Source: a virus
Reading direction: 5' to 3' (one strand)
Virus record (IMG/VR): IMGVR_UViG_3300030012_004221
Span: 62,001 to 126,000 of that record
DNA: 64,000 nt
Shown: positions 1-64,000 of the stretch, one piece after another
Position numbering within the stretch: position 1 is the stretch's first letter
Layout: each line of letters starts with the position of its first letter
The notes under the pieces: generated by a model
The model's input: the letters and a program-made list of their open reading frames with translations, nothing else
Database searches by the model: none
Told to the model about the DNA's origin: nothing
Program-made: the position numbers and the translations under genes

Positions 1-40
1 TTAGTTTATACTTACAGTATAACTATAAACTTATACCGTA

Positions 41-50
41 AATATACGAA
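41..50 (-). promoter_or_regulatory. candidate early/middle promoter motif TTCGTATATT
   Basis: Read on the minus strand this is TTCGTATATT, the same motif found 20-32 nt before gp32, RNase H, folE and dpdA. It would drive a gene that begins beyond the left edge of the window. The TATATT part resembles a -10 box. The assignment rests on recurrence only. Confidence 0.5.
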
Positions 51-71
51 AAATAACTAAAAAATCCAAGC

Positions 72-479
72 TTATTTGGTGGAAGAAGGAGATTTATATT
101 TGATGTAACCCCAAAGGTCATCTGTGTTTTTAAGAATAAACTGTTTACCATTATGTCCCTCTAATGGGATAATTTTACCATCTGGTCCAATTCTATCATA
201 AATATACCATAAAATTATTTTAGTTGCTTCACTACCATAAATCATAGACATATAAGTTTCAACAACTACCCAAAGTGGATCAGTTAATTTATGAGCATCA
301 ATACCACCTATTGATGATAATTCATTTTCCATTGTATCAGCAGCTATTAATTTATTAATCATAATGCCAAATGCTTTTTCTTCATTTTGACTAACATTAT
401 CTTTAATATTAGCTTCTGTCCCTAATATTTCTTTAAATAACTTTTGCAAGTCTTCTTTACCGTGTATACTATCTTCCAT
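72..479 (-). CDS. conserved hypothetical phage protein
   Basis: A 135-residue soluble protein with no signal peptide or membrane segment. Its central part (about residues 66-100) is rich in aromatics and contains the string ILWYIYDRIGPDG. I recall similar small proteins of unknown role in T4-like marine phages, but no function can be assigned. The start ATG follows the stop of the 53-residue ORF by one base (TAATATG), so the two are translationally coupled. Nothing suggests truncation. Confidence 0.75.
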   Translation of the reverse strand: MEDSIHGKEDLQKLFKEILGTEANIKDNVSQNEEKAFGIMINKLIAADTMENELSSIGGIDAHKLTDPLWVVVETYMSMIYGSEATKIILWYIYDRIGPDGKIIPLEGHNGKQFILKNTDDLWGYIKYKSPSSTK

Positions 480-480
480 A

Positions 481-642
481 TTATATTTTTTCTACACTAA
501 ATAAACTAGTAAATGATTCTAATTTTATTTTTTTTCTCTTTGCAGCTATAATTTCTGCATCTGAATTTGATTTAGCTTCTACTATTCCTACTGTTTCTTT
601 ATTAGGATCATTTTTGATAAAGTATTTATATTTACAACTCAT
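481..642 (-). CDS. small hypothetical protein (53 aa)
   Basis: An open frame of 53 codons filling the space between two longer genes. It starts with ATG inside the last codons of the upstream gene (11-nt overlap, ATGAGTTGTAA) and ends one base before the next start. The product is lysine-rich (contains AAKRKKIKLES) with no known motif. Tight packing on both sides and the absence of any alternative use for the interval are the main support. Confidence 0.6.
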   Translation of the reverse strand: MSCKYKYFIKNDPNKETVGIVEAKSNSDAEIIAAKRKKIKLESFTSLFSVEKI

Positions 643-982
643 ATTTTTCTATTAATTTTTTAATTTTATGACACGCCTCATATTCTTCATCTTCAATTAA
701 TAAATGGATCATCTTCATTAGTGGCTTTTTAAATTGGGATCTATTTATTTCTACTATAACTGATAAATTAAGTACATTAAACAACTCAGCTTTTGGTAGT
801 TTATTTTTTAGAGCATACACTATAGCTTTATATGATTCTTTTAAAACAAAATTATTAAATTTATGACTATTAGCTAGTTCAAATAGATCTTCTTGATTAT
901 TCCAATCTATTTCAATAAATACAGCTTCTCTTTCGATTTTTTTATCTTCTTTTTCCATCTGTAGTGTATTTAGGGATTCCAT
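632..982 (-). CDS. hypothetical protein (116 aa)
   Basis: A charged, helix-prone 116-residue protein (Glu/Lys/Leu/Ile rich, e.g. LLIEDEEYEACHKIKKL near the C-terminus) without a recognisable domain. It lies directly downstream of the glycosyltransferase at 992 and overlaps the 53-aa ORF. An ATATTTATA motif abuts its start codon, which is too close for that motif to supply a normal leader. Function unknown. Confidence 0.7.
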   Translation of the reverse strand: MESLNTLQMEKEDKKIEREAVFIEIDWNNQEDLFELANSHKFNNFVLKESYKAIVYALKNKLPKAELFNVLNLSVIVEINRSQFKKPLMKMIHLLIEDEEYEACHKIKKLIEKYEL

Positions 983-991
983 TATAAATAT
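983..991 (-). promoter_or_regulatory. late-type motif ATATTTATA adjacent to a start codon
   Basis: The nine bases read ATATTTATA on the minus strand and touch the ATG of the 116-aa gene. At other late-type sites the motif is 12-35 nt upstream of the start. Here it could serve the following 53-aa and 135-aa genes, or be fortuitous in AT-rich DNA. Confidence 0.25.
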
Positions 992-1789
992 TTAAAAATT
1001 TATTCCTCTGATTAACTGTCCTTTAGGTCTATGAGAATTATTTTCTAATAGCTGAGGTGCTATACCCCACTTATACATAAACATTTGTGCAGCTGGTCCT
1101 TCAGTTGCCTTAAATTTATCACCTTCTTTACCATTTTTAGTAGCTGTGCTTCCAAAATGATATAAATGAGCATTGTGGGTTCTAATAAACCCTAACCCCA
1201 TTAAATCTAATTTTAAAAAGAAATCCCAATCACATATAAATGGTGATTGATACATTGTATCAAACCCACCTGCAGCCATATAATATTTTTTATACATTGC
1301 AAACGGAAATATACCACCATCAACAGTTAATGTATCTTTTTTAATAGATTTTTCATATTCAACAAATTCACTATACTTAAATTCTTTTGGATTACTACCA
1401 AAATCCTTAACTGGGAATTTAAATATACCAGGACCTGTTGGCTCTATTTGATTTAATGTTAGTACTGTTTTTTCTTTATCTTTAAGAGTATCTAATATTA
1501 CACCATCCCAATCTTTACAAAATACATTATCATCATTTACAATAAAAATAATTTCATTACTAGCATTAATTACTCCTAAATTAAGTGCTTGTTGCATTCC
1601 CTGATTTTGGCCTAAATCAAGTACATCAATACTATCTTTATATTTATTTAATATTTCTTGACTTTCTTCTATATAGCCATCTACAGCTACAATAATTTCA
1701 TTTTCATTTGTTTGTTGTTCAATAGCTGATTTTAAACAAATATCTAAATACTCTGGGTTTCTATATGTTGGTATTATTAAACTTATCAT
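992..1789 (-). CDS. family 2-type glycosyltransferase
   Basis: A 265-residue GT-A fold enzyme. The N-terminus SLIIPTYRNPEYLDICLKS is the usual GT2 opening, a VNDDN motif near residue 87 provides the metal/nucleotide-sugar-binding acidic pair, and a GGFDTMYQSPFICDWD stretch resembles the acceptor-side conserved region. It should transfer a sugar from a nucleotide-sugar donor in the cytoplasm. It heads one end of a run of glycan-modification genes (992-13064). The acceptor (host polysaccharide, phage structural protein or DNA) cannot be told from sequence. Confidence 0.85.
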   Translation of the reverse strand: MISLIIPTYRNPEYLDICLKSAIEQQTNENEIIVAVDGYIEESQEILNKYKDSIDVLDLGQNQGMQQALNLGVINASNEIIFIVNDDNVFCKDWDGVILDTLKDKEKTVLTLNQIEPTGPGIFKFPVKDFGSNPKEFKYSEFVEYEKSIKKDTLTVDGGIFPFAMYKKYYMAAGGFDTMYQSPFICDWDFFLKLDLMGLGFIRTHNAHLYHFGSTATKNGKEGDKFKATEGPAAQMFMYKWGIAPQLLENNSHRPKGQLIRGINF

Positions 1790-1790
1790 A

Positions 1791-2501
1791 TTATTTTTTT
1801 ATTATGTAGGATCCTGTATGAAATCCTGATTCTGATCCTACTACACGTTTCTCTAATGAATATACTTTATCATCATAAGGATTACGTACTTCTAAAGGTA
1901 GGTTTTTTTCTATCATCCAATCTTTTACAGCTGCTGCTGCTTCAAATAAACATAAATCATCAAATATAATCATTCCACCTTTTTCAACTTTATCATATAA
2001 ATAATCTAATACTTCTCTTGTAGGTGAATAACCATCTACATCTATTCTTAATAAAGCAATTTTATTAACATTAATGTTAGGTAATGTTTTATTAACGAAT
2101 CCTTTTACAAAATTTATCCTTGGGTCATTTTCTAAACCAAATTGTTTAAATACACTTTGTACGTCTGGTAAAGGTATACTCATACCCATATCATTACCCT
2201 TTTGGAACCTTTCACTAGTTTTACCGGCAGCATCTGAGTATGTTAATTTATCATATTTTGCATCTTCCAATGGTTGGAAACCTTTAAATGAATCGCACAC
2301 CCATATTGTTCTATCTTTAAATAAATGACTTAAAAATACAGAATAACCACCTTTCCAAACACCACACTCAATAATATCACCTTGAATGGAATTAATATTA
2401 TAATAATTTCTAACAACAGTTTGAAATAAAGGTTCACTAACCATAGTTACCTTATTTCCTCTAACTCCTGTTATTATGCTGTTTATAAAATCTATATCCA
2501 C
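1791..2501 (-). CDS. TylF/MycF-like sugar O-methyltransferase
   Basis: A 236-residue class I SAM-dependent methyltransferase. The ECGVWKGG motif (about residue 41) is the SAM-binding loop of the TylF/macrocin O-methyltransferase family, followed by CDSFKGF and a metal-binding-type acidic patch LLRIDVDGY and IIFDDL typical of that family. Members methylate hydroxyls of sugars, which fits the surrounding glycosyltransferases. It overlaps the preceding methyltransferase gene by one base. Confidence 0.85.
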   Translation of the reverse strand: MDIDFINSIITGVRGNKVTMVSEPLFQTVVRNYYNINSIQGDIIECGVWKGGYSVFLSHLFKDRTIWVCDSFKGFQPLEDAKYDKLTYSDAAGKTSERFQKGNDMGMSIPLPDVQSVFKQFGLENDPRINFVKGFVNKTLPNINVNKIALLRIDVDGYSPTREVLDYLYDKVEKGGMIIFDDLCLFEAAAAVKDWMIEKNLPLEVRNPYDDKVYSLEKRVVGSESGFHTGSYIIKK

Positions 2502-3133
2502 TAATACGTTTTTTTATTTGTTACCCTTTCTAATACAGTTAATCCTTGACAATTAGTAAATCTTTCCTTAATTCTCCAATTTTGTTCATTAACCCTTAAA
2601 AATTCTTCAATAGCAGGCCAAATACCTTTACCTTTAGGAAAACCCTCAGGTCTGGGGTTATCCCATCCTAAATGTTTTTCATAACCTACTTCATCAACAA
2701 ACTCACAACTTGTAGTATCATGCATAATTATCCATTTACGTACTTTAGAAGCATGTAATTGTAATTCAGCTTTTAATTGTTTATAAACATGCCAAGTATC
2801 TATAAATAATAAATCTGTTGGTGCTATATCAGCTTCTAAAACATTTTGACAGATAAACCTAAAATCAATATTATTTTCATTAGCTATATTAATTACATCA
2901 TTTAGTTCACTTGCTGCCTGAAATTCTCTAGGGTGGAATATATCATATGATCTTAATACTTCTGGTTTACCTGCTAAAAATGCCCAAGTTGAAACTACTC
3001 CTCTAACCCCCATTTCAGTTATATGTCTACTTTTTTCAGCGTAGTTTTTTAAAGTATACAAATGCTCACGCATATCGTTAGATTTAGTCTGATTGTATAT
3101 ATCTTTTAATTTTTCGTCTAAATTTACTTTCAT
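2501..3133 (-). CDS. SAM-dependent methyltransferase, sugar cluster
   Basis: The product is 210 residues if it begins at the MKVNLDEKL methionine. I chose this start because its ATG overlaps the upstream stop as ATGA; a longer open frame reaching 3178 would overlap the previous gene by almost 50 nt. EMGVRGVVST is a SAM-binding glycine loop, followed by RSYDIFH and LLFIDTWHVY, which fit a class I methyltransferase of the CmcI/Methyltransf_24 kind. A HDTT motif follows the fourth strand. Substrate unknown; the neighbours suggest a sugar. Confidence 0.75.
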   Translation of the reverse strand: MKVNLDEKLKDIYNQTKSNDMREHLYTLKNYAEKSRHITEMGVRGVVSTWAFLAGKPEVLRSYDIFHPREFQAASELNDVINIANENNIDFRFICQNVLEADIAPTDLLFIDTWHVYKQLKAELQLHASKVRKWIIMHDTTSCEFVDEVGYEKHLGWDNPRPEGFPKGKGIWPAIEEFLRVNEQNWRIKERFTNCQGLTVLERVTNKKTY

Positions 3134-3801
3134 ATAAGTTCCCAATTTATAGTAGGTGATAATAATCCCTCCATACAATGTGTAGCTAATCCTGGTATTG
3201 GGGTTAGTACATATCTTTGTCTTTCTTGATTAAGATACATAAAAGTATTATGATCTCCAACTGCATTTTCCCAAACATCATAATCTTGATCAAACATATC
3301 TCTTGTAATAATAAAAGTACCACAAGTACTAGGGGTTGTTCTCCAATGATGTGTTTTTGAAGTTATTACTTTTGATGCTAAATTATCATACATAGGCATG
3401 TACTTATCATTATGATCATATAAAGATACGTAATTTAAAGATTTATAAGTTGAAAATAAATCAATTATTTTATCAACCCAATTATCTAAATGTAGATAAT
3501 CATTTTCAACAAAATAAATAAGATCATCCTTATCCATTTTAGTATTTTGAATGTGTTTTAGTAAATCTCTATATGATAATAAACTTGAACGGTAATTAGT
3601 AGAAAATAATTCAAACTTATCTTTATAATTTTTTGTAAAATCATCTTCTATATTACCATCTAAAGCTAAAGTTAAATTAATATTATCTTTACCTTCAATA
3701 GTTTTAAGTAAATTTTTCCAACATTTTTCAAATGTAAACCAATGAGGTCTATTTCTTACTACACAATTTGAAGCATGTCTATAATATATGTGTATTTTCA
3801 T
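3130..3801 (-). CDS. GT-A-like glycosyltransferase
   Basis: A 223-residue protein beginning MKIHIYYRHASN, with the pattern YFVENDYLHLDNWV around residue 95-108 in the place of a GT-A DxD region, and STCGTFIITRDMF as in acceptor-site segments. This fits a divergent glycosyltransferase or GT-like protein. It is one base from the GNAT-methyltransferase gene upstream and overlaps the methyltransferase downstream. Family assignment is by pattern only, so the specific activity is open. Confidence 0.6.
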   Translation of the reverse strand: MKIHIYYRHASNCVVRNRPHWFTFEKCWKNLLKTIEGKDNINLTLALDGNIEDDFTKNYKDKFELFSTNYRSSLLSYRDLLKHIQNTKMDKDDLIYFVENDYLHLDNWVDKIIDLFSTYKSLNYVSLYDHNDKYMPMYDNLASKVITSKTHHWRTTPSTCGTFIITRDMFDQDYDVWENAVGDHNTFMYLNQERQRYVLTPIPGLATHCMEGLLSPTINWELI

Positions 3802-4949
3802 TATTTTTTACAAACTAACATTATACTTGAACATAAATCTGGATATTGTTGACCTAAAGCATAACATCCATCTAAATAATCTTTATTTATTATATCTGTT
3901 TTTAATAATTTATCCCATTGAAAATTAGCTAATGCCTTAAAAAATATTCCTGATCTATTAGTAACATTCAACCCAGCTTCAATAGCATGACTATCTAAAA
4001 CATCTAAAGTATAAGTTATATGGTGTCCATGTTCTTTTTCTCTAGGTGTAATTGAGGTATTATGAGGTATTAATCCCATTTTAACAGCAATTTGTCTTGA
4101 CGGTGCATTTGCATTTGGAACAACTATAAATAACTTTCCTTTATCTGATAGCCATTCATTTTTAATTTTTTTAAGAAGTTCTACAGGCTTTTCTATATGT
4201 TCTAATACATGAGTAATAATAATATTATCATATTTAACAGGTAATTTTATATCTTCAAATCTACCTTCAACCCATCTTACATCAATTCCTATTTTTTCTT
4301 TAGCTTCATTAATAGCTTCAGATGAGGCCTCTACACAAGTAATAGAATCAAAATACGGAAGTAATCTTTTAGTAAAATCACCTTTAAAACTTCCTAATTC
4401 TAAACAATTCCCATTTACAAAATAAGGTTCAAATGATTTTATCATATAAGGATGCATCACATCAAAATCAAAATTATAAGCATATTTATGCGTTTCAGTA
4501 TCTTTAAACTCTTTATTGTAATCTCTTTCTAATTTAATACCCATTGTTATTATTTTTTCTTCGTCGTTTTTAACTATTTTAAAATTATGTTTTAAATAAA
4601 AATTTATAGCATTTTTATTCTGTCTAAATACTTCTAAATTAATTTCTTTGTATTTCTTATTTTTATAATACTTAATACATTCATTTAATAATGAAGCACC
4701 AATTCCTTTTTTACTATGTGTTTTATCTACACTTACGTTAGTAATAAATGCATTTTTATGATTTTCATTAGGGTATGCTGCAATTAACCCTATTAACTCA
4801 TTATCTTCAAATCGTTCAAATTTATCAGCACTTAAAAATATTTTTTGAGAATATTCTGTTAAATTTACATAACTATGTAGTTTGGGTGTAAAATTATTTT
4901 TACATACCTCTAAATGATTTCTTATATGTGCTAATGTTGATTTATTCAT
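3801..4949 (-). CDS. GNAT acetyltransferase fused to methyltransferase
   Basis: A 382-residue two-domain protein. Residues about 1-140 form a GNAT N-acetyltransferase: VDKTHSKKGIGASLLNECI contains the acetyl-CoA-binding Q/RxxGxG/A-type loop, followed by NKNAINFYLKHNF. Residues about 150-382 form a class I methyltransferase with LELGSFKGDF (SAM loop), CVEASSEAI and a DNIIITHVLEHIEKP motif typical of Methyltransf_11/23 families. Both activities could act on a nucleotide-linked amino sugar. The fusion is continuous in one frame, with no sign of a frameshift. Confidence 0.8.
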   Translation of the reverse strand: MNKSTLAHIRNHLEVCKNNFTPKLHSYVNLTEYSQKIFLSADKFERFEDNELIGLIAAYPNENHKNAFITNVSVDKTHSKKGIGASLLNECIKYYKNKKYKEINLEVFRQNKNAINFYLKHNFKIVKNDEEKIITMGIKLERDYNKEFKDTETHKYAYNFDFDVMHPYMIKSFEPYFVNGNCLELGSFKGDFTKRLLPYFDSITCVEASSEAINEAKEKIGIDVRWVEGRFEDIKLPVKYDNIIITHVLEHIEKPVELLKKIKNEWLSDKGKLFIVVPNANAPSRQIAVKMGLIPHNTSITPREKEHGHHITYTLDVLDSHAIEAGLNVTNRSGIFFKALANFQWDKLLKTDIINKDYLDGCYALGQQYPDLCSSIMLVCKK

Positions 4950-5907
4950 CTTCTAATACTGCTAATCCAAACCCATATTTACCAAATTCGTTTCCATTGT
5001 AAAGCATATACCACTTATCATCTAACTGAAACACATGGGGGTAATGATGCATTTCACTATCCCAACCTTTATCTGAATAGTGTATTCCTACATTTTTATC
5101 GTCTCTTACCCAATCTATTAAATTAGTAGAGTGAGCATAACCTATTTTATATCCTCTTCCTTTTTTATTTCTAAAATCTAAACCTTCTCTATAAACAAAA
5201 TACATATGATATTTTCCATCTTTATAAAATACATCAGGTCCCGCTTGACACTCATTAGGTCCTAAAATATCATCAATAATATTTTGATCATGTTTTAACC
5301 AATTAATACCATCTTTAGAAAATGCCATTTTAATTTTATAAATTATTTCTGGTCTATCATTATGGTTTATCCATTTTTCTCCAGCAAGATAAAATAAAAT
5401 ATATGAATTTCCAAATTGTCTTATTTTAGGTCCACTAATAACATAAGGTTCATTTGCTGATGGTCCTAATATTGGACCTTTTCCATATCTTTCAAATGTA
5501 TCACCTCCATTTTTACTAGTAGCTAATCCTATAGAGCAATTAAATGGAACTGATTTACATCTATACCAACCAGCATAATAAAGATTAATATCATTGCCCT
5601 CTTGAATAATAGATGAGGGATATATTGAATGTTCATCAAAAGCACCTATACTACCTAAGGGCATAACAGGTTTATCAGAAACACGTAATACTTTAGTTAA
5701 ATCATTTCTATCTAATTCTAACCATGTTGTGTTTGAGCTCATTTCACCATCAGCTTCCCTTTCCGGTCTACAGGCGAAATAAACTCTAACACAATCATCT
5801 TTTACTAAAGTACTAACTGATTGTGAGTGGGATTTCATCCAATCTCTTTTAATACCATCATCCCACTTTGTTGGGTCAAATACTTGACCTAATTTTTTCC
5901 ATTTCAT
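4942..5907 (-). CDS. glycosidase-like five-bladed beta-propeller protein
   Basis: A 321-residue protein with repeated blade signatures (VRVYFACRP, INLYYAGWY, IGLATSKNGGDTFERYG, MAFSKDGINWLKHD, YHMYFVYREG, IGYAHSTNLIDW, WYMLYNGNEFG). Such xxYYxG...S.DGxxW repeats are typical of GH43/GH130-like five-bladed propellers. It lacks a signal peptide and so acts in the cytoplasm or in the virion. Proteins of this kind also occur inside polysaccharide clusters. Whether it cleaves, phosphorolyses or only binds glycans is not decidable from sequence. It overlaps both neighbours by a few bases. Confidence 0.7.
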   Translation of the reverse strand: MKWKKLGQVFDPTKWDDGIKRDWMKSHSQSVSTLVKDDCVRVYFACRPEREADGEMSSNTTWLELDRNDLTKVLRVSDKPVMPLGSIGAFDEHSIYPSSIIQEGNDINLYYAGWYRCKSVPFNCSIGLATSKNGGDTFERYGKGPILGPSANEPYVISGPKIRQFGNSYILFYLAGEKWINHNDRPEIIYKIKMAFSKDGINWLKHDQNIIDDILGPNECQAGPDVFYKDGKYHMYFVYREGLDFRNKKGRGYKIGYAHSTNLIDWVRDDKNVGIHYSDKGWDSEMHHYPHVFQLDDKWYMLYNGNEFGKYGFGLAVLEDE

Positions 5908-6611
5908 ATTAAAGTATATTCATTTAAATAATCTGTTATATCTTGCCTTTTATTAAACATTAAAACATCTAAAATAGAAAGCCAAGGAATAAATTCATTA
6001 TTATATTGTTTATAATTTAAAGGTGGGGATTTTATAAACATTAAATCTAAACCTTCATTTTTAAAATCTTGAACATCATATAATTCTTGTCCACCAATAG
6101 CATTTATGTAAGTACTACCATTTAATTTTTTACATATAGCCACTACTTTATCTCTTCCTTTTAACGTATGATCAATATTTACATTTGATGATATTGTAAT
6201 TTTAGTATCAATTCTTAAATATGAATTTAATAAATGTAAACTTCCTAATATAAATTCAAATAAATTAGTATTAGGTAATTCAAAGATTGAACTAATAATT
6301 GGTAATACTTTATCATAATAAGGTGCTTTTCTATAAGCAGCTTTGATTTGATTTAGCATTTTTAATTTTTCTTTATCCCAACTATCAGCTAAAAATCTAT
6401 CTTTAACGTCTAAATAATCAGAGTCTTTTTTTAAAGGTAATGTTAAAATTTTATCATTACCATTAACCAATATTCTATTTCTATTAATCCAACCTTTTTT
6501 AGTATACTGGATATTATCATAGATTACAAACTCATCTACTGAGTTTATTAGGTGAAAATATCCTACATATGGGAGAAAGTAGGGTTGCATTATTGCTACT
6601 CTCTTACTCAT
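5904..6611 (-). CDS. WbqC-like protein
   Basis: A 235-residue protein opening with VAIMQPYFLPYVGYFHLI, then YDNIQYTKKGWINRNR, the hallmark of the WbqC family found in O-antigen and polysaccharide gene clusters. The family is thought to act in amino-sugar metabolism or transfer, but the exact reaction is poorly defined. It is encoded between the glycosidase-like gene and the aminotransferase-like gene, which supports a part in making one modified sugar. Confidence 0.85.
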   Translation of the reverse strand: MSKRVAIMQPYFLPYVGYFHLINSVDEFVIYDNIQYTKKGWINRNRILVNGNDKILTLPLKKDSDYLDVKDRFLADSWDKEKLKMLNQIKAAYRKAPYYDKVLPIISSIFELPNTNLFEFILGSLHLLNSYLRIDTKITISSNVNIDHTLKGRDKVVAICKKLNGSTYINAIGGQELYDVQDFKNEGLDLMFIKSPPLNYKQYNNEFIPWLSILDVLMFNKRQDITDYLNEYTLI

Positions 6612-6612
6612 G

Positions 6613-7236
6613 CTATTGATTGTAAATTGGAAATTTAGATAAATCAGGATAAGGCATTGTTTTATCCTTATTCTTTATTGGTTTTTCACCATTCCAAAAT
6701 TGACCCATTAATAATAAACCTCTAGCTGCCAATTCAGGCATCATATAAAAATTCCATCCTAACATATCAAAATTATCATCATGATATGAACATTCACGTC
6801 TACCACTGTATCTAGCGCGTTTAAACCATAGGTAAGCATCATGATCATCAGTTATAATAGCTCCACCTTTACTTAATTTAAAATGTTTAAACGGACCAGT
6901 AAACGATAAACACATATGTGTATTTGGTTTATACATTCCATAAGTAAAACTTAATGCAGCATCCCATACTTTAGTTCCCCCTAAATTATAAGCCCCAGTT
7001 ATTGTTTTACCTTTAACTTTTTTCCATTTAATTTTAGCACCCGCATGAATTATTTCACATGGAACTGATGGGTAGGTTCTATTAGGTATTTCAATTTCTT
7101 TACCTTTAACTCCCTCATACATTAATGATAAGAAAATAGCATTACTACAATTATCAAGGCAAACTGCATAAGGAGCCCCTGTATATTCAGCTAATTTAGT
7201 TTCTAATTCATTAGTACAATCATAAACATTATTCAT
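6613..7236 (-). CDS. DegT/DnrJ/EryC1-like aminotransferase, short form
   Basis: A 207-residue relative of PLP-dependent sugar aminotransferases. NELETKLAEYTGAPYAVCLDNCSNAI matches the N-terminal region of the family, and CLSFTGPFKHFKLSKGGAIITD is the segment carrying the PLP lysine. Normal members are about 360-400 residues, so the C-terminal domain is largely missing. It may be a minimal version or a partner subunit. An AAAAAGTTAT element lies just before the start. Confidence 0.75.
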   Translation of the reverse strand: MNNVYDCTNELETKLAEYTGAPYAVCLDNCSNAIFLSLMYEGVKGKEIEIPNRTYPSVPCEIIHAGAKIKWKKVKGKTITGAYNLGGTKVWDAALSFTYGMYKPNTHMCLSFTGPFKHFKLSKGGAIITDDHDAYLWFKRARYSGRRECSYHDDNFDMLGWNFYMMPELAARGLLLMGQFWNGEKPIKNKDKTMPYPDLSKFPIYNQ

Positions 7237-7242
7237 AACTTT

Positions 7243-8256
7243 TTATTTTTCTTCTGTTTTCCAAAACTCATAGATTCCTTTATCTAACTCATATTCACCC
7301 CAAAAGAATCTTTCTCTCATAGGTTGGGTTTGAGCCCATTCCCACATTTTAGTTAATCCCTCTTCTAAATCAATTTTATGATCAAAATCTAATAATTCAA
7401 CTGATTTTTCCCAAGTAGACCAAGCATGTTTAGCTTCATGTCTACCTTCTAAATACTTTGGTTTTAAATCTGTACCTGTAACTTTAATTAATGTTTGACA
7501 TGCTTCATTTATAGTATATTCTTTAATACCACCTAAATTAATTATTTCATCAATACATTCATCTCTTTGTGACGCATTCCAAAATGGAATAATAGAATCA
7601 TCTACATAACTAAATGCTCTCACTTGTTCACCATCACCAAATATTGTTGGTTGCATATCATTCATAATTTGGTACATCCAAATACCTAGCACATTCCTAT
7701 ATTTATCCCAAATATTTTGGTTTTGACCATAAAAATTATGTGGTCTTACAATTGTATATTTTAAACCATGTTGTTCGTAAGCAATTTTTAAATCCATTTC
7801 AACTCCATATTTAGCTACAGCATAAGGATCAATTGGTGACTGTTGTAAATCTTCATGGAATGGTGGTTCATATTTATTTCCATAAACTGACATTGAACTG
7901 GCAAATACAAATCTATTTACATCATGTTTAATACTACAAGTAATTAAATTAGTAGATGCAATTAAATTATTTTCGTAATTATATTTTCTAATAAACGGAC
8001 TTAAACCTTCAGCAGCATACGCAGCAAAATGATAAACAATATCTGGTTGGTATTTTTTAAATAATTTATCTACTCTATTTAGAGATTTAAGATCAAATTT
8101 ATAAAATTTAACACCTTTAGGAATATTCTCAATATACCCCCCACTTAAATCATCTACACCTACTACTTTATAATCTGTGTTGTTAATAATCCAATCTGCT
8201 AGTCTACTTCCTAGTAAACCTGCTACTCCTGTTACTAATACTATTTTTTTACTCAT
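7243..8256 (-). CDS. NAD-dependent sugar epimerase/dehydratase
   Basis: A 337-residue extended short-chain dehydrogenase. The N-terminal Rossmann loop is TGVAGLLGSRL (GxxGxxG), the catalytic pair is in DPYAVAKYG (YxxxK), and SSMSVYG supplies the upstream serine. It should epimerise or dehydrate a nucleotide-activated sugar in the cytoplasm. It overlaps the GT2 gene by 4 nt and sits two genes from another epimerase. The pair probably works in successive steps of making one donor sugar. Confidence 0.9.
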   Translation of the reverse strand: MSKKIVLVTGVAGLLGSRLADWIINNTDYKVVGVDDLSGGYIENIPKGVKFYKFDLKSLNRVDKLFKKYQPDIVYHFAAYAAEGLSPFIRKYNYENNLIASTNLITCSIKHDVNRFVFASSMSVYGNKYEPPFHEDLQQSPIDPYAVAKYGVEMDLKIAYEQHGLKYTIVRPHNFYGQNQNIWDKYRNVLGIWMYQIMNDMQPTIFGDGEQVRAFSYVDDSIIPFWNASQRDECIDEIINLGGIKEYTINEACQTLIKVTGTDLKPKYLEGRHEAKHAWSTWEKSVELLDFDHKIDLEEGLTKMWEWAQTQPMRERFFWGEYELDKGIYEFWKTEEK

Positions 8257-8876
8257 AATGTATTATAATAATTGTTTTGTTTTACTTGTTTTTCTATATC
8301 TTTAGGATGATACAAAGCAAATCTTTCTTCTTCAAGCAGATTAGACCATGTTTTATATCCTTCTAGTACTTCATGTACTTTATTTACCCATCTAATTTTA
8401 GTATTATTTTTATAAATTCTCCACTGAAAATCAGGCCAATTAACCCAACCTTTATCATTTACATTCCATCTCCACTGTCTAACATACTCTTCAGTTAAAC
8501 CATGTACTGTATTAACTCTAGGTACTCTAATTACTTCATTATCTGGATTACTTAATATTATTTCTGGTAGATATTCTATTAATGTTTCATGTGGCATTTC
8601 ATCTGCATCTATTTGAAATATCCAGTCACCACTGCACATATCAGTTAATTTATTTTTCCAATTAGCAAAATGCCCATCAAATTCACCTGGTACCCAAGCA
8701 AATTCTCCATTAATAGATTTTGCTCTTAAAAACTGTTCTATACCCTCATGACCATTATTAATGTCATATAACACAACAACATCGTCTTCTGGTCTTTTAT
8801 TTTTTAGTAAAAAAGGAATTAATCTTTGTATTTCTACAAACTCGTTGCAAACTGTAATGGCATAACTGATTCTCAT
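8253..8876 (-). CDS. family 2 glycosyltransferase
   Basis: A 207-residue GT2-like protein. It opens ISYAITVCNEFVEIQRLIPFL and carries a clear DxD in FQIDADEMPHETL (about residue 91), followed by WRWNVNDKGWVNWPDFQWR, a tryptophan-rich segment seen in a subgroup of such enzymes. It is shorter than many GT2 enzymes but includes the full donor-binding half. It lies between the two epimerase genes. Confidence 0.8.
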   Translation of the reverse strand: MRISYAITVCNEFVEIQRLIPFLLKNKRPEDDVVVLYDINNGHEGIEQFLRAKSINGEFAWVPGEFDGHFANWKNKLTDMCSGDWIFQIDADEMPHETLIEYLPEIILSNPDNEVIRVPRVNTVHGLTEEYVRQWRWNVNDKGWVNWPDFQWRIYKNNTKIRWVNKVHEVLEGYKTWSNLLEEERFALYHPKDIEKQVKQNNYYNTL

Positions 8877-8880
8877 ATGG

Positions 8881-9726
8881 CTATAAATTGTTAATGTAAT
8901 ATAATAATTTATCTTGAGGTCTCCAACCTAAGAGTTCAATAGCATCTTCACTTTCACAAAGTGTTTCTCTATAATTTCCTGGTTGGTCTTCTAGATAGGC
9001 TATCTCACAATTAAATTTATTTTGAAACATTTTAGCTAATTCATTAATTGAATAATTAACTCCAGTTCCTAATTCCCAAGCATCATGATGTTCTATATTC
9101 TTAATTCCTACTTTATATAAACCATCAACTATATCTTCTACATGAGTAAAATCTCTTCTTTGTTCACCATCACCTACTATTTCAATATCAACTCCTCTTT
9201 CAACTCTTGATCTCCAAATTCCAATTACATTACCATTTACTTCATCTAATGCTTCACCTGGACCATATACATTATAAAATCTACAGATTTCAACTTCTAA
9301 ATTAAAAGACTCTTTATATAGTTTACAAATACCCTCACCTAAATATTTGTACATAGCATAAGGTGAAGTTGCTGGGTTATGGTGTTTAGATGATGAGCCA
9401 GCATATACTACTTTAGCTCCTATTTCAAGAGCAAATTTACATACTGCCTCAGTTCCTTTTACATTTACTCTAAATGTTTCAGATGGATTATCAAATGATG
9501 GTTGTACTCTAGATTGTGCTGCTAAATGATAAATTAAATCATAATCTTGATGAATTGACTCAATTTCTTCAATATCATCTCTAAAATATTTAATTGTGGG
9601 TAAATGATTACTAGTAGTACCTGTAGTGTAATTATCCAAGGAATGAACTTCATGGCCTTCTTTCATTAACCTTTCTATTAAATTAATTCCTATAAAGCCA
9701 GCTCCTCCTGTTACTAATATTTTCAT
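8881..9726 (-). CDS. NAD-dependent sugar epimerase
   Basis: A 281-residue extended SDR enzyme with TGGAGFIGINL at the N-terminus, YHLAAQSRVQPS, the catalytic SPYAMYKYLGE (YxxxK) and RRDFTHVEDIV near the C-terminal substrate domain, all characteristic of UDP-glucose 4-epimerase-like proteins. It probably interconverts a UDP- or GDP-sugar for the transferases around it. The full family length is a little over 300, so the C-terminus is slightly short but looks complete. Confidence 0.9.
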   Translation of the reverse strand: MKILVTGGAGFIGINLIERLMKEGHEVHSLDNYTTGTTSNHLPTIKYFRDDIEEIESIHQDYDLIYHLAAQSRVQPSFDNPSETFRVNVKGTEAVCKFALEIGAKVVYAGSSSKHHNPATSPYAMYKYLGEGICKLYKESFNLEVEICRFYNVYGPGEALDEVNGNVIGIWRSRVERGVDIEIVGDGEQRRDFTHVEDIVDGLYKVGIKNIEHHDAWELGTGVNYSINELAKMFQNKFNCEIAYLEDQPGNYRETLCESEDAIELLGWRPQDKLLYYINNL

Positions 9727-9729
9727 TTT

Positions 9730-9870
9730 TTAAATAGTTCTATATCTTCTTTTATTATTCCAAGTTATTCTATTTGCTTGACCTAAATAACTCATAGATG
9801 ATGTTCTATCATTAAACTCATTTCTGATTGAATTTAACTGAACATTTCCATTATCTTGTTTTCTTTCCAT
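9730..9870 (-). CDS. small basic hypothetical protein (46 aa)
   Basis: An ATG-started frame of 46 codons that fills the gap between the epimerase and the zinc-ribbon gene. The product starts MERKQDNGNVQLNSIRNEF and ends in the arginine-rich WNNKRRYRTI. No motif is recognised. Support is its fit in an otherwise unexplained 150-nt interval on the coding strand. Confidence 0.5.
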   Translation of the reverse strand: MERKQDNGNVQLNSIRNEFNDRTSSMSYLGQANRITWNNKRRYRTI

Positions 9871-9880
9871 TTTATATTAA

Positions 9881-10336
9881 TTATGCTGAGAAAATTCCTA
9901 TATAATCTAATGCTTCTATATAGTCTTTTTCATCAAATTCTTTCATAGTATCCATATCCATTCTCCACTCATAATATTCACCTTCTTTATGTGGTATTGG
10001 ATATTTTTCTTTTTCTTCTTCCTTTACAGGAACTGCTAATACAGCTGCCCATTTCCAATTATCTATAGAATTACCATTAGCAAATATCATACCTTTTTCA
10101 GGTTGATTAACAGTTGAGGGCATCCAAATTTTACCAGATTCATCCTCTCCCATTAACTCTTTATATAAATTAGGTAGTAATTCCATTTGTTCTTCAAAAA
10201 ACCTACTATCTTTTTTTAACAATGTGTTAGTAATAAAACCACAACCATAGCATTGATAATTTGTTATTTCCTCATTTACTTCTTGAACATAACAAGCATC
10301 TGATCCACATCTGTCACATATTTTTAAATCATCCAT
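9881..10336 (-). CDS. zinc-ribbon hypothetical protein
   Basis: A 151-residue protein with an N-terminal zinc ribbon (CDRCGSDAC, then CYGCGF; paired CxxC knuckles at about residues 7-34), then a region with conserved-looking tryptophans (NGNSIDNWKWAAVLAVPV) and an acidic C-terminus. Proteins of similar layout occur in T4-like marine phages without assigned function. A nucleic-acid or protein-binding role is possible. Confidence 0.7.
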   Translation of the reverse strand: MDDLKICDRCGSDACYVQEVNEEITNYQCYGCGFITNTLLKKDSRFFEEQMELLPNLYKELMGEDESGKIWMPSTVNQPEKGMIFANGNSIDNWKWAAVLAVPVKEEEKEKYPIPHKEGEYYEWRMDMDTMKEFDEKDYIEALDYIGIFSA

Positions 10337-10337
10337 T

Positions 10338-11630
10338 TTATACTTTTTTTAATGTTGGTAATGAAGTTCCCTCTAATTTTGGAATATTTAATTTTACTTG
10401 TGTAGGTACATCTACATTTTTATCCAAAATTTCTATTAGTAGGTTCTTCATAGCTTCAAAACTAAAATTTCTCTTAAGTCTAGTACTTAATACTTTAGAC
10501 TTTGAACACCATTGTTTATAATTTTTCTTTACATCTACTAAAAAATGACCTAAATGACCATGATCAACATCAAACCATTTAGATCCTTCAATTAACATAT
10601 CTTTTGCTTGAGCTGATGGGTGAATGTCTGTTAATTTACCTCCCATTATTGGTGTTAATTTTGGATCTAAAAAATCAGTATGACCACTCCATCCAGTTGT
10701 TATAGTTGGTTTACCTGTTAAAGCAAACTCTAATAATGGTCTACCAAATCCTTCACCTTTAGTTGCTGATACATTTGCTTTGATTTTAGGATGGTTATAT
10801 AATTCATTAATTTCAGAATCAGATAAATCACCATGAAGTAAATACACATGAGGTAATTTTTTAGCTGGTACTGATTTTTTAATTACATCAATTCTTTTTT
10901 GAATTTCTCTTCTATCCATATTACATCCTCTACCTGCACTTGTTTTTAGGATTAAAGCTGGGGCATTTGATTTATTTTTAAATACTTCATAGAAGGCTTT
11001 AACTAATAATCCAACATTTTTTCTATCTTGACCTAACTCACCTTGTAACCAATGACCTACAAATAGATAAGCAAATTTTTCTGGGATATTATTTATATAG
11101 TTGTATAATTTTTTACTATTAAATTCTTTAACAGTTTTATAAACATCTAAATTAGCCCCCTCAAATAATACTTTAACAGGAGTAGTTAATTTTAACGTTC
11201 CTTTTTCACCCGTTTGTTTATTTTGAGCTTCATATGTAGTACTTTCAAATACTTTTTTAGAATGATTTGATGAAGTTAATACTAAATCCATTCTATTACA
11301 ACCTTCAATCCATTGAGGGGCACAAGCTGTTGTTTCAATCCCAGCTGTAAGTCCAATATTATATTTTCCTACTTTTTGAAATTCATTAGGAACAGTTACC
11401 TGACACCAAATATCAGGCTGGACATTTAGTCCAGGTACTACATATTTTTTTAGAAAATTCCATTCTTTAAAATCATCTAAAAATCCTTTTCTAGTTTGAC
11501 CCCATCTTTGAGATAATATTTTAACATCATATTTATTTGATTCAATTAATGCTTTAACAAAATCTCTACTTCTAGCTCCATAACCCGAGTAAGTATCTAT
11601 TGGGCAACTTATATAAAATGTATTTTTCAT
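10338..11630 (-). CDS. GT4-type glycosyltransferase
   Basis: A 430-residue GT-B fold enzyme. KGEGFGRPLLEFALTGKP is the C-terminal EX7E donor-binding motif, preceded by YLFVGHWLQGE and the glycine-rich N-terminal YSGYGARSRDF. The reaction is transfer of a sugar from a nucleotide donor, retaining mechanism expected. It is one base from a second GT-B gene, suggesting sequential sugar addition by the pair. Confidence 0.85.
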   Translation of the reverse strand: MKNTFYISCPIDTYSGYGARSRDFVKALIESNKYDVKILSQRWGQTRKGFLDDFKEWNFLKKYVVPGLNVQPDIWCQVTVPNEFQKVGKYNIGLTAGIETTACAPQWIEGCNRMDLVLTSSNHSKKVFESTTYEAQNKQTGEKGTLKLTTPVKVLFEGANLDVYKTVKEFNSKKLYNYINNIPEKFAYLFVGHWLQGELGQDRKNVGLLVKAFYEVFKNKSNAPALILKTSAGRGCNMDRREIQKRIDVIKKSVPAKKLPHVYLLHGDLSDSEINELYNHPKIKANVSATKGEGFGRPLLEFALTGKPTITTGWSGHTDFLDPKLTPIMGGKLTDIHPSAQAKDMLIEGSKWFDVDHGHLGHFLVDVKKNYKQWCSKSKVLSTRLKRNFSFEAMKNLLIEILDKNVDVPTQVKLNIPKLEGTSLPTLKKV

Positions 11631-13064
11631 TTAGTATACTAATTTATGTTTTAATGTCCTTGGTTTATAATCATCATCCTGTAAGAATACATATTTTTCT
11701 CTTGGTTTCCAAGTAGTAAATAATTCTTCTACTCCTTCTGTAAATTTATCAGCCATTTTTGATGCTGTAAAACCAGCTTCATCTCCCATAGCCCATTTTC
11801 TTCCTTCATTACCTCTTCTTTTTCTTTCTTTGCTTCCCATTGCATATAATTCTTTTATGTTTTCATATGCATCTCTAAAATCACATCTACTATCCCATAT
11901 ATAAGGAGTAACAGGAGAACCAACCATTCCCATAGCTTTAGGGAAAACAGGTAATGCCCATTCTCCATGTTCAGTGTAAGTACCATATTGATTTGATGGG
12001 ATTTCTTTTGAGTTAGTAAACCATTTTCCATTATGATCTATAAATCTCATTTGGTCTTGCATTCCACCAGTTACATTTGCTATAAAAGGTGTACCTGTAA
12101 GTAATGATTCAGTTAATGCTAACCCCCAACCTTCAGCTGAAGATAATAAAATTGTAGCATCAGCCATATTATACAAATAATTCATTTCTTGATGTGGAAT
12201 TTTTGCTTGAGATATTATAACAGATGCATCTTCAACTCCAAATAAATACTCTATTACTGCGGGTAGATCTGTACCATGATCACTTACAGCTTCTGTATGA
12301 AGGATAAATAAACATTTTTTTCTTTCATCATCAGAAAGATCATCTAAAAATAGTTTCCATGCTGCTAATGCATCAGGAATAGATTTACGTCTAATATTTC
12401 TAGAATTAAAAAATAAAATAAAATCTTTTTCTTCACCTTTAGTAAATCTATTTTTAAATGCTTTAAATTCTTTAGTTTCTTCTTTTAGGGGGAAATATTT
12501 TTTCTCATCTAAACCATGAGGAACATATTTAATAACTTTATTTTTACATTTTTCTTCACCTAAAACAATTTTATTAATAATTACTGTTTGTTTTGATATA
12601 CCAAATAAAGCATCACATGAATCATAGAATTCTTCATTATATTGAGGTGCAGGCATATCATCCCAAATATTTAAATAAATAATTGGTATTTGTGCCCTGA
12701 TTTCTTCTTCCATTGCAAACACCCATTGAAAATATCTTGGATCAGTAATTAAAAATAAAGCATCTGGTTTTTCTGCCTCTATTACACGTGCTAAAAGATC
12801 AGGATCCCCATAACCATTACAAGGATATAATTTTACTTCAGCATCATCAACTCCAATTTCTTTTCCACTATCATTTGAAATATCAACTACTTTTCCTACT
12901 TCTGGGTGTTTTACAGACCCAGCTAATTGTACCCATTTATATTTATGGCAAGTATTAACTACTATTTCTCTACCTATTTGAGCAACTCCAGAATGAACTC
13001 TAATATCATCTGTTAGTAATAAAATTTTCTTTCTATCACTTGGTTTAACGTAACCTTCTTTCAT
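11631..13064 (-). CDS. GT4-type glycosyltransferase
   Basis: A 477-residue GT-B enzyme with KILLLTDDIRVHSGVAQIG at the N-terminus (VHSGVAQ is the usual glycine loop), YVPHGLDEKKYFPL between the domains and SSAEGWGLALTESLLTGTP as the EX7E motif. No membrane segment, so a cytoplasmic enzyme. It is the first gene of the glycan run in transcriptional order and follows the small RHH-like gene by five bases. Confidence 0.85.
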   Translation of the reverse strand: MKEGYVKPSDRKKILLLTDDIRVHSGVAQIGREIVVNTCHKYKWVQLAGSVKHPEVGKVVDISNDSGKEIGVDDAEVKLYPCNGYGDPDLLARVIEAEKPDALFLITDPRYFQWVFAMEEEIRAQIPIIYLNIWDDMPAPQYNEEFYDSCDALFGISKQTVIINKIVLGEEKCKNKVIKYVPHGLDEKKYFPLKEETKEFKAFKNRFTKGEEKDFILFFNSRNIRRKSIPDALAAWKLFLDDLSDDERKKCLFILHTEAVSDHGTDLPAVIEYLFGVEDASVIISQAKIPHQEMNYLYNMADATILLSSAEGWGLALTESLLTGTPFIANVTGGMQDQMRFIDHNGKWFTNSKEIPSNQYGTYTEHGEWALPVFPKAMGMVGSPVTPYIWDSRCDFRDAYENIKELYAMGSKERKRRGNEGRKWAMGDEAGFTASKMADKFTEGVEELFTTWKPREKYVFLQDDDYKPRTLKHKLVY

Positions 13065-13069
13065 TTATT

Positions 13070-13264
13070 TTATTCTTTAATTTCTAAATTAGTTTGATTA
13101 TTTATTTGTTTTCTAAAATCTTCATCTGTAAGATACAAAAAGATAGCTCGATCGGCAAGCTTTTGGAAACTAAATTTTCGTTTTACACACTCAATTTTAA
13201 AATTTTCAAATAAATTACTTTTTACTTTAACACTGGTTAGTGTCATTTCTTTATTATTTGTCAT
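13070..13264 (-). CDS. small possible ribbon-helix-helix protein
   Basis: A 64-residue protein with a short beta-like N-terminus (LTSVKVKSNLF) followed by two predicted helices (ENFKIECVKRKFSF, KLADRAIFLYL), the layout of Arc/MetJ-type DNA-binding proteins. If so it could be a small regulator. It has its own upstream promoter-like motif at 13287, consistent with separate early expression. The RHH call is by layout only. Confidence 0.5.
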   Translation of the reverse strand: MTNNKEMTLTSVKVKSNLFENFKIECVKRKFSFQKLADRAIFLYLTDEDFRKQINNQTNLEIKE

Positions 13265-13283
13265 AATTTTTATATTTTAATAT

Positions 13284-13293
13284 TTGAATATAC
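13284..13293 (-). promoter_or_regulatory. candidate early/middle promoter motif TATGTATATT
   Basis: The minus strand reads TATGTATATT, one change from TT[T/C]GTATATT, with its lower edge about 20 nt from the ATG of the 64-aa gene. Spacing matches the other members of this motif class. Confidence 0.45.
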
Positions 13294-13306
13294 ATATATG
13301 TGGATT

Positions 13307-14251
13307 CTAAAATGTTGCAGAACATAAATGTGTTTTATAAAATGCACACCAATTACAATTATTATTTGGATTATCAGGAGTTGGTTGATGATCCACATCA
13401 GCATAACCATTCCTATCAAATACCTTTGTAATAAATTCATCTAAAGCTTTTGTTGCCTTATTTAATTTTACTTTTCCAGATGCAGGCACAAATCGTTGAA
13501 TTCTTGGTATAACATAATCTTCACTTTCCCACAACTTTCTTTTAACTATAAAAAATTCTATATTTATTTTTTCTAATGGAATATTAAATGTTTCACTAAA
13601 AAATTTCTTATATAAAATTAATTGAAATTGTTTATCCTCATCTTTTTTTGCCCATTTACTCCAACCTTTTGTTGATGTTTTAATATCAATTATAGTGAAA
13701 GTATCACTATATTCATGGTATAACACAACGTCTAAGTAACCTTGATATACTACGTTTGTATAACGTTTATTAGGTGTTATAATAATAGGTACCTCACAAC
13801 CTGCTAAATGAGTACTTTTTCTAGAAAAATACTTACCCCTATTCTTTTTTAAATAATTAATAATATTAACACCATCTTCAAAAAATTCCCTTAACTCAAC
13901 AGCACTACTAAAATGGCTATCCCCATTCTTTTTATACTGCACTCTATATTCTTCTGATAGTTTTTCTTCAAATATTCCTACAATATCTTCTCTATCTGCA
14001 GCTGCTCCACTTTTATCATACATTACTGTTAAATAATATTGAAGCGCCTCATGTAAAGCTGATCCAAATACAGTATGAATTGTTGGAGTATATTGCTTAT
14101 GACCTTCTTTATATTGAAGTGACCATTTTTTAGGACACTGTCTAAACATAGAAAGTTGTGAGTAAGAAACATTTTTCTGATACGCATGATTAATGGGTTC
14201 AGGGTCATAGTTTCTTATTAGCTTTACTATAGCAGGGACTTTTCTTGCCAA
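13307..14251 (-). CDS. RecB/Cas4-like PD-(D/E)XK nuclease with Fe-S cysteines
   Basis: A 314-residue nuclease of the PD-(D/E)XK superfamily. Conserved elements in order: YSQLSMFRQCPKKW (first cysteine), GSALHEALQYY (catalytic His), GYLDVVLYH and FTIIDIKTS (catalytic Asp and D/E-x-K), DKQFQLILYKKFF (QxxxY), and a C-terminal CNWCAFYKTHLC. The N-terminal Cys with the three C-terminal Cys is the 4Fe-4S arrangement of Cas4/AddB nucleases. It probably trims DNA ends in replication-recombination, as its clamp-loader neighbours suggest. A CRISPR link is not indicated. Confidence 0.85.
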   Translation of the reverse strand: MARKVPAIVKLIRNYDPEPINHAYQKNVSYSQLSMFRQCPKKWSLQYKEGHKQYTPTIHTVFGSALHEALQYYLTVMYDKSGAAADREDIVGIFEEKLSEEYRVQYKKNGDSHFSSAVELREFFEDGVNIINYLKKNRGKYFSRKSTHLAGCEVPIIITPNKRYTNVVYQGYLDVVLYHEYSDTFTIIDIKTSTKGWSKWAKKDEDKQFQLILYKKFFSETFNIPLEKINIEFFIVKRKLWESEDYVIPRIQRFVPASGKVKLNKATKALDEFITKVFDRNGYADVDHQPTPDNPNNNCNWCAFYKTHLCSATF

Positions 14252-14254
14252 AAC

Positions 14255-14686
14255 TTACTTTTTCCATTTATCACGCCCAACTAATAAACCAATTATTCCA
14301 TAATTAGCTATATCAATAAACGTATCTTCCATTCCTTCTCCCTTAACAAAATTTTTACCATTTACAAGAAGATTTTTTAATCTTGAAATTTTATCTGTAA
14401 GTCTAATTGCTAAACCAGTAAGTGAAAATTTTTTATCTGCTTCGTTCTTTAGATCACCACCTAATGAAATATTATTCAATCCATAATCCATATGCTTAGC
14501 TGCAAACATTTCATACATTTCGAATTGAATATTTTTAAATTCTTTAGATAATTCAGGGTATTCACTTTCAAAATGAGATACTACATCATTATTATGTTGT
14601 ACTTCTTTAATTATAGATTTTTTCCTATTAGAATGGAATTTTTTATCTTCTTGCATTTCGTAAAATTTTTCAACTGTGCTACTCAT
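14255..14686 (-). CDS. Nmad1/DUF1599-like protein
   Basis: A 143-residue protein with KHMDYGLNNISLGG, RLTDKISRLKNLL and GEGMEDTFIDIANYGIIGLLV, the signature of the DUF1599 (nucleotide modification associated domain 1) family, which occurs in many phages. The all-alpha fold with E/D residues resembles MazG-like nucleotide binding proteins; its biochemical role is unproven. It sits between the nuclease and clamp-loader genes. Confidence 0.75.
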   Translation of the reverse strand: MSSTVEKFYEMQEDKKFHSNRKKSIIKEVQHNNDVVSHFESEYPELSKEFKNIQFEMYEMFAAKHMDYGLNNISLGGDLKNEADKKFSLTGLAIRLTDKISRLKNLLVNGKNFVKGEGMEDTFIDIANYGIIGLLVGRDKWKK

Positions 14687-14687
14687 C

Positions 14688-14909
14688 TTATATTACTTCT
14701 TTATTGTTAAAATATTTTTCTAAAATCTCTAATCTTTCATCAGCCGATGCAAGTAATTTAAGAGCTTCACTACAATTATCCCAGTAGTCTTTAGTTGAAT
14801 GATCACCAATTCCAGCTGGGTGGTTAGTTAGTAATTCAATACTTGCCAATGCTTTATTTTTGTCTGCTTCAGCTTCTGATTTTAAAAATTTGTATACTTG
14901 AATGTTCAT
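14688..14909 (-). CDS. hypothetical protein (73 aa)
   Basis: A 73-residue, helix-rich protein (MNIQVYKFLKSEAEADKNKA at the start, then a segment with WDNCSEALKLL). It overlaps the gp62-like gene by 4 nt and so belongs to the same unit. No known domain. Confidence 0.65.
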   Translation of the reverse strand: MNIQVYKFLKSEAEADKNKALASIELLTNHPAGIGDHSTKDYWDNCSEALKLLASADERLEILEKYFNNKEVI

Positions 14910-15349
14910 AATTTAATTAATTTGGTTATTTCTTTTTTTTCTTGTCCCATTGATTTTAAGATATTTTTTACTTCATCCATACCTAAGGTATCAATATACT
15001 CACTTGCTTCACTAAATCCACACTCAAAATAACTAGCAATTAATTTTAATAATTCTTTATTTTTCAGAGATGTTTTTGATTTAATATATTTGTTCCAAAC
15101 CTTTTTTTTAGGAATCATACTACAATAAAAATTATAAATTCCTATTTTATCTGTAGGATGCATTCTTTGAGCCATATTAGCTATTTCAATATTATTTTTA
15201 CCCATAGATATAAATCTATGAACCATATAAGAATTCCAACTTTCCCAATCTTCATCTGAAAATTGAGATGGTGGTGATTTTTTAACCGTTATTTCGTCTA
15301 ACCAATCCCAGAGTTTCATTTGTTGTATTGTGGGTGATTTGATTTCCAT
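14906..15349 (-). CDS. 62: clamp loader small subunit, gp62-like
   Basis: A 147-residue protein with the small clamp-loader layout of T4-like phages: an N-terminal LWDWLDEITVKKSP, then YMVHRFISMGKNNIE, and IPKKKVWNKYIKSK in the middle. In T4 gp62 joins gp44 to load the gp45 clamp. Here the gp44-like gene is about 1 kb upstream in the same unit and the clamp is at 20381. T4 gp62 is about 187 residues, so this is a short version. The start overlaps the methyltransferase gene by 34 nt. Confidence 0.65.
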   Translation of the reverse strand: MEIKSPTIQQMKLWDWLDEITVKKSPPSQFSDEDWESWNSYMVHRFISMGKNNIEIANMAQRMHPTDKIGIYNFYCSMIPKKKVWNKYIKSKTSLKNKELLKLIASYFECGFSEASEYIDTLGMDEVKNILKSMGQEKKEITKLIKL

Positions 15350-15870
15350 CCTCTATAATATAAATCTTGAGTAGCTTCATTTATACCCCAATAACCACCT
15401 TTTAATCTATCCCAATATGGAATTGATTTAAAGTCAATAGGTGCTCTATTTTGGTAAAAATTCCCCCATTCACCTAGTTTAGTTGTAAAGGGTGAAGCAT
15501 GAGGACTAGAATTTAAAGTGCCATGTTCTGCTCTTCCTAAACCAGCACAAGTCATTATAAACATACCATTAGGTTTTAAATGATTAATCATATTTGCAAT
15601 TGTTAAATCATAAAATGGATCATGTTCAAATACTTCAAAAGCTGATACTACGTCAAATTTTTCTTCACTTCTATAATCGTGTCCTCTACCTACCCAATCA
15701 ACATGCAATCCATCTTCTAAATCAACACCTATATATTCACAATTTTTTAAGTGATTTTTAGGGTGAGGATTTCCATTAGCAGATCCTATATCTAACCATC
15801 TTTTTTTATAAAAAAATTCAGGGTATAGACATTTAGTCTCATAAATGAAATGCATTGGTTCGTGGTGCAT
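15316..15870 (-). CDS. class I SAM-dependent methyltransferase
   Basis: A 184-residue protein with a glycine loop DIGSANGNPHP, YIGVDLEDG and FDVVSAFEVFEHDPF, the three core motifs of Methyltransf_11-like enzymes. Its start overlaps the previous stop as TAATG. It lies inside the replication operon, away from the sugar cluster. It could act on a nucleic acid, a sugar or a small molecule; no target-recognition domain is seen. Confidence 0.75.
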   Translation of the reverse strand: MHHEPMHFIYETKCLYPEFFYKKRWLDIGSANGNPHPKNHLKNCEYIGVDLEDGLHVDWVGRGHDYRSEEKFDVVSAFEVFEHDPFYDLTIANMINHLKPNGMFIMTCAGLGRAEHGTLNSSPHASPFTTKLGEWGNFYQNRAPIDFKSIPYWDRLKGGYWGINEATQDLYYRGWKSNHPQYNK

Positions 15871-16124
15871 TATGCTATAGTATGATCTTTATATTGTTCT
15901 CTTAATTCAACTGGAATTGTTGACTCTAAAATCTTACCAGTTGTAGGATCAAAGAATACAGGAATAGGCATGATTGCATCTTCATCAGCACCTACTACAA
16001 ATTTAGATACTTTACGTAACAATACTCCTTGTTGAAAAATTACTCCACCATCTGGTGTTTCAATTATTGTAGTGTTTTTAACATCTACATTTACATTCAT
16101 TTGTTGTTGTGGTTGTTTAGCCAT
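15870..16124 (-). CDS. conserved hypothetical phage protein (84 aa)
   Basis: An 84-residue protein with a Gln-rich start (MAKQPQQQMNVNVDVKN) and a core ETPDGGVIFQQGVLLRKVS, ending in a proline-containing segment. Similar small proteins near the clamp-loader genes occur in other T4-like marine phages, to my recollection. No function is known. It overlaps the membrane-protein gene by 8 nt. Confidence 0.65.
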   Translation of the reverse strand: MAKQPQQQMNVNVDVKNTTIIETPDGGVIFQQGVLLRKVSKFVVGADEDAIMPIPVFFDPTTGKILESTIPVELREQYKDHTIA

Positions 16125-16317
16125 TTTTGTTTTTATTTTGGTTTTTAAAATCTATTATAAATCCAATCGCTACTAAAATATTTAAACCTACACTAGCGAT
16201 TATTTCATGTAAGTCTTGATATACATTTAAGGATAAATGGACATGACCTATTATCCAAAATGGGATTGCCATTTGTTGACTATACCATATTAATGCAAAT
16301 TCTATAAATTTTTTCAT
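16117..16317 (-). CDS. small membrane protein
   Basis: A 66-residue protein with two hydrophobic segments (about residues 5-28 and 43-58: IASVGLNILVAIGFII) and a lysine/asparagine-rich tail FKNQNKNKNG. It is predicted to lie in the inner membrane. It starts one base from the stop of the gp44-like gene. Role unknown. Confidence 0.65.
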   Translation of the reverse strand: MKKFIEFALIWYSQQMAIPFWIIGHVHLSLNVYQDLHEIIASVGLNILVAIGFIIDFKNQNKNKNG

Positions 16318-17219
16318 TATACATCTATTAACTGATTTATTAATGCCATACAGTTAATTTCCTTATCTATTCTAAAGTTGGATTGATATGAATATTCATT
16401 AATATAATATGCTACCATTCCTTCTTTACCTAAAGCAAATATATGAGCGTGATCATACAAGTACCTATATAATTCTTCAAAATCTTGGACATTAGCATCT
16501 GCAATTATTTGTCTAATAGTATTAAACCTTGGTTTATCACTAGATAATTCTTTTAATACTTTTCTCATATAATTAGATGATACAAGTACTGATTTATCAA
16601 TTACTAATTTTTGATCTTGAGTTGATAGTTGAATTGTATTAAGACATTTACGTAAATCCGGATAATATTGGTTTACAATTATCTTAATATCTTCTAAATC
16701 ATATATTGTGCCTTCAATTGCCATAACATTAGCAAGATGAAATGCTACTTCTTTTTTACTAGGAGGTATTACTTTAAGTGTTTGACATCTTGATTGTAAT
16801 GGATCAATAATACGTTCTACATAATTACAAGTTAAAATGAATCTAGTAGTACGTGAAAATGTTTCTATTATGTTTCTGAGTGATGCTTGTGCTTGGATCG
16901 TGAGAAAATCCGCTTCATCCAAGATAATAACTTTAAGGGGTTTAAACGACGCAACCGATGCAAAACCAGAGACTTTATCCCTAATAGTTTCAATACCACG
17001 TTCGTCAGAAGCATTAATATATAAGTGATCACAATTTAGATTTTTAATTATTAACTTTGCTAGTGTTGTTTTACCAGTACCAGCAGGTCCGTAAAATATT
17101 AAATTTTGAATATCATTCTGTTCTAAATATTGTGATACTGTTTTTTTAATGTGTTCATTTCCTACATACTCATCTAACACTGTAGGGCGATATTTTTCTA
17201 CTAATAACGAATGTTCCAT
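16317..17219 (-). CDS. 44: clamp loader large subunit, gp44-like AAA+ ATPase
   Basis: A 300-residue RFC/gp44-type AAA+ protein. Walker A is GPAGTGKT at residues 44-51, Walker B is VIILDEADFL, and the SRC arginine-finger motif is in DPLQSRCQTLKV. The start VEKYRPTVLDEYVG is typical of clamp loaders. With the gp62-like subunit it would open and load the gp45-like clamp for the DNA polymerase. Length is close to T4 gp44 (319). Confidence 0.92.
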   Translation of the reverse strand: MEHSLLVEKYRPTVLDEYVGNEHIKKTVSQYLEQNDIQNLIFYGPAGTGKTTLAKLIIKNLNCDHLYINASDERGIETIRDKVSGFASVASFKPLKVIILDEADFLTIQAQASLRNIIETFSRTTRFILTCNYVERIIDPLQSRCQTLKVIPPSKKEVAFHLANVMAIEGTIYDLEDIKIIVNQYYPDLRKCLNTIQLSTQDQKLVIDKSVLVSSNYMRKVLKELSSDKPRFNTIRQIIADANVQDFEELYRYLYDHAHIFALGKEGMVAYYINEYSYQSNFRIDKEINCMALINQLIDV

Positions 17220-17255
17220 AACCTTAATATAATAACTTTTATTTAAAAATCCAAA

Positions 17256-17528
17256 TTAAATTCCTTGTCTAAATTCACCATACATACCATATACTTTTGG
17301 TTTTTCTTTCTTAACTTCTACACTAGATGTTTGAATAGCATATAACTTACTATCAATAGGATCTAATCTATAAGCCCCATTAAAACCTGTTTGGTGAAAA
17401 AATGCTTCTAAAGCATCTGTTAGATTTGGGAAAACTTCTTTTTTAGGATCACCAACTAAAGTCCACCTGTCTCCAGGTGGTACTCTTGTGGCAATTAACT
17501 CATTATGTTCAACTACTTTTTTCTCCAT
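17256..17528 (-). CDS. hypothetical protein (90 aa)
   Basis: A 90-residue soluble protein (contains TRVPPGDRWTLVGD and ALEAFFHQTGFNGAYRLDP). No recognised domain. It follows the groEL stop by two bases and so is co-transcribed with the chaperonins. A 36-nt gap separates it from the gp44-like gene. Confidence 0.65.
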   Translation of the reverse strand: MEKKVVEHNELIATRVPPGDRWTLVGDPKKEVFPNLTDALEAFFHQTGFNGAYRLDPIDSKLYAIQTSSVEVKKEKPKVYGMYGEFRQGI

Positions 17529-17530
17529 AA

Positions 17531-19180
17531 TTAAAAATCAAGATTATCTAATGGAACTTCGGTTTCAGGAGTTGGTTCTTTTTGAGTTGGGTGATCAACT
17601 ACAACACATTCTGTTAAAAGAATTGTTCCAGCTACAGAAGCAGCATTTTCAAGTGCTGTTATAGTTACTTTTGTTGGATCTAAAATCCCTGCTTCTTCCA
17701 TATTTACAACTTCTCCTATTTCTAAATTATAACCTGCCCAATAATCATCTCCAGAATTACAAAGATCATTAGCTATCATTTCAGCTTGAGTATTATCATA
17801 TCCTGCGTTAACAAGAATCTGAATGAATGGTTTTCTACATGCTTTCTTTACAAGAACAGAACCTAAATCATCATTTGATAACCCATTAGAAGCATATAAT
17901 AATGCAGCTCCACCACCAGGAAGAATTCCTTTATCTAAAGCAGCTTTAGTAGCATGTAATGCATCATCGACTCTATCTTTCTTTTCTCTCATTTCTATTT
18001 CAGTATGTCCACCTACATGAACTATTGAAACCCCACCAATCATTTTAGCTAAACGGTTTTGTAAATGTTCTATAATATAAGGAGTATCTTCTTTATCAAT
18101 TTGAACTTGAAGATCCTTTACTCTATTATTTATAGCTTCTTCATCACCTTTACCATCAACAATTGTTGTTTGTTCTTTAGTAATAGTTACAGCACGTGCT
18201 TGTCCAAACCATTCCCAACTAAATTTATCAAGTTTCATTCCTTTGTCTTTATCAAACACAGTACCACCTGTTAATGTAGCAATATCTTCAAGAATTAATT
18301 TTTTTCTTTCTCCAAAGTCTGGGGCTTTAACTGCTGCTACTTTAAGGATCCCTCTTGCTTTATTAACAATAAGAGTAGCTAACGCTTCTCCTTCAATATC
18401 ATCAGCAATTATAAGTAATGATTTATTAGCATTAGAAACACTTTCTAAAATTGGAAGTAAATCTTTTACTTGTGTAAATTTATGATCTGCAATTAAAATA
18501 TAAGTATCTTCTAATGTACAACTCATATCTGCATTATTTGTTACAAAGAAATGTGATTTATATCCTCTGTCAAATTGCATACCTTCTACAGTTTCAAGAT
18601 AAGTATCTCCTGATTTTGATTCTTCAATGTGTACAACCCCATCTCTACCTACTTTTTCAATAGCAGTAGAAATTAGGTTTCCAATTTCAATATCATTGTT
18701 TGCTGATATAGTTGCTATTTGTTTGAGTTGTTCTTCGGATGATATTTCTTTAGAAATATTTTCTCTAACAACATTGATTACTTCTTTTACAGCTTTATCA
18801 ATACTACGTTTTATCCCATTAGCATTTTCACCATTATTAAGATGTTTTAATCCTTCTCTAATTAATTCACGTGCTAAAAGAGTTGATGTTGTTGTTCCAT
18901 CACCTGCTTTTTCATTTGTTTGTTTAGCAGCTTGTTTTACTAATTGAGCTCCTAAATTTTTAACTAAACCATGAACTACAATATTTTTGGCTACAGTTAC
19001 ACCATCTTTAGTGTTTGTTGGTCTATAATTATCATCATAACCATTATGATCTATTAATACATTTCTCCCATTAGGGCCTAATGTACATACAACAGCATCA
19101 GCTAGAATATTAATTCCCTCCATAACTTCTGCTCTTGCTTTAGGTCCAAATTTTACTAATTTATTTTTTGGTATCGGCAT
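17531..19180 (-). CDS. groEL: GroEL-type chaperonin
   Basis: A 549-residue group I chaperonin, the normal length. The ATP-site motifs are intact: CTLGPNGRNV, TKDGVTVAK, GDGTTTSTLLAREL and RVDDALHATKAALDKG with PGGGAALLYA. The C-terminus lacks the usual Gly-Gly-Met tail and instead ends in acidic VPLDNLDF. Together with the GroES gene 11 bases upstream it should form a folding cage for phage proteins. Most T4-like phages encode only a co-chaperonin (gp31) and use host GroEL, so carrying both is unusual. Confidence 0.97.
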   Translation of the reverse strand: MPIPKNKLVKFGPKARAEVMEGINILADAVVCTLGPNGRNVLIDHNGYDDNYRPTNTKDGVTVAKNIVVHGLVKNLGAQLVKQAAKQTNEKAGDGTTTSTLLARELIREGLKHLNNGENANGIKRSIDKAVKEVINVVRENISKEISSEEQLKQIATISANNDIEIGNLISTAIEKVGRDGVVHIEESKSGDTYLETVEGMQFDRGYKSHFFVTNNADMSCTLEDTYILIADHKFTQVKDLLPILESVSNANKSLLIIADDIEGEALATLIVNKARGILKVAAVKAPDFGERKKLILEDIATLTGGTVFDKDKGMKLDKFSWEWFGQARAVTITKEQTTIVDGKGDEEAINNRVKDLQVQIDKEDTPYIIEHLQNRLAKMIGGVSIVHVGGHTEIEMREKKDRVDDALHATKAALDKGILPGGGAALLYASNGLSNDDLGSVLVKKACRKPFIQILVNAGYDNTQAEMIANDLCNSGDDYWAGYNLEIGEVVNMEEAGILDPTKVTITALENAASVAGTILLTECVVVDHPTQKEPTPETEVPLDNLDF

Positions 19181-19191
19181 TTTCTTTATTT

Positions 19192-19485
19192 TTATTTGTT
19201 AATTTTAGCTAATATTTGATTTTCGGGTCCTACCCAATATTCTTCACCTTCATAAGGTAATTTTGTAAAACCCTGAGTTGGTAGTACTACTATATCTCCT
19301 ACACTACTAATAGTTTTAATAAACTCTCCTGTAATTGTAGGTTTTCCAGGTCCAACAGCAACTACCTCTCCTATTTGATTTTTTTCATTACCCATATCTG
19401 GTACTATAATGTTTCCATGTTGTGTTTCTTCTGCCTCAATTGGTTTTACAATTACGGCATTAAATAGTGCTTCTAAATTTTTCAT
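19192..19485 (-). CDS. groES: GroES co-chaperonin
   Basis: A 97-residue GroES with the normal length and core: AVIVKPIEAEETQHGNIIVP with the mobile-loop region at about residues 20-30, GEVVAVGPGK and VGDIVVLPTQG near the roof. It would cap the GroEL encoded just downstream. It lies two bases after the 102-aa hypothetical gene and is expressed in the same unit. Confidence 0.95.
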   Translation of the reverse strand: MKNLEALFNAVIVKPIEAEETQHGNIIVPDMGNEKNQIGEVVAVGPGKPTITGEFIKTISSVGDIVVLPTQGFTKLPYEGEEYWVGPENQILAKINK

Positions 19486-19486
19486 A

Positions 19487-19795
19487 TTAATAATTTCCTT
19501 TTAATCCTCTATAGTTTTGTAATTCTTTTAATTCCGTCAACAATTTATCCCATCTTTCACAATATTCTTTAATACTATGATAATGATCTTTTTCATTATT
19601 TAGTTTTTCCATAGCTACTTTTTGTAAAGCAGATCCAAAATTTGAATAATGTCCTAATGGTTTCTCATAATCTTTACCTTCACTACCTTTTGCAAGGTAT
19701 TTTTGTTGAGGTGTAACTATTTCATACACCGTGTAACAGTGTGTATCTTTTCCTATAAAATAGGGATGCATTTTGGGGTCAGTGATTTTTGCCAT
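19487..19795 (-). CDS. conserved hypothetical protein (102 aa)
   Basis: A 102-residue soluble protein with HPYFIGKDTHCYTVYE and LGHYSNFGSALQKVA, which reads like a family of small phage proteins that I know only as uncharacterised. It opens the chaperonin unit: a TTCGTATATT motif lies 26 nt upstream and an AAAAGTTAT element abuts the ATG. Confidence 0.7.
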   Translation of the reverse strand: MAKITDPKMHPYFIGKDTHCYTVYEIVTPQQKYLAKGSEGKDYEKPLGHYSNFGSALQKVAMEKLNNEKDHYHSIKEYCERWDKLLTELKELQNYRGLKGNY

Positions 19796-19820
19796 ATAAC
19801 TTTTTTTTATTTATAACGTT

Positions 19821-19830
19821 AATATACGAA
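19821..19830 (-). promoter_or_regulatory. candidate promoter of the chaperonin unit (TTCGTATATT)
   Basis: A perfect copy of TT[T/C]GTATATT on the minus strand, 26 nt before the 102-aa gene that leads into groES and groEL. It sits just downstream of the Hsp20 terminator-like hairpin, so it would start a new transcript. Confidence 0.55.
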
Positions 19831-19847
19831 AAAATTAAATATAAACC

Positions 19848-19869
19848 AACCTAAGGGCGCTTTTAGGTT
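19848..19869 (-). terminator. terminator-like hairpin after hsp20
   Basis: Seven perfect base pairs (AACCTAA with TTAGGTT) around an 8-nt loop, overlapping the Hsp20 stop codon. The sequence that follows on the minus strand is T-rich but interrupted (GGTTTATATTTAATTTTTT), so termination may be partial. Confidence 0.5.
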
Positions 19870-20287
19870 ACTTAATTTTAATTGCTTTCGGTTTAGCTTC
19901 TTTAGTTAATGGTATTGAAATTTTCAATAAGCCATTTTCCATTTCAGCATCTATTTTTGTCAAATCAAATTTAGGAGCAATTTTATATCCTAAATTGAAT
20001 GATTTCCTACTTAAACCATGGTAAATATAACCTGATAGATCAAGTTTTTCTTCTTCTTTAGGTTTAGTATAGGATATCCTTAATACATCAGATTCAATTT
20101 CAATTGAAATATCTTCTTTTGTAAGACCAGTACATGCAATCTCGAAGTAAAGACCTTCTTGATCGTAGTAAATGTCTAGTGGATGTGGTTGTTTTGAATT
20201 AAGTGCAGGAGCGAATGTTTCGTCTGCTTTGAAAAAATTTCGATATAAAATATCGAATGGGGTGTGTTCATAAAATAATGTACTCAT
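19868..20287 (-). CDS. small heat-shock protein (Hsp20/alpha-crystallin)
   Basis: A 139-residue Hsp20. The alpha-crystallin domain covers about residues 33-125 (YFEIACTGLTKEDISIEIE, then AEMENGLLKISIPLT, the latter holding the conserved GxLxIxIP motif) and the C-terminal tail KPKAIKIK carries the IxI-like anchor. It holds unfolded proteins for refolding and probably works with the phage GroEL/ES. Hsp20 is common in T4-like marine phages. Confidence 0.95.
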   Translation of the reverse strand: MSTLFYEHTPFDILYRNFFKADETFAPALNSKQPHPLDIYYDQEGLYFEIACTGLTKEDISIEIESDVLRISYTKPKEEEKLDLSGYIYHGLSRKSFNLGYKIAPKFDLTKIDAEMENGLLKISIPLTKEAKPKAIKIK

Positions 20288-20328
20288 ATCATTTAGTTTT
20301 GTGATGTCTTTCGATCATCTGGTTAATA

Positions 20329-20357
20329 AAAATATAAAACGTGCGCCCTAAGGTCAA
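20329..20357 (-). promoter_or_regulatory. possible sigma70-like promoter before hsp20
   Basis: On the minus strand TTGACC is followed after 17 nt by TATTTT, about 40 nt upstream of the Hsp20 start. It resembles a primary-sigma promoter of the general bacterial type rather than the Bacteroidota consensus. The match is moderate in AT-rich DNA. Confidence 0.3.
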
Positions 20358-20380
20358 TTTAATATTCGTTTATACGTATG

Positions 20381-21115
20381 TTAAAATTCTGTTTCTGCTT
20401 TCCTTACTATAAAATATCTAGAAGAAATATCATCTAGTTTAAAATCCAATTGGATTAGTCCCATACTACTTAAATACATTTTACCACCTTCCATATCTTT
20501 ATTTGCTTGAAGGATGGTTTTAAATGTATCTGAGTTGAATGGTAATTTAATATCTTTTTCTTTAATATCTCCTTTAACTTGATATGTTATCTTATTATTA
20601 TGTCCAGATTCATCTCCAAACACAAATTCAACTACATCCTCACCATCTAAATTTGTAGTTGTAGTTACTAACATGTTATCAACTTGGGATAATGCACTTT
20701 TTGCTCTAATAATATTTTCAACATCTTCAGATGTTAAATCTAATTCAACAACCCATTCTGGGACTGTTACTTCACCTACCTTATTTATTAATAAAGGATC
20801 TGATAAAGCATAATTTAAGTTAAAATTTAAATCAGATATTTTTAATTTAGTATAAATTGCATTATTTTTTTCTAGCTCTAGTAATAAATCACCATTACAA
20901 ATATTAATTAAACTTAATAATTTTTTAGTATCATAAATGGCTAGTTTACTATTTTCTAATTGAAAATTATCACACGCAACAGAACCTATAACATCTTTTG
21001 TAGGTGTCATAAAATTAATTCCTAATTTATTATCCTCAATTACCCATTTTACAGCTTCATTTACTCCAAGGTAATATTTGTTAATAATTGATTGTATTGT
21101 TAATTTATTTATCAT
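20381..21115 (-). CDS. 45: sliding clamp, gp45-like
   Basis: A 244-residue protein of the size of T4 gp45 (228), with the two-domain beta-rich pattern of gp45-type clamps (IDKxx-like early segments, LSDPLLINKVGEVTVPEW between domains, and a C-terminal SSRYFIVRKAETEF). It would form a trimeric ring on DNA that tethers the polymerase and, in T4, activates late transcription. It overlaps the carbamoyltransferase gene by 4 nt. The polymerase genes lie upstream in the same unit. Confidence 0.85.
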   Translation of the reverse strand: MINKLTIQSIINKYYLGVNEAVKWVIEDNKLGINFMTPTKDVIGSVACDNFQLENSKLAIYDTKKLLSLINICNGDLLLELEKNNAIYTKLKISDLNFNLNYALSDPLLINKVGEVTVPEWVVELDLTSEDVENIIRAKSALSQVDNMLVTTTTNLDGEDVVEFVFGDESGHNNKITYQVKGDIKEKDIKLPFNSDTFKTILQANKDMEGGKMYLSSMGLIQLDFKLDDISSRYFIVRKAETEF

Positions 21116-22785
21116 TTTTTAGTATACATTTTATCATTTATTACTAGTTTATCTACTATTCCGTTGTCCAAATGTACGAAAGCTTCTTTGGGACGACAAA
21201 CTATAGGTTCACCATGTACGTTAAAGCTAGTATTTAGCAAAACAGGAATATCTGTTATTTCTCTAAAACAATCTAACAAATTATAAAATTTAATATTTGA
21301 GTCTTTAGTTACTATTTGTATTCTTGCTGTTTTATCTACAGGATGAACTACAGCTGGGATTTTATCATACCACTCTTTTCTTGTATCATATAACATAGTC
21401 ATGAATTCAGCTGTGTATCTAGATTTATTAACATGAAATACAGTATCAGCATAATTATCTAATACTACAGGAGCAAAAGGCATATTATCATTTCTTTGTA
21501 ATCTATCGTTAACTTTTTTATATGTACCTGGAACACTTGGGTCAGCAATTATACTTCTATTACATAATGCTCTAGGACCATGTTCAGATCTTCCCTGAAA
21601 CCATCCTATTACTTTACCTTCCTTTAAGTCATAAGCTAATGAAGATTTATCATATGGTCTAATATGATATTTTTCATGATCATCTTTTACTTCCCCAAAT
21701 GCAATTGATTTTTGAGAGACTGGGGTGTTGGGGTTTATTGGGAATTTATTATCATAAGATGTTCCTAAATAAACATCTTTTAATCTAAATGGTTTAAAAT
21801 CTGAGTTGTGTTTTTTATAAACAGCTAAAGCTGATCCCAAAGGTAAACCTTCATCTCCCATAGGTGGAGCAACAAATACCTCATTTACCCACTTTAATTC
21901 GTTAATTTTTTTATTTAGTTTTACATTAGCAAAAACACCTCCTGCTAAAGCAATATTTTTAGCTTTAGGGTATTTATTATGGTAATAATCTATTAATTGT
22001 AGTACTTTTTTTTCAAAAACTAATTGGCCATTATAAGCTAAATCTTCTGGTTTGAATGAATGAGGACCATCACATAATAATGGATTATTATTAACAAATA
22101 ATTTATAAAAATCTTCATATATTTTTCGTGTATTTCCTACATCCCCCATAGGGTGGTCTAAATCAGTTTGACCTGTTTTAGATATAGTAACACACTCGTT
22201 AAAAGATTCATATATCCAATCAACATATTCTCCATGAGATGATAATCCTACAATTTTACCTTCATCTTTTAACCTTTTAAACCCTAAAAGTTCAGTAAGC
22301 ATACAATAATAATGACCTAAAGATTTAGTATTTAAAGAATGTTGTTGAATAAGTTCTAAATTACCTTTTTTTCCTACATAACACCTCGCCCAATCATACT
22401 CTCCAGCTCCATCAATAGAAATTACAAGTGTATCTTTTTTAAACCCACTACAATAATAAGCTAAATTACAGTGAGCTTCATGATGGTTAATATGAATCCA
22501 TTTTTCTTTGGGAAAAGGACCTAAACCAATTCCTTCCCATATATTTTTACTTATTTTTAAAGGAAAATTAGTTGTTAAGTAATCTATTTTATTCCAATCA
22601 AAATTTTTATTATACCAAACATTTTGTCCTGATTGGTAAGGATATCTAAATATGTTATTAAAATAATCTTTATAAGTTCTAATCCTATTAAACCTTTCTT
22701 CTTCAAAAGCAAAAATAGGTTTACCATCTTCTAAATATGCTATACCGCAACTATGTTCTCCCCCACTTAAAGCTAATATTCTCAT
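21112..22785 (-). CDS. NodU/TobZ-family carbamoyltransferase
   Basis: A 557-residue carbamoyltransferase. The N-terminal Kae1-like domain shows LALSGGEHSCGIAYLEDG, HHEAHCNLAYYCSGF and SIDGAGEYDWA; the conserved GRSEHGPRALCNRSI and LLNTSFNVHGEPIV mark the C-terminal half. Members transfer a carbamoyl group from carbamoyl phosphate via a carbamoyl-adenylate to a hydroxyl. In phages related enzymes can act on modified nucleobases or sugars. Here it is embedded between clamp and polymerase genes rather than in the sugar cluster, which suggests a DNA-linked substrate but does not prove it. Confidence 0.92.
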   Translation of the reverse strand: MRILALSGGEHSCGIAYLEDGKPIFAFEEERFNRIRTYKDYFNNIFRYPYQSGQNVWYNKNFDWNKIDYLTTNFPLKISKNIWEGIGLGPFPKEKWIHINHHEAHCNLAYYCSGFKKDTLVISIDGAGEYDWARCYVGKKGNLELIQQHSLNTKSLGHYYCMLTELLGFKRLKDEGKIVGLSSHGEYVDWIYESFNECVTISKTGQTDLDHPMGDVGNTRKIYEDFYKLFVNNNPLLCDGPHSFKPEDLAYNGQLVFEKKVLQLIDYYHNKYPKAKNIALAGGVFANVKLNKKINELKWVNEVFVAPPMGDEGLPLGSALAVYKKHNSDFKPFRLKDVYLGTSYDNKFPINPNTPVSQKSIAFGEVKDDHEKYHIRPYDKSSLAYDLKEGKVIGWFQGRSEHGPRALCNRSIIADPSVPGTYKKVNDRLQRNDNMPFAPVVLDNYADTVFHVNKSRYTAEFMTMLYDTRKEWYDKIPAVVHPVDKTARIQIVTKDSNIKFYNLLDCFREITDIPVLLNTSFNVHGEPIVCRPKEAFVHLDNGIVDKLVINDKMYTKK

Positions 22786-22787
22786 AT

Positions 22788-23168
22788 TTAATTTATTTTA
22801 TTCCATTTATCATCAGAGCCCATTTCAAAAGATCCTATAAAAATCATATTCCATTCATCTGGACCTATTAATGATAAAAATAATGTTTCGTCTTCTCTTT
22901 GATATAAATGGTAAGTATGACCTTTTATAGGTTCAAATCTAAAATCACTACTATAAACTAAATCATTCCACTTAAACTCTTCTAATAATTTTTTATATTC
23001 ATCTTTTATTTCATTAAAGCGAGCTTCAAAGTAATGATTAGTTTTTAAAATTTTTTCTTGTTTATAAGCTTCAATATTAGTAGGTCTGATAGCAGGTGCC
23101 CCTACATTATCACCATAAGGCATAATTGCCTTATTCTCTGCAAACATATCTGGTTTATCTTTAGCCAT
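22788..23168 (-). CDS. DUF2452-like protein
   Basis: A 126-residue protein with VGAPAIRPTNIEAYK near the N-terminus and a FRFEPIKGHTYHLYQR segment, matching the layout of the DUF2452 family. No biochemical role is known. It sits between the polymerase C-terminal gene and the carbamoyltransferase with 1-2 nt gaps. Confidence 0.65.
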   Translation of the reverse strand: MAKDKPDMFAENKAIMPYGDNVGAPAIRPTNIEAYKQEKILKTNHYFEARFNEIKDEYKKLLEEFKWNDLVYSSDFRFEPIKGHTYHLYQREDETLFLSLIGPDEWNMIFIGSFEMGSDDKWNKIN

Positions 23169-23169
23169 A

Positions 23170-24102
23170 TTAAAATTTAAAAAACATTTCTTTATATGGA
23201 TTTAAATTTAATGTCCAACCTAAATCATTATAAAATCCTTCTAATTTATTTAACAAAATACTTTCAAATATTTTTTTCCTATCAGCATTTTGTTCTATAA
23301 ATGTACGTATTTTTTCAGGTAAATCCCAATCTAAAAATGCTATTGCATCAATTTGATATGGGTTAGGTTTTAAATAAATCCATTTAACTTTATCACCCTG
23401 TGTAATTTGACTATGTTTACTACTTAACCCCCAGAATCTAAGTAAATCATTATATCTAATAACAGCTCTTACAGCTGCTGGGGCTCCTTTAGCTACAACA
23501 GTAAACATTTCACCTGCTCTAGCTTTACGTTCAGTATACTTATTTAATGTTTTTACAGATGTTGGGTTACCTAACTCCGTTAATTGAATAGAGCCATCAA
23601 GAATTTGTTTTTTAAAATCTTTTACTCTATTATCTATTTCATTTTGTGCGGCCCCCTTTAAAACATCTACTAATGTTTTATGAAAAAATTTACCTAATAC
23701 AGGTGGGAAATTAGCTTTTTTAAATTCTAATCCTTTAACATCTAATGATTCTTTTACTATACCTTCTTGTTTAGTAATCCATTGTGCATAACGTCTTGTT
23801 GCTCTAAAATAAGCTGAACGTATAACACATTCAGTTTTCATTTCTAGTCTATGTTTACCTTTAGCATTAAAACAATCTTTAGCTAATTTATCATATGATT
23901 TAGTAACAATTCCTTCATAATCCATTGCTATACCTTCTAAAGCATCATCTTTTTCTTCAGCATTCATTTCATCAAAATCATCATGTCTAAATCTTAATAA
24001 AGGTTCAGCATGCATATAAATTGAATCTGTATCACTATAAGTACAGTAATTAGTATCTTCAGGATCACAAATCCACCAAGGAGTATCTTCTAAATGTTTC
24101 AT
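23170..24102 (-). CDS. 43: family B DNA polymerase, C-terminal part
   Basis: A 310-residue polypeptide holding the end of a T4 gp43-like polymerase. It begins just before motif C (YSDTDSIYM at about residues 22-30, with the two catalytic aspartates), continues with a KKxY-type region, and covers the palm end and thumb. Its ATG overlaps the stop of the N-terminal gene by 4 nt (ATGA), so the two halves are coupled in translation. Alone it lacks motif A and the exonuclease. Confidence 0.93.
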   Translation of the reverse strand: MKHLEDTPWWICDPEDTNYCTYSDTDSIYMHAEPLLRFRHDDFDEMNAEEKDDALEGIAMDYEGIVTKSYDKLAKDCFNAKGKHRLEMKTECVIRSAYFRATRRYAQWITKQEGIVKESLDVKGLEFKKANFPPVLGKFFHKTLVDVLKGAAQNEIDNRVKDFKKQILDGSIQLTELGNPTSVKTLNKYTERKARAGEMFTVVAKGAPAAVRAVIRYNDLLRFWGLSSKHSQITQGDKVKWIYLKPNPYQIDAIAFLDWDLPEKIRTFIEQNADRKKIFESILLNKLEGFYNDLGWTLNLNPYKEMFFKF

Positions 24103-25769
24103 GCTTTTATTTCTTTATTCATTGCTCTATTAGCTTCTAATGCAGATTCTTGTATAATACGCTGTCCACTAAGTGTTATAGCTTCAGATAAAATTACATT
24201 ACCATAACGGAATGAACCAAGAGCAGTCGCACCATATAACGAATTAAGCAAAATTTTCATTGTATATTGTTTCATATGATAAGCAGCACCTAATTCTTTA
24301 TCTCCAGATTTATATGCTTTTTTCATTGCATTTTTATACTTAACTCTTTCATCAAACCATTTTTTTAATATAGTTGATAATACTGATTCCCGATTAGTAG
24401 CAAACATTACTCCATTTGCTGAGATAGATAATTCATTTTCTTCAATCATCTTAACTAACCTACCTACATTAACTTTAGTTTGTTTTCTTTTATTATTTTC
24501 AACAATTAATTCTTCAGCATAATCTCTAGTTTTTAAATCATTTAACCCTAAACGATTGTTTCTATCATCAGCATCCATAATTCTACCAACCATAGTTTCT
24601 TTACCAATATTAACAGTCATTATAATTGAAGGATATAGTGATGTTAAATCTAAGTCAAAAACATAGTTATAAATTCCTGCTTTAGGGCAAAATAAATAAC
24701 CACCAGCATAGTTCTTTTTAGATAATGGATTACGATCTTTAGCAGGTGGTATTATATTTTTACTTAATAAATAAGCTGATATAGCTCCATCTTGTGTTTT
24801 AGTATTAGCATAAACTTCACTATAATTATGTTTACCTTTATGAGCCAGATTTTTTACTAATGACAAATACTCTAATTTTTCATCTAGTACTTTTAAAATT
24901 TCAACATCTCGAAAGTTATATTGAATAAATTTAAGGGGATCCTCTTCAAATAATTTATCTAAATTACCATCATATTCTATTTTCTTTATATTAGCATATT
25001 TTTCTCCAATAGCATCTAATTTAAATGATGGTTCATCTGCCCAACTAAATTTCTTATGTAGTCTCATATAATCTAAAGACTCAACACCTGCTATTTGAAT
25101 ATATTGATCTTTAAACCAAGGTGTTTCTCTTACATAACCAATTGGGGATAAATGTCTAGCCCAATCTTCACCTAATACATTACACATTCTATAGTATAAA
25201 TAAGGTATATCAAAATAATCACTATTCCATCCTACTAAAATATCAGGATCAATTTCTCTAAACTTTTCTAAAAATTTTGCTAATAATTCTTCTTCTGTTT
25301 TACAAGGTATAATTTCTTTAGTTTTAGCTTTTGTTCTATCCATTTTAGATTTTGGATCTAAAATTAAAATAGCCCATTGATCTACTTGTTTATCATACCA
25401 TGCTATTGAAGTTACTTTTTTAGGTGCTGATTTAATATAATCTTCAGTAAGTGCATCACCCATTTCTGTTTCAATATCAAAAAATAATTCTTTTTGTGTA
25501 GTTGAGGGTTCATCATTTGTGCCATACTTTTCAACTAGAAATTTTTGATATGGAGTCATATCATGAAAGTGGAGTTTTATATTATCTGATTTCCAATTAG
25601 AAATCTTTTTTAATGACTCTCCATTTAGACCTGTATGTGTAGATTGAGAATCATCACATTCTATGTAAGCTTGATTAGTCCACTCAATTTTACTATAACC
25701 TTTATCTTCCCAAAGATGAACTAAAAATTCATTACCTTTTATTCTTTGAGCAAAACACTTTTTATACAT
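24099..25769 (-). CDS. 43: family B DNA polymerase, N-terminal part
   Basis: A 556-residue polypeptide with the 3'-5' exonuclease motifs (FFDIETE, VGWNSDYFDIPYL, YNFRDVEIL), motif A (FDLDLTSLYPSII) and motif B (MKILLNSLYG), then it stops before motif C, which is on the next gene. The two together (about 866 residues) equal a whole gp43 (898). Split gp43 is known in some T4-like phages such as certain Aeromonas phages. No homing-endonuclease gene lies at this split. The halves should assemble into one enzyme with the gp45-like clamp. Confidence 0.95.
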   Translation of the reverse strand: MYKKCFAQRIKGNEFLVHLWEDKGYSKIEWTNQAYIECDDSQSTHTGLNGESLKKISNWKSDNIKLHFHDMTPYQKFLVEKYGTNDEPSTTQKELFFDIETEMGDALTEDYIKSAPKKVTSIAWYDKQVDQWAILILDPKSKMDRTKAKTKEIIPCKTEEELLAKFLEKFREIDPDILVGWNSDYFDIPYLYYRMCNVLGEDWARHLSPIGYVRETPWFKDQYIQIAGVESLDYMRLHKKFSWADEPSFKLDAIGEKYANIKKIEYDGNLDKLFEEDPLKFIQYNFRDVEILKVLDEKLEYLSLVKNLAHKGKHNYSEVYANTKTQDGAISAYLLSKNIIPPAKDRNPLSKKNYAGGYLFCPKAGIYNYVFDLDLTSLYPSIIMTVNIGKETMVGRIMDADDRNNRLGLNDLKTRDYAEELIVENNKRKQTKVNVGRLVKMIEENELSISANGVMFATNRESVLSTILKKWFDERVKYKNAMKKAYKSGDKELGAAYHMKQYTMKILLNSLYGATALGSFRYGNVILSEAITLSGQRIIQESALEANRAMNKEIKA

Positions 25770-26319
25770 CTACGTTTTCTAACTCTTCTTTTTTAAAAAA
25801 TTGTTGTAAATCTGGTCTATAATAATTGACATTTTTCATGACTTTTCTATCACGTGTTCTATAGACAATATAATATTTTCCAACCTTCTCATAGTGACAT
25901 GGTTCATTTTGCTCTTTGGAACGGAGTTCCACTGTAGCTTGTGCTTCCTCTTCGCTTGAGCAAGCTTTAGACATATTCGACCCTTGTACTTCAAGATACG
26001 CTGGCCATATTTTATCTTTAAGACCATGTAGCATAGTTCCGTTACCCAATGAAACGTAGGCAATGTCACATAAAGCATCAAGAACCTCAACAACATTACC
26101 TGTTTCGCATGCAACCTTGTATTCTTCAAGTTCTTCAAGAATAAAGTCATAAACAAACTGCCATTCTTTTTTTTCAGGAATTGTTGGTTCATAATTATTT
26201 GGTTTACCCATTGTAGAGTTAAATTCCTCTACTTCTGATACAAAAGGTACATATGCCTCTGATGTTTGCATTTTATACTTATCAGTATCAACTTTCATTA
26301 ATTTAATTTCATCATTCAT
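25762..26319 (-). CDS. MazG-like nucleotide pyrophosphohydrolase
   Basis: A 185-residue protein of the all-alpha NTP pyrophosphohydrolase type: VYDFILEELEEYKVACETG holds the EExxE metal-binding helix and VVEVLDALCDIAYVSLGNG the ExxD helix. The C-terminal third (about 125-185) is extra. Such enzymes clean nucleotide pools or alter (p)ppGpp in phage infection. It overlaps the polymerase N-terminal gene by 8 nt. An AAAAGTTAT element precedes the start. Confidence 0.8.
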   Translation of the reverse strand: MNDEIKLMKVDTDKYKMQTSEAYVPFVSEVEEFNSTMGKPNNYEPTIPEKKEWQFVYDFILEELEEYKVACETGNVVEVLDALCDIAYVSLGNGTMLHGLKDKIWPAYLEVQGSNMSKACSSEEEAQATVELRSKEQNEPCHYEKVGKYYIVYRTRDRKVMKNVNYYRPDLQQFFKKEELENVDV

Positions 26320-26324
26320 AACTT

Positions 26325-27023
26325 TTAAATTTGATGTCCACCATTATTTATTTTAATTGAGTCAAAAAACTCTTTTCTTGCTAAGTTAGTATTTTGTCTA
26401 AATACACCTGATGCTTTAGTTGTTACCATTGAAGCACCATCATGCTTAACTCCTCTACAACTTACACAATTATGGGTTGCCACAACTGTTACAATTACTC
26501 CTCTATTACCCTCAGTAACTTTATCTACAGCATTATGAATTGCTGATGTTAATTGTTCTTGTATAGCACCTCTTCTACCAAATAATTCAACTATTCTATT
26601 TAATTTAGATAATCCAATTACTTGACCACCTTCTCCAGCTATGTAACCAATATGAACAACACCTTTAATAGTTTGATGATGGTGTGAACACATTGATGTT
26701 AATGGAATGTTTCTTTCAATTACAATACCATCATAACCATCTGATGGAAAAGAAGTAATTGGAGACATTGGGCTATATCTACCTGCCCATAAATCATTCA
26801 CATATGCTTTAGCTACCCTTCTAGGTGTGTCAGCTGAGTTTGGGTCATTTTGCCAGTCACAATCTAATGCTTCTAAAAATCGAGCATAAGCAGCAGTAGC
26901 TTTCTCAATCATTTTTTCCTTTTGTTTTTCATTTAAAGGAAAATTAGTTGCAACCCCATTTGCAAAACCTTTTTGTACAACCTCTAATTTTTCATTGAGG
27001 TTTTTAATCTTTTTTTCTGCCAT
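26325..27023 (-). CDS. folE: GTP cyclohydrolase I
   Basis: A 232-residue FolE. Zinc ligands are in SMCSHHHQTIKG and THNCVSCRG, and VIGLSKLNRIVELFGRR and GASMVTTKASGVF are conserved active-site segments. It turns GTP into 7,8-dihydroneopterin triphosphate, the first step to preQ0 as well as folate. QueD, QueE, QueC and a DpdA-like gene lie in the next 7 kb, so the product most likely feeds 7-deazaguanine synthesis. It has its own motif TTTGTATATT 25 nt upstream. Confidence 0.95.
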   Translation of the reverse strand: MAEKKIKNLNEKLEVVQKGFANGVATNFPLNEKQKEKMIEKATAAYARFLEALDCDWQNDPNSADTPRRVAKAYVNDLWAGRYSPMSPITSFPSDGYDGIVIERNIPLTSMCSHHHQTIKGVVHIGYIAGEGGQVIGLSKLNRIVELFGRRGAIQEQLTSAIHNAVDKVTEGNRGVIVTVVATHNCVSCRGVKHDGASMVTTKASGVFRQNTNLARKEFFDSIKINNGGHQI

Positions 27024-27047
27024 TGTTTATAACTTTTTATTATTATT

Positions 27048-27057
27048 AATATACAAA
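27048..27057 (-). promoter_or_regulatory. candidate promoter of folE (TTTGTATATT)
   Basis: A perfect TTTGTATATT on the minus strand 25 nt before the folE ATG, followed by an AAAAAGTTATAAAC leader that touches the start. It lies right after a terminator-like hairpin. Confidence 0.55.
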
Positions 27058-27059
27058 TT

Positions 27060-27079
27060 AATTTGGACAATTCCAAATT
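27060..27079 (-). terminator. hairpin between LamG-like gene and folE
   Basis: Eight perfect base pairs (AATTTGGA with TCCAAATT) and a 4-nt loop, three nt after the stop of the LamG-like gene. No clean U-tract follows, so it may be a weak terminator or an RNA-processing element. Confidence 0.45.
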
Positions 27080-27082
27080 AAG

Positions 27083-28153
27083 TTAACTAAGTCCATATCT
27101 ACCTTTTAGGGCATCATACACATCACTTATTTCACTATTTGATAATGCTTTATTGTAACATAATACAGCTCCAATACCATTAGGTCCTTCTACAGCACCA
27201 GCATAACCATATCCTACTCTAACATTTAATGCTGGGTCTAAAGCTGTATTACTTCTTGAATTATAACTTGCAACCCAATTTGCTCCATTTTTAGAATAAA
27301 ATCCAGTTCTAGCAGTTGATGTTAATCCTGTGGTCATTTTTATAGCCATTATAGTCCAAGCACCCTCACCACTATTAGTATCACAAGCTGCTGTGTTTGC
27401 ATGATCATAATTAGGTGTTTTTCTTGAATAATAAGAAAATGCTTCACTCGTTTCCCATGTAACAGCTATTTCTTGTTTGTAAGATTGTGGTCCACTATCT
27501 CCTTTTTTTTCAAATATAGTATCTCTTTCTGTAATTTGAGTACACCAAACTGCCATTACGAGTGTGCAATCACCTCCCATATTAACAATAGGAGAATGAG
27601 ATAATACAGCTTCATAATATCCACTTCCATCAAACTGATAAGCACAATAACCTCCTAAAAACTCTTTACTTAAACCACCACTTTTAGGTTCAAATTCAAT
27701 TCCATTTCCACTTACATCAAACCAAGAAGTACTGTCACCAACATAAGCACTTGCACTTATTTGAGAATCTAAATACATAGATAACCCATCCATAGGTAAC
27801 TCAGGTGGGAAATTATCTATTGGTGTATTTTTATTATTATGACTAACCATTGCATCAGCATTAGTTAAATATTCTAAAGCCTCTGCTAATGTTGTAATAG
27901 ATGGTTGGTTAAAATCTTGTTGAACTAATTGAATTAATTCTGCATCACTTGTAGGAGTATAAGAAATTGGTACTATGCCTGAAGATGGTGCTTTTGTTAC
28001 TACATAACCAGTTGATACTGTTTGAGCATAATAATCTGTTTCAGCTGAAGGTCCGTAATTACCATCAACAACTGCCTTATTAATATCACTTTTTACAATT
28101 GAATTTGAATCTACTTCTTCAGAAACTTTTACAGGGGGACGATCCATTGACAT
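27083..28153 (-). CDS. LamG/concanavalin-like structural or adhesin protein
   Basis: A 356-residue protein. The N-terminal 120 residues are linker-like; from about residue 121 (MDGLSMYLDSQISASAYVGD, SSWFDVSGNG) a jelly-roll concanavalin/LamG-type domain follows, ending in NSEISDVYDALKGRYG, the usual end of such domains in phage fibre and neck proteins. It is expected to be a virion decoration or receptor-binding protein. A late-type motif precedes the small ORF just upstream, in line with late expression although early genes flank it. Confidence 0.65.
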   Translation of the reverse strand: MSMDRPPVKVSEEVDSNSIVKSDINKAVVDGNYGPSAETDYYAQTVSTGYVVTKAPSSGIVPISYTPTSDAELIQLVQQDFNQPSITTLAEALEYLTNADAMVSHNNKNTPIDNFPPELPMDGLSMYLDSQISASAYVGDSTSWFDVSGNGIEFEPKSGGLSKEFLGGYCAYQFDGSGYYEAVLSHSPIVNMGGDCTLVMAVWCTQITERDTIFEKKGDSGPQSYKQEIAVTWETSEAFSYYSRKTPNYDHANTAACDTNSGEGAWTIMAIKMTTGLTSTARTGFYSKNGANWVASYNSRSNTALDPALNVRVGYGYAGAVEGPNGIGAVLCYNKALSNSEISDVYDALKGRYGLS

Positions 28154-28154
28154 A

Positions 28155-28313
28155 TTACGGAGTATTATTTATTATAGAATTATAAAAAACATATGCATCT
28201 TCTTTTGTATCATAAAATGTTCTAGTAGTTTCATAAGAAGGCCAATTGTAAAAAGCATCAATCCACCATTTACCAGAATCAGAGTCATAATCCATATTGC
28301 AAAAATATACCAT
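28155..28313 (-). CDS. small aromatic-rich hypothetical protein (52 aa)
   Basis: An ATG-started frame of 52 codons ending one base before the LamG-like gene start (TAATATG). The product is rich in Tyr, Trp and Asp (GKWWIDAFYNW) and looks like a compact folded domain. A late-type ATATTTATA motif lies 12 nt before the start. It is probably co-expressed with the LamG-like protein. Confidence 0.6.
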   Translation of the reverse strand: MVYFCNMDYDSDSGKWWIDAFYNWPSYETTRTFYDTKEDAYVFYNSIINNTP

Positions 28314-28324
28314 AATGTTTTAAT

Positions 28325-28333
28325 TATAAATAT
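28325..28333 (-). promoter_or_regulatory. late-type promoter motif ATATTTATA
   Basis: ATATTTATAATTAAAAC on the minus strand, 12 nt before the 52-aa ORF. It overlaps the stop codon of the phosphoribosyltransferase gene. It is the only site of this class inside the early-gene region and drives the LamG-like structural gene. Confidence 0.5.
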
Positions 28334-28752
28334 TATGGTAATTTATAATCTTGAATCGCTTTAGAATCTTTTCTCTCCCAGGGATATATAATCCATTCAT
28401 TACCTTCAAATCTTTGGGCATAAGCTGTAGGTGTAAATTTTGAAGTGTGTGGTTTGTGATGTAAAACAGCTGTTATAGCTGCTTCACTATTATATAATGT
28501 TTCTCCACTATCACAAATATCATCAATAAGTAAAGTATTTCTTATTGTTTTATCATCTGACCATAATATTTTATCAGTATATGGAAGGTTTAACTTATGT
28601 GAAACTAATACTGCTGGTATTAATCCACCTCTAGCTAAACCTGATATATGAGTTACATTTGGTATTTTTGTTGCTATTTTTTCACATAAAACTTCTACTA
28701 AATCTTCAACATCGCTCCAATTTAAATATATTTTATTATCTATTTTTATCAT
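28333..28752 (-). CDS. phosphoribosyltransferase-like protein
   Basis: A 139-residue PRTase-fold protein with the PRPP-binding loop LLIDDICDSGETLYN and an N-terminal GLARGGLIPAVLVS. It is short for the family. It resembles xanthine/hypoxanthine phosphoribosyltransferases of phages and could salvage a base or handle a deazaguanine intermediate. It lies within the preQ0 gene region. Confidence 0.85.
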   Translation of the reverse strand: MIKIDNKIYLNWSDVEDLVEVLCEKIATKIPNVTHISGLARGGLIPAVLVSHKLNLPYTDKILWSDDKTIRNTLLIDDICDSGETLYNSEAAITAVLHHKPHTSKFTPTAYAQRFEGNEWIIYPWERKDSKAIQDYKLP

Positions 28753-28758
28753 TAATTT

Positions 28759-29097
28759 TTATCTTTTACCCCCATGATATTCAACTGCATGGCCTTCAGT
28801 TATTAAAGTTTGATTAACATTTCTTCCATCAACATATATGATACCTAAACATCTTCCAAATTTACCTACTCCCATTGATTGTAAAGTAAATCTACCACTT
28901 TCTAAAAGTTCTTCTAATCTAATTTTTGAAGCTATACCTTTAGCTTTTTCATCTAAATCTCTAGTTCTTGATTCAGGGGCATTCATACCATGCATCCTAA
29001 TTCTTACTCTTTTCCAAGTATCAAATCCTAAATCTACAAGAGCATCAACAGTATCTCCATCAACAACTCTATCTAATTTTGCGTTATATTCATACAT
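28759..29097 (-). CDS. thermonuclease-like (SNase) protein
   Basis: A 112-residue staphylococcal-nuclease-fold protein. VDGDTVDALVDLG, RIRMHGMNAPESR (catalytic Arg) and GRCLGIIYVDGRNVNQTLI with GHAVEYHGGKR are the family motifs. The first Asp and Arg are present and the protein is near minimal length. No signal peptide, so cytoplasmic. It could degrade host DNA or RNA. It overlaps the flavodoxin gene by 8 nt. Confidence 0.88.
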   Translation of the reverse strand: MYEYNAKLDRVVDGDTVDALVDLGFDTWKRVRIRMHGMNAPESRTRDLDEKAKGIASKIRLEELLESGRFTLQSMGVGKFGRCLGIIYVDGRNVNQTLITEGHAVEYHGGKR

Positions 29098-29608
29098 TTA
29101 TTTCTGTTTTTAATTGTTTATACCAATTTTCTAATCTTTCTACAGTTAATTCATCTTGATTATCTTCATCTAAACATAACCCCCAAAATGTATTTTCATC
29201 TTTAAGAGCTTTAGAAGATTCAAACTCAAATGAATCGTCTTTTTTAGTGAGGCCTATTACTTTACCTCCATTTTCCTCAACTACTTTAGCTAATATTCCT
29301 ACACCATCACAAAACCACTCGTCATACCCAATTTGGTCACCTAAACCAAATATAGCTACTGTTTTACCTGTAAAATCTATAGTTTTAAATTCTTCAAAAT
29401 AATCTTCCCAATCACTTTGTAATTCACCATCATACCAAGTTGGTATACTTAAAATATAAAAATCATGTGATTTCCAATCTTCAGGTCTAACAGCATGTAC
29501 ACCTATAGTTTCAATATCAAAATAAGGTTCAAAAATACCTAATAGATTATTATCTATAACATTTTCAGTATTACCTGTATCTGAACCATAAATTAATTTA
29601 ATTTTCAT
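29090..29608 (-). CDS. flavodoxin
   Basis: A 172-residue flavodoxin with the FMN phosphate loop IYGSDTGNTENV at the N-terminus, TWYDGELQSDWEDY and GLGDQIGYDEWFCDG forming the isoalloxazine loops. It carries single electrons in the cytoplasm. The gene lies two genes from queE, a radical SAM enzyme that needs a reductant, and flavodoxin is the known donor for E. coli QueE. Ribonucleotide reductase activation is another possible use. Confidence 0.95.
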   Translation of the reverse strand: MKIKLIYGSDTGNTENVIDNNLLGIFEPYFDIETIGVHAVRPEDWKSHDFYILSIPTWYDGELQSDWEDYFEEFKTIDFTGKTVAIFGLGDQIGYDEWFCDGVGILAKVVEENGGKVIGLTKKDDSFEFESSKALKDENTFWGLCLDEDNQDELTVERLENWYKQLKTEINV

Positions 29609-29753
29609 AACTATTTTTTATATCAACTAATAATTCCATAATTTCCTCTACCTTAAACTTGCATTCCTGTCCTTCACATAAATCTTGACAGCAACGATCA
29701 GTATTAAGATAAATAAATTCTAATTTTTCATCTATTTCATCCCACTTAGACAC
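29598..29753 (-). CDS. small cysteine-containing protein (51 aa)
   Basis: A GTG-started frame of 51 codons bridging queE and the flavodoxin gene. It overlaps the end of queE by 8 nt and the flavodoxin start by 11 nt, as is usual for genes in this genome. The product holds four cysteines in CCQDLCEGQEC, which could bind zinc or an iron-sulfur cluster. No family is recognised. Confidence 0.5.
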   Translation of the reverse strand: MSKWDEIDEKLEFIYLNTDRCCQDLCEGQECKFKVEEIMELLVDIKNSYEN

Positions 29754-30525
29754 AACGTTCAGTATTAAAAGCCATAATATGAGATCTACCTGTAAATCTC
29801 CATCCTCTATCTCTTACAAAATTCATTACTTCAGGATATGACTCCATTAAAGATTCTCTATCATCCCCAGCAGGCATAGCCCAAACTTTATGGTCTGGAA
29901 TATTACATTCTTTAAGCATTTCTTCAACTTCTCCAACCATAGATAAATTTTTATCTAATACAGGTTTAATATGATAATCTGAATGGTAAGCTATTGATTT
30001 TTTAATTGCATCAATATTCATTCTTTTTGAATTATGCTTTTTAATCATCCTTTCATCTGTCACAGTACCCTGAGGTGTTTTAACACCAAGTACGGGGATG
30101 CTATTACTAAACTTGGGACTAATAGAAAGCAAGTTAATAGGGTAATCAGTAGGAAGAAAATGGCTACCTTCAGTTTCAATAGTAATAAAAATATCTCTTT
30201 CATGAGCAAAGTGGGTTAATTCATTTACTAATTTAGGATGCATCGTAGGAGATCCTCCTGTTAACATCATTTCCTTGATATGAGGATGCTGATCATATGC
30301 ATCTATAATATCTTGAAAACAATACATTCCTTTTTCAGGATGAATACTTGTATACCAAGAATCACACCATCCTCCTTCTCCAAAATAACATCTATGAGTA
30401 CACCCAGTAGTTCTAATTACTATGGTAGGGTAACCTTGACGACTACCCTCACTTTGTACTGCCGTGTATACTTCTACTACAGGCAGATTTTTACTATAAT
30501 CTTCGATTCTTTTTAACATATGCAA
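29746..30525 (-). CDS. queE: 7-carboxy-7-deazaguanine synthase (QueE), radical SAM
   Basis: A 259-residue QueE-like radical SAM protein. FxEVYTAVQSEG and the later MMLTGGSPTMHP (SAM-binding GG) and ITIETEGSH are QueE-like. The cluster motif is C42-x3-C46-x7-C54 rather than the standard CxxxCxxC. The enzyme should convert 6-carboxy-tetrahydropterin to 7-carboxy-7-deazaguanine. Start could also be the internal Met at residue 3. A promoter-like GTTGTATAT sequence lies about 26 nt upstream. Confidence 0.88.
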   Translation of the reverse strand: MHMLKRIEDYSKNLPVVEVYTAVQSEGSRQGYPTIVIRTTGCTHRCYFGEGGWCDSWYTSIHPEKGMYCFQDIIDAYDQHPHIKEMMLTGGSPTMHPKLVNELTHFAHERDIFITIETEGSHFLPTDYPINLLSISPKFSNSIPVLGVKTPQGTVTDERMIKKHNSKRMNIDAIKKSIAYHSDYHIKPVLDKNLSMVGEVEEMLKECNIPDHKVWAMPAGDDRESLMESYPEVMNFVRDRGWRFTGRSHIMAFNTERCV

Positions 30526-30551
30526 ATTTTTTAAAGTGGTTTTACAGTCAC

Positions 30552-30561
30552 TATATACAAC
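30552..30561 (-). promoter_or_regulatory. weaker early-type motif before queE
   Basis: The minus strand reads GTTGTATATA, matching eight of ten positions of TT[T/C]GTATATT, about 26 nt before the queE start and just after the queD stop. Confidence 0.35.
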
Positions 30562-31029
30562 CTATTCTCCAATATAACATGCAGCATTTTTACCATGCTC
30601 CATAAATTTAACTTTGGTAACTTTTACTCTACCTTCAGTTTCAGTATCTACAAATTTTTGTAGCTTATTATAAATATATTCAGCAAATTTTTCTGCACCA
30701 GTTGCTTCAACTTTTCTTAACTGAATTACTCCTAATTTATCCATTGTTTCAAAACCTTTAAGACCTGGATCATCTTCTGCTACTACTACGGTGTGATCAA
30801 ACATATAATCCATCCATTCTTTAGGTGACTTACCATCAATTTGAGTTTTAGCTCTTTTCATACCACCAAAATCCCAAACCCAATTTCTATGATCTAATTC
30901 ACCTTCAAAATATACTTTAAATGAAATACCATAACCATGCAAAAATCTACAATGTGTTGTTTCTGCTTTCCATTGACGAAATACAGTACTAAATCCGTCA
31001 AATACTTTACTTGATTGAAACTTACCCAT
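30562..31029 (-). CDS. queD: 6-carboxytetrahydropterin synthase (QueD-like)
   Basis: A 155-residue member of the PTPS/QueD superfamily. Cys27 and His31 in HCRFLHGYG line up with the catalytic Cys and a zinc His of E. coli QueD, but the next zinc His is Tyr33 here and the N-terminal zinc His is not evident; His26 may replace it. NWVWDFGGMKR and MFDHTVVVAEDDP match the family middle part. The role is formation of 6-carboxy-tetrahydropterin from the FolE product. It overlaps the thioredoxin gene by 8 nt. Confidence 0.85.
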   Translation of the reverse strand: MGKFQSSKVFDGFSTVFRQWKAETTHCRFLHGYGISFKVYFEGELDHRNWVWDFGGMKRAKTQIDGKSPKEWMDYMFDHTVVVAEDDPGLKGFETMDKLGVIQLRKVEATGAEKFAEYIYNKLQKFVDTETEGRVKVTKVKFMEHGKNAACYIGE

Positions 31030-31279
31030 TATACCAATTTTTTATAGCTGTTATCCCATCAAAAGCACCTACATGTCTTTTAATTTCGTTTCCATTCATA
31101 TCTGTTACAATACTAGTAGGAATGTTTTTTACGTTATATTTCTGTGGAAGATCTGCATCATAATCAATGTTTATCTTTCTAACAGGGATACCTGATTTGG
31201 CTATTTCTTCCATTTGTGGTGATAGTGCTTTACAAGGTCCACACCAAGGAGCACTAAAATATAAAATACCTTTATCCAT
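31022..31279 (-). CDS. thioredoxin
   Basis: An 85-residue thioredoxin with the redox motif in SAPWCGPCKALSPQ and the cis-proline in VKNIPTSIV. It is short relative to the usual 105 residues but holds all catalytic elements. It probably reduces ribonucleotide reductase (NrdA at 42053) or other phage enzymes. It is placed inside the que gene run. Confidence 0.95.
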   Translation of the reverse strand: MDKGILYFSAPWCGPCKALSPQMEEIAKSGIPVRKINIDYDADLPQKYNVKNIPTSIVTDMNGNEIKRHVGAFDGITAIKNWYNG

Positions 31280-31296
31280 TTTTATTTAATTTTTAA

Positions 31297-31530
31297 TTAT
31301 ACTAATTCTTCTATTATACCAATTGCTTCACTCAATATAAGTAAAACAGTTGCAGTTACCAAACTAAAAGGAATAAAAACATAACCTACAATCCTTACAC
31401 CAGATTTAATAAAACTAATTATTTGGTGTAATTTAGGATCAGGATGATCTATTGTACCATTTTTTTTGGCTAAGCGGTTTACTAATTTATCTACCTCTTT
31501 ATCTAAATGTTTGTCTTGAATATCATTCAT
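31297..31530 (-). CDS. small membrane protein (77 aa)
   Basis: A 77-residue protein with a charged N-terminal half (HLDKEVDKLVNRLAKK) and a C-terminal hydrophobic region of about 35 residues (VRIVGYVFIPFSLVTATVLL) that could span the membrane once or twice. No family is recognised. It lies three nt after the queC stop. Confidence 0.6.
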   Translation of the reverse strand: MNDIQDKHLDKEVDKLVNRLAKKNGTIDHPDPKLHQIISFIKSGVRIVGYVFIPFSLVTATVLLILSEAIGIIEELV

Positions 31531-31533
31531 AAT

Positions 31534-32379
31534 TTAATTTTTAATTTGTTCTAATTCATATTCAGCAAGAACTTGCTCTACATAAATCCTAGCTGTTTCA
31601 TAATCAACTGCACCTGTTTCATCCGCATATTGTACTGGATCAGGTCTTCCTAGTTTAATAAACGCTTCAATACGTTCTACAGACGATGCTGATTTATAAT
31701 CAGACCATCCTTCTGGGGTTGGTTTATATGAAGTATTTGTTCTAGCATAAACTTCATCAAAATCAATCTTTAATTTTTTACATAAAACTTCTCCATCTTT
31801 TAAAATATCAAATTTATCACCATTTAAATAAGGTGTATAATATGATACTCTTGATGCTTCCCAATTACCTTCAGCAAACGCTTTATAATCAGCATCTCTA
31901 AATTCTTGTCTACAATCAGGATAAATTGCATGATCACCAGCGTGAATACCCATTGCTATTCTAACAGGTGATTCTGTTTTATTTGCTATTGATAATGCTA
32001 CAGCTTGTACTAGTGAAGAAAATATTTTATTTCTATTAGGTACTACTGTAGCTTTCATATTATCTTCAGCATAATGTCCTTCTGGTACTTCATCTCCACC
32101 TTCTACTAAAGCTGAGTCTAATAATTCTACTAAACCATCTAATTTAATAACTTGATAATTAACATTATGACCATTTCTTTTTAAATAATCTACTAATGCT
32201 CTTGCTCTTTTAAGTTCAACTTTATGTTTTTGACCATAGTCAAATGACATAGCTGTTACTGTTTCAAATTCATCAAGACATCTAAGCAATAATGTACTTG
32301 AATCCATACCACCTGAAAGTGATACTACTGCATGTTTTGGACGTGCTGCGTCTTTAAAATTAATTTCTAATTGTGTCAT
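31534..32379 (-). CDS. queC: QueC-like preQ0 synthase lacking zinc cysteines
   Basis: A 281-residue QueC-family PP-loop ATPase. LSGGMDSSTLL (residues 21-31) is the ATP pyrophosphatase loop, and SFDYGQKHKVEL and AIYPDCRQEF are QueC-specific. QueC normally turns 7-carboxy-7-deazaguanine into preQ0 and carries a C-terminal zinc knot with four Cys. Here the aligned region (about residues 214-240: SYKPTPEGWSDYKSASSVER) has none, the knot positions being mostly serine. It may still make preQ0 or give another amide product. Confidence 0.9.
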   Translation of the reverse strand: MTQLEINFKDAARPKHAVVSLSGGMDSSTLLLRCLDEFETVTAMSFDYGQKHKVELKRARALVDYLKRNGHNVNYQVIKLDGLVELLDSALVEGGDEVPEGHYAEDNMKATVVPNRNKIFSSLVQAVALSIANKTESPVRIAMGIHAGDHAIYPDCRQEFRDADYKAFAEGNWEASRVSYYTPYLNGDKFDILKDGEVLCKKLKIDFDEVYARTNTSYKPTPEGWSDYKSASSVERIEAFIKLGRPDPVQYADETGAVDYETARIYVEQVLAEYELEQIKN

Positions 32380-32428
32380 TTTTATTATATTAAAATTTGC
32401 CAGGTATTATAAAGCGTATAGGCAAACG

Positions 32429-32650
32429 CTACATTTCATTTAATTTAAGCATTTTTTCTCTAATAACCACCCTAAAGTGATTATTTTGTATTTTAGCACT
32501 ACCTCCTTGTTTAAGAAGCTTTCTAAATAAAAATTCTTCATTTTCATTCCAAAATTCACTTAAAGCTATAATTTCATCTTTATTAGCTACTTCTTTACTT
32601 TTATTTAAGTAAACTTTATGAGTTGATCTTATTGATTGTTTTTTTAACAT
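32429..32650 (-). CDS. hypothetical basic protein (73 aa)
   Basis: A 73-residue protein, basic at both ends (MLKKQSIRSTHKVYLNKSK), with FLFRKLLKQGGSAKIQ in the middle. No domain is recognised. A 49-nt gap to queC contains a small five-pair hairpin. Confidence 0.55.
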   Translation of the reverse strand: MLKKQSIRSTHKVYLNKSKEVANKDEIIALSEFWNENEEFLFRKLLKQGGSAKIQNNHFRVVIREKMLKLNEM

Positions 32651-32653
32651 ATT

Positions 32654-32782
32654 TTATACTTTAGATGCAACAAAAAATACAAATAATACAATAACAGCAA
32701 TTAAGGAAGTAACAGCCAAGCTAATTCCAAATGCTAGTTTTATACCAGTCATTACATAATTATGGAATTTTTTTCTTTTCAT
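32654..32782 (-). CDS. small single-span membrane protein (42 aa)
   Basis: An ATG-started frame of 42 codons. The product begins with basic MKRKKFHNYV and continues with one hydrophobic helix of about 25 residues (AVTSLIAVIVLFVFFVA). Its start overlaps the upstream stop (ATG inside TAATG). A small inner-membrane peptide of unknown role. Confidence 0.55.
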   Translation of the reverse strand: MKRKKFHNYVMTGIKLAFGISLAVTSLIAVIVLFVFFVASKV

Positions 32783-32961
32783 TACATATATTTAGGAACC
32801 CTAAATTTTAATATTGGATTACCATTAACAGTAGGTTGACCCATCTCATCAATTCCAATTTCTTTGACTTTAACTGGTTTATTCCTAAATCTACCAGTTA
32901 GTATTGTATCTCCTTTTTTAATAGGAATTATAAAATAATCTTCTATATATGTTGCTTTCAT
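32782..32961 (-). CDS. hypothetical protein (59 aa)
   Basis: An ATG-started frame of 59 codons, overlapping the dpdA stop by 4 nt and the next small gene by one base. The product MKATYIEDYFIIPIKKGDTI is followed by GRFRNKPVKVKEIG and NPILKFRVPKYM, suggesting a small beta-rich domain such as an SH3- or KOW-like fold. No function is known. Confidence 0.6.
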   Translation of the reverse strand: MKATYIEDYFIIPIKKGDTILTGRFRNKPVKVKEIGIDEMGQPTVNGNPILKFRVPKYM

Positions 32962-33764
32962 ATATTATTAATTTTTCTAAATTTGTTAACATTAAATTCT
33001 AATAAATCATAATCAACTTGATCATCTAACATATAAAAGTAATCATTCATATTTGCTGTTGGTTTCTTAAATAAACCAGCACTAGTATATGCTATATCTT
33101 CTAAAGCAGCCATTACTGGGTTAGATGTATCAATTGATTCAATACAATTTATATTTTTATACCATCCAAATTCTTGGGGTACAGCACATCCTAGTAAATG
33201 AACTCTATCATCTTGTTTTAACTCCCCAGTTTTAAGTAAAGTAGATATTACAAATAATCTACCTAATGCTTTACCTAAATCTTTATTAGGATGGGTACAA
33301 ATATCATTATAATAAGAAGCACCATATGAAAATGCTATTTTTCCATAACCTAATTCTTTATATCTTCTAGCACAAGTAGCTGCTTGTTCAAGAGTAGTAG
33401 CTTGTACAACTGCTACTTTTTCAACTCCTATTGGAAAATCATATATTTGCCAAATTGCGGCATTATGTATAGATTGTCCTGAGTCTTCCCAAACATCTGG
33501 TACTATAAATTCATTAGGTTTTAATTCATTTACCCAGTGAATTAGACGTTCATGAGTATAAGCTTCACCTAGCTCATGTAATGAGTTATCCATTATAATA
33601 TAACGTCCTTGTTCTTTTGCTTTCTGAAAATATTCTAAATATTTAGGTTCTTCATCTAGTAAATGGGGAAGACAATAATCATAGTCATTAAATCTTTGAC
33701 TATCTTCTAGTAAACACATTGGAGTTTCATGACTGATTTTGATGTTACTAACTTCGACTTTCAT
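32958..33764 (-). CDS. dpdA: DpdA-like DNA 7-deazaguanine transglycosylase
   Basis: A 268-residue protein resembling the tRNA-guanine-transglycosylase/DpdA superfamily. IIMDNSLHELG and EFIVPDVWED carry aspartates placed as in that TIM-barrel family, with GKIAFSYGASYY and VHLLGCAVPQEFGW later. DpdA proteins replace guanine in DNA with preQ0 or a derivative, protecting phage DNA from restriction. FolE, QueD, QueE and QueC in the neighbouring 7 kb supply the substrate. The family call is by motif and context, not a search. Confidence 0.75.
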   Translation of the reverse strand: MKVEVSNIKISHETPMCLLEDSQRFNDYDYCLPHLLDEEPKYLEYFQKAKEQGRYIIMDNSLHELGEAYTHERLIHWVNELKPNEFIVPDVWEDSGQSIHNAAIWQIYDFPIGVEKVAVVQATTLEQAATCARRYKELGYGKIAFSYGASYYNDICTHPNKDLGKALGRLFVISTLLKTGELKQDDRVHLLGCAVPQEFGWYKNINCIESIDTSNPVMAALEDIAYTSAGLFKKPTANMNDYFYMLDDQVDYDLLEFNVNKFRKINNI

Positions 33765-33785
33765 TTATAACTTTTTATTTTTAAT

Positions 33786-33796
33786 AATATACAAAA
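33786..33796 (-). promoter_or_regulatory. candidate promoter of dpdA (TTTGTATATT)
   Basis: TTTTGTATATT on the minus strand 22 nt before the dpdA start, with an AAAAAGTTATAA element next to the ATG. Same layout as folE and gp32. Confidence 0.55.
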
Positions 33797-33820
33797 CCTT
33801 TTTTATACAACCAAGCTAAA

Positions 33821-35029
33821 TTAATTATATTTTATAATTAAATCATCATTATCTCCTGCTTTTAATTCGTCAATCCTTTTTTGTATATTTTTCCAACCTT
33901 TAGGACCATATTTATGAGTTTTAGGAGTTTTTGATTTTAATTCTTCTAATTCCTGAATAGTTAAATTATCTATTGATTCTGTTTGTTGTGGTTCTTCTTC
34001 GTTTTCATCATGAAACCAGTCATTATTTTCATAATGTAACCCTTCATTACCATTCTGGCCTATAATGTTCATTCTTTCTTCATCTTCATCTTTAATATTA
34101 TCAGCATAATATCCCTCTTCAACCCATTTTTCTTCACCTACACTATCTAAGGTTTTGTCTAGATTACTATTAAAATCTTCTTCTACTACAACTTCTTCTC
34201 TATAAAGGTTTTTTTTTGTTTTTGGTCTAATTTGTTCAAAAGCAAAATTAGCAGCTACTACAAGAGCAATTGCTAACGGATCAAATACAAATATAATAGT
34301 TAATAATAACCAATTAATAATTCTATCCATAGGCCAACCAGTTAACCCTGATAGGTATTTAAGAGGTCCTAATTCACTAGATACAGCATCGCTTAATCTT
34401 ATTTCAACTATTTCTTCTTCAAATTTAAACAATGCTTCATTTAATTGATCTATTTTATAATTTATTTCTGTTTGTCTATCAATAGCTTGATCTAATTGTT
34501 GAGTCAAAATTCTACGAGTTGTTGAACTTTGTGTAGTAATTATATTACCTAATGTGTCTTTATACTGTATTCTATTCGTAGATAAACCATTTCTTAAACT
34601 AACCACAGCCTCATTTATAGATGATTTTTCTTCATTATATACAATAAGTTGTTCTTTAACATTATCTCTTTTTACTTCTACTAATTCTATCTTGGCATCA
34701 ATTGTTCCTGCTTTTGCAGCAGTTTCCTGATATGCTGCTGATAAAAATCCATAAATACCCATTGAAGTAATTACAATTAAAACAAAGCAAGCTATGGATA
34801 AATACCATTTTAAAAGCTTAGGGAGGTTTTTTCTGTATTGATATAAAAGAGATGCTATTACTAACTTAGCTATTTCTAGTGAAGCTGCCATTACTATAAC
34901 AGCAAAAGCTGCTCCTGCAAATAATTTACTTAAACCACTAACTGAGTAAAATGCTGCTGATGCACTTACAGATAGTGCCGAGAAAGCAATTAATAAAGGA
35001 AATAGTGATTTTTTAATTTTACTAAGCAT
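33821..35029 (-). CDS. membrane protein with coiled coil
   Basis: A 402-residue protein with about three membrane spans in the first 100 residues (LLIAFSALSVSASAAFYSV, FAGAAFAVIVMAASLEIAKL, WYLSIACFVLIVITSMGIYG), a long coiled-coil segment (about 108-220), another span at about 238-262 (LLLTIIFVFDPLAIALVVAA) and an acidic cytoplasmic tail. It lies next to the lysis and envelope genes, so a role in lysis timing, superinfection or envelope remodelling is possible. No family name is recognised. Confidence 0.75.
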   Translation of the reverse strand: MLSKIKKSLFPLLIAFSALSVSASAAFYSVSGLSKLFAGAAFAVIVMAASLEIAKLVIASLLYQYRKNLPKLLKWYLSIACFVLIVITSMGIYGFLSAAYQETAAKAGTIDAKIELVEVKRDNVKEQLIVYNEEKSSINEAVVSLRNGLSTNRIQYKDTLGNIITTQSSTTRRILTQQLDQAIDRQTEINYKIDQLNEALFKFEEEIVEIRLSDAVSSELGPLKYLSGLTGWPMDRIINWLLLTIIFVFDPLAIALVVAANFAFEQIRPKTKKNLYREEVVVEEDFNSNLDKTLDSVGEEKWVEEGYYADNIKDEDEERMNIIGQNGNEGLHYENNDWFHDENEEEPQQTESIDNLTIQELEELKSKTPKTHKYGPKGWKNIQKRIDELKAGDNDDLIIKYN

Positions 35030-35083
35030 AATATAAATTTAATCCTATATAATATGAATAGATTGGGGGTTATCCAAACTATA

Positions 35084-35968
35084 TTATAGATTTACTAACA
35101 TATCAACTAATTCTTGTTGAGGGAACATATCAAATTTATCTTTCCTAGTATTAGTGTGAGTCCATAACCCTTTTATTCTACCATAATAAGCATCTTCATT
35201 AAAATCAAACCCTTTACTAACACCATATTTTTTAATTACAGCTGGTAGTCCTTGTCTAACATCAATATTATCTCTATCTGCTATATGTAGTATTAATTTT
35301 TTTAAATTTTCTATTTGTTTATTTGAATATCTATGCCATGCATTAAACCCTCTAAAAGATTCATTTAATGTAACAACTTGTGAATCATCAGCTAACTGCC
35401 CCGCATATGTTCTTCCATTTTTAAGATATCCAAAATTATTAACCTCAATACCTACAGAATGTATATGCATGTGTTGTGAACCATTTTTTCCTAAATGCCA
35501 TCCATATCCACCTTCTGGAAATGCCTGAACTACTTCACCATCATATTGGTTATCATTTCCTTTTATTGATTGTCCCCCTAAAACAAATTCAGTAGCAACA
35601 GCTCCTCTATTATCTCTAGCCCAGTGATCTATAGTTCTAAATGGATTATGCCAACCTGCTGTGTGGTGAAGAAATAAATATTCTTTATTCCAAGCTCCTT
35701 CTTTATATTCTCCTAATGGTAAATAATGTTTATTAATAAGTAAACCATTTTCGGTTACATATGATTTTTCAGTATTATCTGTACTAGCAATGCCCATAAT
35801 ATCTAGTGTTTGAGGGCCTACTATTCCATCAACTATTAAATTATTTTTGATTTGGTATTCTTTGACTGCTTTTTCTGTTCCAGGACCGAATATCCCGTCA
35901 GCATCTATTCCTAAAAATTCTTGGAGGTCTTTTACCTCAGTTCCTTTAGATCCTACTCTTAATATCAT
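35084..35968 (-). CDS. endolysin: N-acetylmuramoyl-L-alanine amidase
   Basis: A 294-residue enzyme. An N-terminal peptidoglycan-binding domain (LRVGSKGTEVKDLQEFLGID, then DGIFGPGTEKAVKEYQ and DGIVGPQTLDIMG, about residues 3-58) precedes an amidase_2-type domain with LFLHHTAGWHNP (first zinc His), YGWHLGKN and HSVGIEVNNFG. It cleaves the bond between muramic acid and the peptide stem. No signal peptide, so a holin is expected. It has a late-type motif 21 nt upstream. Confidence 0.92.
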   Translation of the reverse strand: MILRVGSKGTEVKDLQEFLGIDADGIFGPGTEKAVKEYQIKNNLIVDGIVGPQTLDIMGIASTDNTEKSYVTENGLLINKHYLPLGEYKEGAWNKEYLFLHHTAGWHNPFRTIDHWARDNRGAVATEFVLGGQSIKGNDNQYDGEVVQAFPEGGYGWHLGKNGSQHMHIHSVGIEVNNFGYLKNGRTYAGQLADDSQVVTLNESFRGFNAWHRYSNKQIENLKKLILHIADRDNIDVRQGLPAVIKKYGVSKGFDFNEDAYYGRIKGLWTHTNTRKDKFDMFPQQELVDMLVNL

Positions 35969-35988
35969 ATCTTATTAGTTTTATTTAT

Positions 35989-35997
35989 TATAAATAT
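35989..35997 (-). promoter_or_regulatory. late-type promoter motif ATATTTATA (endolysin)
   Basis: GATATTTATAATAAAT on the minus strand, 21 nt before the endolysin start. It lies 2 nt below the stop of the thioredoxin-like gene. Confidence 0.55.
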
Positions 35998-35999
35998 CA

Positions 36000-36329
36000 C
36001 TAAAAGGCACTCATTATAAGTTCGTCAATATAGTCTTGAAGTTCTTCTCTAGTAGCTGCAACTTTAAAACTTAAATCTGCTTGGTACCTTTTTACTTCTT
36101 CTCCATCTTGATAGATTATTATTGTAGGTACTACTACAACTTTATGTTTTTGTTGAAGTGATGGGTCAGAGGCAATATCAACTTTAGTTACATCACAATC
36201 TGATAATTTTTCGACCCATTTAACATCGTTAGCTGAGTTCCACCCTGCGTTAAAATGTGTTACTGTTACTTGACCATAAATAGTCGTTGATAATAACCAA
36301 AATATTGGTAATAAAATGTATTTTTTCAT
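36000..36329 (-). CDS. exported thioredoxin-fold protein without CxxC
   Basis: A 109-residue protein. Residues about 1-19 form a signal peptide (MKKYILLPIFWLLSTTIYGQ) with the YGQ end typical of Bacteroidota. The mature part has a thioredoxin-like layout, with VTKVDIASDPSLQQKHKV, VVVPTIIIYQDGEEV holding the cis-proline, but AGWNSAND stands where the WCxxC redox site would be. It should lie in the periplasm and is unlikely to be a disulfide reductase. Confidence 0.75.
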   Translation of the reverse strand: MKKYILLPIFWLLSTTIYGQVTVTHFNAGWNSANDVKWVEKLSDCDVTKVDIASDPSLQQKHKVVVVPTIIIYQDGEEVKRYQADLSFKVAATREELQDYIDELIMSAF

Positions 36330-36335
36330 AATAGA

Positions 36336-36620
36336 TTATCTTAATCTATCAATTTTTTCTTCAATACGTTTCATGTCTTCCTTAAGCTCCTTTACATCAT
36401 CCTGCGTAGTCATGATTGTTTGACGAATCAATTGATCTTTCATATCATACTCCATCCTAGTTACATCTGGTGGAGGTGGTACTGGTAGTTCTTTTGCTTC
36501 AGCAATGTCTGCTTGTAAAACAAACCACATAGAAATAATAGTAGTCATTACTGCTCCAATACCTACTAATGTTTTGATGCTTACAGTGAAACCAGTATTT
36601 TCATTTAACTCTTTTGCCAT
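36336..36620 (-). CDS. membrane-anchored coiled-coil protein
   Basis: A 94-residue protein with one membrane span (LVGIGAVMTTIISMWFVLQ, about 18-36), a proline stretch (LPVPPPPDVTR) and a charged coiled coil to the C-terminus. The layout of an inner-membrane anchor with a periplasmic coil resembles inner-membrane spanin subunits, and it is close to the endolysin, but no partner with a lipobox was found. Spanin is only one possibility. Confidence 0.65.
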   Translation of the reverse strand: MAKELNENTGFTVSIKTLVGIGAVMTTIISMWFVLQADIAEAKELPVPPPPDVTRMEYDMKDQLIRQTIMTTQDDVKELKEDMKRIEEKIDRLR

Positions 36621-36622
36621 TT

Positions 36623-37699
36623 TTAAAATATTATATAATTTACACCCATTGAAAACTCATGCCACCTTCTATTCCAATATTTATTGTATTTACCTTCTGC
36701 AAATAACCCTAAAGATCTACTTAGTTTATAACCAAATATTAATCCACCAGAATAATCAATCCATTGTCCTCCGTTATAAGTATGGTAAGAAAATTCATCG
36801 GCTGTCTTTAGGTGGTAAGGCATTATATTTCCCCACGCATGTGCCCAGAAGTTTTTTTCATAGTGGTAAAAATCAGCACCTAATACAAAAGAATATTCTA
36901 ATTTAAAGGGAGCTTCATCTCTTTTCTTTTCAACATAATCTACTAATATTTGAGGAATTATTACTTCTTCCCAAACAGCTGTACTTGTAGCAACTACATC
37001 ACCTGATGGGTTTAGATATACTACATCACCAGGTCCATTAAAATTAACAACATATCCTTCTTGAATAGCTAACCAAGTATAATGAAGATTATTATTACTT
37101 AACATCCACTCAGCTAAAGGATCATAACCATAAGGTTCTGATAGTCTTTGTGCTGCTCCTACATTTAATGAAAACTTTTTATTTACGTTATATCTATATC
37201 TTTGGGATGATTCAAAATACTCAACATCAACAAATCCATCTTTTAAATATTCTACTTTTGCTACCCAATCATTTGCAACATACCTTAAAAAATGGTGTTG
37301 GTTAAAGTAATTTATACCTTGTATTCTTCTATAATCACCTTCAAATAAAAACTCAAATCCTTTTATTTTACCAACTGTTGCATTATCACCTAAATGACCT
37401 TCTGTACCATCATAAAATACATTTTCTCTATTTTCATAATCAAACCTAGCTATCTTTCTTACACCTGCTACTATAGAATAATCAAAGGGTGTTTCTACTA
37501 CGTCAGTAATTAATTGACCAGTATTTACTGTAAATGTGTTTCTATCTGATAGTGAGGTTCCACCATTTACAGCTGCATAAAACGTAGAAAATTTAAATGT
37601 CTTTTTTAATTCTTTTTTAAATTCAGAGACTTTATCTACTTTCTCTTGACCAAAAACTATAGATGGGATAAGTAATATTAATATAATTATCTTTTTCAT
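36623..37699 (-). CDS. exported beta-barrel-like outer-membrane protein
   Basis: A 358-residue protein with a signal peptide (MKKIIILILLIPSIVFGQ), alternating hydrophobic strands rich in Tyr/Trp/Phe and a C-terminal phenylalanine (HEFSMGVNYIIF), all features of Bacteroidota outer-membrane beta-barrels. It follows the T9SS substrate gene with a 1-nt gap, so the two are made together. It may place a phage-made barrel in the host outer membrane, for example to change receptors or secretion. It shows no phage-structural signature. Confidence 0.75.
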   Translation of the reverse strand: MKKIIILILLIPSIVFGQEKVDKVSEFKKELKKTFKFSTFYAAVNGGTSLSDRNTFTVNTGQLITDVVETPFDYSIVAGVRKIARFDYENRENVFYDGTEGHLGDNATVGKIKGFEFLFEGDYRRIQGINYFNQHHFLRYVANDWVAKVEYLKDGFVDVEYFESSQRYRYNVNKKFSLNVGAAQRLSEPYGYDPLAEWMLSNNNLHYTWLAIQEGYVVNFNGPGDVVYLNPSGDVVATSTAVWEEVIIPQILVDYVEKKRDEAPFKLEYSFVLGADFYHYEKNFWAHAWGNIMPYHLKTADEFSYHTYNGGQWIDYSGGLIFGYKLSRSLGLFAEGKYNKYWNRRWHEFSMGVNYIIF

Positions 37700-37700
37700 A

Positions 37701-40685
37701 TTATTCTTTTATAATTCTTTTAAAGTACGTATTACCTTCATGTTTTATATTTAAGAAATATACTCCAGATGGTAAATCTGTAAAATCAATTTGTTTTTCT
37801 GTTATTCTAGATTTTAATGTTCTACCATTAACATCATATAACTCAGCTTCTATATCTAAATCTGTTTCGATTATTAAGATGTTTTCTGTTGGGTTAGGGT
37901 AAACTACTATACCATTAAATCTAGAAAATCTACTATTTATATCTAATCCATCAGGCCAACCATTTTCACAATAGTTATACATTTCTTGACAAACTGGATC
38001 CCAATCATTATCACAACAGTAATTATCTACATCAATTACCCAAGCATAACAATTATTATTTAACCAATATGGGTTGCCAGGTCCTGTAATACAACCTGCA
38101 TCATATAAACAAGCTGATGAATCTGAAACATTTGCATTTGGATCATAATTGAATGCATTTGGATCTGTACAACCTACTATTGCTGTTATACAACTACCAT
38201 TATCTACATTAGCATTAGGGTCATAATTAACTGCTGTTGAATCAGTACACCCATAAACTATTGGAATACATGGATTAGTGAAATCTGTAGCTGATACTTG
38301 ATTTACATTTGCATTAGGATTATAATTAAATGATCCTGGATCCATACAACCATAAACAAAAGGAACACAAGAACCATTATCTGTATTAGCTAAAGGATCA
38401 TAATTAAACGATGTTGAATCAGTACAACCATAAATTATAGGTTCACATGATCCATTATCTGTATTTGCATTAGGGTCATAATTAAATGCTGTTGCATCTG
38501 TACATCCATATACAATTGGTATACAAGGATTTGACGTATCATTTGCACTTACTTGGTTAATATTTGCATTTGGATCATAGTTAAATGAACCTGGGTCTGT
38601 ACAACCATATACAGCTGGTATACAACTACCATCATCTGTATTTGCATTTGCATCATAGTTAAATGCTGTTATATCTGTACAACCATAAATTATTGGAACA
38701 CATGAACTATCATCTGTATTTGCATTTGGATCATAATTAAATGATGTTGGGTCAGTACAACCTAAAACTACTGGTATACAAGTACCAGGTGTATTTGCAG
38801 TTGGGTCATAGTTAAATGCTGTCGAATCCATACAACCTGTAACAACTGGTATACAAGAACCATCATCAACAGTTGCTGTTGAATCATAATTAAATGCTAA
38901 AGGATTTGTACAACCTTCTATATATGGAATACAAGGATCATTTGGATCTAATGTATTTGCATCTGGGTTGTAATTTAATGAAGTTGAATCAGTACAACCA
39001 TAAACTATAGGAATACAAGAATCCCCACAAAATGGTGTAGCTACATATTTTTCATAAAATGGAGCTTCAAATGGTTGTAATGCTCCTTGTCCATTATTAG
39101 CAAATGGGTTTATTCCTTCTTGTAATAAAACAACACTATCTGCATTTTCTAATGTAAATGAATTATGCCAAGTTTGAAATTGAACTTGTTGAGGTGAGGA
39201 TTGTGGGCTACCTACTTCAAAATAAAATACTTCTACTGTTTTATCTGTTTCCAATTGGAATTGGAATGTTTGTTCATATGAACCAGGTCCCATAGTAAAT
39301 GTACCTACTGGCACACCATTTTGAGCAACACCTAAATATGAATTACCCCAACCATCACCTGCAGCATCTTCTATAGTTAAGAAATAATCACATACAGGTA
39401 CAATTGCTTGTTGAGTTGCTGATGGATCATAATTTATAGAATTAGAATCTGTACAACCTACTATATGTAAATTAGCACATGAACCATCATCTACATTTGC
39501 TGAATCACTATATTCTTGGTAAGCTGGATCTGTACAACCATAAACATCAGGAATAACAGGACAAGCAGTTGCTTGTTGTGGTCCTGAATATAATACATTT
39601 CCAAAATTTGGAGTTGTCATTTCCCAAATAGTATCACCAGCACAATCTTTTATAACAACACTACCTGGTCCTGATTGTTGGGTACCAACCATACCATCTC
39701 CATAGGTATCATTTAAAATAAGTTCAAATCCTGCTGTTTGTGATACACAAAAATTATAAATGTAAGTTTGACCAATATCATTATAACCATATTCTCCTGG
39801 TTGTACTGAACCTATGATTCCACCACTATTCATTGTCCAAGATGTTTCACCTGGCCAATTATCTAATGTTATTTCCATTGTGATTGGATATTCTGTAAGA
39901 CTATCACAACCTGCATTTCCAGCACAGCTTCCATCATCTGCTGTAGCCCAAGGATTATAAGATGTTTGACTTGAATCTGTACATCCTTCTATACATGGTG
40001 ATGGTGTATATGTAATAGTATCTGATAAAGTTCCATCACTAAATTCTACTTGAAGGTAATGTTCAACACTCCAATTAGGAGGCATTTGTCCATTTCCTGC
40101 TAACATTCCATAATTAGTAGCAAATGGTGGAACACCTTGATAAAATGGCCCCCATCCTTCTTCATTCCAATATTTTACGTTTACTGGATCACACCATCCA
40201 TTTTCCCATTCCCAAACTACTAATGCTTGTTCACCACCTAAACATTGTTGGTAAGCATTTGTATTTGTAATAGCACATACAGGTGGGGGACAAGGTAATA
40301 GATTTATTGTTGTATCATATTGAGTAAAACTCCCTAACGAATCTACATCTAAATCTAAAATTACACCTTGACATTCATTTGATATTTTAATCCATGCTGG
40401 TGTGTTGGCATTATTATTTTGTGGTCCTCCTTGCCACCCATCACCCCAAGAATCTAGTAATGATATATCTAACTCACCTGAGTCAGCTTGGATTGTTGTG
40501 GAATAAAATTCAAAAGGATTGTTTGGTTGGTAGTTTACTAATGTATCACCTTGTTGTGTGATTAGTGCGAATGATTCATCGTCAGCGTAATAATCGAATT
40601 GTACTTCTAACTTGAACCAACTGTCATTTTGCGAAAAACCTAAAAAAGGGAGTACGCATAACAGTAGTACTAAGATTTTTTTCAT
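37701..40685 (-). CDS. secreted repeat protein with T9SS C-terminal sorting domain
   Basis: A 994-residue exported protein. Residues about 1-19 are a signal peptide (MKKILVLLLCVLPFLGFSQ). The middle holds about 14 cysteine repeats of the form GCTDxxxFNYDPNANxDDGSC, preceded by domains with GDGWQGG and GDGMVG calcium-binding-like turns. Residues about 920-994 are a type A T9SS sorting domain (VVYPNPTENILIIETD, then LYDVNGRTLKS and LPSGVYFLNIKHEGNTYFKR). In Bacteroidota such proteins cross the outer membrane by T9SS and become surface-anchored or released. Finding it in a phage operon is rare. Confidence 0.92.
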   Translation of the reverse strand: MKKILVLLLCVLPFLGFSQNDSWFKLEVQFDYYADDESFALITQQGDTLVNYQPNNPFEFYSTTIQADSGELDISLLDSWGDGWQGGPQNNNANTPAWIKISNECQGVILDLDVDSLGSFTQYDTTINLLPCPPPVCAITNTNAYQQCLGGEQALVVWEWENGWCDPVNVKYWNEEGWGPFYQGVPPFATNYGMLAGNGQMPPNWSVEHYLQVEFSDGTLSDTITYTPSPCIEGCTDSSQTSYNPWATADDGSCAGNAGCDSLTEYPITMEITLDNWPGETSWTMNSGGIIGSVQPGEYGYNDIGQTYIYNFCVSQTAGFELILNDTYGDGMVGTQQSGPGSVVIKDCAGDTIWEMTTPNFGNVLYSGPQQATACPVIPDVYGCTDPAYQEYSDSANVDDGSCANLHIVGCTDSNSINYDPSATQQAIVPVCDYFLTIEDAAGDGWGNSYLGVAQNGVPVGTFTMGPGSYEQTFQFQLETDKTVEVFYFEVGSPQSSPQQVQFQTWHNSFTLENADSVVLLQEGINPFANNGQGALQPFEAPFYEKYVATPFCGDSCIPIVYGCTDSTSLNYNPDANTLDPNDPCIPYIEGCTNPLAFNYDSTATVDDGSCIPVVTGCMDSTAFNYDPTANTPGTCIPVVLGCTDPTSFNYDPNANTDDSSCVPIIYGCTDITAFNYDANANTDDGSCIPAVYGCTDPGSFNYDPNANINQVSANDTSNPCIPIVYGCTDATAFNYDPNANTDNGSCEPIIYGCTDSTSFNYDPLANTDNGSCVPFVYGCMDPGSFNYNPNANVNQVSATDFTNPCIPIVYGCTDSTAVNYDPNANVDNGSCITAIVGCTDPNAFNYDPNANVSDSSACLYDAGCITGPGNPYWLNNNCYAWVIDVDNYCCDNDWDPVCQEMYNYCENGWPDGLDINSRFSRFNGIVVYPNPTENILIIETDLDIEAELYDVNGRTLKSRITEKQIDFTDLPSGVYFLNIKHEGNTYFKRIIKE
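38105..39010 (-). repeat. tandem protein-coding repeats (about 75-135 nt units)
   Basis: The minus strand encodes successive copies of GCTD-x(4)-NYDPNAN-x-DDGSC. The DNA repeats are imperfect (ACAACC, GGATCATAATTAAATGC-type cores recur) and unit length varies as some copies carry an inserted NQVSAND-like segment. The variation at synonymous sites shows the array is old rather than newly expanded. It could recombine between copies. Confidence 0.85.
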
Positions 40686-40691
40686 ACTATT

Positions 40692-40964
40692 TTAATTTTG
40701 TTCTTCTGATTTTTTACCACCAAATATTTTCTCTAAGCCAGCTATACCAAAACAGCCAAGAGTTATTAAGGTAAAAGAATCATAAATAAATTCATTGATA
40801 ACTAAATCCCTACCTAAGTAACCTGTTACAAGGTCTACCACTGCAAAGATAACCATAATTGCAAAAGACATAAATCCAATTACGCTTTTTTCATTAATAT
40901 CATTATTATCTTTGAATATATTTTTAAATGCCATAAATTTTCTTTTTATTAAATTCATACACAA
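40692..40964 (-). CDS. holin-like small membrane protein
   Basis: A 90-residue protein with two hydrophobic segments (about 31-48 SFAIMVIFAVVDLVTGYL and 63-80 FTLITLGCFGIAGL) and a charged C-terminus (GGKKSEEQN), resembling a class II holin and phage proteins of similar layout. The first codons could also begin at the MAFKNIF methionine (40934). The late-type motif 35 nt upstream fits the longer start. It lies downstream of a strong hairpin that closes the previous gene. Confidence 0.6.
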   Translation of the reverse strand: MCMNLIKRKFMAFKNIFKDNNDINEKSVIGFMSFAIMVIFAVVDLVTGYLGRDLVINEFIYDSFTLITLGCFGIAGLEKIFGGKKSEEQN

Positions 40965-40998
40965 AACTTTGTAATATACTTAATGGTAACGATTTGGC

Positions 40999-41007
40999 TA
41001 TAAATAT
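40999..41007 (-). promoter_or_regulatory. late-type promoter motif ATATTTATA (holin/secretome unit)
   Basis: CTATATTTATAGCC on the minus strand, 35 nt before the holin-like gene. It could drive the unit 40964 to 36000 that holds the T9SS and beta-barrel proteins. Confidence 0.5.
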
Positions 41008-41036
41008 AGGAGGAGTATACAAAGTACACTCCTCTT
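41008..41036 (-). terminator. terminator-like hairpin after 41066 gene
   Basis: Seven to nine pairs (GAGGAGT with ACTCCTC) plus a mismatch and three inner pairs (TAC/GTA) around an AAA loop on either strand. It lies 30 nt after the stop of the 100-aa gene and directly before a late-type motif. The following sequence has no clean U-tract. Confidence 0.5.
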
Positions 41037-41065
41037 ACTAAATTTCTAGGGAAATATGTTATTTA

Positions 41066-41368
41066 TTATTTTTTTCTAGGTTTTCTTCCCTTTCTTTTTT
41101 TTCCCTTAGCTGCGTCAACAACATCTTTTGATTGACTAGCTAATTCCTTAGCAGCTACAGCAACGTCTTTTAATTCTTCTTTAACTCGCTTTGCTCTGCG
41201 TTTTACTTCTTTAACACCTTTTTTAACATCTTCAACAGCATCTTCTACTTCGTCAGGGATGTAATCTCCATCTCTATCGTTAATTTTACCTTTTTTATAA
41301 AATTCAAAGTAGTAAATAGCAGCTCCAGTTACTAATAAAAGTGCAACAATAACTAATGTTGTAATCAT
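41066..41368 (-). CDS. membrane-anchored basic protein with Ca-binding-like loop
   Basis: A 100-residue protein with an N-terminal membrane span (TTLVIVALLLVTGAAIYYF, residues 3-21), then NDRDGDYIPDEVED, an EF-hand/thrombospondin-type Asp-rich loop, and a long lysine-rich helix ending in KGKKRKGRKPRKK. Orientation is not obvious. Role unknown. A variant late-type motif lies 28 nt upstream. Confidence 0.7.
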   Translation of the reverse strand: MITTLVIVALLLVTGAAIYYFEFYKKGKINDRDGDYIPDEVEDAVEDVKKGVKEVKRRAKRVKEELKDVAVAAKELASQSKDVVDAAKGKKRKGRKPRKK

Positions 41369-41395
41369 AATTTGTAATTTAATATATTAATATAT

Positions 41396-41404
41396 GATAA
41401 ATAT
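41396..41404 (-). promoter_or_regulatory. variant late-type motif ATATTTATC
   Basis: CATATTTATCATA on the minus strand, 28 nt before the 41066-41368 gene. It has one change from ATATTTATA. Confidence 0.4.
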
Positions 41405-41412
41405 GTTAAGTT

Positions 41413-42042
41413 TTATTTCCATGCATATAACATTGCTAAATTGTAAAAATCATGAGGTCGTTCATATGCTAAAGAAAATCCATTAGTTGAAAACTTATTC
41501 ATTATATATAATAATTTACTTGTTTTATGACCATCAAAATCACTGCCGTGAGAATATTTTTTACCATCATTTTTCCAGTCTAAATGTATTTCAATAGCCC
41601 ATTTTTTTACTCTATTAAGTGTAGATGTTTTCATATTTATTAAAACTGGATATTCTGCATGTTCAATATCCATTTTAACAAAATCAATATGACTTAATTT
41701 ATTATCATCTATAACTCCTTGAATATTATATAAATTATTTGATGGATCATATTTATCATCTATAAAGCCAAGAGTTGGAATTATTTGGGGATTATTTTTA
41801 GTATTTTCTACTAAAGAATTATAGTGAGGAGGTGCACTTTCAAAACTATAAACTTTACTAGCTCCTTTTTGTATAGCAAAATGGGAAAACATTCCGACAA
41901 ATGCCCCACAATCTAAAACAACATCTCCTGCTTGAACTTTAGAACCATGTTTGTGGTATTCTTCTTCTATAAAAATTTCATTATAAAAATCAGCAATAAC
42001 ACCTTCTTGTTCTATTGGGTATTTAAAATCTTCAATACGCAT
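41413..42042 (-). CDS. FkbM-type methyltransferase
   Basis: A 209-residue SAM-dependent methyltransferase of the FkbM kind. VVLDCGAFVGMFSHFAI is the SAM loop, KVYSFESAPPHYNSL and DFVKMDIEHAEYPVL are family motifs. FkbM enzymes methylate sugar or polyketide hydroxyls. It is separate from the main sugar cluster and lies after ribonucleotide reductase with a 10-nt gap. Confidence 0.85.
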   Translation of the reverse strand: MRIEDFKYPIEQEGVIADFYNEIFIEEEYHKHGSKVQAGDVVLDCGAFVGMFSHFAIQKGASKVYSFESAPPHYNSLVENTKNNPQIIPTLGFIDDKYDPSNNLYNIQGVIDDNKLSHIDFVKMDIEHAEYPVLINMKTSTLNRVKKWAIEIHLDWKNDGKKYSHGSDFDGHKTSKLLYIMNKFSTNGFSLAYERPHDFYNLAMLYAWK

Positions 42043-42052
42043 TTATATAAAA

Positions 42053-43768
42053 TTAACCATCACAAGATACACATTCAGCCATTCTTGATCCTAAATCACC
42101 TTTAATCACTGAGTCTGTTCTTAAATAATAAAACGTTTTAATTCCTAATTTCCAACCTTCCATATGAACTTGATTTATCCATTTTGGAGAATCATTAGGA
42201 TCAAATGATAAATTTAAAGATTGTGTTTGGTCAATATATCTTTGTCTTATAGCAGCTTGTCTAACTAATTCTAACTGATTAGTTTCTGGGAATGTTAAAA
42301 ATAATTCTTTTTCATCTGGGGTTAAAATTTCATCTGGTAGGTTTTGAACTGAACCTCCATCCTGAAGCATTTGATCCCACCATTTTTGTTTATTTTCACC
42401 TTTTCCTTTTAATATATTTTCTAATACTTTATTTTTTCTAATAAAAGTACCTTTAGCACCATTAAAAGTGTAAATGTTAGCAGGTAAAGGTTCAATACCT
42501 GCTGATATACCACCACAAATAACTGAGTTAGAAACTGTAGGTGCAACTGCTAATAAATGAGTATTTCTCATACCCGTACCTCTACACCACATTGGTTCAC
42601 CATATTCTTGAGCTAAATCCATAGATGCTTTTTCTGCTTTACTACTGATGTCTCGGAATATAGTATGTGTCCAAGCTGTAGACGCTATAGAATTGAATGG
42701 TAATCCTTTTTGTTGTAAAAACGTGTGCCATCCCATTACACCTAAACCTAATGCTCTACCTTTTTTAGCATGATTATGAGTTCTTCTTAATGAATCCTTA
42801 CCATTAGATTTATCAATAAATTCTTGCATTACACCATCTAAAAACCAAGTTGCTAATTCAACAGTATCTGTATCTTTCCAATCTTCATATTTAGCTAAGT
42901 TTAAAGAAGATAAACAACAAATAAATGAATGTTCTTCATCTGTAAATAATGTAATCTCAGAACATATATTAGTCATAGACACATCTAAATTATTTAATCT
43001 ATAAGCAATAGGATTATCTTTATTAACATTATCCTTATACATTATATAAGGTTCACCTGTTTCCATTCTTGCTTTTAAAACAGTAGCCCACCTACTCATA
43101 GCTTCAGAGTCTCTTGCTTCTAGTTTTCTCATAAAATTATCTCCTACAACTACACATTGGTGTAAGTTTAAACACTGTCTATTAGGATCCCCTTTAGGTC
43201 TTCTAATTTGCAAAAATTCATCTATATCTGGATGTTCAATATCTAAATTAACAGATGCTGCTCCTCTTCTTACATTACCTTGATTAGTAGCTATAATAGA
43301 TGAATCATAAATTTTACACCAAGGTACTACACCTTCACTTTTACCATTACCTGCTATTTCAGTACCTCTAGGCCTAATTCTTGAAACACCAATTCCTACA
43401 CCACCACCTTTAGAAGTTAATCTCATTAATTCAGCGTTAGTTAAACCAATACCTCTTATTGAATCAGGAGTATCAATTCCATAACATGAAATTGGTAAAC
43501 CTCTATCTGTACCCATATTAGAGATAACAGGTGAAGCTAAACCTAACCAACCATTCCAAATAATTTTATAAAATTTATTTTCTAATTCAGGTTTTTTTAA
43601 TCTAAATGCTGCTGCCTTAGCTACTCTTCTATAAGCTTTTTTTACATCTTCTCCTGGGAGTAAATATCCTTTAGATATTGTTGCTAAAGAAATTTCATCC
43701 ATCCATTCTGGGTAGTTTTTTCCTGCTTCCCAACTTGTATAATCTACTTGTAATGCGTTATTTTCCAT
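42053..43768 (-). CDS. nrdA: ribonucleotide reductase large subunit
   Basis: The product is 571 residues if it starts at MENNALQVDYTSW, which immediately follows the nrdB stop. An upstream in-frame start at 43873 lies inside nrdB and is rejected. Conserved parts: LPISCYGID (first redox Cys), TNICSEITLF (radical-site Cys with Asn and Glu), FICCLSSLNLA, and a C-terminal MAECVSCDG (CxxC that re-reduces the site). The N-terminal ATP cone is absent, as in small class I enzymes. It makes dNDPs with NrdB. Confidence 0.95.
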   Translation of the reverse strand: MENNALQVDYTSWEAGKNYPEWMDEISLATISKGYLLPGEDVKKAYRRVAKAAAFRLKKPELENKFYKIIWNGWLGLASPVISNMGTDRGLPISCYGIDTPDSIRGIGLTNAELMRLTSKGGGVGIGVSRIRPRGTEIAGNGKSEGVVPWCKIYDSSIIATNQGNVRRGAASVNLDIEHPDIDEFLQIRRPKGDPNRQCLNLHQCVVVGDNFMRKLEARDSEAMSRWATVLKARMETGEPYIMYKDNVNKDNPIAYRLNNLDVSMTNICSEITLFTDEEHSFICCLSSLNLAKYEDWKDTDTVELATWFLDGVMQEFIDKSNGKDSLRRTHNHAKKGRALGLGVMGWHTFLQQKGLPFNSIASTAWTHTIFRDISSKAEKASMDLAQEYGEPMWCRGTGMRNTHLLAVAPTVSNSVICGGISAGIEPLPANIYTFNGAKGTFIRKNKVLENILKGKGENKQKWWDQMLQDGGSVQNLPDEILTPDEKELFLTFPETNQLELVRQAAIRQRYIDQTQSLNLSFDPNDSPKWINQVHMEGWKLGIKTFYYLRTDSVIKGDLGSRMAECVSCDG

Positions 43769-43769
43769 A

Positions 43770-44756
43770 TTAAAATATTGATGCAGCGTCCCAATTTTGA
43801 ACACCTTTTGAATAATTAGTAACTCTATTTGCAAAGAAATCTGTATGTTGTTTACCTGCTGATAAACTGTCAAACCAGCTCATTCTTTGTACTGCTTCTG
43901 TATCAATACCATTTACGATAGGATCATAACCTAAATCACCCATTTTAGTATTTAATCTATGTTTAATAAATGATACTAAATCATATTTAGTACATCCTTC
44001 TAAATCACCCATTTCATAAACTTTATCAATAAAATCTAATTCTAGTTTTAAAGATAAACGAGCTGCTTCTTCAATTTCTTCTTTTAATTTAGGAGTATCC
44101 AATTCTGGATGTTCTTTTAATAATGTTCTAAATAACCAACAACCAGCATCTGAGTGTAAGGATTCATCTCTAATACTCCATTCAACTATTTGTCCTACAC
44201 CTTTAAGTTTATTTTGTAATTTAAATGAAAGTAAAACTGCAAATGAGGAAAATAAATTTACACCTTCTGTAAATGCTGAAAATATAGCTAATGATTTTGC
44301 TCTTTCATGCCAATCAGGAGTACCATCATGAGAATCTTTAACAGCCATTAATGTTTCAATTTTTGCTGCTGTTGTTTCATCTTCTAAAAATTCTGCAAAA
44401 TTATCTAATCCTAATTCTTCATTTAATAAAGAATAAGCTTCGGCATGAATAGTTTCAAAACAACCAAAAGTAACAGCCATAGCAATAACTTCAGGTTTTC
44501 TAAACCATTTAGTAACTAAAGTTGACCAATAATCATTTACTACAGTCTCTGTTTGGGCAAATCCCTTAAGTATTGAACCTACAATATTTTTTTCAGTTTC
44601 AGATAAATTTTGTTTCCAATCGTTTACATCTGCCATCATTGGTACTTCTGTCCATAACCAATGGGCTTGCTGTTGTTTCATGTAGAAATCAAATGCTTCT
44701 GGGTATTCAAAGGGTTTATATACGATACGTTCTTGTAATAATGATTTTTTTGCCAT
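43770..44756 (-). CDS. nrdB: ribonucleotide reductase small subunit
   Basis: A 328-residue class I beta subunit. The di-iron ligands are in VNDWKQNLSETEKNI, FGCFETIHAEAY and EWSIRDESLHSDAG. The usual tyrosyl radical position is not certain from inspection. The C-terminal AASIF should dock to NrdA. It is one base upstream of nrdA. The partner thioredoxin may be the gene at 31022. Confidence 0.95.
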   Translation of the reverse strand: MAKKSLLQERIVYKPFEYPEAFDFYMKQQQAHWLWTEVPMMADVNDWKQNLSETEKNIVGSILKGFAQTETVVNDYWSTLVTKWFRKPEVIAMAVTFGCFETIHAEAYSLLNEELGLDNFAEFLEDETTAAKIETLMAVKDSHDGTPDWHERAKSLAIFSAFTEGVNLFSSFAVLLSFKLQNKLKGVGQIVEWSIRDESLHSDAGCWLFRTLLKEHPELDTPKLKEEIEEAARLSLKLELDFIDKVYEMGDLEGCTKYDLVSFIKHRLNTKMGDLGYDPIVNGIDTEAVQRMSWFDSLSAGKQHTDFFANRVTNYSKGVQNWDAASIF

Positions 44757-44772
44757 TTTAATTAGTTTTAAG

Positions 44773-46137
44773 TTAAGAATTTAATTCGAAGAATTTGTTT
44801 GAAAGCATTTTTTTATCAAAAGTATCAAAGTCTCCTTGCATTTTATTTGAAGTAGGCAACTCATCAGTTTCATAATCATCAGCATTGTAGTCATGCACTT
44901 CAAAATGGCCAGTAGATGTATCAGCTTTTACACCAAATGTTAAACCATCCATACCATATCTATTTTTCATAATGTGAAATCTTCCTGTTCCGTTTACTTT
45001 ATCTTTTGCTTTCCTCGAAAGAGATAGACAAAAGTCAGTAATCATTATTTTATCATATGATCCAGCTGCTTTGTCTCCCTCAATAACATCATCTTTTGCT
45101 CCAGCACGATTTACTTGTGAAACCGACCAAATAGGTACATCTAACTCACGAGCAAGTCCTTTAGTGCTTGTATAAATATCATCAATTTCTCCCTTACGGT
45201 CAACAGTTCGTTTCTTTGTTGAAAGAAGGTCTACATAATCAATTATTATCAAATCAGCTTTAACTCCTAATTCTTCTACTTTACGAATATGTGATTCAAT
45301 TGTTGAGATTGTTGCTCTACCTGTTGGGAATTCTTTAATAATTAATTGTCCTGGAATTTCAGGAATTATTTCTTCTATTTTTTCTCTATTTCTTAATACT
45401 TTATCAACTGGTATTTTTGAAAAGAAAGCATCGTATCTTCTTCCTACATATTGTTCACCTAATTCTAAAGTATAATGTAAAACGTTATAACCCATTCTTA
45501 CAGCATACCCTCCTAAGGCAACTAAAGACCACGATTTACCACCTCCTGGATTACCAAAAATAAGACCAAAATCTCCATTTCCCAATCCACCTTGGAGTAT
45601 GTCGTTAATCCTTTCCCATGGAGTTGATATAACTGTTCTTGCATCTTCTCTAAAACGAGATTCAATGTCTTTATTATATTCATGTCCTACATTTTTATCA
45701 TTACCAGCTTTTAATGCTGTTTCTACTAAATGTTTAATACCATCAAAATCACCAGCTTTTAATAAATCAACAGATGACATTAGTGCTTTTTTAAGTTGTT
45801 GATTTTTACAAAACGTTTGAAACTCTTCTTGAACGTATTCTAAATCTTCATCTGATGCTTCATATGCTGCTTTTAGCTGTTCTCTTACTGATAATTTTAA
45901 TACTTCATTTTCAATTTTAGAAATTTCTACTTTTAAAATATCCATTGAAGGCGTCGTATGATACTTATCGTAATACCTAAGAATTTCTTTAATTACCCAT
46001 TGATGGGCTTGATTATCAAAATATTCATCACTTAAAATGTCATGAATATTTACTAAAAATTCTTTATGTGTTAATAAAGAAGATAGTACTTTTATTTGAA
46101 AATGAGTACCATACTGATTTAAACTTGTTAATGTCAT
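44773..46137 (-). CDS. 41: replicative DNA helicase, gp41-like
   Basis: A 454-residue DnaB-family helicase. An N-terminal DnaB-like domain (HFQIKVLSSLL, then EYFDNQAHQWVIKEIL) is followed by a RecA-type core with Walker A GNPGGGKS at residues 195-202, ADLIIIDYVDLLS as Walker B and WSVSQVNRAG. Length matches T4 gp41 (475). It should unwind the fork as a hexamer on the lagging strand. An AAAAGTTAT element abuts the start. Confidence 0.93.
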   Translation of the reverse strand: MTLTSLNQYGTHFQIKVLSSLLTHKEFLVNIHDILSDEYFDNQAHQWVIKEILRYYDKYHTTPSMDILKVEISKIENEVLKLSVREQLKAAYEASDEDLEYVQEEFQTFCKNQQLKKALMSSVDLLKAGDFDGIKHLVETALKAGNDKNVGHEYNKDIESRFREDARTVISTPWERINDILQGGLGNGDFGLIFGNPGGGKSWSLVALGGYAVRMGYNVLHYTLELGEQYVGRRYDAFFSKIPVDKVLRNREKIEEIIPEIPGQLIIKEFPTGRATISTIESHIRKVEELGVKADLIIIDYVDLLSTKKRTVDRKGEIDDIYTSTKGLARELDVPIWSVSQVNRAGAKDDVIEGDKAAGSYDKIMITDFCLSLSRKAKDKVNGTGRFHIMKNRYGMDGLTFGVKADTSTGHFEVHDYNADDYETDELPTSNKMQGDFDTFDKKMLSNKFFELNS

Positions 46138-46149
46138 ATAACTTTTATT

Positions 46150-47175
46150 TTACAACTTCAATTTTTCGAATATATCTTTAACCCAAAATTCTACATTACG
46201 TATCATTCCACCTAACTTATCTTCATTATAGAATGCTACGAATTGTTCAGGAATGTATTGATATTCATTTGTTTCCACAACCTTAGTTAAGTATTTTTTA
46301 TCATTATCATCTAACATAGGGTTAGATAAATCCATTATTTTATAATTTTTTTCTAATTCATCTATATGTTGAATAACTCTAGCATACACTACATGATCTT
46401 TATATTTTTGTTCACAAATATTATAAATGTCATTTAATGTCATTTCACGTTCTGCTAATTCAGGGAATTTTTTTAATAATCCTTTTTCACCTAATCCTTT
46501 AACTCCCTTAACTTTATCTGAATTATCACCTAAAAGTGTTTTATATAAAATAAAATTATGAGGAGGCATATTATACTTTTCTTTAATCGTTTGATCTGTA
46601 TAATACTCTTTTTCCATAGGACGATATACAATTACATTTTCATTTACTAATTGTAAAAAATCCTTATCAGAAGATACTATAAATACTTTATCTTCTGGTT
46701 TAGAAGGTATGATACTACTCATATAAGCTATAATATCATCAGCTTCTACTTTAGGTAAACTAACAGTTTTAACTGGTAGTGTTTTTAAGTATTGAATTAT
46801 TCTAACCATTTGGTCTACTTTAGCATCATGCTCTTCTTCTAAATTATCAAAAGCATCCCAATTAGTAATTCGTTGTAAATCTCTACCTGATTTATACTCA
46901 GGGAGCAGATTCTTTCTAGCATTAGCTGAACCTGCTCCATCAAATACAACATAAACATGGGTTGGATCTATTTGTCTTATTAATGCACCTAATGATCTAA
47001 AAAATCCACCTAACCCTCCAATATGAACCCCGTCAGGATTGACCATATTCATCATTGCAAAATTTCTAAAGAATAGATTTAATCCATCAATCATTAAAAT
47101 TCTTTTACTGTCTACAGTCCCCTGTCCTTGCTCATCGAGATTATCGAGGAGTTGAAGTAATTCTTTATGTTTCAT
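46150..47175 (-). CDS. rnh: RNase H-like 5'-3' exonuclease (T4 Rnh family)
   Basis: A 341-residue FEN/5'-exonuclease. RILMIDGLNLFFRNFA holds the first metal Asp, YVVFDGAG and PKVEADDIIAYM with FIVSSDKDFLQLV the others, and LLGDNSDKVKGVKGLGEKG the helix-hairpin-helix. In T4 this nuclease removes RNA primers. It has a TTCGTATATT motif 20 nt upstream. Confidence 0.93.
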   Translation of the reverse strand: MKHKELLQLLDNLDEQGQGTVDSKRILMIDGLNLFFRNFAMMNMVNPDGVHIGGLGGFFRSLGALIRQIDPTHVYVVFDGAGSANARKNLLPEYKSGRDLQRITNWDAFDNLEEEHDAKVDQMVRIIQYLKTLPVKTVSLPKVEADDIIAYMSSIIPSKPEDKVFIVSSDKDFLQLVNENVIVYRPMEKEYYTDQTIKEKYNMPPHNFILYKTLLGDNSDKVKGVKGLGEKGLLKKFPELAEREMTLNDIYNICEQKYKDHVVYARVIQHIDELEKNYKIMDLSNPMLDDNDKKYLTKVVETNEYQYIPEQFVAFYNEDKLGGMIRNVEFWVKDIFEKLKL

Positions 47176-47194
47176 AATTAGTTTTTATGCCCTG

Positions 47195-47204
47195 AATATA
47201 CGAA
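47195..47204 (-). promoter_or_regulatory. candidate promoter of rnh (TTCGTATATT)
   Basis: A perfect TTCGTATATT on the minus strand 20 nt before the RNase H start. It lies inside an imperfect hairpin (CCTGAATAT with ATATTTCAGG, 47191-47216) which may also terminate uvsX transcription. Confidence 0.5.
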
Positions 47205-47225
47205 AAATATTTCAGGTATCAAAAT

Positions 47226-48302
47226 TTATTCCGGTTCTTCTACATGGGAAGTTATGTCAGTATAAGCTTGATCTTCTTCGGCAATTATAAAATCACTACC
47301 ACCTAAAATCTTTTTCCACTCTTCTTTCATTTCTTCTTTATATGCTTTCAATGATTTATCATTGTCCAATATAAAACCATGAGGGGTCATTACAATTTTA
47401 CCTCTAGTAGTAACACCATTAATGTGATTTTTATCAACTTGTAAATTTACTCTTTTAGCAAATTCAACCTGCTTACCGTCTTTAATAGCTTTTATTTTAG
47501 AAGTACCAGCTGACATAACATTACCAAATGTTACAACAAATGTAGAATCAAACCACATTGCATAACCTCCTTTATTCATTAATTTTGGTTGACCCATTGG
47601 AGATTCTGCCTTTAATGTCCAAACTTTATTAATTGCAACAAGAGTATTAGTATATGGGCTACTTTCCTTTCTAGACAATACAATACGTTGATTTACGTTA
47701 TTACCAAATTGAGTAGACATAGCACCAGCATTCCACTCATTATTGTTTTTATTTGATTTAATTGACATTTCACAAGGTACTGATCCTATTGAATCCCATA
47801 AGAATAATAAATCATAAGGTAAATTACCTTTTTTCTGTTCATCAATCAAATCTAAAATAAATCCAGCTACATCTTCAATTGAATTAATACTTTCTCTATC
47901 AGTATAAATAAAATTACCTGTGTAATCTAATATTTCACCTGTTTCTTCATCTACAACTTCATTAACTTTTAATCCCATTTGAATTGCATGCTCCCAATTC
48001 CATTTCATCTCAGTAATTATAAACACAGGAAGAACTTTACGTTTTTGAGCTTCAACAGCTGCTTCAAGTAAAGCAGTAGTTTTACCTGTATCTGAATGAC
48101 CTCTAAGTAAAACAATATGTCCCATTGGTATCCCCGGAACTGATGTTATCTCTTGATAAGCATCAGAAAGTGGGATCCATTCTTGTTCTTTAAATTTAGC
48201 TTTAGAAGTTAAACCTTTTTTATTCTTAAAACTTTCTAAATTAAAATTTGCTTTAATTTCTGAGGAGACTGCCTCCGATAGTGATTTTTTCTTTCTTGCC
48301 AT
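47226..48302 (-). CDS. uvsX: UvsX-like recombinase
   Basis: A 358-residue RecA-family protein. Walker A is GHSDTGKTT at residues 68-76, LLFLWDSIGSVPCE is Walker B, and STQFGNNVNQRIV resembles loop-region sequence of UvsX. It should form filaments on single-stranded DNA for recombination-dependent replication, with the gp32-like protein encoded 10 nt upstream. Length is near T4 UvsX (391). Confidence 0.92.
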   Translation of the reverse strand: MARKKKSLSEAVSSEIKANFNLESFKNKKGLTSKAKFKEQEWIPLSDAYQEITSVPGIPMGHIVLLRGHSDTGKTTALLEAAVEAQKRKVLPVFIITEMKWNWEHAIQMGLKVNEVVDEETGEILDYTGNFIYTDRESINSIEDVAGFILDLIDEQKKGNLPYDLLFLWDSIGSVPCEMSIKSNKNNNEWNAGAMSTQFGNNVNQRIVLSRKESSPYTNTLVAINKVWTLKAESPMGQPKLMNKGGYAMWFDSTFVVTFGNVMSAGTSKIKAIKDGKQVEFAKRVNLQVDKNHINGVTTRGKIVMTPHGFILDNDKSLKAYKEEMKEEWKKILGGSDFIIAEEDQAYTDITSHVEEPE

Positions 48303-48312
48303 ACAATATTAA

Positions 48313-49140
48313 TTAAAACGGTAAATCGTCTTTTTCGTCGTTAAATAGATCATCAAATTGCTGTCCTTTTGACTTAGTTTCTTTAGTATTTAAAGAATAA
48401 TTTGATTTCTTTTCATCATTGTCAAATGCAACAGCAGGTTCTGATATAATATCACCTTCTTTTTCTTCACCTTCAGGAGCTAACCATTCTTGAAGTGATG
48501 CTTTCATTTCATCATAAGAAAGTGCTTTAAATACCTTCATAGGATCTGCTTGTTCATCCAAAAACCTTTGTACTTGTTTTTCATCATCTGATAATGGAGA
48601 TGTTTTTAATGAAGGTCCTACATTTGTTCTATTATAAGGAGTACCTGTTGATTCTGGTCCTACAGTATTCAATTTAATATCTCTACCTCCAACAATATCA
48701 GTGTAATCACCAATTTCATCATCAGCAGCCATATTTAGAAAGTCTTGGTATACTTCTTTACCAAATTGCCATAATTTAACACCCTCGTCTTCTTGTCCTC
48801 TAACTACTACAGGAGCAAAAATTCTTGTTTTTGGGTCTAATTTTTTAGCTAACCTCCAATTTTCTCTATCATTAGTTTGACGTAATTGTTTAGCAAACTC
48901 CATAATAGGATCTTTTTCACCCCAATTAGATGGTGAAGCCATTACTCTTTTACTACCAATTCCATAGTAAAATTTCATTTCTGTAAACGGAAACTCTTTA
49001 TTAAATTTATTAGGTACAACTCTTACGACTTGTTTACCTATTGATGGTTTCCAAAATAATTGTTTTTGCTGACCGCCTGAAGAATTTTGAGCTTGTTTTT
49101 GAAATTCATTAAGGCGCTTTTTGATTGCGTTTAAATCCAT
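48313..49140 (-). CDS. 32: single-stranded DNA-binding protein, gp32-like
   Basis: A 275-residue gp32-type SSB. The basic N-terminal A-domain (MDLNAIKKRLNEFQKQ) matches the cooperativity segment, the core has KQVVRVVPNK and FPFTEMKFYYGIG, and the tail is acidic and ends DDLFNDEKDDLPF. T4 gp32 carries a zinc site with three Cys and one His, whereas this protein has no cysteine. Two promoter-like motifs precede it, which fits a highly made protein. Confidence 0.92.
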   Translation of the reverse strand: MDLNAIKKRLNEFQKQAQNSSGGQQKQLFWKPSIGKQVVRVVPNKFNKEFPFTEMKFYYGIGSKRVMASPSNWGEKDPIMEFAKQLRQTNDRENWRLAKKLDPKTRIFAPVVVRGQEDEGVKLWQFGKEVYQDFLNMAADDEIGDYTDIVGGRDIKLNTVGPESTGTPYNRTNVGPSLKTSPLSDDEKQVQRFLDEQADPMKVFKALSYDEMKASLQEWLAPEGEEKEGDIISEPAVAFDNDEKKSNYSLNTKETKSKGQQFDDLFNDEKDDLPF

Positions 49141-49171
49141 GTTTATAACTTTTAATTTTAATAACTGTTTT

Positions 49172-49200
49172 AATATACAAACCTATATTTAATATACCAA
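49172..49200 (-). promoter_or_regulatory. tandem early/middle motifs before gp32 gene
   Basis: Two copies on the minus strand, TTGGTATATT (49191-49200) and TTTGTATATT (49172-49181), 19 nt apart. The nearer one ends 32 nt before the gp32 start; AAAAGTTATAAAC abuts the ATG. Confidence 0.55.
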
Positions 49201-49201
49201 A

Positions 49202-49675
49202 CTAAAGTTCAATAATCTTAAATATTTTTGTTTTCAATTGCTTTAACTCATCATGTTGAGTTAGGAGAATTGTATTCCTATAATGTTGCCAATCAATTGG
49301 GAATTTAGTATCAACTACACCCCCATTTAATCTTTTAATTAATTCATTTAAAGCATTAATTGTATATAGAGTATTGGTGTCTTTTTTTCTATGAACCATT
49401 ATAGTATTAGAAGGTAGACCCTCAGTGTTACCTTGTTCTATATTGTAAGTACAAACATACTCATCATTGCTTTTTATATGTAATACGAACACTTTTTTAT
49501 AAAGGATAGAGTAATTACTAGTAATTTTTTCTAATAGTTCTTCCAGTCCCTCAAGTGTTGTGAACGTACAAAATAGTTTATTATTCAAATCTACAAAGTT
49601 TAAGTTATTCAACTCCTGAAAGTCGTCTACAGTATACATATTGTAGGATTTATTTGAAATTGTAAGTGTCTCCAT
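49202..49675 (-). CDS. hypothetical protein (157 aa)
   Basis: A 157-residue protein with no cofactor or membrane motif. The start METLTISNKSYNMYTVDDF is followed by a mixed alpha/beta sequence. It overlaps the family A polymerase gene by 26 nt, so it may act with that protein. Nothing else can be said. Confidence 0.65.
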   Translation of the reverse strand: METLTISNKSYNMYTVDDFQELNNLNFVDLNNKLFCTFTTLEGLEELLEKITSNYSILYKKVFVLHIKSNDEYVCTYNIEQGNTEGLPSNTIMVHRKKDTNTLYTINALNELIKRLNGGVVDTKFPIDWQHYRNTILLTQHDELKQLKTKIFKIIEL

Positions 49676-50909
49676 AATTAATTTTTACTTGTAAGTTGTT
49701 ATTTTTAAAGATATTTTCTATTTCAGTTAATATCTCTTTATCTTCTTTACTAAAATCAAAAAGAAAACTATCATAGGTGTAAAGTACTAACTTTGTTCGC
49801 CTATTTTTTAACAACTTTAGTATGTCCCATAATATACAAACGTTGTATGATGTCTCCAAGTTTTGTAGTAAATAATTTAATAATTTTTGGGGTTTCATAT
49901 CCTCTAAATTATCTTCTATAAATTGATAACCCGAAATAGGACATTCAATCCAACCATTTTCTTGATAAGCTTCCCACAACTCATCAGTATATACTTGAAC
50001 TTTTTTAAAAAATTCCAGATCTTTATATTGATCAAAAACTCCTCCGTATAGTTGTTTGAATGTTAATTCTTTTGCTTTTTGATAATCAACTCCATACATT
50101 TCCGCAAAGGCCATATGAACATCTTGATCACCAAAGTCATAGCCAACCAACTTAGATAAAAGAGTAGGATGGTAAGCACCAATATCGAACTCAATAAAAG
50201 TATTATTACGAGGGATAAAACACTCTCTTGATCCGTTGTCTTTGTTAAGTGCGGCATAATTTACTCCTCTAAATTTATTACTTGGTCTTCCTGTAAGTGT
50301 TTTAAAGTTGTATTGCGTGTAGGTGAATTCTCCATTGATAGGGTGAAAGTACGATTCGAATTTTTCTCTATCAACTCGTATTCCACTTCGCTCCAAGGCG
50401 TTGAATACCACTGTAGTTTTTGTGTTGTTGAATTCATTGATTGGCTCATATATTTTATCTTTTAAATCATTATACAATTTTTCACAATACTCATAGTGTT
50501 TAACTATTGGTATTATTTTATTTATATCTTCTTTATCACCCATTTTATTATAAAAGTAAGAATGGGTTTGGGTATATTCGCGTATATACGTATGAAAATT
50601 TAATGTTATGTCATAGAGAGTTTTTAATGGAAAATAATGTAAGAATTCCTTTTTATCGCGCACATATAGTTTATCATATTTGTCTAATACGTGTTTTACG
50701 TTGTTTAAATCAATAGACAATGTTTCCCCATGTGATACGGGGATAATAAATCCTTTAGTAGCTAATAACGGTCTAAGGTAAATTGCACAAACTTCATTTT
50801 TTGTAGGATGAATACGATTGTTATATGGAATTACTTCCACAAACGCTTCTTTATAACCCATTTTATAAAACCCTTTTAATTGAGAGTCAGATTCAACTAA
50901 CCAAAACAT
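49650..50909 (-). CDS. family A-type DNA polymerase, no exonuclease
   Basis: A 419-residue protein with a compact Pol I-type polymerase domain: TGRPS at 206-210, motif A around Asp242 (FDIGAYHP), motif B with Lys280, Phe284, Tyr288 and Gly289 spaced as K758, F762, Y766 of E. coli Pol I, and motif C Y379-D380-S381. Both catalytic aspartates are present. The N-terminal ~150 residues lack the DxE of a 3'-5' exonuclease, and the Pol I arginine four residues before the Lys is not conserved. Motif layout is like T7-type enzymes, but the protein is much shorter. Its role beside the gp43-like enzyme is open. Confidence 0.85.
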   Translation of the reverse strand: MFWLVESDSQLKGFYKMGYKEAFVEVIPYNNRIHPTKNEVCAIYLRPLLATKGFIIPVSHGETLSIDLNNVKHVLDKYDKLYVRDKKEFLHYFPLKTLYDITLNFHTYIREYTQTHSYFYNKMGDKEDINKIIPIVKHYEYCEKLYNDLKDKIYEPINEFNNTKTTVVFNALERSGIRVDREKFESYFHPINGEFTYTQYNFKTLTGRPSNKFRGVNYAALNKDNGSRECFIPRNNTFIEFDIGAYHPTLLSKLVGYDFGDQDVHMAFAEMYGVDYQKAKELTFKQLYGGVFDQYKDLEFFKKVQVYTDELWEAYQENGWIECPISGYQFIEDNLEDMKPQKLLNYLLQNLETSYNVCILWDILKLLKNRRTKLVLYTYDSFLFDFSKEDKEILTEIENIFKNNNLQVKINYGDTYNFK

Positions 50910-50955
50910 AACTTTATTTTTGGATAATGTATGAAAATAGATTAGTTAAACCAAA

Positions 50956-51618
50956 CTATTCAGTAGGTAAATAAAATTTTGTAAAATTAAATTTTAAAAA
51001 ACTACCAAACCCTTGTCTCCCCATTCTTCTTTCTTGTATTAGAACTATATTATTGTTAGTATTTTTTACTTCTTCTTCAATACCTGTTATAGTCCATTGA
51101 ATTTTAAAACATTGATAAAGTTCCCATAAATACTCTTTATCTTGTTTTTTAAGTTTATCATATACTTCTTTATTTAATTCTATGTAAATATCTTGATTTA
51201 CCTTTATTGCAAAATATCTTGTAAATTGTCCTAATTCATAATCGTCTAAACTAGGTGTTGGATATGATTGTACTGGGAGTAATTTTCTTGTTGATTGTAA
51301 TAAATTAATACCTTGTAATTTAGCATAATCTACAACCATACTTTCATCATATCCTGGAGTGTCAATTTCATCAAATATTGTTGGAAAATCTCCATATGCT
51401 ATTTGATTTTGAACCTGTTCAGGTTTATATGTTACACCAACATTTTCTACTTCTACTAATTCTACATTAGGTAAGTCATTAGGAGTTTTACCAGTAAAAT
51501 ATTTGCCTTCAAAAGTCTTATAGTAATATCCCCTATAAAACTCTTGAGTTTCTTTTACCATTAGTTTATTATCACTAGTGTATTGGTTGGTTAATATTCT
51601 ATTCTTTGGTATATACAT
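50956..51618 (-). CDS. virion-associated hypothetical protein
   Basis: A 220-residue soluble protein (MYIPKNRILTNQYTSDNKL, later EFYRGYYYKTFEGKYFTG). Lies one base after the hub gene in the tail unit, so a baseplate or connector protein is probable. No family recognised. Confidence 0.65.
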   Translation of the reverse strand: MYIPKNRILTNQYTSDNKLMVKETQEFYRGYYYKTFEGKYFTGKTPNDLPNVELVEVENVGVTYKPEQVQNQIAYGDFPTIFDEIDTPGYDESMVVDYAKLQGINLLQSTRKLLPVQSYPTPSLDDYELGQFTRYFAIKVNQDIYIELNKEVYDKLKKQDKEYLWELYQCFKIQWTITGIEEEVKNTNNNIVLIQERRMGRQGFGSFLKFNFTKFYLPTE

Positions 51619-51619
51619 T

Positions 51620-54541
51620 TTATGCTGTTTCTGGGGCTCTAAATATTAAAATATCCCAATTATTACTTTTTCTTCCTTTATAAACCATATCAGTGTTATA
51701 ATTAGTCTGTGTTGAAGTTGACCATCCTGATGAGTTAATATTTCCTACATAAATTTGGGCATGTCCATATACATAATGTGAGTTACTTCCTGCTGTTGGT
51801 TTATCATTAGCATAATAAACTACTACATCACCATAACCCCAAGTTGTAGTAGCTACTGTATCTATACATTCTTTACGTGTTATACCAGTAGATATTGATT
51901 TTACATAACCTAACTTTGTTAAATTATTATAAAATTCATTATTTTGATTAGCATTACCCCCAGCTGCTAATTTACTTCCTATATCAGCTTGTTCATTAGA
52001 TAAAAATTTAGTATATGCTCTTGCTAAATTATAAGTCCATTGAGCACACATACCACTAACAGCTCCATCCCTTTGAAATACTGCATTGTAAGCATTTTGC
52101 ATAGCATTAAATCTTTCAATTGCTTCTGGGTTTAAAGACTCTGGTGGTTCTGATACTGATCTTGGTGGTAATGGTTTTGATGAACCAGCTGAGTAATTTT
52201 GTTGTGTTACTACTGATTTTTGTTGTGCTGGTCTTTTTGGAGAACCTAATGATTTATTTGCTGGAACTGATAAGGTTTCTAATTTAGTCATCCATTCAGT
52301 AGCATTAATACTTTGATTTACTGAAGTTACTTGTAAATCAACACTATCTCCTTGGTATGAAGGTGGTAAAATATCTTCAGTTATTAAAAACTTTTGAAAT
52401 AATTTAATACCAGATATACCATCCATATCTAAACTTAAATTAAATGGTAAAAAGAATGGTGATGCTAATTGAGCTGCTTCTTCTGCTGTAGCATCTGTTA
52501 ATATACCTAATAATAAGTCAGCATGTGTAGCATTATGTGATACTAATGATGCACAATTTTCATTTACAAAATTTAAATTTGAATATATTCCTTCAAATAA
52601 AGTAATTCCATCTCCTATAATATGATTTTCAAAATTTTCTTTAGCCTGATCCTGTGGAGATTTTTCTTCTCCTCCTGTTTCTTTATTTGATGGGGATGAA
52701 ACCTTTTCAGGTATAATTCTATCTTTTAATCCAGCATTATAATTTGAAAAAGCTGTTGCATTTCCTGATACTTGATTTGAATTAGCTTGAGCTCCTATTG
52801 AGATCATAGTAGCAAAATCATTAGATAAATCAGCTGTTAAATTAATATTTTTAATAAAACTACCATCAACTCCTGGTTTAACTCCAAACACATTAAATCT
52901 TGTAAATTCTCCATTAGGTGGAGGGTTTGTAAATCTTTGAGGTATATCTTCTATAAATCTTATTTTTAAACCATCATCTGATAGCCTACAGGTTAATTTA
53001 TTAACCCCACCTAAAGCTTCAATTATACCTTTATTTAAACTTTGTAAATAATCAATTAATTTAATATTACCATCATCATCTGTAGTCATAGAATTTAAAG
53101 TTCCTCCTATATAATTAATATTTACCATTAAATTAGATAATCTTGCTAAATAAATATTATTTTTATATGAATAACTAGTTTGTTTTAATACGTCATTTAA
53201 AGGATAACTAGGTATTTCTATAGATGGTGATGCTGCATTTGAATAAGGTATTAAACATATTCTAGGATCACCTGAAAATTGTCCTGGAAAAGTTAATATT
53301 ACATTATCATCATCATTTAAATTTTCTAAATCCATATCAAATGAGACAACTGGGGTTTTTGTTGTAGGTGTGTATAATAATAATTTAGATTGAATAAAGG
53401 CCATTAATGCCCCATATTTCATATAAACTTGAGGAGTAACATTATCTTCATCATCTGTTGCTTCTACAGGAACTGATAAAAGTGCTCCTTCATAATTAGG
53501 GGATAATTTTTTTCCTGTTGCATCTACTAAAGCATTTATACCATAATCTAAAAGTGATGGTTCTTCAGCTTTTGATTGTTGTGCTAATTCATATATGTTA
53601 AATAATTCTTTATCTAATATTGTCTTATCTTTATTAGCAATTAATGGAGGTTGTTCATTTTCTTCTTCTTCTTCTTCACCTTCACTTGTTTTATCTTTAT
53701 TAGGATCCGTTATATTAACTTTTAAAGACTCTATAACATCACCTACTGATGTTAATTCAAGTTGACAATCATAACTACCATCTGGGTTGAATTGCCAGTT
53801 AAATTTAGTTATTTTACCATATATAGCATCATAATTTCCGTCATGTGATTCTCTTTCAGCATTAATTTTTTCGTATAATTCGTATTGACTAACTCCCCCA
53901 TTAAGTAAAGCACTCATAGGTCCAGTATAAAATTGATTCATTGATACTAGATTACCATCATTACTAAGATATTGACTCCAACCAAATTCTAATAATAATG
54001 TGTAACCAGGTCTTAAATATAATACATCAAGTAATTGGAATTGGGCTTTTGAAAAACATCTAACATTAATTACAGTTTTACTTAAAGCACCATTATTATA
54101 ATAAGTTACATTAGCATCAGTTAAACCCGGCATAGGTACATATCCTCTCTCTGCTACACCTCCCCATCCATAAGCTCCACTAAATAAATTTGATGGATCA
54201 TTTAAACCTGCTTGTAAACCAGAAAATTCTGAGTTATTTGTAGCCGACACAACACCACCCTGTAGTATAAAATTTTTAGCTAGTTTATCACCAGATATTA
54301 GTTCTGATGGAACCCCAGCATTTATTAATTTTTTTAATACTGAGTTTTCTAAGTCAGCACCACCTGTTCCTTTATTTGTTAAATTAACTGAACTTGCTAG
54401 TCTTAAAAATGGGGTTTTTGCATTGTAAAACCTAAGGAATTTTTCATCAATGTTACTATTTTGTCCTAATGCTGCTTGTCTTGTATTTATTTGATTTTTT
54501 ACAAAAGTATCAAATGGTAATCCTAAAAAATTATTAGCCAT
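51620..54541 (-). CDS. baseplate hub-like protein with CHAP-like C-terminus
   Basis: A 973-residue tail protein. The N-terminal ~450 residues look like a hub/structural domain (LLDVLYLRPGYTLLLEFGW; KITKFNWQFNPDGSYDCQLE). The C-terminal ~130 residues after a Pro/Ser linker hold MCAQWTYNLARAY and YGHAQIYVG, the Cys and His of a CHAP or NlpC/P60-like cysteine peptidase/amidase. That would digest peptidoglycan during injection, the role done by lysozyme gp5 in T4. The middle region is Asn-rich. Assignment of the hub is by position and size. Confidence 0.65.
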   Translation of the reverse strand: MANNFLGLPFDTFVKNQINTRQAALGQNSNIDEKFLRFYNAKTPFLRLASSVNLTNKGTGGADLENSVLKKLINAGVPSELISGDKLAKNFILQGGVVSATNNSEFSGLQAGLNDPSNLFSGAYGWGGVAERGYVPMPGLTDANVTYYNNGALSKTVINVRCFSKAQFQLLDVLYLRPGYTLLLEFGWSQYLSNDGNLVSMNQFYTGPMSALLNGGVSQYELYEKINAERESHDGNYDAIYGKITKFNWQFNPDGSYDCQLELTSVGDVIESLKVNITDPNKDKTSEGEEEEEENEQPPLIANKDKTILDKELFNIYELAQQSKAEEPSLLDYGINALVDATGKKLSPNYEGALLSVPVEATDDEDNVTPQVYMKYGALMAFIQSKLLLYTPTTKTPVVSFDMDLENLNDDDNVILTFPGQFSGDPRICLIPYSNAASPSIEIPSYPLNDVLKQTSYSYKNNIYLARLSNLMVNINYIGGTLNSMTTDDDGNIKLIDYLQSLNKGIIEALGGVNKLTCRLSDDGLKIRFIEDIPQRFTNPPPNGEFTRFNVFGVKPGVDGSFIKNINLTADLSNDFATMISIGAQANSNQVSGNATAFSNYNAGLKDRIIPEKVSSPSNKETGGEEKSPQDQAKENFENHIIGDGITLFEGIYSNLNFVNENCASLVSHNATHADLLLGILTDATAEEAAQLASPFFLPFNLSLDMDGISGIKLFQKFLITEDILPPSYQGDSVDLQVTSVNQSINATEWMTKLETLSVPANKSLGSPKRPAQQKSVVTQQNYSAGSSKPLPPRSVSEPPESLNPEAIERFNAMQNAYNAVFQRDGAVSGMCAQWTYNLARAYTKFLSNEQADIGSKLAAGGNANQNNEFYNNLTKLGYVKSISTGITRKECIDTVATTTWGYGDVVVYYANDKPTAGSNSHYVYGHAQIYVGNINSSGWSTSTQTNYNTDMVYKGRKSNNWDILIFRAPETA

Positions 54542-54545
54542 AACA

Positions 54546-54866
54546 TTACTGATTTAATAAATTATAACTGTCTACAATTGCTTGTACATTAACTGGGATT
54601 CTAATTTGTGAACCTTCTGTTATAAATAAAGAACCCATATTTACAATATTTGGATTAGCTATTGCAATTATCCAATATAATGTAACATCTTTGTAAAATT
54701 GATTTGCTAATAAATCTAATCTATCTCCAAACTCAGTTTCAACCCAAATATCATTTTCATTTGCTGGAACTTCTGGGTATGTTACCCCCGTATAATACTC
54801 TGTATTTAAAGTACCTACAAATTCATTTTTATTTCTTAATATTTTTATATTAGCGTATCTATTCAT
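54546..54866 (-). CDS. LysM-like baseplate wedge protein (gp53-like)
   Basis: A 106-residue protein with GDRLDLLANQFYKDVTLYWIIAIANP, the LysM-like pattern found in T4 gp53 and in tail protein X of other contractile phages, followed by IRIPV. It should join baseplate parts and touch the cell wall. It overlaps the 715-aa gene by one base. Confidence 0.7.
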   Translation of the reverse strand: MNRYANIKILRNKNEFVGTLNTEYYTGVTYPEVPANENDIWVETEFGDRLDLLANQFYKDVTLYWIIAIANPNIVNMGSLFITEGSQIRIPVNVQAIVDSYNLLNQ

Positions 54867-57013
54867 TATTCTCCTAATATATCATTTTGATTGTTATTAT
54901 CTCCATCACCTGTTGCATTATACTCTCTATAAACATCTGCATAATTACCTCTAGAATTAGGTGCATTTGCCATAGCTATATATCTACTATTTGGGTTGTT
55001 TGCGTTATTTGGTTTTTGTGGTAGGAATGTATGAATAGGAGTGAACGAAAACCCGCTTACTTTAACCATATGTGGGAGTTCTTTAACTGATGAATCAACT
55101 CCACCTTCAGCATTTATAGCTATTTCCCAAGGAGCTTCTTCTGGAACATCATAGGTTAACTGGGTTATAAATCCTGGTTGTTCATATAAATAACCTCCTA
55201 CTGTTAGTCTAACTAGATTTCCTCTCATAAATCCAGCTTGTGTATAATCTGGTGATAGGGTTGAAGCTAAATAATTTAATTTTTTATGCATTGGAATTAA
55301 CTCTGCTTTTGATTGAGCAAAACAAGTAAATCCTAAACTAATTGATCTACCAAACCCTCCATAATTATATAAAGTGTCACCTCTACCTACATATTGAACT
55401 TCATTCCAACTTGCATTATATGAATCACTAAATGAATCTAAATGGGCTCTAAAATGCATATAAACTGCTTGTCTATTAGCTGCATCATTGTCAATAGCAG
55501 CTATTCTAAACTTAACTAAATCGTTTATAGCTAATTCAGTATTAGGACCCGCACTAGTGTACATAGGTTGAGCTGTAATTTTATCTAACGCCTCTAATTC
55601 ATTAGCAGCAATACCATAATCCCAAACATTTTTAATAAATCCTTGTTCTGTACCTGTATTAGACTTTCCTGGTTGGCCCATATTCAGTCTTCTATCTATA
55701 TTTTTAGTTCTGTAATCTGGTGATAAAGATAAAATTGTTGATCTTTGATTACCTCCTGTTCCATCTGCGTTTTTAGCTGCTGCACTTCCTTCATTTGGAC
55801 CTGTGTATAATTCTTTTCTAAAGTCTTGAGGATAAAGGATTGGTTCTCCTTTACTTACGTTTTCTTTATCTTGTAATTGATTTAAATTATATGTAAGAGA
55901 TCTAAAACCACCAAAACCTACTAAATCACCATCATATAAAACTTTAGGATCAGTTAATAATTCATCACCGGTATCAAACTCATAACCAAATACAGCATTA
56001 TTATTAGTTTGAATTAATCTTATTCCACCTGAACCTGCATATGATGGTTGCCCAACAGTTGAAATATAATCCCCACCTACTGAATTTTGAAGCATTATTT
56101 TTCCTAATGCTGATGTTTGATTTAAACCCAAAGATGTTAAAAATTTATCTGTTGCATTTAAAGAATTAACACTTAAAGGAGTTAAACCTAAATTAGTTAA
56201 ATCATCAGTAACATTTGCCGTATAACTTTGATAACCTACTTGATATGCTTTATTTAAAATTCCTGATCCTTTTCTATTTGCTGCTCCTGTTCTTTGGTCT
56301 GCAAATTTAATATTTGTTTTTCCTATTCCTAGTATAGACCCTGGACCGCCACTATAAGCATATATATTTTGATCATTTTTAGTACCTACTTCAATTGCTC
56401 TATCATTAAAAATAACTAATCTATTATTTTTTCCACCATCATTTTCATCATTAAACTTAGCTGTAGCTGCTGTGTATGTTTTTATTCCTAAATCTCCATC
56501 AAATAATGATCCTTCTACAACCCCACTTATAGGTGAAAATGGATCCACACCAAAAAGATTAGGATGAACACCTAATCCATTACCTAAAGCAGCTGCCAAA
56601 GTACTTATAGGAGTATAAATACCTTGATTTACATTACCCCCACCTTTAATTACTTTACCTGATTCATTTGTACTAAAGACAAAAGGAGAAGCACCGCCAT
56701 AACCTATACCAAAAGATGCTGGTGTTTTAACTGATGTTCTAGATAATAAGTTTTGTTTTGCTATAAATTTTATCCCTGAAGCCCCATCTATCATGTACTT
56801 CCCTAATCTAGCTACATCATCTACTGCATTAGATACAGATTTTAGCCCTCCTCTAATTATAAAGTCAGGGCCTGACCTTACTGGAAGATCATCATTACTT
56901 AACCCTTCAGGAATATCTTTAGTAATGTAAGGTTGTTTACTATCACCTCCACCACGTTGATCTCTCCCAAAAGACAAAGATTTTAAATCTGTCTGGAAAT
57001 TAATTAGAGGCAT
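54866..57013 (-). CDS. tail/baseplate structural protein, tube-cap-like
   Basis: A 715-residue structural protein rich in Gly/Asn/Ser. The C-terminal domain (QAVYMHFRAHLDSFSDS, ISLGFTCFAQSKAELIPMHK, SGFSFTPIHTFLPQKPN) resembles tail tube cap proteins of contractile phages, in which a tube-like fold binds the tube end. The N-terminal part is extended and may form a baseplate extension. No signal or enzyme motif. Confidence 0.6.
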   Translation of the reverse strand: MPLINFQTDLKSLSFGRDQRGGGDSKQPYITKDIPEGLSNDDLPVRSGPDFIIRGGLKSVSNAVDDVARLGKYMIDGASGIKFIAKQNLLSRTSVKTPASFGIGYGGASPFVFSTNESGKVIKGGGNVNQGIYTPISTLAAALGNGLGVHPNLFGVDPFSPISGVVEGSLFDGDLGIKTYTAATAKFNDENDGGKNNRLVIFNDRAIEVGTKNDQNIYAYSGGPGSILGIGKTNIKFADQRTGAANRKGSGILNKAYQVGYQSYTANVTDDLTNLGLTPLSVNSLNATDKFLTSLGLNQTSALGKIMLQNSVGGDYISTVGQPSYAGSGGIRLIQTNNNAVFGYEFDTGDELLTDPKVLYDGDLVGFGGFRSLTYNLNQLQDKENVSKGEPILYPQDFRKELYTGPNEGSAAAKNADGTGGNQRSTILSLSPDYRTKNIDRRLNMGQPGKSNTGTEQGFIKNVWDYGIAANELEALDKITAQPMYTSAGPNTELAINDLVKFRIAAIDNDAANRQAVYMHFRAHLDSFSDSYNASWNEVQYVGRGDTLYNYGGFGRSISLGFTCFAQSKAELIPMHKKLNYLASTLSPDYTQAGFMRGNLVRLTVGGYLYEQPGFITQLTYDVPEEAPWEIAINAEGGVDSSVKELPHMVKVSGFSFTPIHTFLPQKPNNANNPNSRYIAMANAPNSRGNYADVYREYNATGDGDNNNQNDILGE

Positions 57014-57023
57014 ACCTTATTAT

Positions 57024-57320
57024 TTAAAATGCTGCTCCTTCAGGTGTATTATTTCTAAACCTATTTACTGGTTCTTGATAAGCTCTTGATGCTTCACCTA
57101 ATTGTGAAACACTAGGAACAGTGTAAGCAATAGCTGCTGCCCCAAAATTATCATAAGCTTGATTAGGTGTACTAGGATCTCCTTGATTTGAATATTTGTA
57201 ATGAAGATCTGAATTCATTATCTCACTAACACTAGCTTCTGGTTGTGGGTCAGCTGGTGATACAGGATAACCTAAAGGTGAACCATTAGTATCAAATTTT
57301 TTTCTTATTGAATCTGCCAT
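57024..57320 (-). CDS. hypothetical virion protein (98 aa)
   Basis: A 98-residue, Asn/Pro/Ser-rich hydrophilic protein (SPADPQPEASVSEIMNS) between the tape measure and the tube-cap-like gene. It has its own late-type motif upstream. No recognisable domain. Confidence 0.6.
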   Translation of the reverse strand: MADSIRKKFDTNGSPLGYPVSPADPQPEASVSEIMNSDLHYKYSNQGDPSTPNQAYDNFGAAAIAYTVPSVSQLGEASRAYQEPVNRFRNNTPEGAAF

Positions 57321-57346
57321 AATTTTAAATTATTTAATTGTTTTAT

Positions 57347-57355
57347 TATAAATAT
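57347..57355 (-). promoter_or_regulatory. late-type promoter motif ATATTTATA
   Basis: AATATTTATAATAAAAC on the minus strand, 27 nt before the 98-aa gene and directly after the tape-measure stop. Confidence 0.5.
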
Positions 57356-60066
57356 TAACCTATTTTAGAAGTTGCCAAAGCCATTGACTTACCTGCTTTA
57401 GCACCATCAATATACACATCACCACCTTTTTCAATGGCTAATCTTATTGCTTTAAGTTCTGATATTATTTCAGCATTACCTATTTCTTCTTCACCACCTC
57501 CAAATAATCCTCCAATAGCACTACCAATTCCACCTACTACTGAACCTATTCCACTTGCAACACCTAAAGGATCTGCAACTGAAGCTATACTTGGTAACAT
57601 ATCAGCTAATTTACTTAATGGCATAACTACTTCATCTTCACCACCTTCACCAATTATAGCTGGTGTACCTCCTGCTTTGGCAGAAATAATTCCTCCTTCT
57701 GCTAAACCAACTGCTCCAGTAACTAAACCTGCTAAATCAGGAGATTCAACATTTGGAATATCTACTAATGGGATTGTATTTAGTCCATCAATAATTAAAT
57801 TAATAGCTCCCATTACTAAATCAGTTAATACTTGGAAAGGTGCTAATAGTAATCCAATAGCTCCACTAGCAATCATTTTAAATCCTTCTTGAAAATCACC
57901 TTGGAATATTTTGATAAAACCTCCAAATATACTCATCATACTTTGTACATTTTCTATTATTAGTCTAATTGCGGCTTGCATTGGAAGTAAACCAATAGAT
58001 ATAATACTACCTAAAATACTTCCTATACTACTAAATATACTACCCATTTCCGTTCCTTCAGGTAATATTTCACTAATCATTTCACCTATTTGTTTGAAAA
58101 GATCCATTATCAACATAGTAGGTTGAAGTAAAGTTTTCATAATTGGAGCTAGTAATCCACCAAGTAAATCACCAAGTCCTTTAACTATAGGCATCATTGG
58201 TTTTAATGTGTCTTCAAGTACTGTCATTAACAAATCAACAATAGGCATTAAAGGCTCTAATATCATTACAAATAAACCTTGAAGTTTTTCAGTAACTGCA
58301 GCTAACCTTTCTGTAGCACTTTGAGACTCCATTTGAGCTAAAACTCCAGCTTCTGCTAATTCTTTTTTCTTTTCTTCTGTTAATAAACCTGCTGCTTGTA
58401 ATCTATTAAATTCTGCTTGAGCTTCACTTGCTGTTTTAATATCACCCCCAAATGCTTTTTGCATAGCTGCAACTTTTTCTTGCTCTACTAACATTCCAGC
58501 CATGTCTTCTCTTGACATACCAAATGCTTTAGCTAATGCTTCTTGTTGAATAACATTCATTTCACCAAATTCAGCTGCTGTCCCTACTTCTTTTCTTATT
58601 TCTTGGGCTAGTCGAGCTTGATCACCTGCTAATGCTGCTGCTCTAGCATTTTCTAAATTAAGTTGTTTACCTGTTAATAACTCAGCTTCCATTTCAGCTG
58701 CTATTGAAGATTCAAATTCTAATAAACTACCCTGAACACCTTCTAATTGTGCAGCACTAATTCCAAGCATTTTTTGTTGAAATACTTGATTAGCCATTTC
58801 TTTAGTGTTCATTCTATTTGATAAAAGTTGGGCTTTAGACATTTCCCCAATTCCTTCTTGAATATCTTTAGCATTAAAAGAAACTTTATTTTGGGCATTT
58901 AATTCTTGGGTTACTGCTGTTGCACTGATAAGTTGGTCTTTAATGGTTTTACCACCTATCATAGCTCCTTCAGCAAATTTTTTCATTGCTCCTTCTGATA
59001 ATCCAGTTCTTTCAGATACTGAAGCAAATTCAGCTGCTATATCACCAGCAAATTTAGCAGATGTACCAAATATTTTATTTAGTTGCATCTGGGATTTTAC
59101 TATATCTTGACCTGAGACAGCTATGTCATCAAAGTCCATAGCTACTTCATTAGACTCAAAAACTAATGCTTGTCCTTCTTTTGCAGATATACCTAAATTT
59201 TTAGCAACTTCACCTGATTGTTGATCAACCATTTTAAATGCCTTAACAATCTGATCAATAGCTAATGCTATTAAAGCATAAGGTCCTAAAGATTTCATTA
59301 GGTTTTTACCTAAACCCTGAGCTAAATGGTTCATTGCCTGCATTTTAGAGACATTTCCACCACTAGCTTTAACCATTGCTCTAGTATCTTTTAGAGCATC
59401 TCCAATTCCTAGTCTATCACCTATACCTGAGGGTAAAACTTTATTCAAACCATCAGCAGAAGCCCCAATGAGACCCATTTGTTTTTCTACTTTTATTTCT
59501 TCCTCAACTACATCTTCTAAATTCTTAGTAATTTGGCCATATAAACCATCAGTTCTATTTAAAGCACCTTGTATATTATCTAAAGCAGCTTGTTCTTTTT
59601 TATTTAATCCTTCTAAGGCTGCCTTATTTTGTAATAAAGTTTTTGATAATTCTAAATTTTTCTTTTCTGCTAATACTTTATTTTGAAGAGCTACTAAGTC
59701 TCGTGAATTAGCTTCTTTTAAACCCGATTGAATATCAACTAAATCTCCAGTTAATGAAGTTAAATTATTAGCTGCTTTAACAGCCATTTTATACCCTAAG
59801 TTATAGTTTTGGATTTCGTCATTTACAGCTCCAATTGCTCCAAATAACTCTTTAGTTTCAGCTTCTAAATCTCTAGTAGCTTGTGTAGATTCTTCAATTG
59901 ATTGGTTGATATCATCATAGATATCCTGAATTTGTTTTAAGTCAGCTATAGAAGTTTCAAAAGTGGGCTCTGGAAACCTAATAGCTTTCCCCATTTTTGC
60001 GTATTCCGCATTAATCTCCTGGACGAGTTTTTTAGCCCTTTCTAAATCTTTGTTGTTTAGTGCCAT
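57355..60066 (-). CDS. tape measure protein
   Basis: A 903-residue protein with a long N-terminal coiled coil (about 1-230), a central section with TMP-like helices and the C-terminal hydrophobic stretch (about 640-780, e.g. LLMTVLEDTLKPMMPIVKGL; LLAPIMKTLLQPTMLIMDLF) and a Gly/Ile tail. This is the usual composition of tape measure proteins. It follows the tail-assembly chaperone pair, as in most long-tailed phages. Its length sets the tail length, so about 130 nm is expected by the usual 1.5 Angstrom per residue rule. Confidence 0.85.
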   Translation of the reverse strand: MALNNKDLERAKKLVQEINAEYAKMGKAIRFPEPTFETSIADLKQIQDIYDDINQSIEESTQATRDLEAETKELFGAIGAVNDEIQNYNLGYKMAVKAANNLTSLTGDLVDIQSGLKEANSRDLVALQNKVLAEKKNLELSKTLLQNKAALEGLNKKEQAALDNIQGALNRTDGLYGQITKNLEDVVEEEIKVEKQMGLIGASADGLNKVLPSGIGDRLGIGDALKDTRAMVKASGGNVSKMQAMNHLAQGLGKNLMKSLGPYALIALAIDQIVKAFKMVDQQSGEVAKNLGISAKEGQALVFESNEVAMDFDDIAVSGQDIVKSQMQLNKIFGTSAKFAGDIAAEFASVSERTGLSEGAMKKFAEGAMIGGKTIKDQLISATAVTQELNAQNKVSFNAKDIQEGIGEMSKAQLLSNRMNTKEMANQVFQQKMLGISAAQLEGVQGSLLEFESSIAAEMEAELLTGKQLNLENARAAALAGDQARLAQEIRKEVGTAAEFGEMNVIQQEALAKAFGMSREDMAGMLVEQEKVAAMQKAFGGDIKTASEAQAEFNRLQAAGLLTEEKKKELAEAGVLAQMESQSATERLAAVTEKLQGLFVMILEPLMPIVDLLMTVLEDTLKPMMPIVKGLGDLLGGLLAPIMKTLLQPTMLIMDLFKQIGEMISEILPEGTEMGSIFSSIGSILGSIISIGLLPMQAAIRLIIENVQSMMSIFGGFIKIFQGDFQEGFKMIASGAIGLLLAPFQVLTDLVMGAINLIIDGLNTIPLVDIPNVESPDLAGLVTGAVGLAEGGIISAKAGGTPAIIGEGGEDEVVMPLSKLADMLPSIASVADPLGVASGIGSVVGGIGSAIGGLFGGGEEEIGNAEIISELKAIRLAIEKGGDVYIDGAKAGKSMALATSKIG

Positions 60067-60087
60067 CTTTACCTGACTATATTTTGG

Positions 60088-60096
60088 TATAAATAT
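60088..60096 (-). promoter_or_regulatory. late-type promoter motif ATATTTATA (tape measure)
   Basis: CGATATTTATACC on the minus strand, 22 nt before the tape-measure start and directly after the hairpin that ends the chaperone gene. Confidence 0.5.
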
Positions 60097-60098
60097 CG

Positions 60099-60124
60099 AA
60101 AGGCATCATTTTTTTGATGCCTTT
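60099..60124 (-). terminator. hairpin at the end of the tail chaperone gene
   Basis: Ten perfect pairs (AAAGGCATCA with TGATGCCTTT) and a 6-nt loop, overlapping the stop codon of the frameshifted product. The bases after it (CGATATT on the minus strand) do not form a U-tract. It may stabilise the upstream message or slow polymerase. Confidence 0.5.
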
Positions 60125-60432
60125 GATACATAGTTAGGTGTTGATTTTAAAGATTTATTGGTTGGAGGGTTAAATGCTTGTTTTGGTATTTTTGATTTAT
60201 CAGGATTTGCTAAATCAATATTAGTCCCCTTTCCTTTCATTTTACCCTTCATGGCTTCAGCCTCTTGCTTTTTAATATCACTAATTTGTTGGAAAGTAAA
60301 TTTACGTAACCAAAGAGGCATATTATAGACGGTATGAAAGTCATACCCACCACCACCAAAATAGACTATTTCGTTAATTTGTTTAAATAACGATACTCTA
60401 AACTGTGGCGTCAGGCCAAAAAAAGTTGACGG
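60106..60432 (-). CDS. frameshift extension of the tail assembly chaperone
   Basis: An open frame without its own strong start that continues the upstream chaperone gene if ribosomes shift +1 or -2 within the overlap 60398-60432. The frame opens just after a TGA at 60433-60435 and runs to 60106. It encodes FRVSLFKQINEIVYFGGGGY, then DFHTVYNMPLWLRKFTFQQI, then a lysine-rich tail. A 71-aa version from an internal ATG (60321) would drop the best-looking part. In lambda the G-GT pair has the same position before the tape measure gene. The fusion would be about 345 residues. Confidence 0.7.
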   Translation of the reverse strand, partial: PSTFFGLTPQFRVSLFKQINEIVYFGGGGYDFHTVYNMPLWLRKFTFQQISDIKKQEAEAMKGKMKGKGTNIDLANPDKSKIPKQAFNPPTNKSLKSTPNYVSKASKK

Positions 60433-61144
60433 TCATCGGGAGGGTTGCTTCCTCCTGTATGCCGTCGCTACTCTCAAAATTAAACTTTAAATCTACATCC
60501 GGTTGGAATGCTTTTATGTGTTCTCTTAATGCTCTTGAATCTCTTGCTAAAAAGTAATTATCTACAAATTCACGTATTGATTTTTTATCTTCTTGGCCAT
60601 CAACTGATAAAATTGTGTGTTTTAGACGTGTTGATAATTCTGGATTACTATTTTTATTTAATTTTTGTAAACCTTTTATTTCTTGTCTAATTGCTTTATC
60701 TTCTTTACCAGTAGCTAATTTAAATTCTATTCTAGTCCCATTTGTAGGTAATGTAAATTCAAATCTATTTACGTGTTTTTCCAATAATTCACTTTCATTT
60801 ATTTCTCTAGACTCTAATGTAGTTAAATCTATTGTTACTTCTTCACCTTTATATTGAAAAGTGTAATCAGCCCCATATCCTAAAACTCTAGCTGCTATCA
60901 TAATTGCATTTTTATCACCTACTACTAGATCTTCATAGTTAATTTTAGACACAATTAATGATTTTAGTAATTTATCAATTACAATCCCTTGTTTAATATA
61001 GTTTTGATTGGTTAATATATCTTCTTCTTTAGCTGTCATGTATTTCATTTCAACCTTACCTGAAGATAATGGATTGTCTTTTGGGTAAACTAATCCTTTT
61101 GATGGTAAATCTACTTGTTCAGTAGGAAATTTAAAATCTGCCAT
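60398..61144 (-). CDS. tail assembly chaperone / gp26-like baseplate protein
   Basis: A 248-residue protein with VDLPSKGLVYPKDNPLSSG and VEMKYMTAKEEDILTNQNYI, features of the T4_baseplate (gp26-like) family of T4-type phages. Its last ten residues (VNFFWPDATV) lie in the zone where the frame can change. Position between the tube gene and the tape measure gene is the usual one for tail assembly chaperones. An early stop gives the short form and the frameshift a long form. Confidence 0.75.
   Translation of the reverse strand: MADFKFPTEQVDLPSKGLVYPKDNPLSSGKVEMKYMTAKEEDILTNQNYIKQGIVIDKLLKSLIVSKINYEDLVVGDKNAIMIAARVLGYGADYTFQYKGEEVTIDLTTLESREINESELLEKHVNRFEFTLPTNGTRIEFKLATGKEDKAIRQEIKGLQKLNKNSNPELSTRLKHTILSVDGQEDKKSIREFVDNYFLARDSRALREHIKAFQPDVDLKFNFESSDGIQEEATLPMTVNFFWPDATV
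60418..60424 (-). other. candidate slippery heptamer for frameshifting
   Basis: Seven consecutive T residues in the message (AAC TTT TTT TGG) sit inside the 35-nt window where the zero frame has not stopped and the +1 frame is open. A +1 or -2 slip here joins NFF to GLTPQFRVSL. A -1 slip would hit TGA within three codons. Confidence 0.6.
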
Positions 61145-61193
61145 ATAAATTTTATTTAGTTATAACTTAATTTCATGTATACATATATAATAT

Positions 61194-61220
61194 AAAAAAA
61201 AGCTTGACCGAAGCCAAGCT
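61194..61220 (-). terminator. intrinsic terminator with UUCG tetraloop
   Basis: On the minus strand AGCTTGGC-TTCG-GTCAAGCT forms an 8-pair stem (one G-U) closed by a UUCG tetraloop and followed by eight T residues. It lies 26 nt after the tube gene stop. This is the best intrinsic terminator in the window and would set the tube transcript end. Confidence 0.85.
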
Positions 61221-61245
61221 ATTTTTAAAAATATATAATTTCTTT

Positions 61246-61734
61246 TTAGAAATTTAATACGCAGTAATCCATTCCGATTGTTAAATCAATGTTTTGAGCT
61301 TCACCATCAGTATCCCAATTCATATCAGCAAATGAAGCATCTTTAATAAATGCACCTTTTATAATCCATTCTGATACTACATCACCTACTGGTCCTAATA
61401 CATCAATTGTTAAATCTTTCTTATAGAAATCAGAATATCCAGCTCTACCTGTTACTGATTCATAATGTAATCTAACCCATTCCATTACTGCCTGAGCACC
61501 TGAAGGAGTAATTGGATCAAATAATTGCATTGTGATGTCATTCCATCTCAATTTACCTTTTACTTTTCTATAAGTGTTAATATGGTTTAGTACAATTTCG
61601 TCTTGTGCAAATCCAATTCCACTTACACCTTTAATTATATAAGTTGGAAATCCGTCAACATACATTACAAACCTATTTGCTACTTTGGGCTCAAAAGCTG
61701 TGAAAAATATTTCGTTTGGGTCTAATACTGCCAT
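61246..61734 (-). CDS. 19: tail tube protein, gp19-like
   Basis: A 162-residue protein of T4 gp19 size (163). NRFVMYVDGFPTYIIKGVSGIGF and GKLRWNDITMQLFDPI then EWIIKGAFIKDASFADMNWD are the tube-fold signatures of contractile phages. It stacks in rings to form the inner tail tube. It has its own late-type motif and is closed by a strong terminator, so it is probably made at high level. Confidence 0.93.
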   Translation of the reverse strand: MAVLDPNEIFFTAFEPKVANRFVMYVDGFPTYIIKGVSGIGFAQDEIVLNHINTYRKVKGKLRWNDITMQLFDPITPSGAQAVMEWVRLHYESVTGRAGYSDFYKKDLTIDVLGPVGDVVSEWIIKGAFIKDASFADMNWDTDGEAQNIDLTIGMDYCVLNF

Positions 61735-61764
61735 TTTATGTTTTGTTTAAATTTTTTATTCAAT

Positions 61765-61773
61765 TATAAATAT
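61765..61773 (-). promoter_or_regulatory. late-type promoter motif ATATTTATA (tail tube)
   Basis: AATATTTATAATTG on the minus strand, 31 nt before the tube start. It lies 16 nt below the sheath stop. Confidence 0.55.
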
Positions 61774-61788
61774 TACGTTTTTAAATTC

Positions 61789-64000
61789 TTATGCAGGAAA
61801 TTCAGCTCCTGTTGGTAGAATATTGAAATCTAGGTATATAAATTCTGCCGTTTTAGTTGGTTGAATAAATATTGCACCTCTTAATTCATTTCTATCAATT
61901 ACTTCAGGTCCATTATTTGAATCATCCATTTGTACTTTAAAGGCAAATAAACCTTGTCTTTGTTGTACTGATTCTAAATATGGATTTACTTGTCCTAAGA
62001 ATACATTTCTAGTTGCAGCTGTATTTTGTTCAAATACTAAATTATCTGAAATTTGTGAAATGAAGTTCTTAAGTGCAATTAATAATCTTCTAACATTTAC
62101 TCTGTCTAAAGCACTTGCTTGTGTTTGTAGTGTTTTCTGTCCAAATACTACCACTCCTCTTCCTGGGAATGTAGCTATTGGATTTACTTTACCTACATAT
62201 AAAGCATCTCTATTAGATTGAGTTAATTTTCTTTCTGCTTGAACTACTACTCCTAATCCACCTCTGTTTATACCTGCTGGTGCAAACCAAGCTTCTGCTG
62301 TTCTATCATTAGCTGCATAAACACCTGGGATTAATGTTGAAGCTGGAACCCAAACTCTTTGTCCTGAATCTGGATCAGTTACCATACACCAAGGCCAATA
62401 TGCTGCTGCATATGAAGTATCTAAACTTGCTGCTGTTGTAGTAATCGCTGTTATCGATGAGTCATAAGCTTCAAGATCTAATGTAATAATATTATCACCT
62501 CTATTTTCAGTATTTGAAATTAAAGTATTTAATGTTGAAGTATAACCTGATTGGAATAATCCTGGAACAGAAATTATATTATATTGATAATCATCTTTAT
62601 TTGCTAATAAATTAATTGCATCTGTATAATTTCCACCTACTAATCCTTGTGTATCATTCTGATCAATTTTTTCATAGTATTTTCCTTGTCCAGTTAATAT
62701 TGATCCTTGAGCATCTCCAAATGAACCTGAACCTGCTATTGGAATTGAAGCTGTAAATTGAGATTTTGCAGTTCCACTATTATCTAAGTAATCTGGTGTT
62801 TTAAAGTTTACAGATTTTACTCTTACGTATCTTGAAGCATTTGCATAAGAACCAGTTGTTTGTAGATATGGTTCTGCTGTTCCAGATCCTAATAGTGTTT
62901 CTGTTTGATCACCAACTATTCTTGATATATAATTTGGTGATTTAGGATCTAATGATACATTATTAAAGCTTTCAAGTACTGATTTAGCTCTAGTTGTATC
63001 ATTACCTTGTCTAATAATTAAACTAAATGTACCAGATGAAGTATTTGGTGAGGTAATTTCCCATCTTAAATTATCTGTAGTACCAGTTGAAATAGCACCT
63101 TGAGAATTTAATGTTCCTGCATTATTCATAATTTCACCTTGACCAATTGTTTCTAATGTGAAAGCATTTGCATCTGTAATATCAGCATCTACTAATGTAA
63201 ATGTTAAAGCTGTATCTGCATTACCAATACTTGCTGCAGGTACTGTAATTACATCACCTACTGCATATCCTGATGCTGATCCACTTGCTACAATAGCTGT
63301 TGGAAATGTTTGTAAATCTGCATTTGCGATTGTAATAATAGGATCTGTACCACCAGCTCCTGAAGCACCTAATGATCCTGATGCTATAATTAATGTATCT
63401 CCCGCATTATATCCTGAACCTGTTGCTACTACTGTAACTGAAGTAATTGATGTAGCACCTGCTACTACGACTGTAGCTGTAGCACCTGTACCAGCACCTG
63501 AACCACTTGTTAAAGCTACTGTATAAGTGTCTGCTACTAATCCTGCTGGTGGAGTTGATACTGTTAAATCTGCACTTTGGCTAAATTGACCACTACCTGA
63601 TGATAGTGTTACATTAACTTTTAACCCTGTTGATGAACCACCTGTAGTAGCTACATCATCAAACTGTCCCGCTGTTGCTCCTAAAGCACCACCAATTCCA
63701 GTTCCTGCATTATATGAACCAAATAAATTAGTTGTATCTGGTATATCACCACTTTCTTGATCATTAAATATTGTTGATGAAGTTGCTGCTGTAAATGAAC
63801 CAGAAGCTACTCTAGTAACAATTAAAGAAGTACCTCCATTTTGGAAATAATTGTAAGCTGATATAGATGTTAAAAATGTGAATTCTTCCTTTTGGTTTGT
63901 TGAACCACTTTCAAAAGTAGTACCAAAATTAGCTTGATACTCACTATAAGAAGTAATAAGCTTAGGAATATTTACTCGACCTTTTACTGTAGGTCCAATT
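61789..64000 (-). CDS. 18: tail sheath protein, gp18-like (5' end outside window)
   Basis: One open frame runs from 61789 to the right edge of the window with no stop (at least 736 residues), so the start lies beyond it. The first visible part PKLITSYSEYQANFG and YNYFQNGGTSLIVTRVASG and the C-terminal VNVRRLLIALKNFISQISD are sheath signatures. A Gly/Ala/Ser/Thr-rich beta segment of about 170 residues is inserted between (63050-63650). It contracts during injection. An internal ATG at 63129 is not the start. Confidence 0.93.
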   Translation of the reverse strand, partial: IGPTVKGRVNIPKLITSYSEYQANFGTTFESGSTNQKEEFTFLTSISAYNYFQNGGTSLIVTRVASGSFTAATSSTIFNDQESGDIPDTTNLFGSYNAGTGIGGALGATAGQFDDVATTGGSSTGLKVNVTLSSGSGQFSQSADLTVSTPPAGLVADTYTVALTSGSGAGTGATATVVVAGATSITSVTVVATGSGYNAGDTLIIASGSLGASGAGGTDPIITIANADLQTFPTAIVASGSASGYAVGDVITVPAASIGNADTALTFTLVDADITDANAFTLETIGQGEIMNNAGTLNSQGAISTGTTDNLRWEITSPNTSSGTFSLIIRQGNDTTRAKSVLESFNNVSLDPKSPNYISRIVGDQTETLLGSGTAEPYLQTTGSYANASRYVRVKSVNFKTPDYLDNSGTAKSQFTASIPIAGSGSFGDAQGSILTGQGKYYEKIDQNDTQGLVGGNYTDAINLLANKDDYQYNIISVPGLFQSGYTSTLNTLISNTENRGDNIITLDLEAYDSSITAITTTAASLDTSYAAAYWPWCMVTDPDSGQRVWVPASTLIPGVYAANDRTAEAWFAPAGINRGGLGVVVQAERKLTQSNRDALYVGKVNPIATFPGRGVVVFGQKTLQTQASALDRVNVRRLLIALKNFISQISDNLVFEQNTAATRNVFLGQVNPYLESVQQRQGLFAFKVQMDDSNNGPEVIDRNELRGAIFIQPTKTAEFIYLDFNILPTGAEFPA

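Follow-up and report, generated by a model that had tools for sequence, protein, structure and literature searches.

Among phages with a published DNA modification, the closest to the locus described here is Campylobacter phage CP220, and in its genus, Firehammervirus, the DNA carries a deazaguanine, dADG, in place of dG (PMC6884629, PMC8713573). Phages with DpdA1, among them Escherichia phage CAjan and Mycobacterium phage Rosebush, contain dPreQ0 and encode a complete preQ0 set and a DpdA of tRNA-guanine transglycosylase (TGT) fold, with no QueF (PMC6884629); in Rosebush about 28% of G is replaced. In bacteria, DpdA belongs to a restriction-modification island. Flavobacterium phage vB_FspM_immuto (Immutovirus) has a queuosine/DpdA cluster with the same genes as those described below, at 40-72% protein identity. 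We analysed a window of 64,000 nucleotides (positions 62,001 to 126,000 of IMG/VR record IMGVR_UViG_3300030012_004221) from a phage contig of 158,183 bp, in which homologues of FolE, QueE, QueD and QueC form, together with a TGT-fold protein, one cassette on the minus strand:

26325..27023, minus strand: FolE, GTP cyclohydrolase I (PF01227, E=2.9e-43; phrog_2197, E=8.6e-59)
28333..28752, minus strand: Gpt-like 6-oxopurine (xanthine/guanine) phosphoribosyltransferase (PRT), by family profile and fold
28759..29097, minus strand: SNase-like nuclease within the cassette (PF00565, E=2.8e-9; phrog_452, E=1.8e-35)
29090..29608, minus strand: long-chain flavodoxin (TIGR01752, E=9.2e-51, above its cut-off)
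29746..30525, minus strand: QueE-like radical SAM CDG synthase (phrog_2076 'QueE-like', E=1e-48)
30562..31029, minus strand: QueD-like CPH4 synthase, with HGY for HGH (PF01242, E=1.4e-14; phrog_2389, E=1.2e-38)
31022..31279, minus strand: thioredoxin-like protein (PF00085, E=4e-15)
31534..32379, minus strand: QueC-family 7-deazaguanine amide/nitrile synthase (PF06508, E=7.3e-38)
32958..33764, minus strand: predicted DpdA3-type DNA guanine transglycosylase, 268 aa, by homology and predicted fold

The initial annotation had described a clustered preQ0 gene set, FolE-QueD-QueE-QueC, with a DpdA-like gene, and all five genes were indeed found where it placed them, the four of the preQ0 set with the support of Pfam, PHROG and NCBIfam profiles; the PRT and the thioredoxin are further members of the cassette that it had overlooked. 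The gene order DpdA-QueC-Trx-QueD-QueE-FolE is repeated in dozens of IMG/VR contigs, indicating that the cassette is more than a chance assembly, and a scan of viral contigs yielded at least 586 confirmed matching stretches. Scans for promoters and terminators gave signals no better than those from shuffled sequences. As a gene set the cassette is confirmed; it would serve to make a 7-deazaguanine and to exchange it for guanine in this marine phage's own DNA.

The FolE translation contains MCSHHH and HNCVSCRG, and QueE is 72% identical to that of immuto; comparison with relatives makes the ATG two codons past the listed TTG the likelier QueE start. QueD has the PTPS domain (PF01242), but the canonical motif C(x)3HGH is absent, C(x)3HGY being found in all 97 sequences that cover the site. 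QueC keeps the PP-loop SGGxDS, as SGGMDS, whereas the zinc motif of a canonical QueC (C(x)8CxxCxxC; PMC13329287) has lost all four cysteines. TCY..CxxCxxC is replaced by TSYKP..SDYKSASSVER, a loss that the window shares with immuto and with almost every relative; the motif is present only in two relatives (L143 and L144). The zinc-less PF06508 protein probably works like QueC, and yet QueC without its zinc cysteines and QueD without two of the usual zinc histidines could, judging from their motifs, have an altered product or activity. The thioredoxin gene lies usually between QueC and QueD and is syntenic in most relatives. The flavodoxin, a possible electron donor for QueE, is optional, since among 43 relatives it occurs only in one (L004). 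Homologues of the SNase-like nuclease are present in 32 related loci. For a carbamoyltransferase at 21112-22785 a part in tailoring the base was weighed, but no role is assigned to it, as it has few relatives in cassette loci and no hydroxymethylase of the thymidylate-synthase type was found. Phages phiSM and phiST have accessory genes for which no homologues were detected here.

The protein encoded at 32958-33764 had been called DpdA-like from its sequence, with a profile search against DpdA families proposed as the check. This label did not receive support from the NCBIfam DpdA model NF041059 (11.5 bits against a cut-off of 200 bits), nor was the protein named by any Pfam or NCBIfam profile, but it stood on homology, with 40% identity to the annotated DpdA of immuto and 36% identity over 97% of the length to gp056 of CP220 (E=8e-38), the latter being also matched by a profile of the window transglycosylase family (E=4e-74). 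Sub-threshold Pfam, NCBIfam and PDB matches (DUF6610; the 11.5-bit DpdA match; 7ui4, E=0.13) were not taken as proof of DpdA. The predicted structure (pLDDT 93.1) is a TGT-type (beta/alpha)8 barrel, for which the best 50 rows of the Foldseek and VIA-align searches are all TGTs or DpdA (Foldseek E about 1e-7 to 1e-8; VIA Z about 17). The bacterial DpdA (PDB 7ui4) shares this fold with Z 17.1 over 231 residues, while it is longer (413 residues) and only 16% identical. Residues D59, D90, H189-LLG192 and D212-T-S-x-P216 are invariant in 61 relatives, and the motifs around D59 (DNS), D90 (PD) and D212 (DTSNP) resemble, at the level of sequence motifs, those that hold the catalytic and base-binding Asp of TGT/DpdA. 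Membership in the TGT/DpdA superfamily, on which the initial annotation had staked its reading, is therefore confirmed at the level of sequence homology and modelled fold. The homology to CP220 makes the enzyme DpdA3-like, and not DpdA1: to DpdA1 of the CAjan/Rosebush type it has no recognisable sequence kinship, HHalign against a DpdA1 set giving a probability of 4%. DpdA3 as a family name reportedly goes back to Cui et al. 2023, and the replacement of guanine in DNA that goes with it is reportedly complete (100%).

The TGT/DpdA fold and the relatives in immuto and CP220 support the prediction that the phage DNA is modified with a 7-deazaguanine. On the nature of the base, profile searches of the whole contig found no QueF, no formyltransferase and no second TGT (PF01702), absences that are provisional because the contig may be incomplete, and dPreQ0 is therefore the likeliest product, followed by dADG; the gene content points to preQ0 or ADG as the probable base. 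A host QueF could turn preQ0 into preQ1. By the DpdA3 precedent, a near-complete replacement of guanine is favoured. Immuto differs from the window in encoding, alongside DpdA, both QueF and a formyltransferase, and in the separate position of its QueC. A product of dADG, as in Firehammervirus, would follow if the zinc-less QueC stopped at the amide: the CP220 relatives contain dADG, ADG is made by QueC before preQ0 (PMC13329287), and the zinc signature is missing here. We consider this unlikely, though deserving of serious attention, since the equally zinc-less QueC of immuto (67% identical) coexists with QueF, which needs preQ0, and since QueC of Campylobacter phage CPt10 retains the cysteines although the genus has dADG. 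Far less probable, to a degree that we give it little weight, is that the genes raise queuosine in host tRNA and leave the DNA unmodified. FolE, QueD, QueE and QueC are common to queuosine synthesis, and such a role has been suggested for phages without DpdA (PMC6884629), but by sequence the transglycosylase groups with the DNA-modifying DpdA relatives of immuto and CP220 and not with tRNA TGTs, and neither a PF01702 TGT nor QueF is encoded.

The product of 28333-28752 is proposed to recycle guanine. Its family profile matches 1vdm (E=2.6e-25) and E. coli XGPRT (E=1.5e-12), its fold matches guanine/xanthine PRTases, and the motifs DDICDSGET (PRPP loop), HKP and WIIYPWE have aligned counterparts in E. 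coli Gpt, whose catalytic Asp and Lys are kept here; the score lies below the NCBIfam XPRT cut-off, and the use of guanine is predicted. Of 47 distinct complete cassettes, 44 contain a 6-oxopurine PRT; these environmental cassettes share ancestry and do not amount to 44 independent events. In most of them the PRT lies beside FolE, as does the Gpt-like PRT of immuto. The cassette PRT is of either HGPRT type, matching the hypoxanthine-guanine PRTase model TIGR01203, or Gpt type, and the two subfamilies have been swapped at least six times. Near FolE, or fused with it, a PRT occurs also in unrelated phages having DpdA1, DpdA2 or DpdA3: it is fused to FolE in Stenotrophomonas and Pseudomonas phages, the fusion in Stenotrophomonas phage ply2008005c adjoining a CAjan-type DpdA1; in BUCT-ZZ01 it accompanies QueE/QueD/FolE and a DpdA2 homologue; and in Brevundimonas phage MaInes it abuts FolE, with a DpdA3-like gene present. 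Two independent PRT queries of 50,697 phage records retrieved almost no phages beyond those with preQ0/DpdA genes. The PRT is not required, given that no PF00156 gene was found in CP220, which with CPt10 shares QueD and QueC with the window but has its genes scattered; nor was a PRT found in CAjan or in Arbiter, a relative of Rosebush. In our literature search no paper treated DpdA together with a phosphoribosyltransferase; the link may have been published elsewhere.

Two other roles of the PRT were weighed. Nucleotide-salvage genes are frequent in phages and CP220 does without a PRT, as would be expected of an enzyme that serves purine salvage in general, fed by the breakdown of host nucleic acid, and that entered the operon by accident; the near confinement of the Gpt-like PRT to preQ0/DpdA phages, its fusion with FolE in one lineage and the replacement of one PRT type by the other within the cassette make this rather improbable. 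Still more doubtful is an action on the deazapurine itself, with the nucleotide then reduced and incorporated by polymerase and DpdA in a secondary role. Such an enzyme has a precedent in TubE, the CDG-specific PRPP transferase of the 7-deazapurine pathway in tubercidin synthesis (PMC6112128), and the PRT adjoins QueE in BUCT-ZZ01, while in MaInes it has RNR and a dNMP kinase nearby. However, each of the five lineages of isolates in which this PRT occurs has in addition a homologue of some DpdA subfamily, the HGPRT-type alternatives match TIGR01203, the catalytic Asp and Lys of Gpt are conserved, TubE rejects plain deazaguanine, and QueC would use up CDG here.

We thus regard as likely a scheme in which preQ0 would be made from GTP by FolE, QueD, QueE and QueC, and in which, after replication, the DpdA3-type transglycosylase would put the 7-deazaguanine in the place of guanine in the phage DNA, probably at the majority of guanine positions or at every one, shielding the DNA against restriction. 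Each exchange would free one guanine, which the Gpt-like PRT would combine with PRPP to GMP; host kinases would convert GMP to GTP, the substrate of FolE, thereby closing the loop. Somewhat less firmly, with the balance tipping slightly in its favour, we propose that in several independent 7-deazaguanine phage lineages a dedicated guanine PRT, sometimes fused to FolE, brings the guanine that DpdA releases back into the GTP from which preQ0 is made, allowing replacement across the whole genome.

The DpdA3-type pathway is hereby extended to a large group of mostly uncultured phages, and the zinc-less QueC adds an oddity to an enzyme family to which a part in defence against phages is now attributed as well. 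The genome here has about 48,000 guanines, and the link to the PRT suggests how a phage could afford exchanges in the tens of thousands, since what the exchange gives off would become the substrate of the first step; the recycling loop, if true, would support post-replicative base exchange.

Homologues of FolE, QueE, QueD and QueC were all found clustered on the minus strand of the window (positions 62001-126000 in a virus contig of 158,183 bp), where the initial annotation had placed them. Of the 43 IMG/VR contigs retrieved with the DpdA sequence as query, those of sufficient length share the order DpdA-QueC-Trx-QueD-QueE-FolE (Trx, thioredoxin-like gene), few exceptions apart, and a profile scan of viral contigs confirmed at least 586 matching stretches. 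Flavobacterial MAGs hold some of the copies, which together with Flavobacterium phage immuto suggests flavobacterial hosts. Other genes of the window are as follows.

28759-29097: staphylococcal-nuclease-like gene within the cassette (homologues in 32 related loci), which could, speculatively, target unmodified DNA
27083-28153: 356-aa protein between FolE and the phosphoribosyltransferase (PRT) gene; no match in a Pfam search, homologues only in the close relatives L004, L005 and L061
33821-35029: predicted membrane/coiled-coil protein directly upstream of DpdA; among the related loci searched, 100 hold homologues
21112-22785: carbamoyltransferase of the NodU/Nol kind, close to the cassette (E=8e-93 to phrog_1601); few relatives among the loci
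23170-25769: family B DNA polymerase in two overlapping genes (24099-25769 and 23170-24102), split before the YSDTDS motif; about 18 of 21 related loci likewise have the parts apart, but L140, L097 and L042 have them joined
17531-19180 and 19868-20287: GroEL encoded by the phage (E=1.3e-189) and Hsp20-like protein

The gene at 32958-33764 (268 aa), initially annotated as DpdA-like, is named by no profile library (11.5 bits against the NCBIfam DpdA model, cut-off 200; DUF6610 at E=0.009), but fold and homology support the assignment. The protein shares 40% identity with the annotated DpdA of immuto and, along 97% of its length, 36% with gp056 of Campylobacter phage CP220. Remote relatives occur in the phages phiST (Cellulophaga) and MA9V-3 (Chryseobacterium). 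The best 50 Foldseek and best 50 VIA-align matches to its AlphaFold model (61 sequences, pLDDT 93.1) were all tRNA-guanine transglycosylases (TGT) or DpdA, including DpdA structure 7ui4 (Z 17.1, 231 residues aligned), and the invariant positions include D59, D90, H189, G192, D212 and P216. The product is thus a TGT-fold enzyme, and, since sequence comparison gave no link to DpdA1, it was assigned to DpdA of the CP220 type. This type was reportedly named DpdA3 by Cui et al. in 2023 and tied to complete guanine replacement. Campylobacter phages have been classed as without recognisable DpdA yet highly dADG-modified (Hutinet et al. 2019, PMC6884629), and deazaguanine was reported in Firehammervirus DNA (PMC8713573).

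The product of the gene at 28333-28752 is a member of the 6-oxopurine PRT family. A profile of 16 relatives matched 1vdm at E=2.6e-25 and E. coli XGPRT at E=1.5e-12; nearly all its matches were guanine, xanthine or hypoxanthine enzymes, and the structural model matched the same enzymes. PRT lies inside or just beside the cassette in 54 of 57 related loci having DpdA and downstream FolE (44 of 47 distinct cassettes), usually directly upstream of FolE and in three loci directly downstream. It is HGPRT-like in 42 loci (E values against TIGR01203 as low as 8.6e-44, slightly short of its curated cut-off) and Gpt-like in 12, the type switching at least six times on a DpdA tree with many weak forks. 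That non-orthologous types replace one another at a single position speaks for a function that is kept.

Among 50,697 phage records, the window PRT and E. coli Gpt matched only phages with preQ0 genes, from independent lineages and immuto included, besides bacterial-looking and unannotated faecal fragments; an HGPRT query matched only 18 records, mostly unannotated fragments. PRT lies about 17 kb from the DpdA-like gene in the phiST group, Brevundimonas phage MaInes carries FolE-XPRT plus a DpdA3-like gene, and Synechococcus phage BUCT-ZZ01 has QueE-XGPRT-x-QueD-FolE-x-DpdA2 homologue. In Stenotrophomonas/Pseudomonas phages, the FolE protein begins with a PRT-like part (residues 1 to about 115) that aligns by sequence, although Pfam does not report it; the ply2008005c operon reads QueE-QueC-QueD-[PRT-FolE]-DpdA1. 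PRT is an accessory to the pathway and not a requirement, because a PF00156 search of CAjan, Arbiter, Dp-1, KVP40, CP220, CPt10 and phiSM gave no match.

We propose that FolE, QueD, QueE and QueC would convert GTP to preQ0, that DpdA would exchange guanine of finished DNA for preQ0, and that PRT would join the freed guanine with PRPP to give GMP, the source of GTP for FolE. With 48,287 G-C pairs in the contig, complete exchange would free roughly as many guanines for each copy of the genome. The serious rival is a PRT working on CDG instead of guanine, for which TubE is a precedent (PMC6112128); two points make it less likely: all lineages with PRT retain a DpdA relative, and the HGPRT versions resemble ordinary guanine enzymes. 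As to the base inserted in exchange for guanine, QueF, Formyl_trans_N and TGT profiles matched nowhere in the contig and QueF stayed below its cut-off in all 11 environmental relatives searched, so that preQ0 is the default product, with ADG as the main alternative. QueF is present in immuto and three remote relatives. MAG contigs of Rhodobacteraceae and Spirochaetia hold two remote relatives of DpdA3 type, L144 (1-11627) and L143 (1-3843); both carry QueF, and L144 a formyltransferase, as in immuto.

In the window QueC, as in immuto and nearly all relatives, SGGMDS is intact but none of the four zinc cysteines remains: NTSYKP...SDYKSASSVER stands where TCY...CxxCxxC is expected. The remote L143 and L144 have the cysteines, as do those Campylobacter and DpdA1 phages that were compared. 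Since immuto pairs such a QueC with QueF, the zinc-less enzyme probably still makes preQ0. The QueD motif is C(x)3HGY in all 97 sequences covering the site, with Phe at the upstream zinc histidine position. The literature searched, which did not include key papers, did not mention the PRT coupling or the metal-site losses. The core pathway adds a member to the known DpdA phage pathways, and these two features set it apart as a new variant.

What the first reader, a model, noticed from the sequence alone, without database searches (positions are those of the whole stretch)
60106..61144. Programmed +1 or -2 frameshift before the tape measure gene
The zero frame ends at 60398 and the next frame opens only from 60432, leaving a ~35-nt window with a T7 run. 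The extension reads as a compact conserved-looking domain (INEIVYFGGGGYDFHTVYN, MPLWLRKF) that has no start codon of its own before an internal ATG. The gene order (tube, chaperone with shift, tape measure) copies G/GT of lambda, but in a T4-like phage and with a shift other than -1.
Basis: partly seen in the sequence, partly recalled or inferred. Interest (0 to 1): 0.76.

Follow-up and report, generated by a model that had tools for sequence, protein, structure and literature searches.

The report
Frameshifted tail chaperone gene in phage
This T4-like phage gene very probably makes a tail-building chaperone in a short form and, by letting ribosomes slip forward one base at a conserved run of T's, a long form, which suggests that T4's two separate chaperones gp26 and gp51 are an un-shifted version of the same old trick.

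Summary
The minus-strand gene 61144..60398 (248 aa, gp26/gp51 family phrog_150, between tail tube and tape measure) ends just after AAC TTT TTT TGG. A second open frame, reachable only by a +1 (or -2) shift, adds a conserved ~100-aa domain without a usable start codon. Of 59 non-redundant related loci, 51 keep TTTTTTTGG and 8 TTTCTTTGG at this point. The shifted frame is under protein-level selection (pN/pS 0.39, against 1.08 and 1.31). The codon before the site ends in G/C in 59 of 59 (about 12 expected). Programmed +1 P-site slippage is the best explanation; -2 is not excluded for this site. In the window's own clade a strong hairpin ends 3 nt upstream of the T run (12 of 12).

The same gene in cyanophages carries an invariant -1 site (T TTT TTC, 80 of 80) leading into annotated "gp51". 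T4 instead has two paralogues: gp26 stops at the equivalent FF motif, and gp51 carries the extension. So T4, the textbook exception to the lambda-type G/GT frameshift, looks like the duplicated form. No protein product was observed; all mechanism is inferred.

The parts
60398..61144 (-). Zero-frame gene: gp26-like (G-like) tail/baseplate-hub assembly chaperone, 248 aa, ends ...NFFWPDATV*
   Evidence: phrog_150 'baseplate hub' E 2.5e-11; AlphaFold2 pLDDT 90 matching SP-15 baseplate hub subunit E 1.5e-16 and T4-like hub assembly proteins in BFVD
60416..60427 (-). Shift site AAC TTT TTT TGG (P-site TTT 60421-60419, A-site TGG 60418-60416)
   Evidence: TTTTTTTGG in 51 and TTTCTTTGG in 8 of 59 non-redundant loci; preceding codon ends G/C in 59/59 and 72/74 further contexts
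60106..60417 (-). +1-frame extension (T-like domain), GLTPQFRVSLFKQINEIVYFGGGGYDFHTVYNMPLWLRKF..., 103 codons plus stop, no start codon of its own before 60321
   Evidence: conserved in 30 aligned relatives; pN/pS 0.39 against 1.08 and 1.31 in the other frames; weak hits of members to phrog_32580 tail assembly chaperone and phrog_634 gp51
60428..60466 (-). 5' hairpin GACGGCAUACAGGAGG-AAGCAAC-CCUCCCGAUGACCGUC ending 3 nt before the T run; candidate +1 stimulator
   Evidence: 12/12 loci of the window clade; 0 of 797 control windows as stable; 0 of 2400 synonymous versions as stable; modest covariation
57355..60066 (-). Tape measure protein, 903 aa, directly downstream
   Evidence: ORF; same position as the annotated tail tape measure protein of Flavobacterium phage immuto; no convincing family hit of its own
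61246..61734 (-). Tail tube protein directly upstream
   Evidence: phrog_4542 tail tube E 1.2e-21; Pfam Phage_T4_gp19 E 1.3e-4, below its cut-off
61789..63999 (-). Tail sheath protein (cut by the window end)
   Evidence: phrog_23 tail sheath E 1.9e-62

Best explanation
A G/GT-type programmed ribosomal frameshift in the gp26/gp51 family. Most ribosomes read to the zero-frame stop and make the 28-kDa gp26-like chaperone. A minority pause with Phe-tRNA (Leu-tRNA in CTT variants) in the P site on TTT/CTT and the slowly filled TGG codon in the A site. The P-site tRNA re-pairs one base forward on TTT, and translation goes on in the +1 frame to give a 39-kDa fusion that carries the T-like domain. By analogy with lambda, the short form would coat the tape measure protein and the long form would recruit tail tube protein; both would leave before the tail is finished. 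Shown: the sequence anatomy, its conservation, selection in the shifted frame, family membership of the zero-frame part. Inferred: that the shift happens, its +1 direction, its efficiency, stimulation by the 5' hairpin, and the chaperone function.
For: Site and extension conserved in the 80 closest relatives and in cultured phages immuto and Mel-JY01. Shifted frame under purifying selection past the zero-frame stop. No start codon before the middle of the domain in the window and many relatives, and none there in immuto. Synonymous constraint at the site: codon before the T run ends in G/C 59/59, expected 12, with ACG and GGG used instead of the common ACT/ACA and GGT/GGA, repeated at 72/74 in new contexts. 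The fusion fits phrog_150 better and further than the zero frame alone (51.1 bits to profile column 264, against 44.5 bits to 233). Distant relatives have Phe slip sites at the same place, and cyanophages and other Straboviridae a T TTT TTC -1 site. +1 re-pairing works at every +1-type site tested, while -2 fails at GXN1 and LR756508. Position between tube and tape measure matches G/GT.
Against: No protein, ribosome-profiling or reporter data. At the window's own T7, +1 and -2 re-pair equally well, and at the CTT variants -2 pairs slightly better if the tRNA anticodon is GAG. Homology of the window's T domain to T4 gp51 is only weakly supported by profile comparison. The zero-frame domain resembles a solved tail assembly chaperone (HK97, 2ob9) only weakly (Foldseek prob 0.30, E 1.3).
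Confidence: 0.88

Rival explanations
1. The same fusion is made by -2 frameshifting, as in phage Mu, giving one extra Phe (346 aa).
For: On T7, P-site tRNA-Phe re-pairs as well two bases back as one base forward; at CTT variants -2 lands on TTC. -2 is known for the Mu counterpart (PMC5009743).
Against: Distant homologues GXN1 (TTC TTT CGT) and LR756508 (TTT CTA) allow +1 but not -2. UUU_CGU is a proven +1 site in influenza PA-X (PMC3498833). No conserved 3' structure of the kind used for backward shifts.
Confidence: 0.12
2. Transcriptional slippage on the T7 run makes a minority of mRNAs with a changed number of U that are read in one frame.
For: Run of 7 T in an AT-rich genome.
Against: 8 of 59 non-redundant relatives, including cultured immuto, have TTTCTTT with no run longer than 3 T and keep the same shift. 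7 T is short for slippage (own knowledge). The constraint on the codon before the run and on TGG is not explained.
Confidence: 0.04
3. Two separate genes: the downstream part is translated on its own by re-initiation or from an internal start.
For: ATG at 60321 (MPLWLRKF) gives a 71-aa ORF; annotators of immuto called a short downstream ORF and those of Mel-JY01 a separate one. Cyanophages have an ATG just past the stop.
Against: That ATG cuts the conserved domain in half and is FPI, not MPI, in immuto. No ATG/GTG/TTG lies upstream in the shifted frame in the window and many relatives. Does not explain the invariant slip site or the dual-frame WPD/GLT conservation.
Confidence: 0.05
4. Sequencing or assembly indel in a homopolymer.
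For: Homopolymers are error-prone.
Against: Same site in 80 independently assembled contigs and in isolate genomes; several carry TTTCTTT instead.
Confidence: 0.01

Closest known systems
Lambda gpG/gpGT-type tail assembly chaperone frameshift (Xu, Hendrix and Duda; reviewed in PMC5009743)
   Same: Gene between tail tube and tape measure; short and frameshift-extended forms; extension without its own start; slippery site at the end of the short frame.
   Different: Shift into +1 rather than -1; slip site TTT/CTT TGG; zero-frame protein is the 248-aa gp26 family; found in a T4-type myophage group, for which the review calls T4 the exception.
T4 gp26 and gp51 (baseplate hub assembly chaperones), phrog_150
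   Same: Same family: T4 gp26 and gp51 both match phrog_150, gp26 to column 235 and gp51 to 280.
   Different: T4 makes the two forms from two paralogous genes on opposite strands; here one gene plus a shift.
Cyanophage/marine vibriophage gp26 and short gp51
   Same: Same place in the gene and the same kind of extension; the short 'gp51' is homologous to the C-terminus of T4 gp51 (hhalign prob 97.1, E 5.8e-11).
   Different: -1 shift at T TTT TTC (80/80) instead of +1.
prfB (RF2) +1 frameshift CTT TGA
   Same: P-site CTT or TTT followed by T; slow A-site codon starting TG; +1.
   Different: A-site is sense TGG, not a stop; no SD-like AGGGGG 3 nt upstream; in the window clade a hairpin ends there instead.
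Influenza PA-X +1 site UCC_UUU_CGU (PMC3498833)
   Same: P-site UUU slipping +1; the GXN1 homologue has TTC_TTT_CGT.
   Different: Eukaryotic virus; different A-site codon from the window.

Membership tests
G/GT-type tail assembly chaperone with programmed frameshift | Lies between major tail tube gene and tape measure gene | tested here: met
   tube 61246-61734, this gene, then 903-aa ORF in the immuto tape-measure position
G/GT-type tail assembly chaperone with programmed frameshift | Overlapping second frame, conserved, without its own start | tested here: met
G/GT-type tail assembly chaperone with programmed frameshift | Conserved slippery site at the frame junction | tested here: met
   59/59 TTTTTTTGG or TTTCTTTGG
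G/GT-type tail assembly chaperone with programmed frameshift | Fold of known tail assembly chaperones | tested here: inconclusive
   HK97 chaperone 2ob9 is the highest-probability PDB hit but only prob 0.30, E 1.3
G/GT-type tail assembly chaperone with programmed frameshift | Both products made in a fixed ratio, bind tape measure and tube, absent from virion | not testable with these tools
   needs protein data
T4 gp26/gp51 family (phrog_150) | Profile match of the zero-frame protein | tested here: met
   E 2.5e-11, and 2.5e-13 for the fusion; only phrog_150 match in the 158-kb record
T4 gp26/gp51 family (phrog_150) | Extension homologous to the C-terminus of T4 gp51 | tested here: inconclusive
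   direct hhalign E 0.035 (T4) and 0.002 (cyanophage), low probability, register right; one shuffled control scored higher; 7 of 30 members hit phrog_634 weakly, best 0.0011
prfB-type +1 site | SD-like AGGGGG 3 nt upstream of the slip codon | tested here: not met
   upstream is GTC AAC in the window
Transcriptional slippage | Uninterrupted homopolymer | tested here: not met
   TTTCTTT in 8 of 59 relatives

The most novel reading that the evidence does not exclude
The ancestral T4-superfamily gp26 gene used a frameshift (G/GT style) that has switched between -1 and +1 in different lineages; T4 lost it by duplicating the gene into gp26 (short) and gp51 (long). In the window's clade the +1 shift is stimulated by a strong hairpin placed where prfB has its Shine-Dalgarno element, a solution suited to hosts such as Flavobacterium whose ribosomes rarely use Shine-Dalgarno pairing.
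Probability: 0.45. Interest if true: 0.8.

Novelty: new variant of a known kind. Interest (0 to 1): 0.68.

Why it matters
The G/GT frameshift is described as general in long-tailed phages "except T4" (PMC5009743). These data suggest that T4 is only a duplicated form and that its many relatives still shift, which would give the essential but functionally unknown gp51 a role (the GT equivalent) and explain why cyanophage gp51 lacks the first ~200 residues (PMC3037559). The site is also a compact, highly conserved candidate +1 signal, with a natural candidate for stimulation by 5' mRNA structure, which the review lists only as a possibility.

Tried and rejected
Conserved 3' stimulatory structure: none found. 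Rfam: only sub-threshold chance hits. 5' hairpin as a family-wide feature: rejected; strong only in the window clade (mean z -6.3 against synonymous versions), weak or absent in others. AGGAGG-like GAG GAG about 30 nt upstream as a Shine-Dalgarno stimulator: too far (about 27 nt), left unexplained. Structure search with the T domain: no useful hit. PDB by sequence: none. Full-length profile comparison with T4 gp51: not significant. New members of the window clade in the pattern loci: none found, so the covariation sample stayed at 13 distinct sequences. A possible second split gene (ribonucleotide reductase at 42053-44756) turned out to be ordinary neighbouring small and large subunits.

Full report
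What is there. On the minus strand, tail sheath (61789-63999), tail tube (61246-61734), the gene in question (61144-60398) and a 903-aa tape measure ORF (60066-57355) follow each other. The zero frame codes for 248 aa ending NFFWPDATV*. The frame reached by +1 or -2 opens at 60432, overlaps the end of the first and runs to 60106. The junction reads GTC AAC TTT TTT TGG CCT GAC. The window lies in a 158,183-base virus record that has a single copy of the gene.

It is not an error and not chance. The 80 closest viral-contig relatives, with immuto and Mel-JY01 added, reduce to 59 non-redundant loci: 51 have TTTTTTTGG and 8 TTTCTTTGG at the junction. The following GGCCTGA is nearly invariant, read as WPD in one frame and GLT in the other. 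A scan for the 17-mer TTTTTTTGGCCTGACGC found at least 119 viral stretches; all 80 inspected lie in this gene. Past the zero-frame stop, the shifted frame has pN/pS 0.39; the two other frames have 1.08 and 1.31. Invariant positions include G-L, R, G-x-G and P-x-x-L-R. In the window and many relatives there is no ATG, GTG or TTG in the shifted frame before the ATG in the middle of the domain, and immuto lacks even that one.

Signals at the nucleotide level. The codon before the T run ends in G or C in 59 of 59 loci where codon usage predicts about 12, and in 72 of 74 further contexts found by the pattern scan, never in T. Avoiding T there removes the canonical -1 heptamer T TTT TTT; why A is also avoided is not explained. 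In the window's own clade (12 loci) a long hairpin ends 3 nt (in a few folds 2 nt) before the T run; none of 797 control windows in the same genes is as stable and none of 2400 synonymous versions is. Outer pairs are 96% kept, with modest covariation and a strong fall when slid; the inner stem changes register between loci. The other clades show much weaker evidence. No conserved 3' structure exists.

Direction of the shift. At T7 the P-site Phe-tRNA can re-pair at +1 or -2 equally. Two distant homologues, GXN1 (TTC TTT CGT) and LR756508 (TTT CTA), permit +1 but not -2, and UUU_CGU is a proven +1 site in influenza PA-X (PMC3498833). CTT TGG resembles the prfB site CTT TGA (PMC12421855). Interrupted runs (TTTCTTT) argue against transcriptional slippage.

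Family. The zero-frame protein belongs to phrog_150 (E 2.5e-11); the +1 fusion matches better and 31 profile columns further. AlphaFold2 gives a confident model (pLDDT 90) whose best viral matches include SP-15 baseplate hub subunit and T4-like hub assembly proteins. T4 gp26 and gp51 both match phrog_150, gp26 stopping at column 235 and gp51 reaching 280; T4 gp26 ends ...KEFFELL*. In P-SSM2 the annotated 57-aa gp51 lies in the -1 frame of gp26, open from 34 nt before the gp26 stop, and the junction is AGT TTT TTC. In 80 of 80 cyanophage-type loci T TTT TTC is invariant there, and Straboviridae phages Cronobacter S13 and Vibrio 6E35.1a have GAT TTT TTC with the same -1 frame. The cyanophage extension and the T4 gp51 C-terminus are homologous (prob 97.1, E 5.8e-11). 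Stenotrophomonas RAS14 and LR756511 also appear to use the -1 frame; SP-15, GXN1, RM378 and LR756508 the +1 frame. The direct link between the window's extension and gp51 rests on weak scores in the right register, weak hits of members to tail assembly chaperone and gp51 families, the same position in the gene, and the full-length profile match.

Reading. One gene with a frameshift appears to be the general condition in this family, with the shift direction changing between lineages, and T4 proper has replaced it by two paralogues on opposite strands. Sullivan et al. (PMC3037559) noted that cyanophage and marine vibriophage gp51 lack the first ~200 residues; the text held does not mention a frameshift. 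Atkins et al. (PMC5009743) state that the G-T frameshift is widely conserved except in T4. Within the open-access papers searched I found no report that connects gp26/gp51 with a frameshift; subscription papers, Xu et al. 2004 among them, could not be read, so the claim of novelty for that link is provisional.

Limits. No product has been seen. The host of the window phage is inferred from relatives (Flavobacterium phage immuto) and low G+C. Counts of loci are not independent events, because the loci are related. The idea that the 5' hairpin replaces a Shine-Dalgarno stimulator in hosts that rarely use it (F. johnsoniae) is a hypothesis; the review lists 5' mRNA structure as perhaps able to stimulate +1 frameshifting.

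Noticed in passing
L090:7202-7390 and L092-L171: Cyanophage 'gp51' is reached by a canonical -1 site T TTT TTC at the end of gp26, invariant in 80 of 80 loci; annotated as a separate small gene in P-SSM2 and others.
   Followed up: partly
L083:10803-12229: T4 gp26 and gp51 are paralogues of one family on opposite strands; gp26 ends just after the FF that serves as slip site elsewhere.
   Followed up: partly
window 60428-60466 (-): Very stable hairpin ending 3 nt before the slip site, strong only in the window's clade.
   Followed up: yes
about 27-33 nt upstream of the slip site in most relatives (window about 60450-60457): Strong preference for GAG over GAA (38 to 11 at codon -30, against 160 to 950 in the gene), giving AGGAGG-like runs; purpose unknown.
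   Followed up: partly
L301, L302: Straboviridae outside the T-even group (Cronobacter S13, Vibrio 6E35.1a) keep the -1 site GAT TTT TTC; S13 has no ATG near the junction in the extension frame.
   Followed up: partly
window 17531-19180 (-): Phage-encoded GroEL-type chaperonin (phrog_5725, E 6.6e-146).
   Followed up: no
window 21112-22785 (-): Nol-like carbamoyltransferase (phrog_1601, E 8e-93), a modification-type gene.
   Followed up: no
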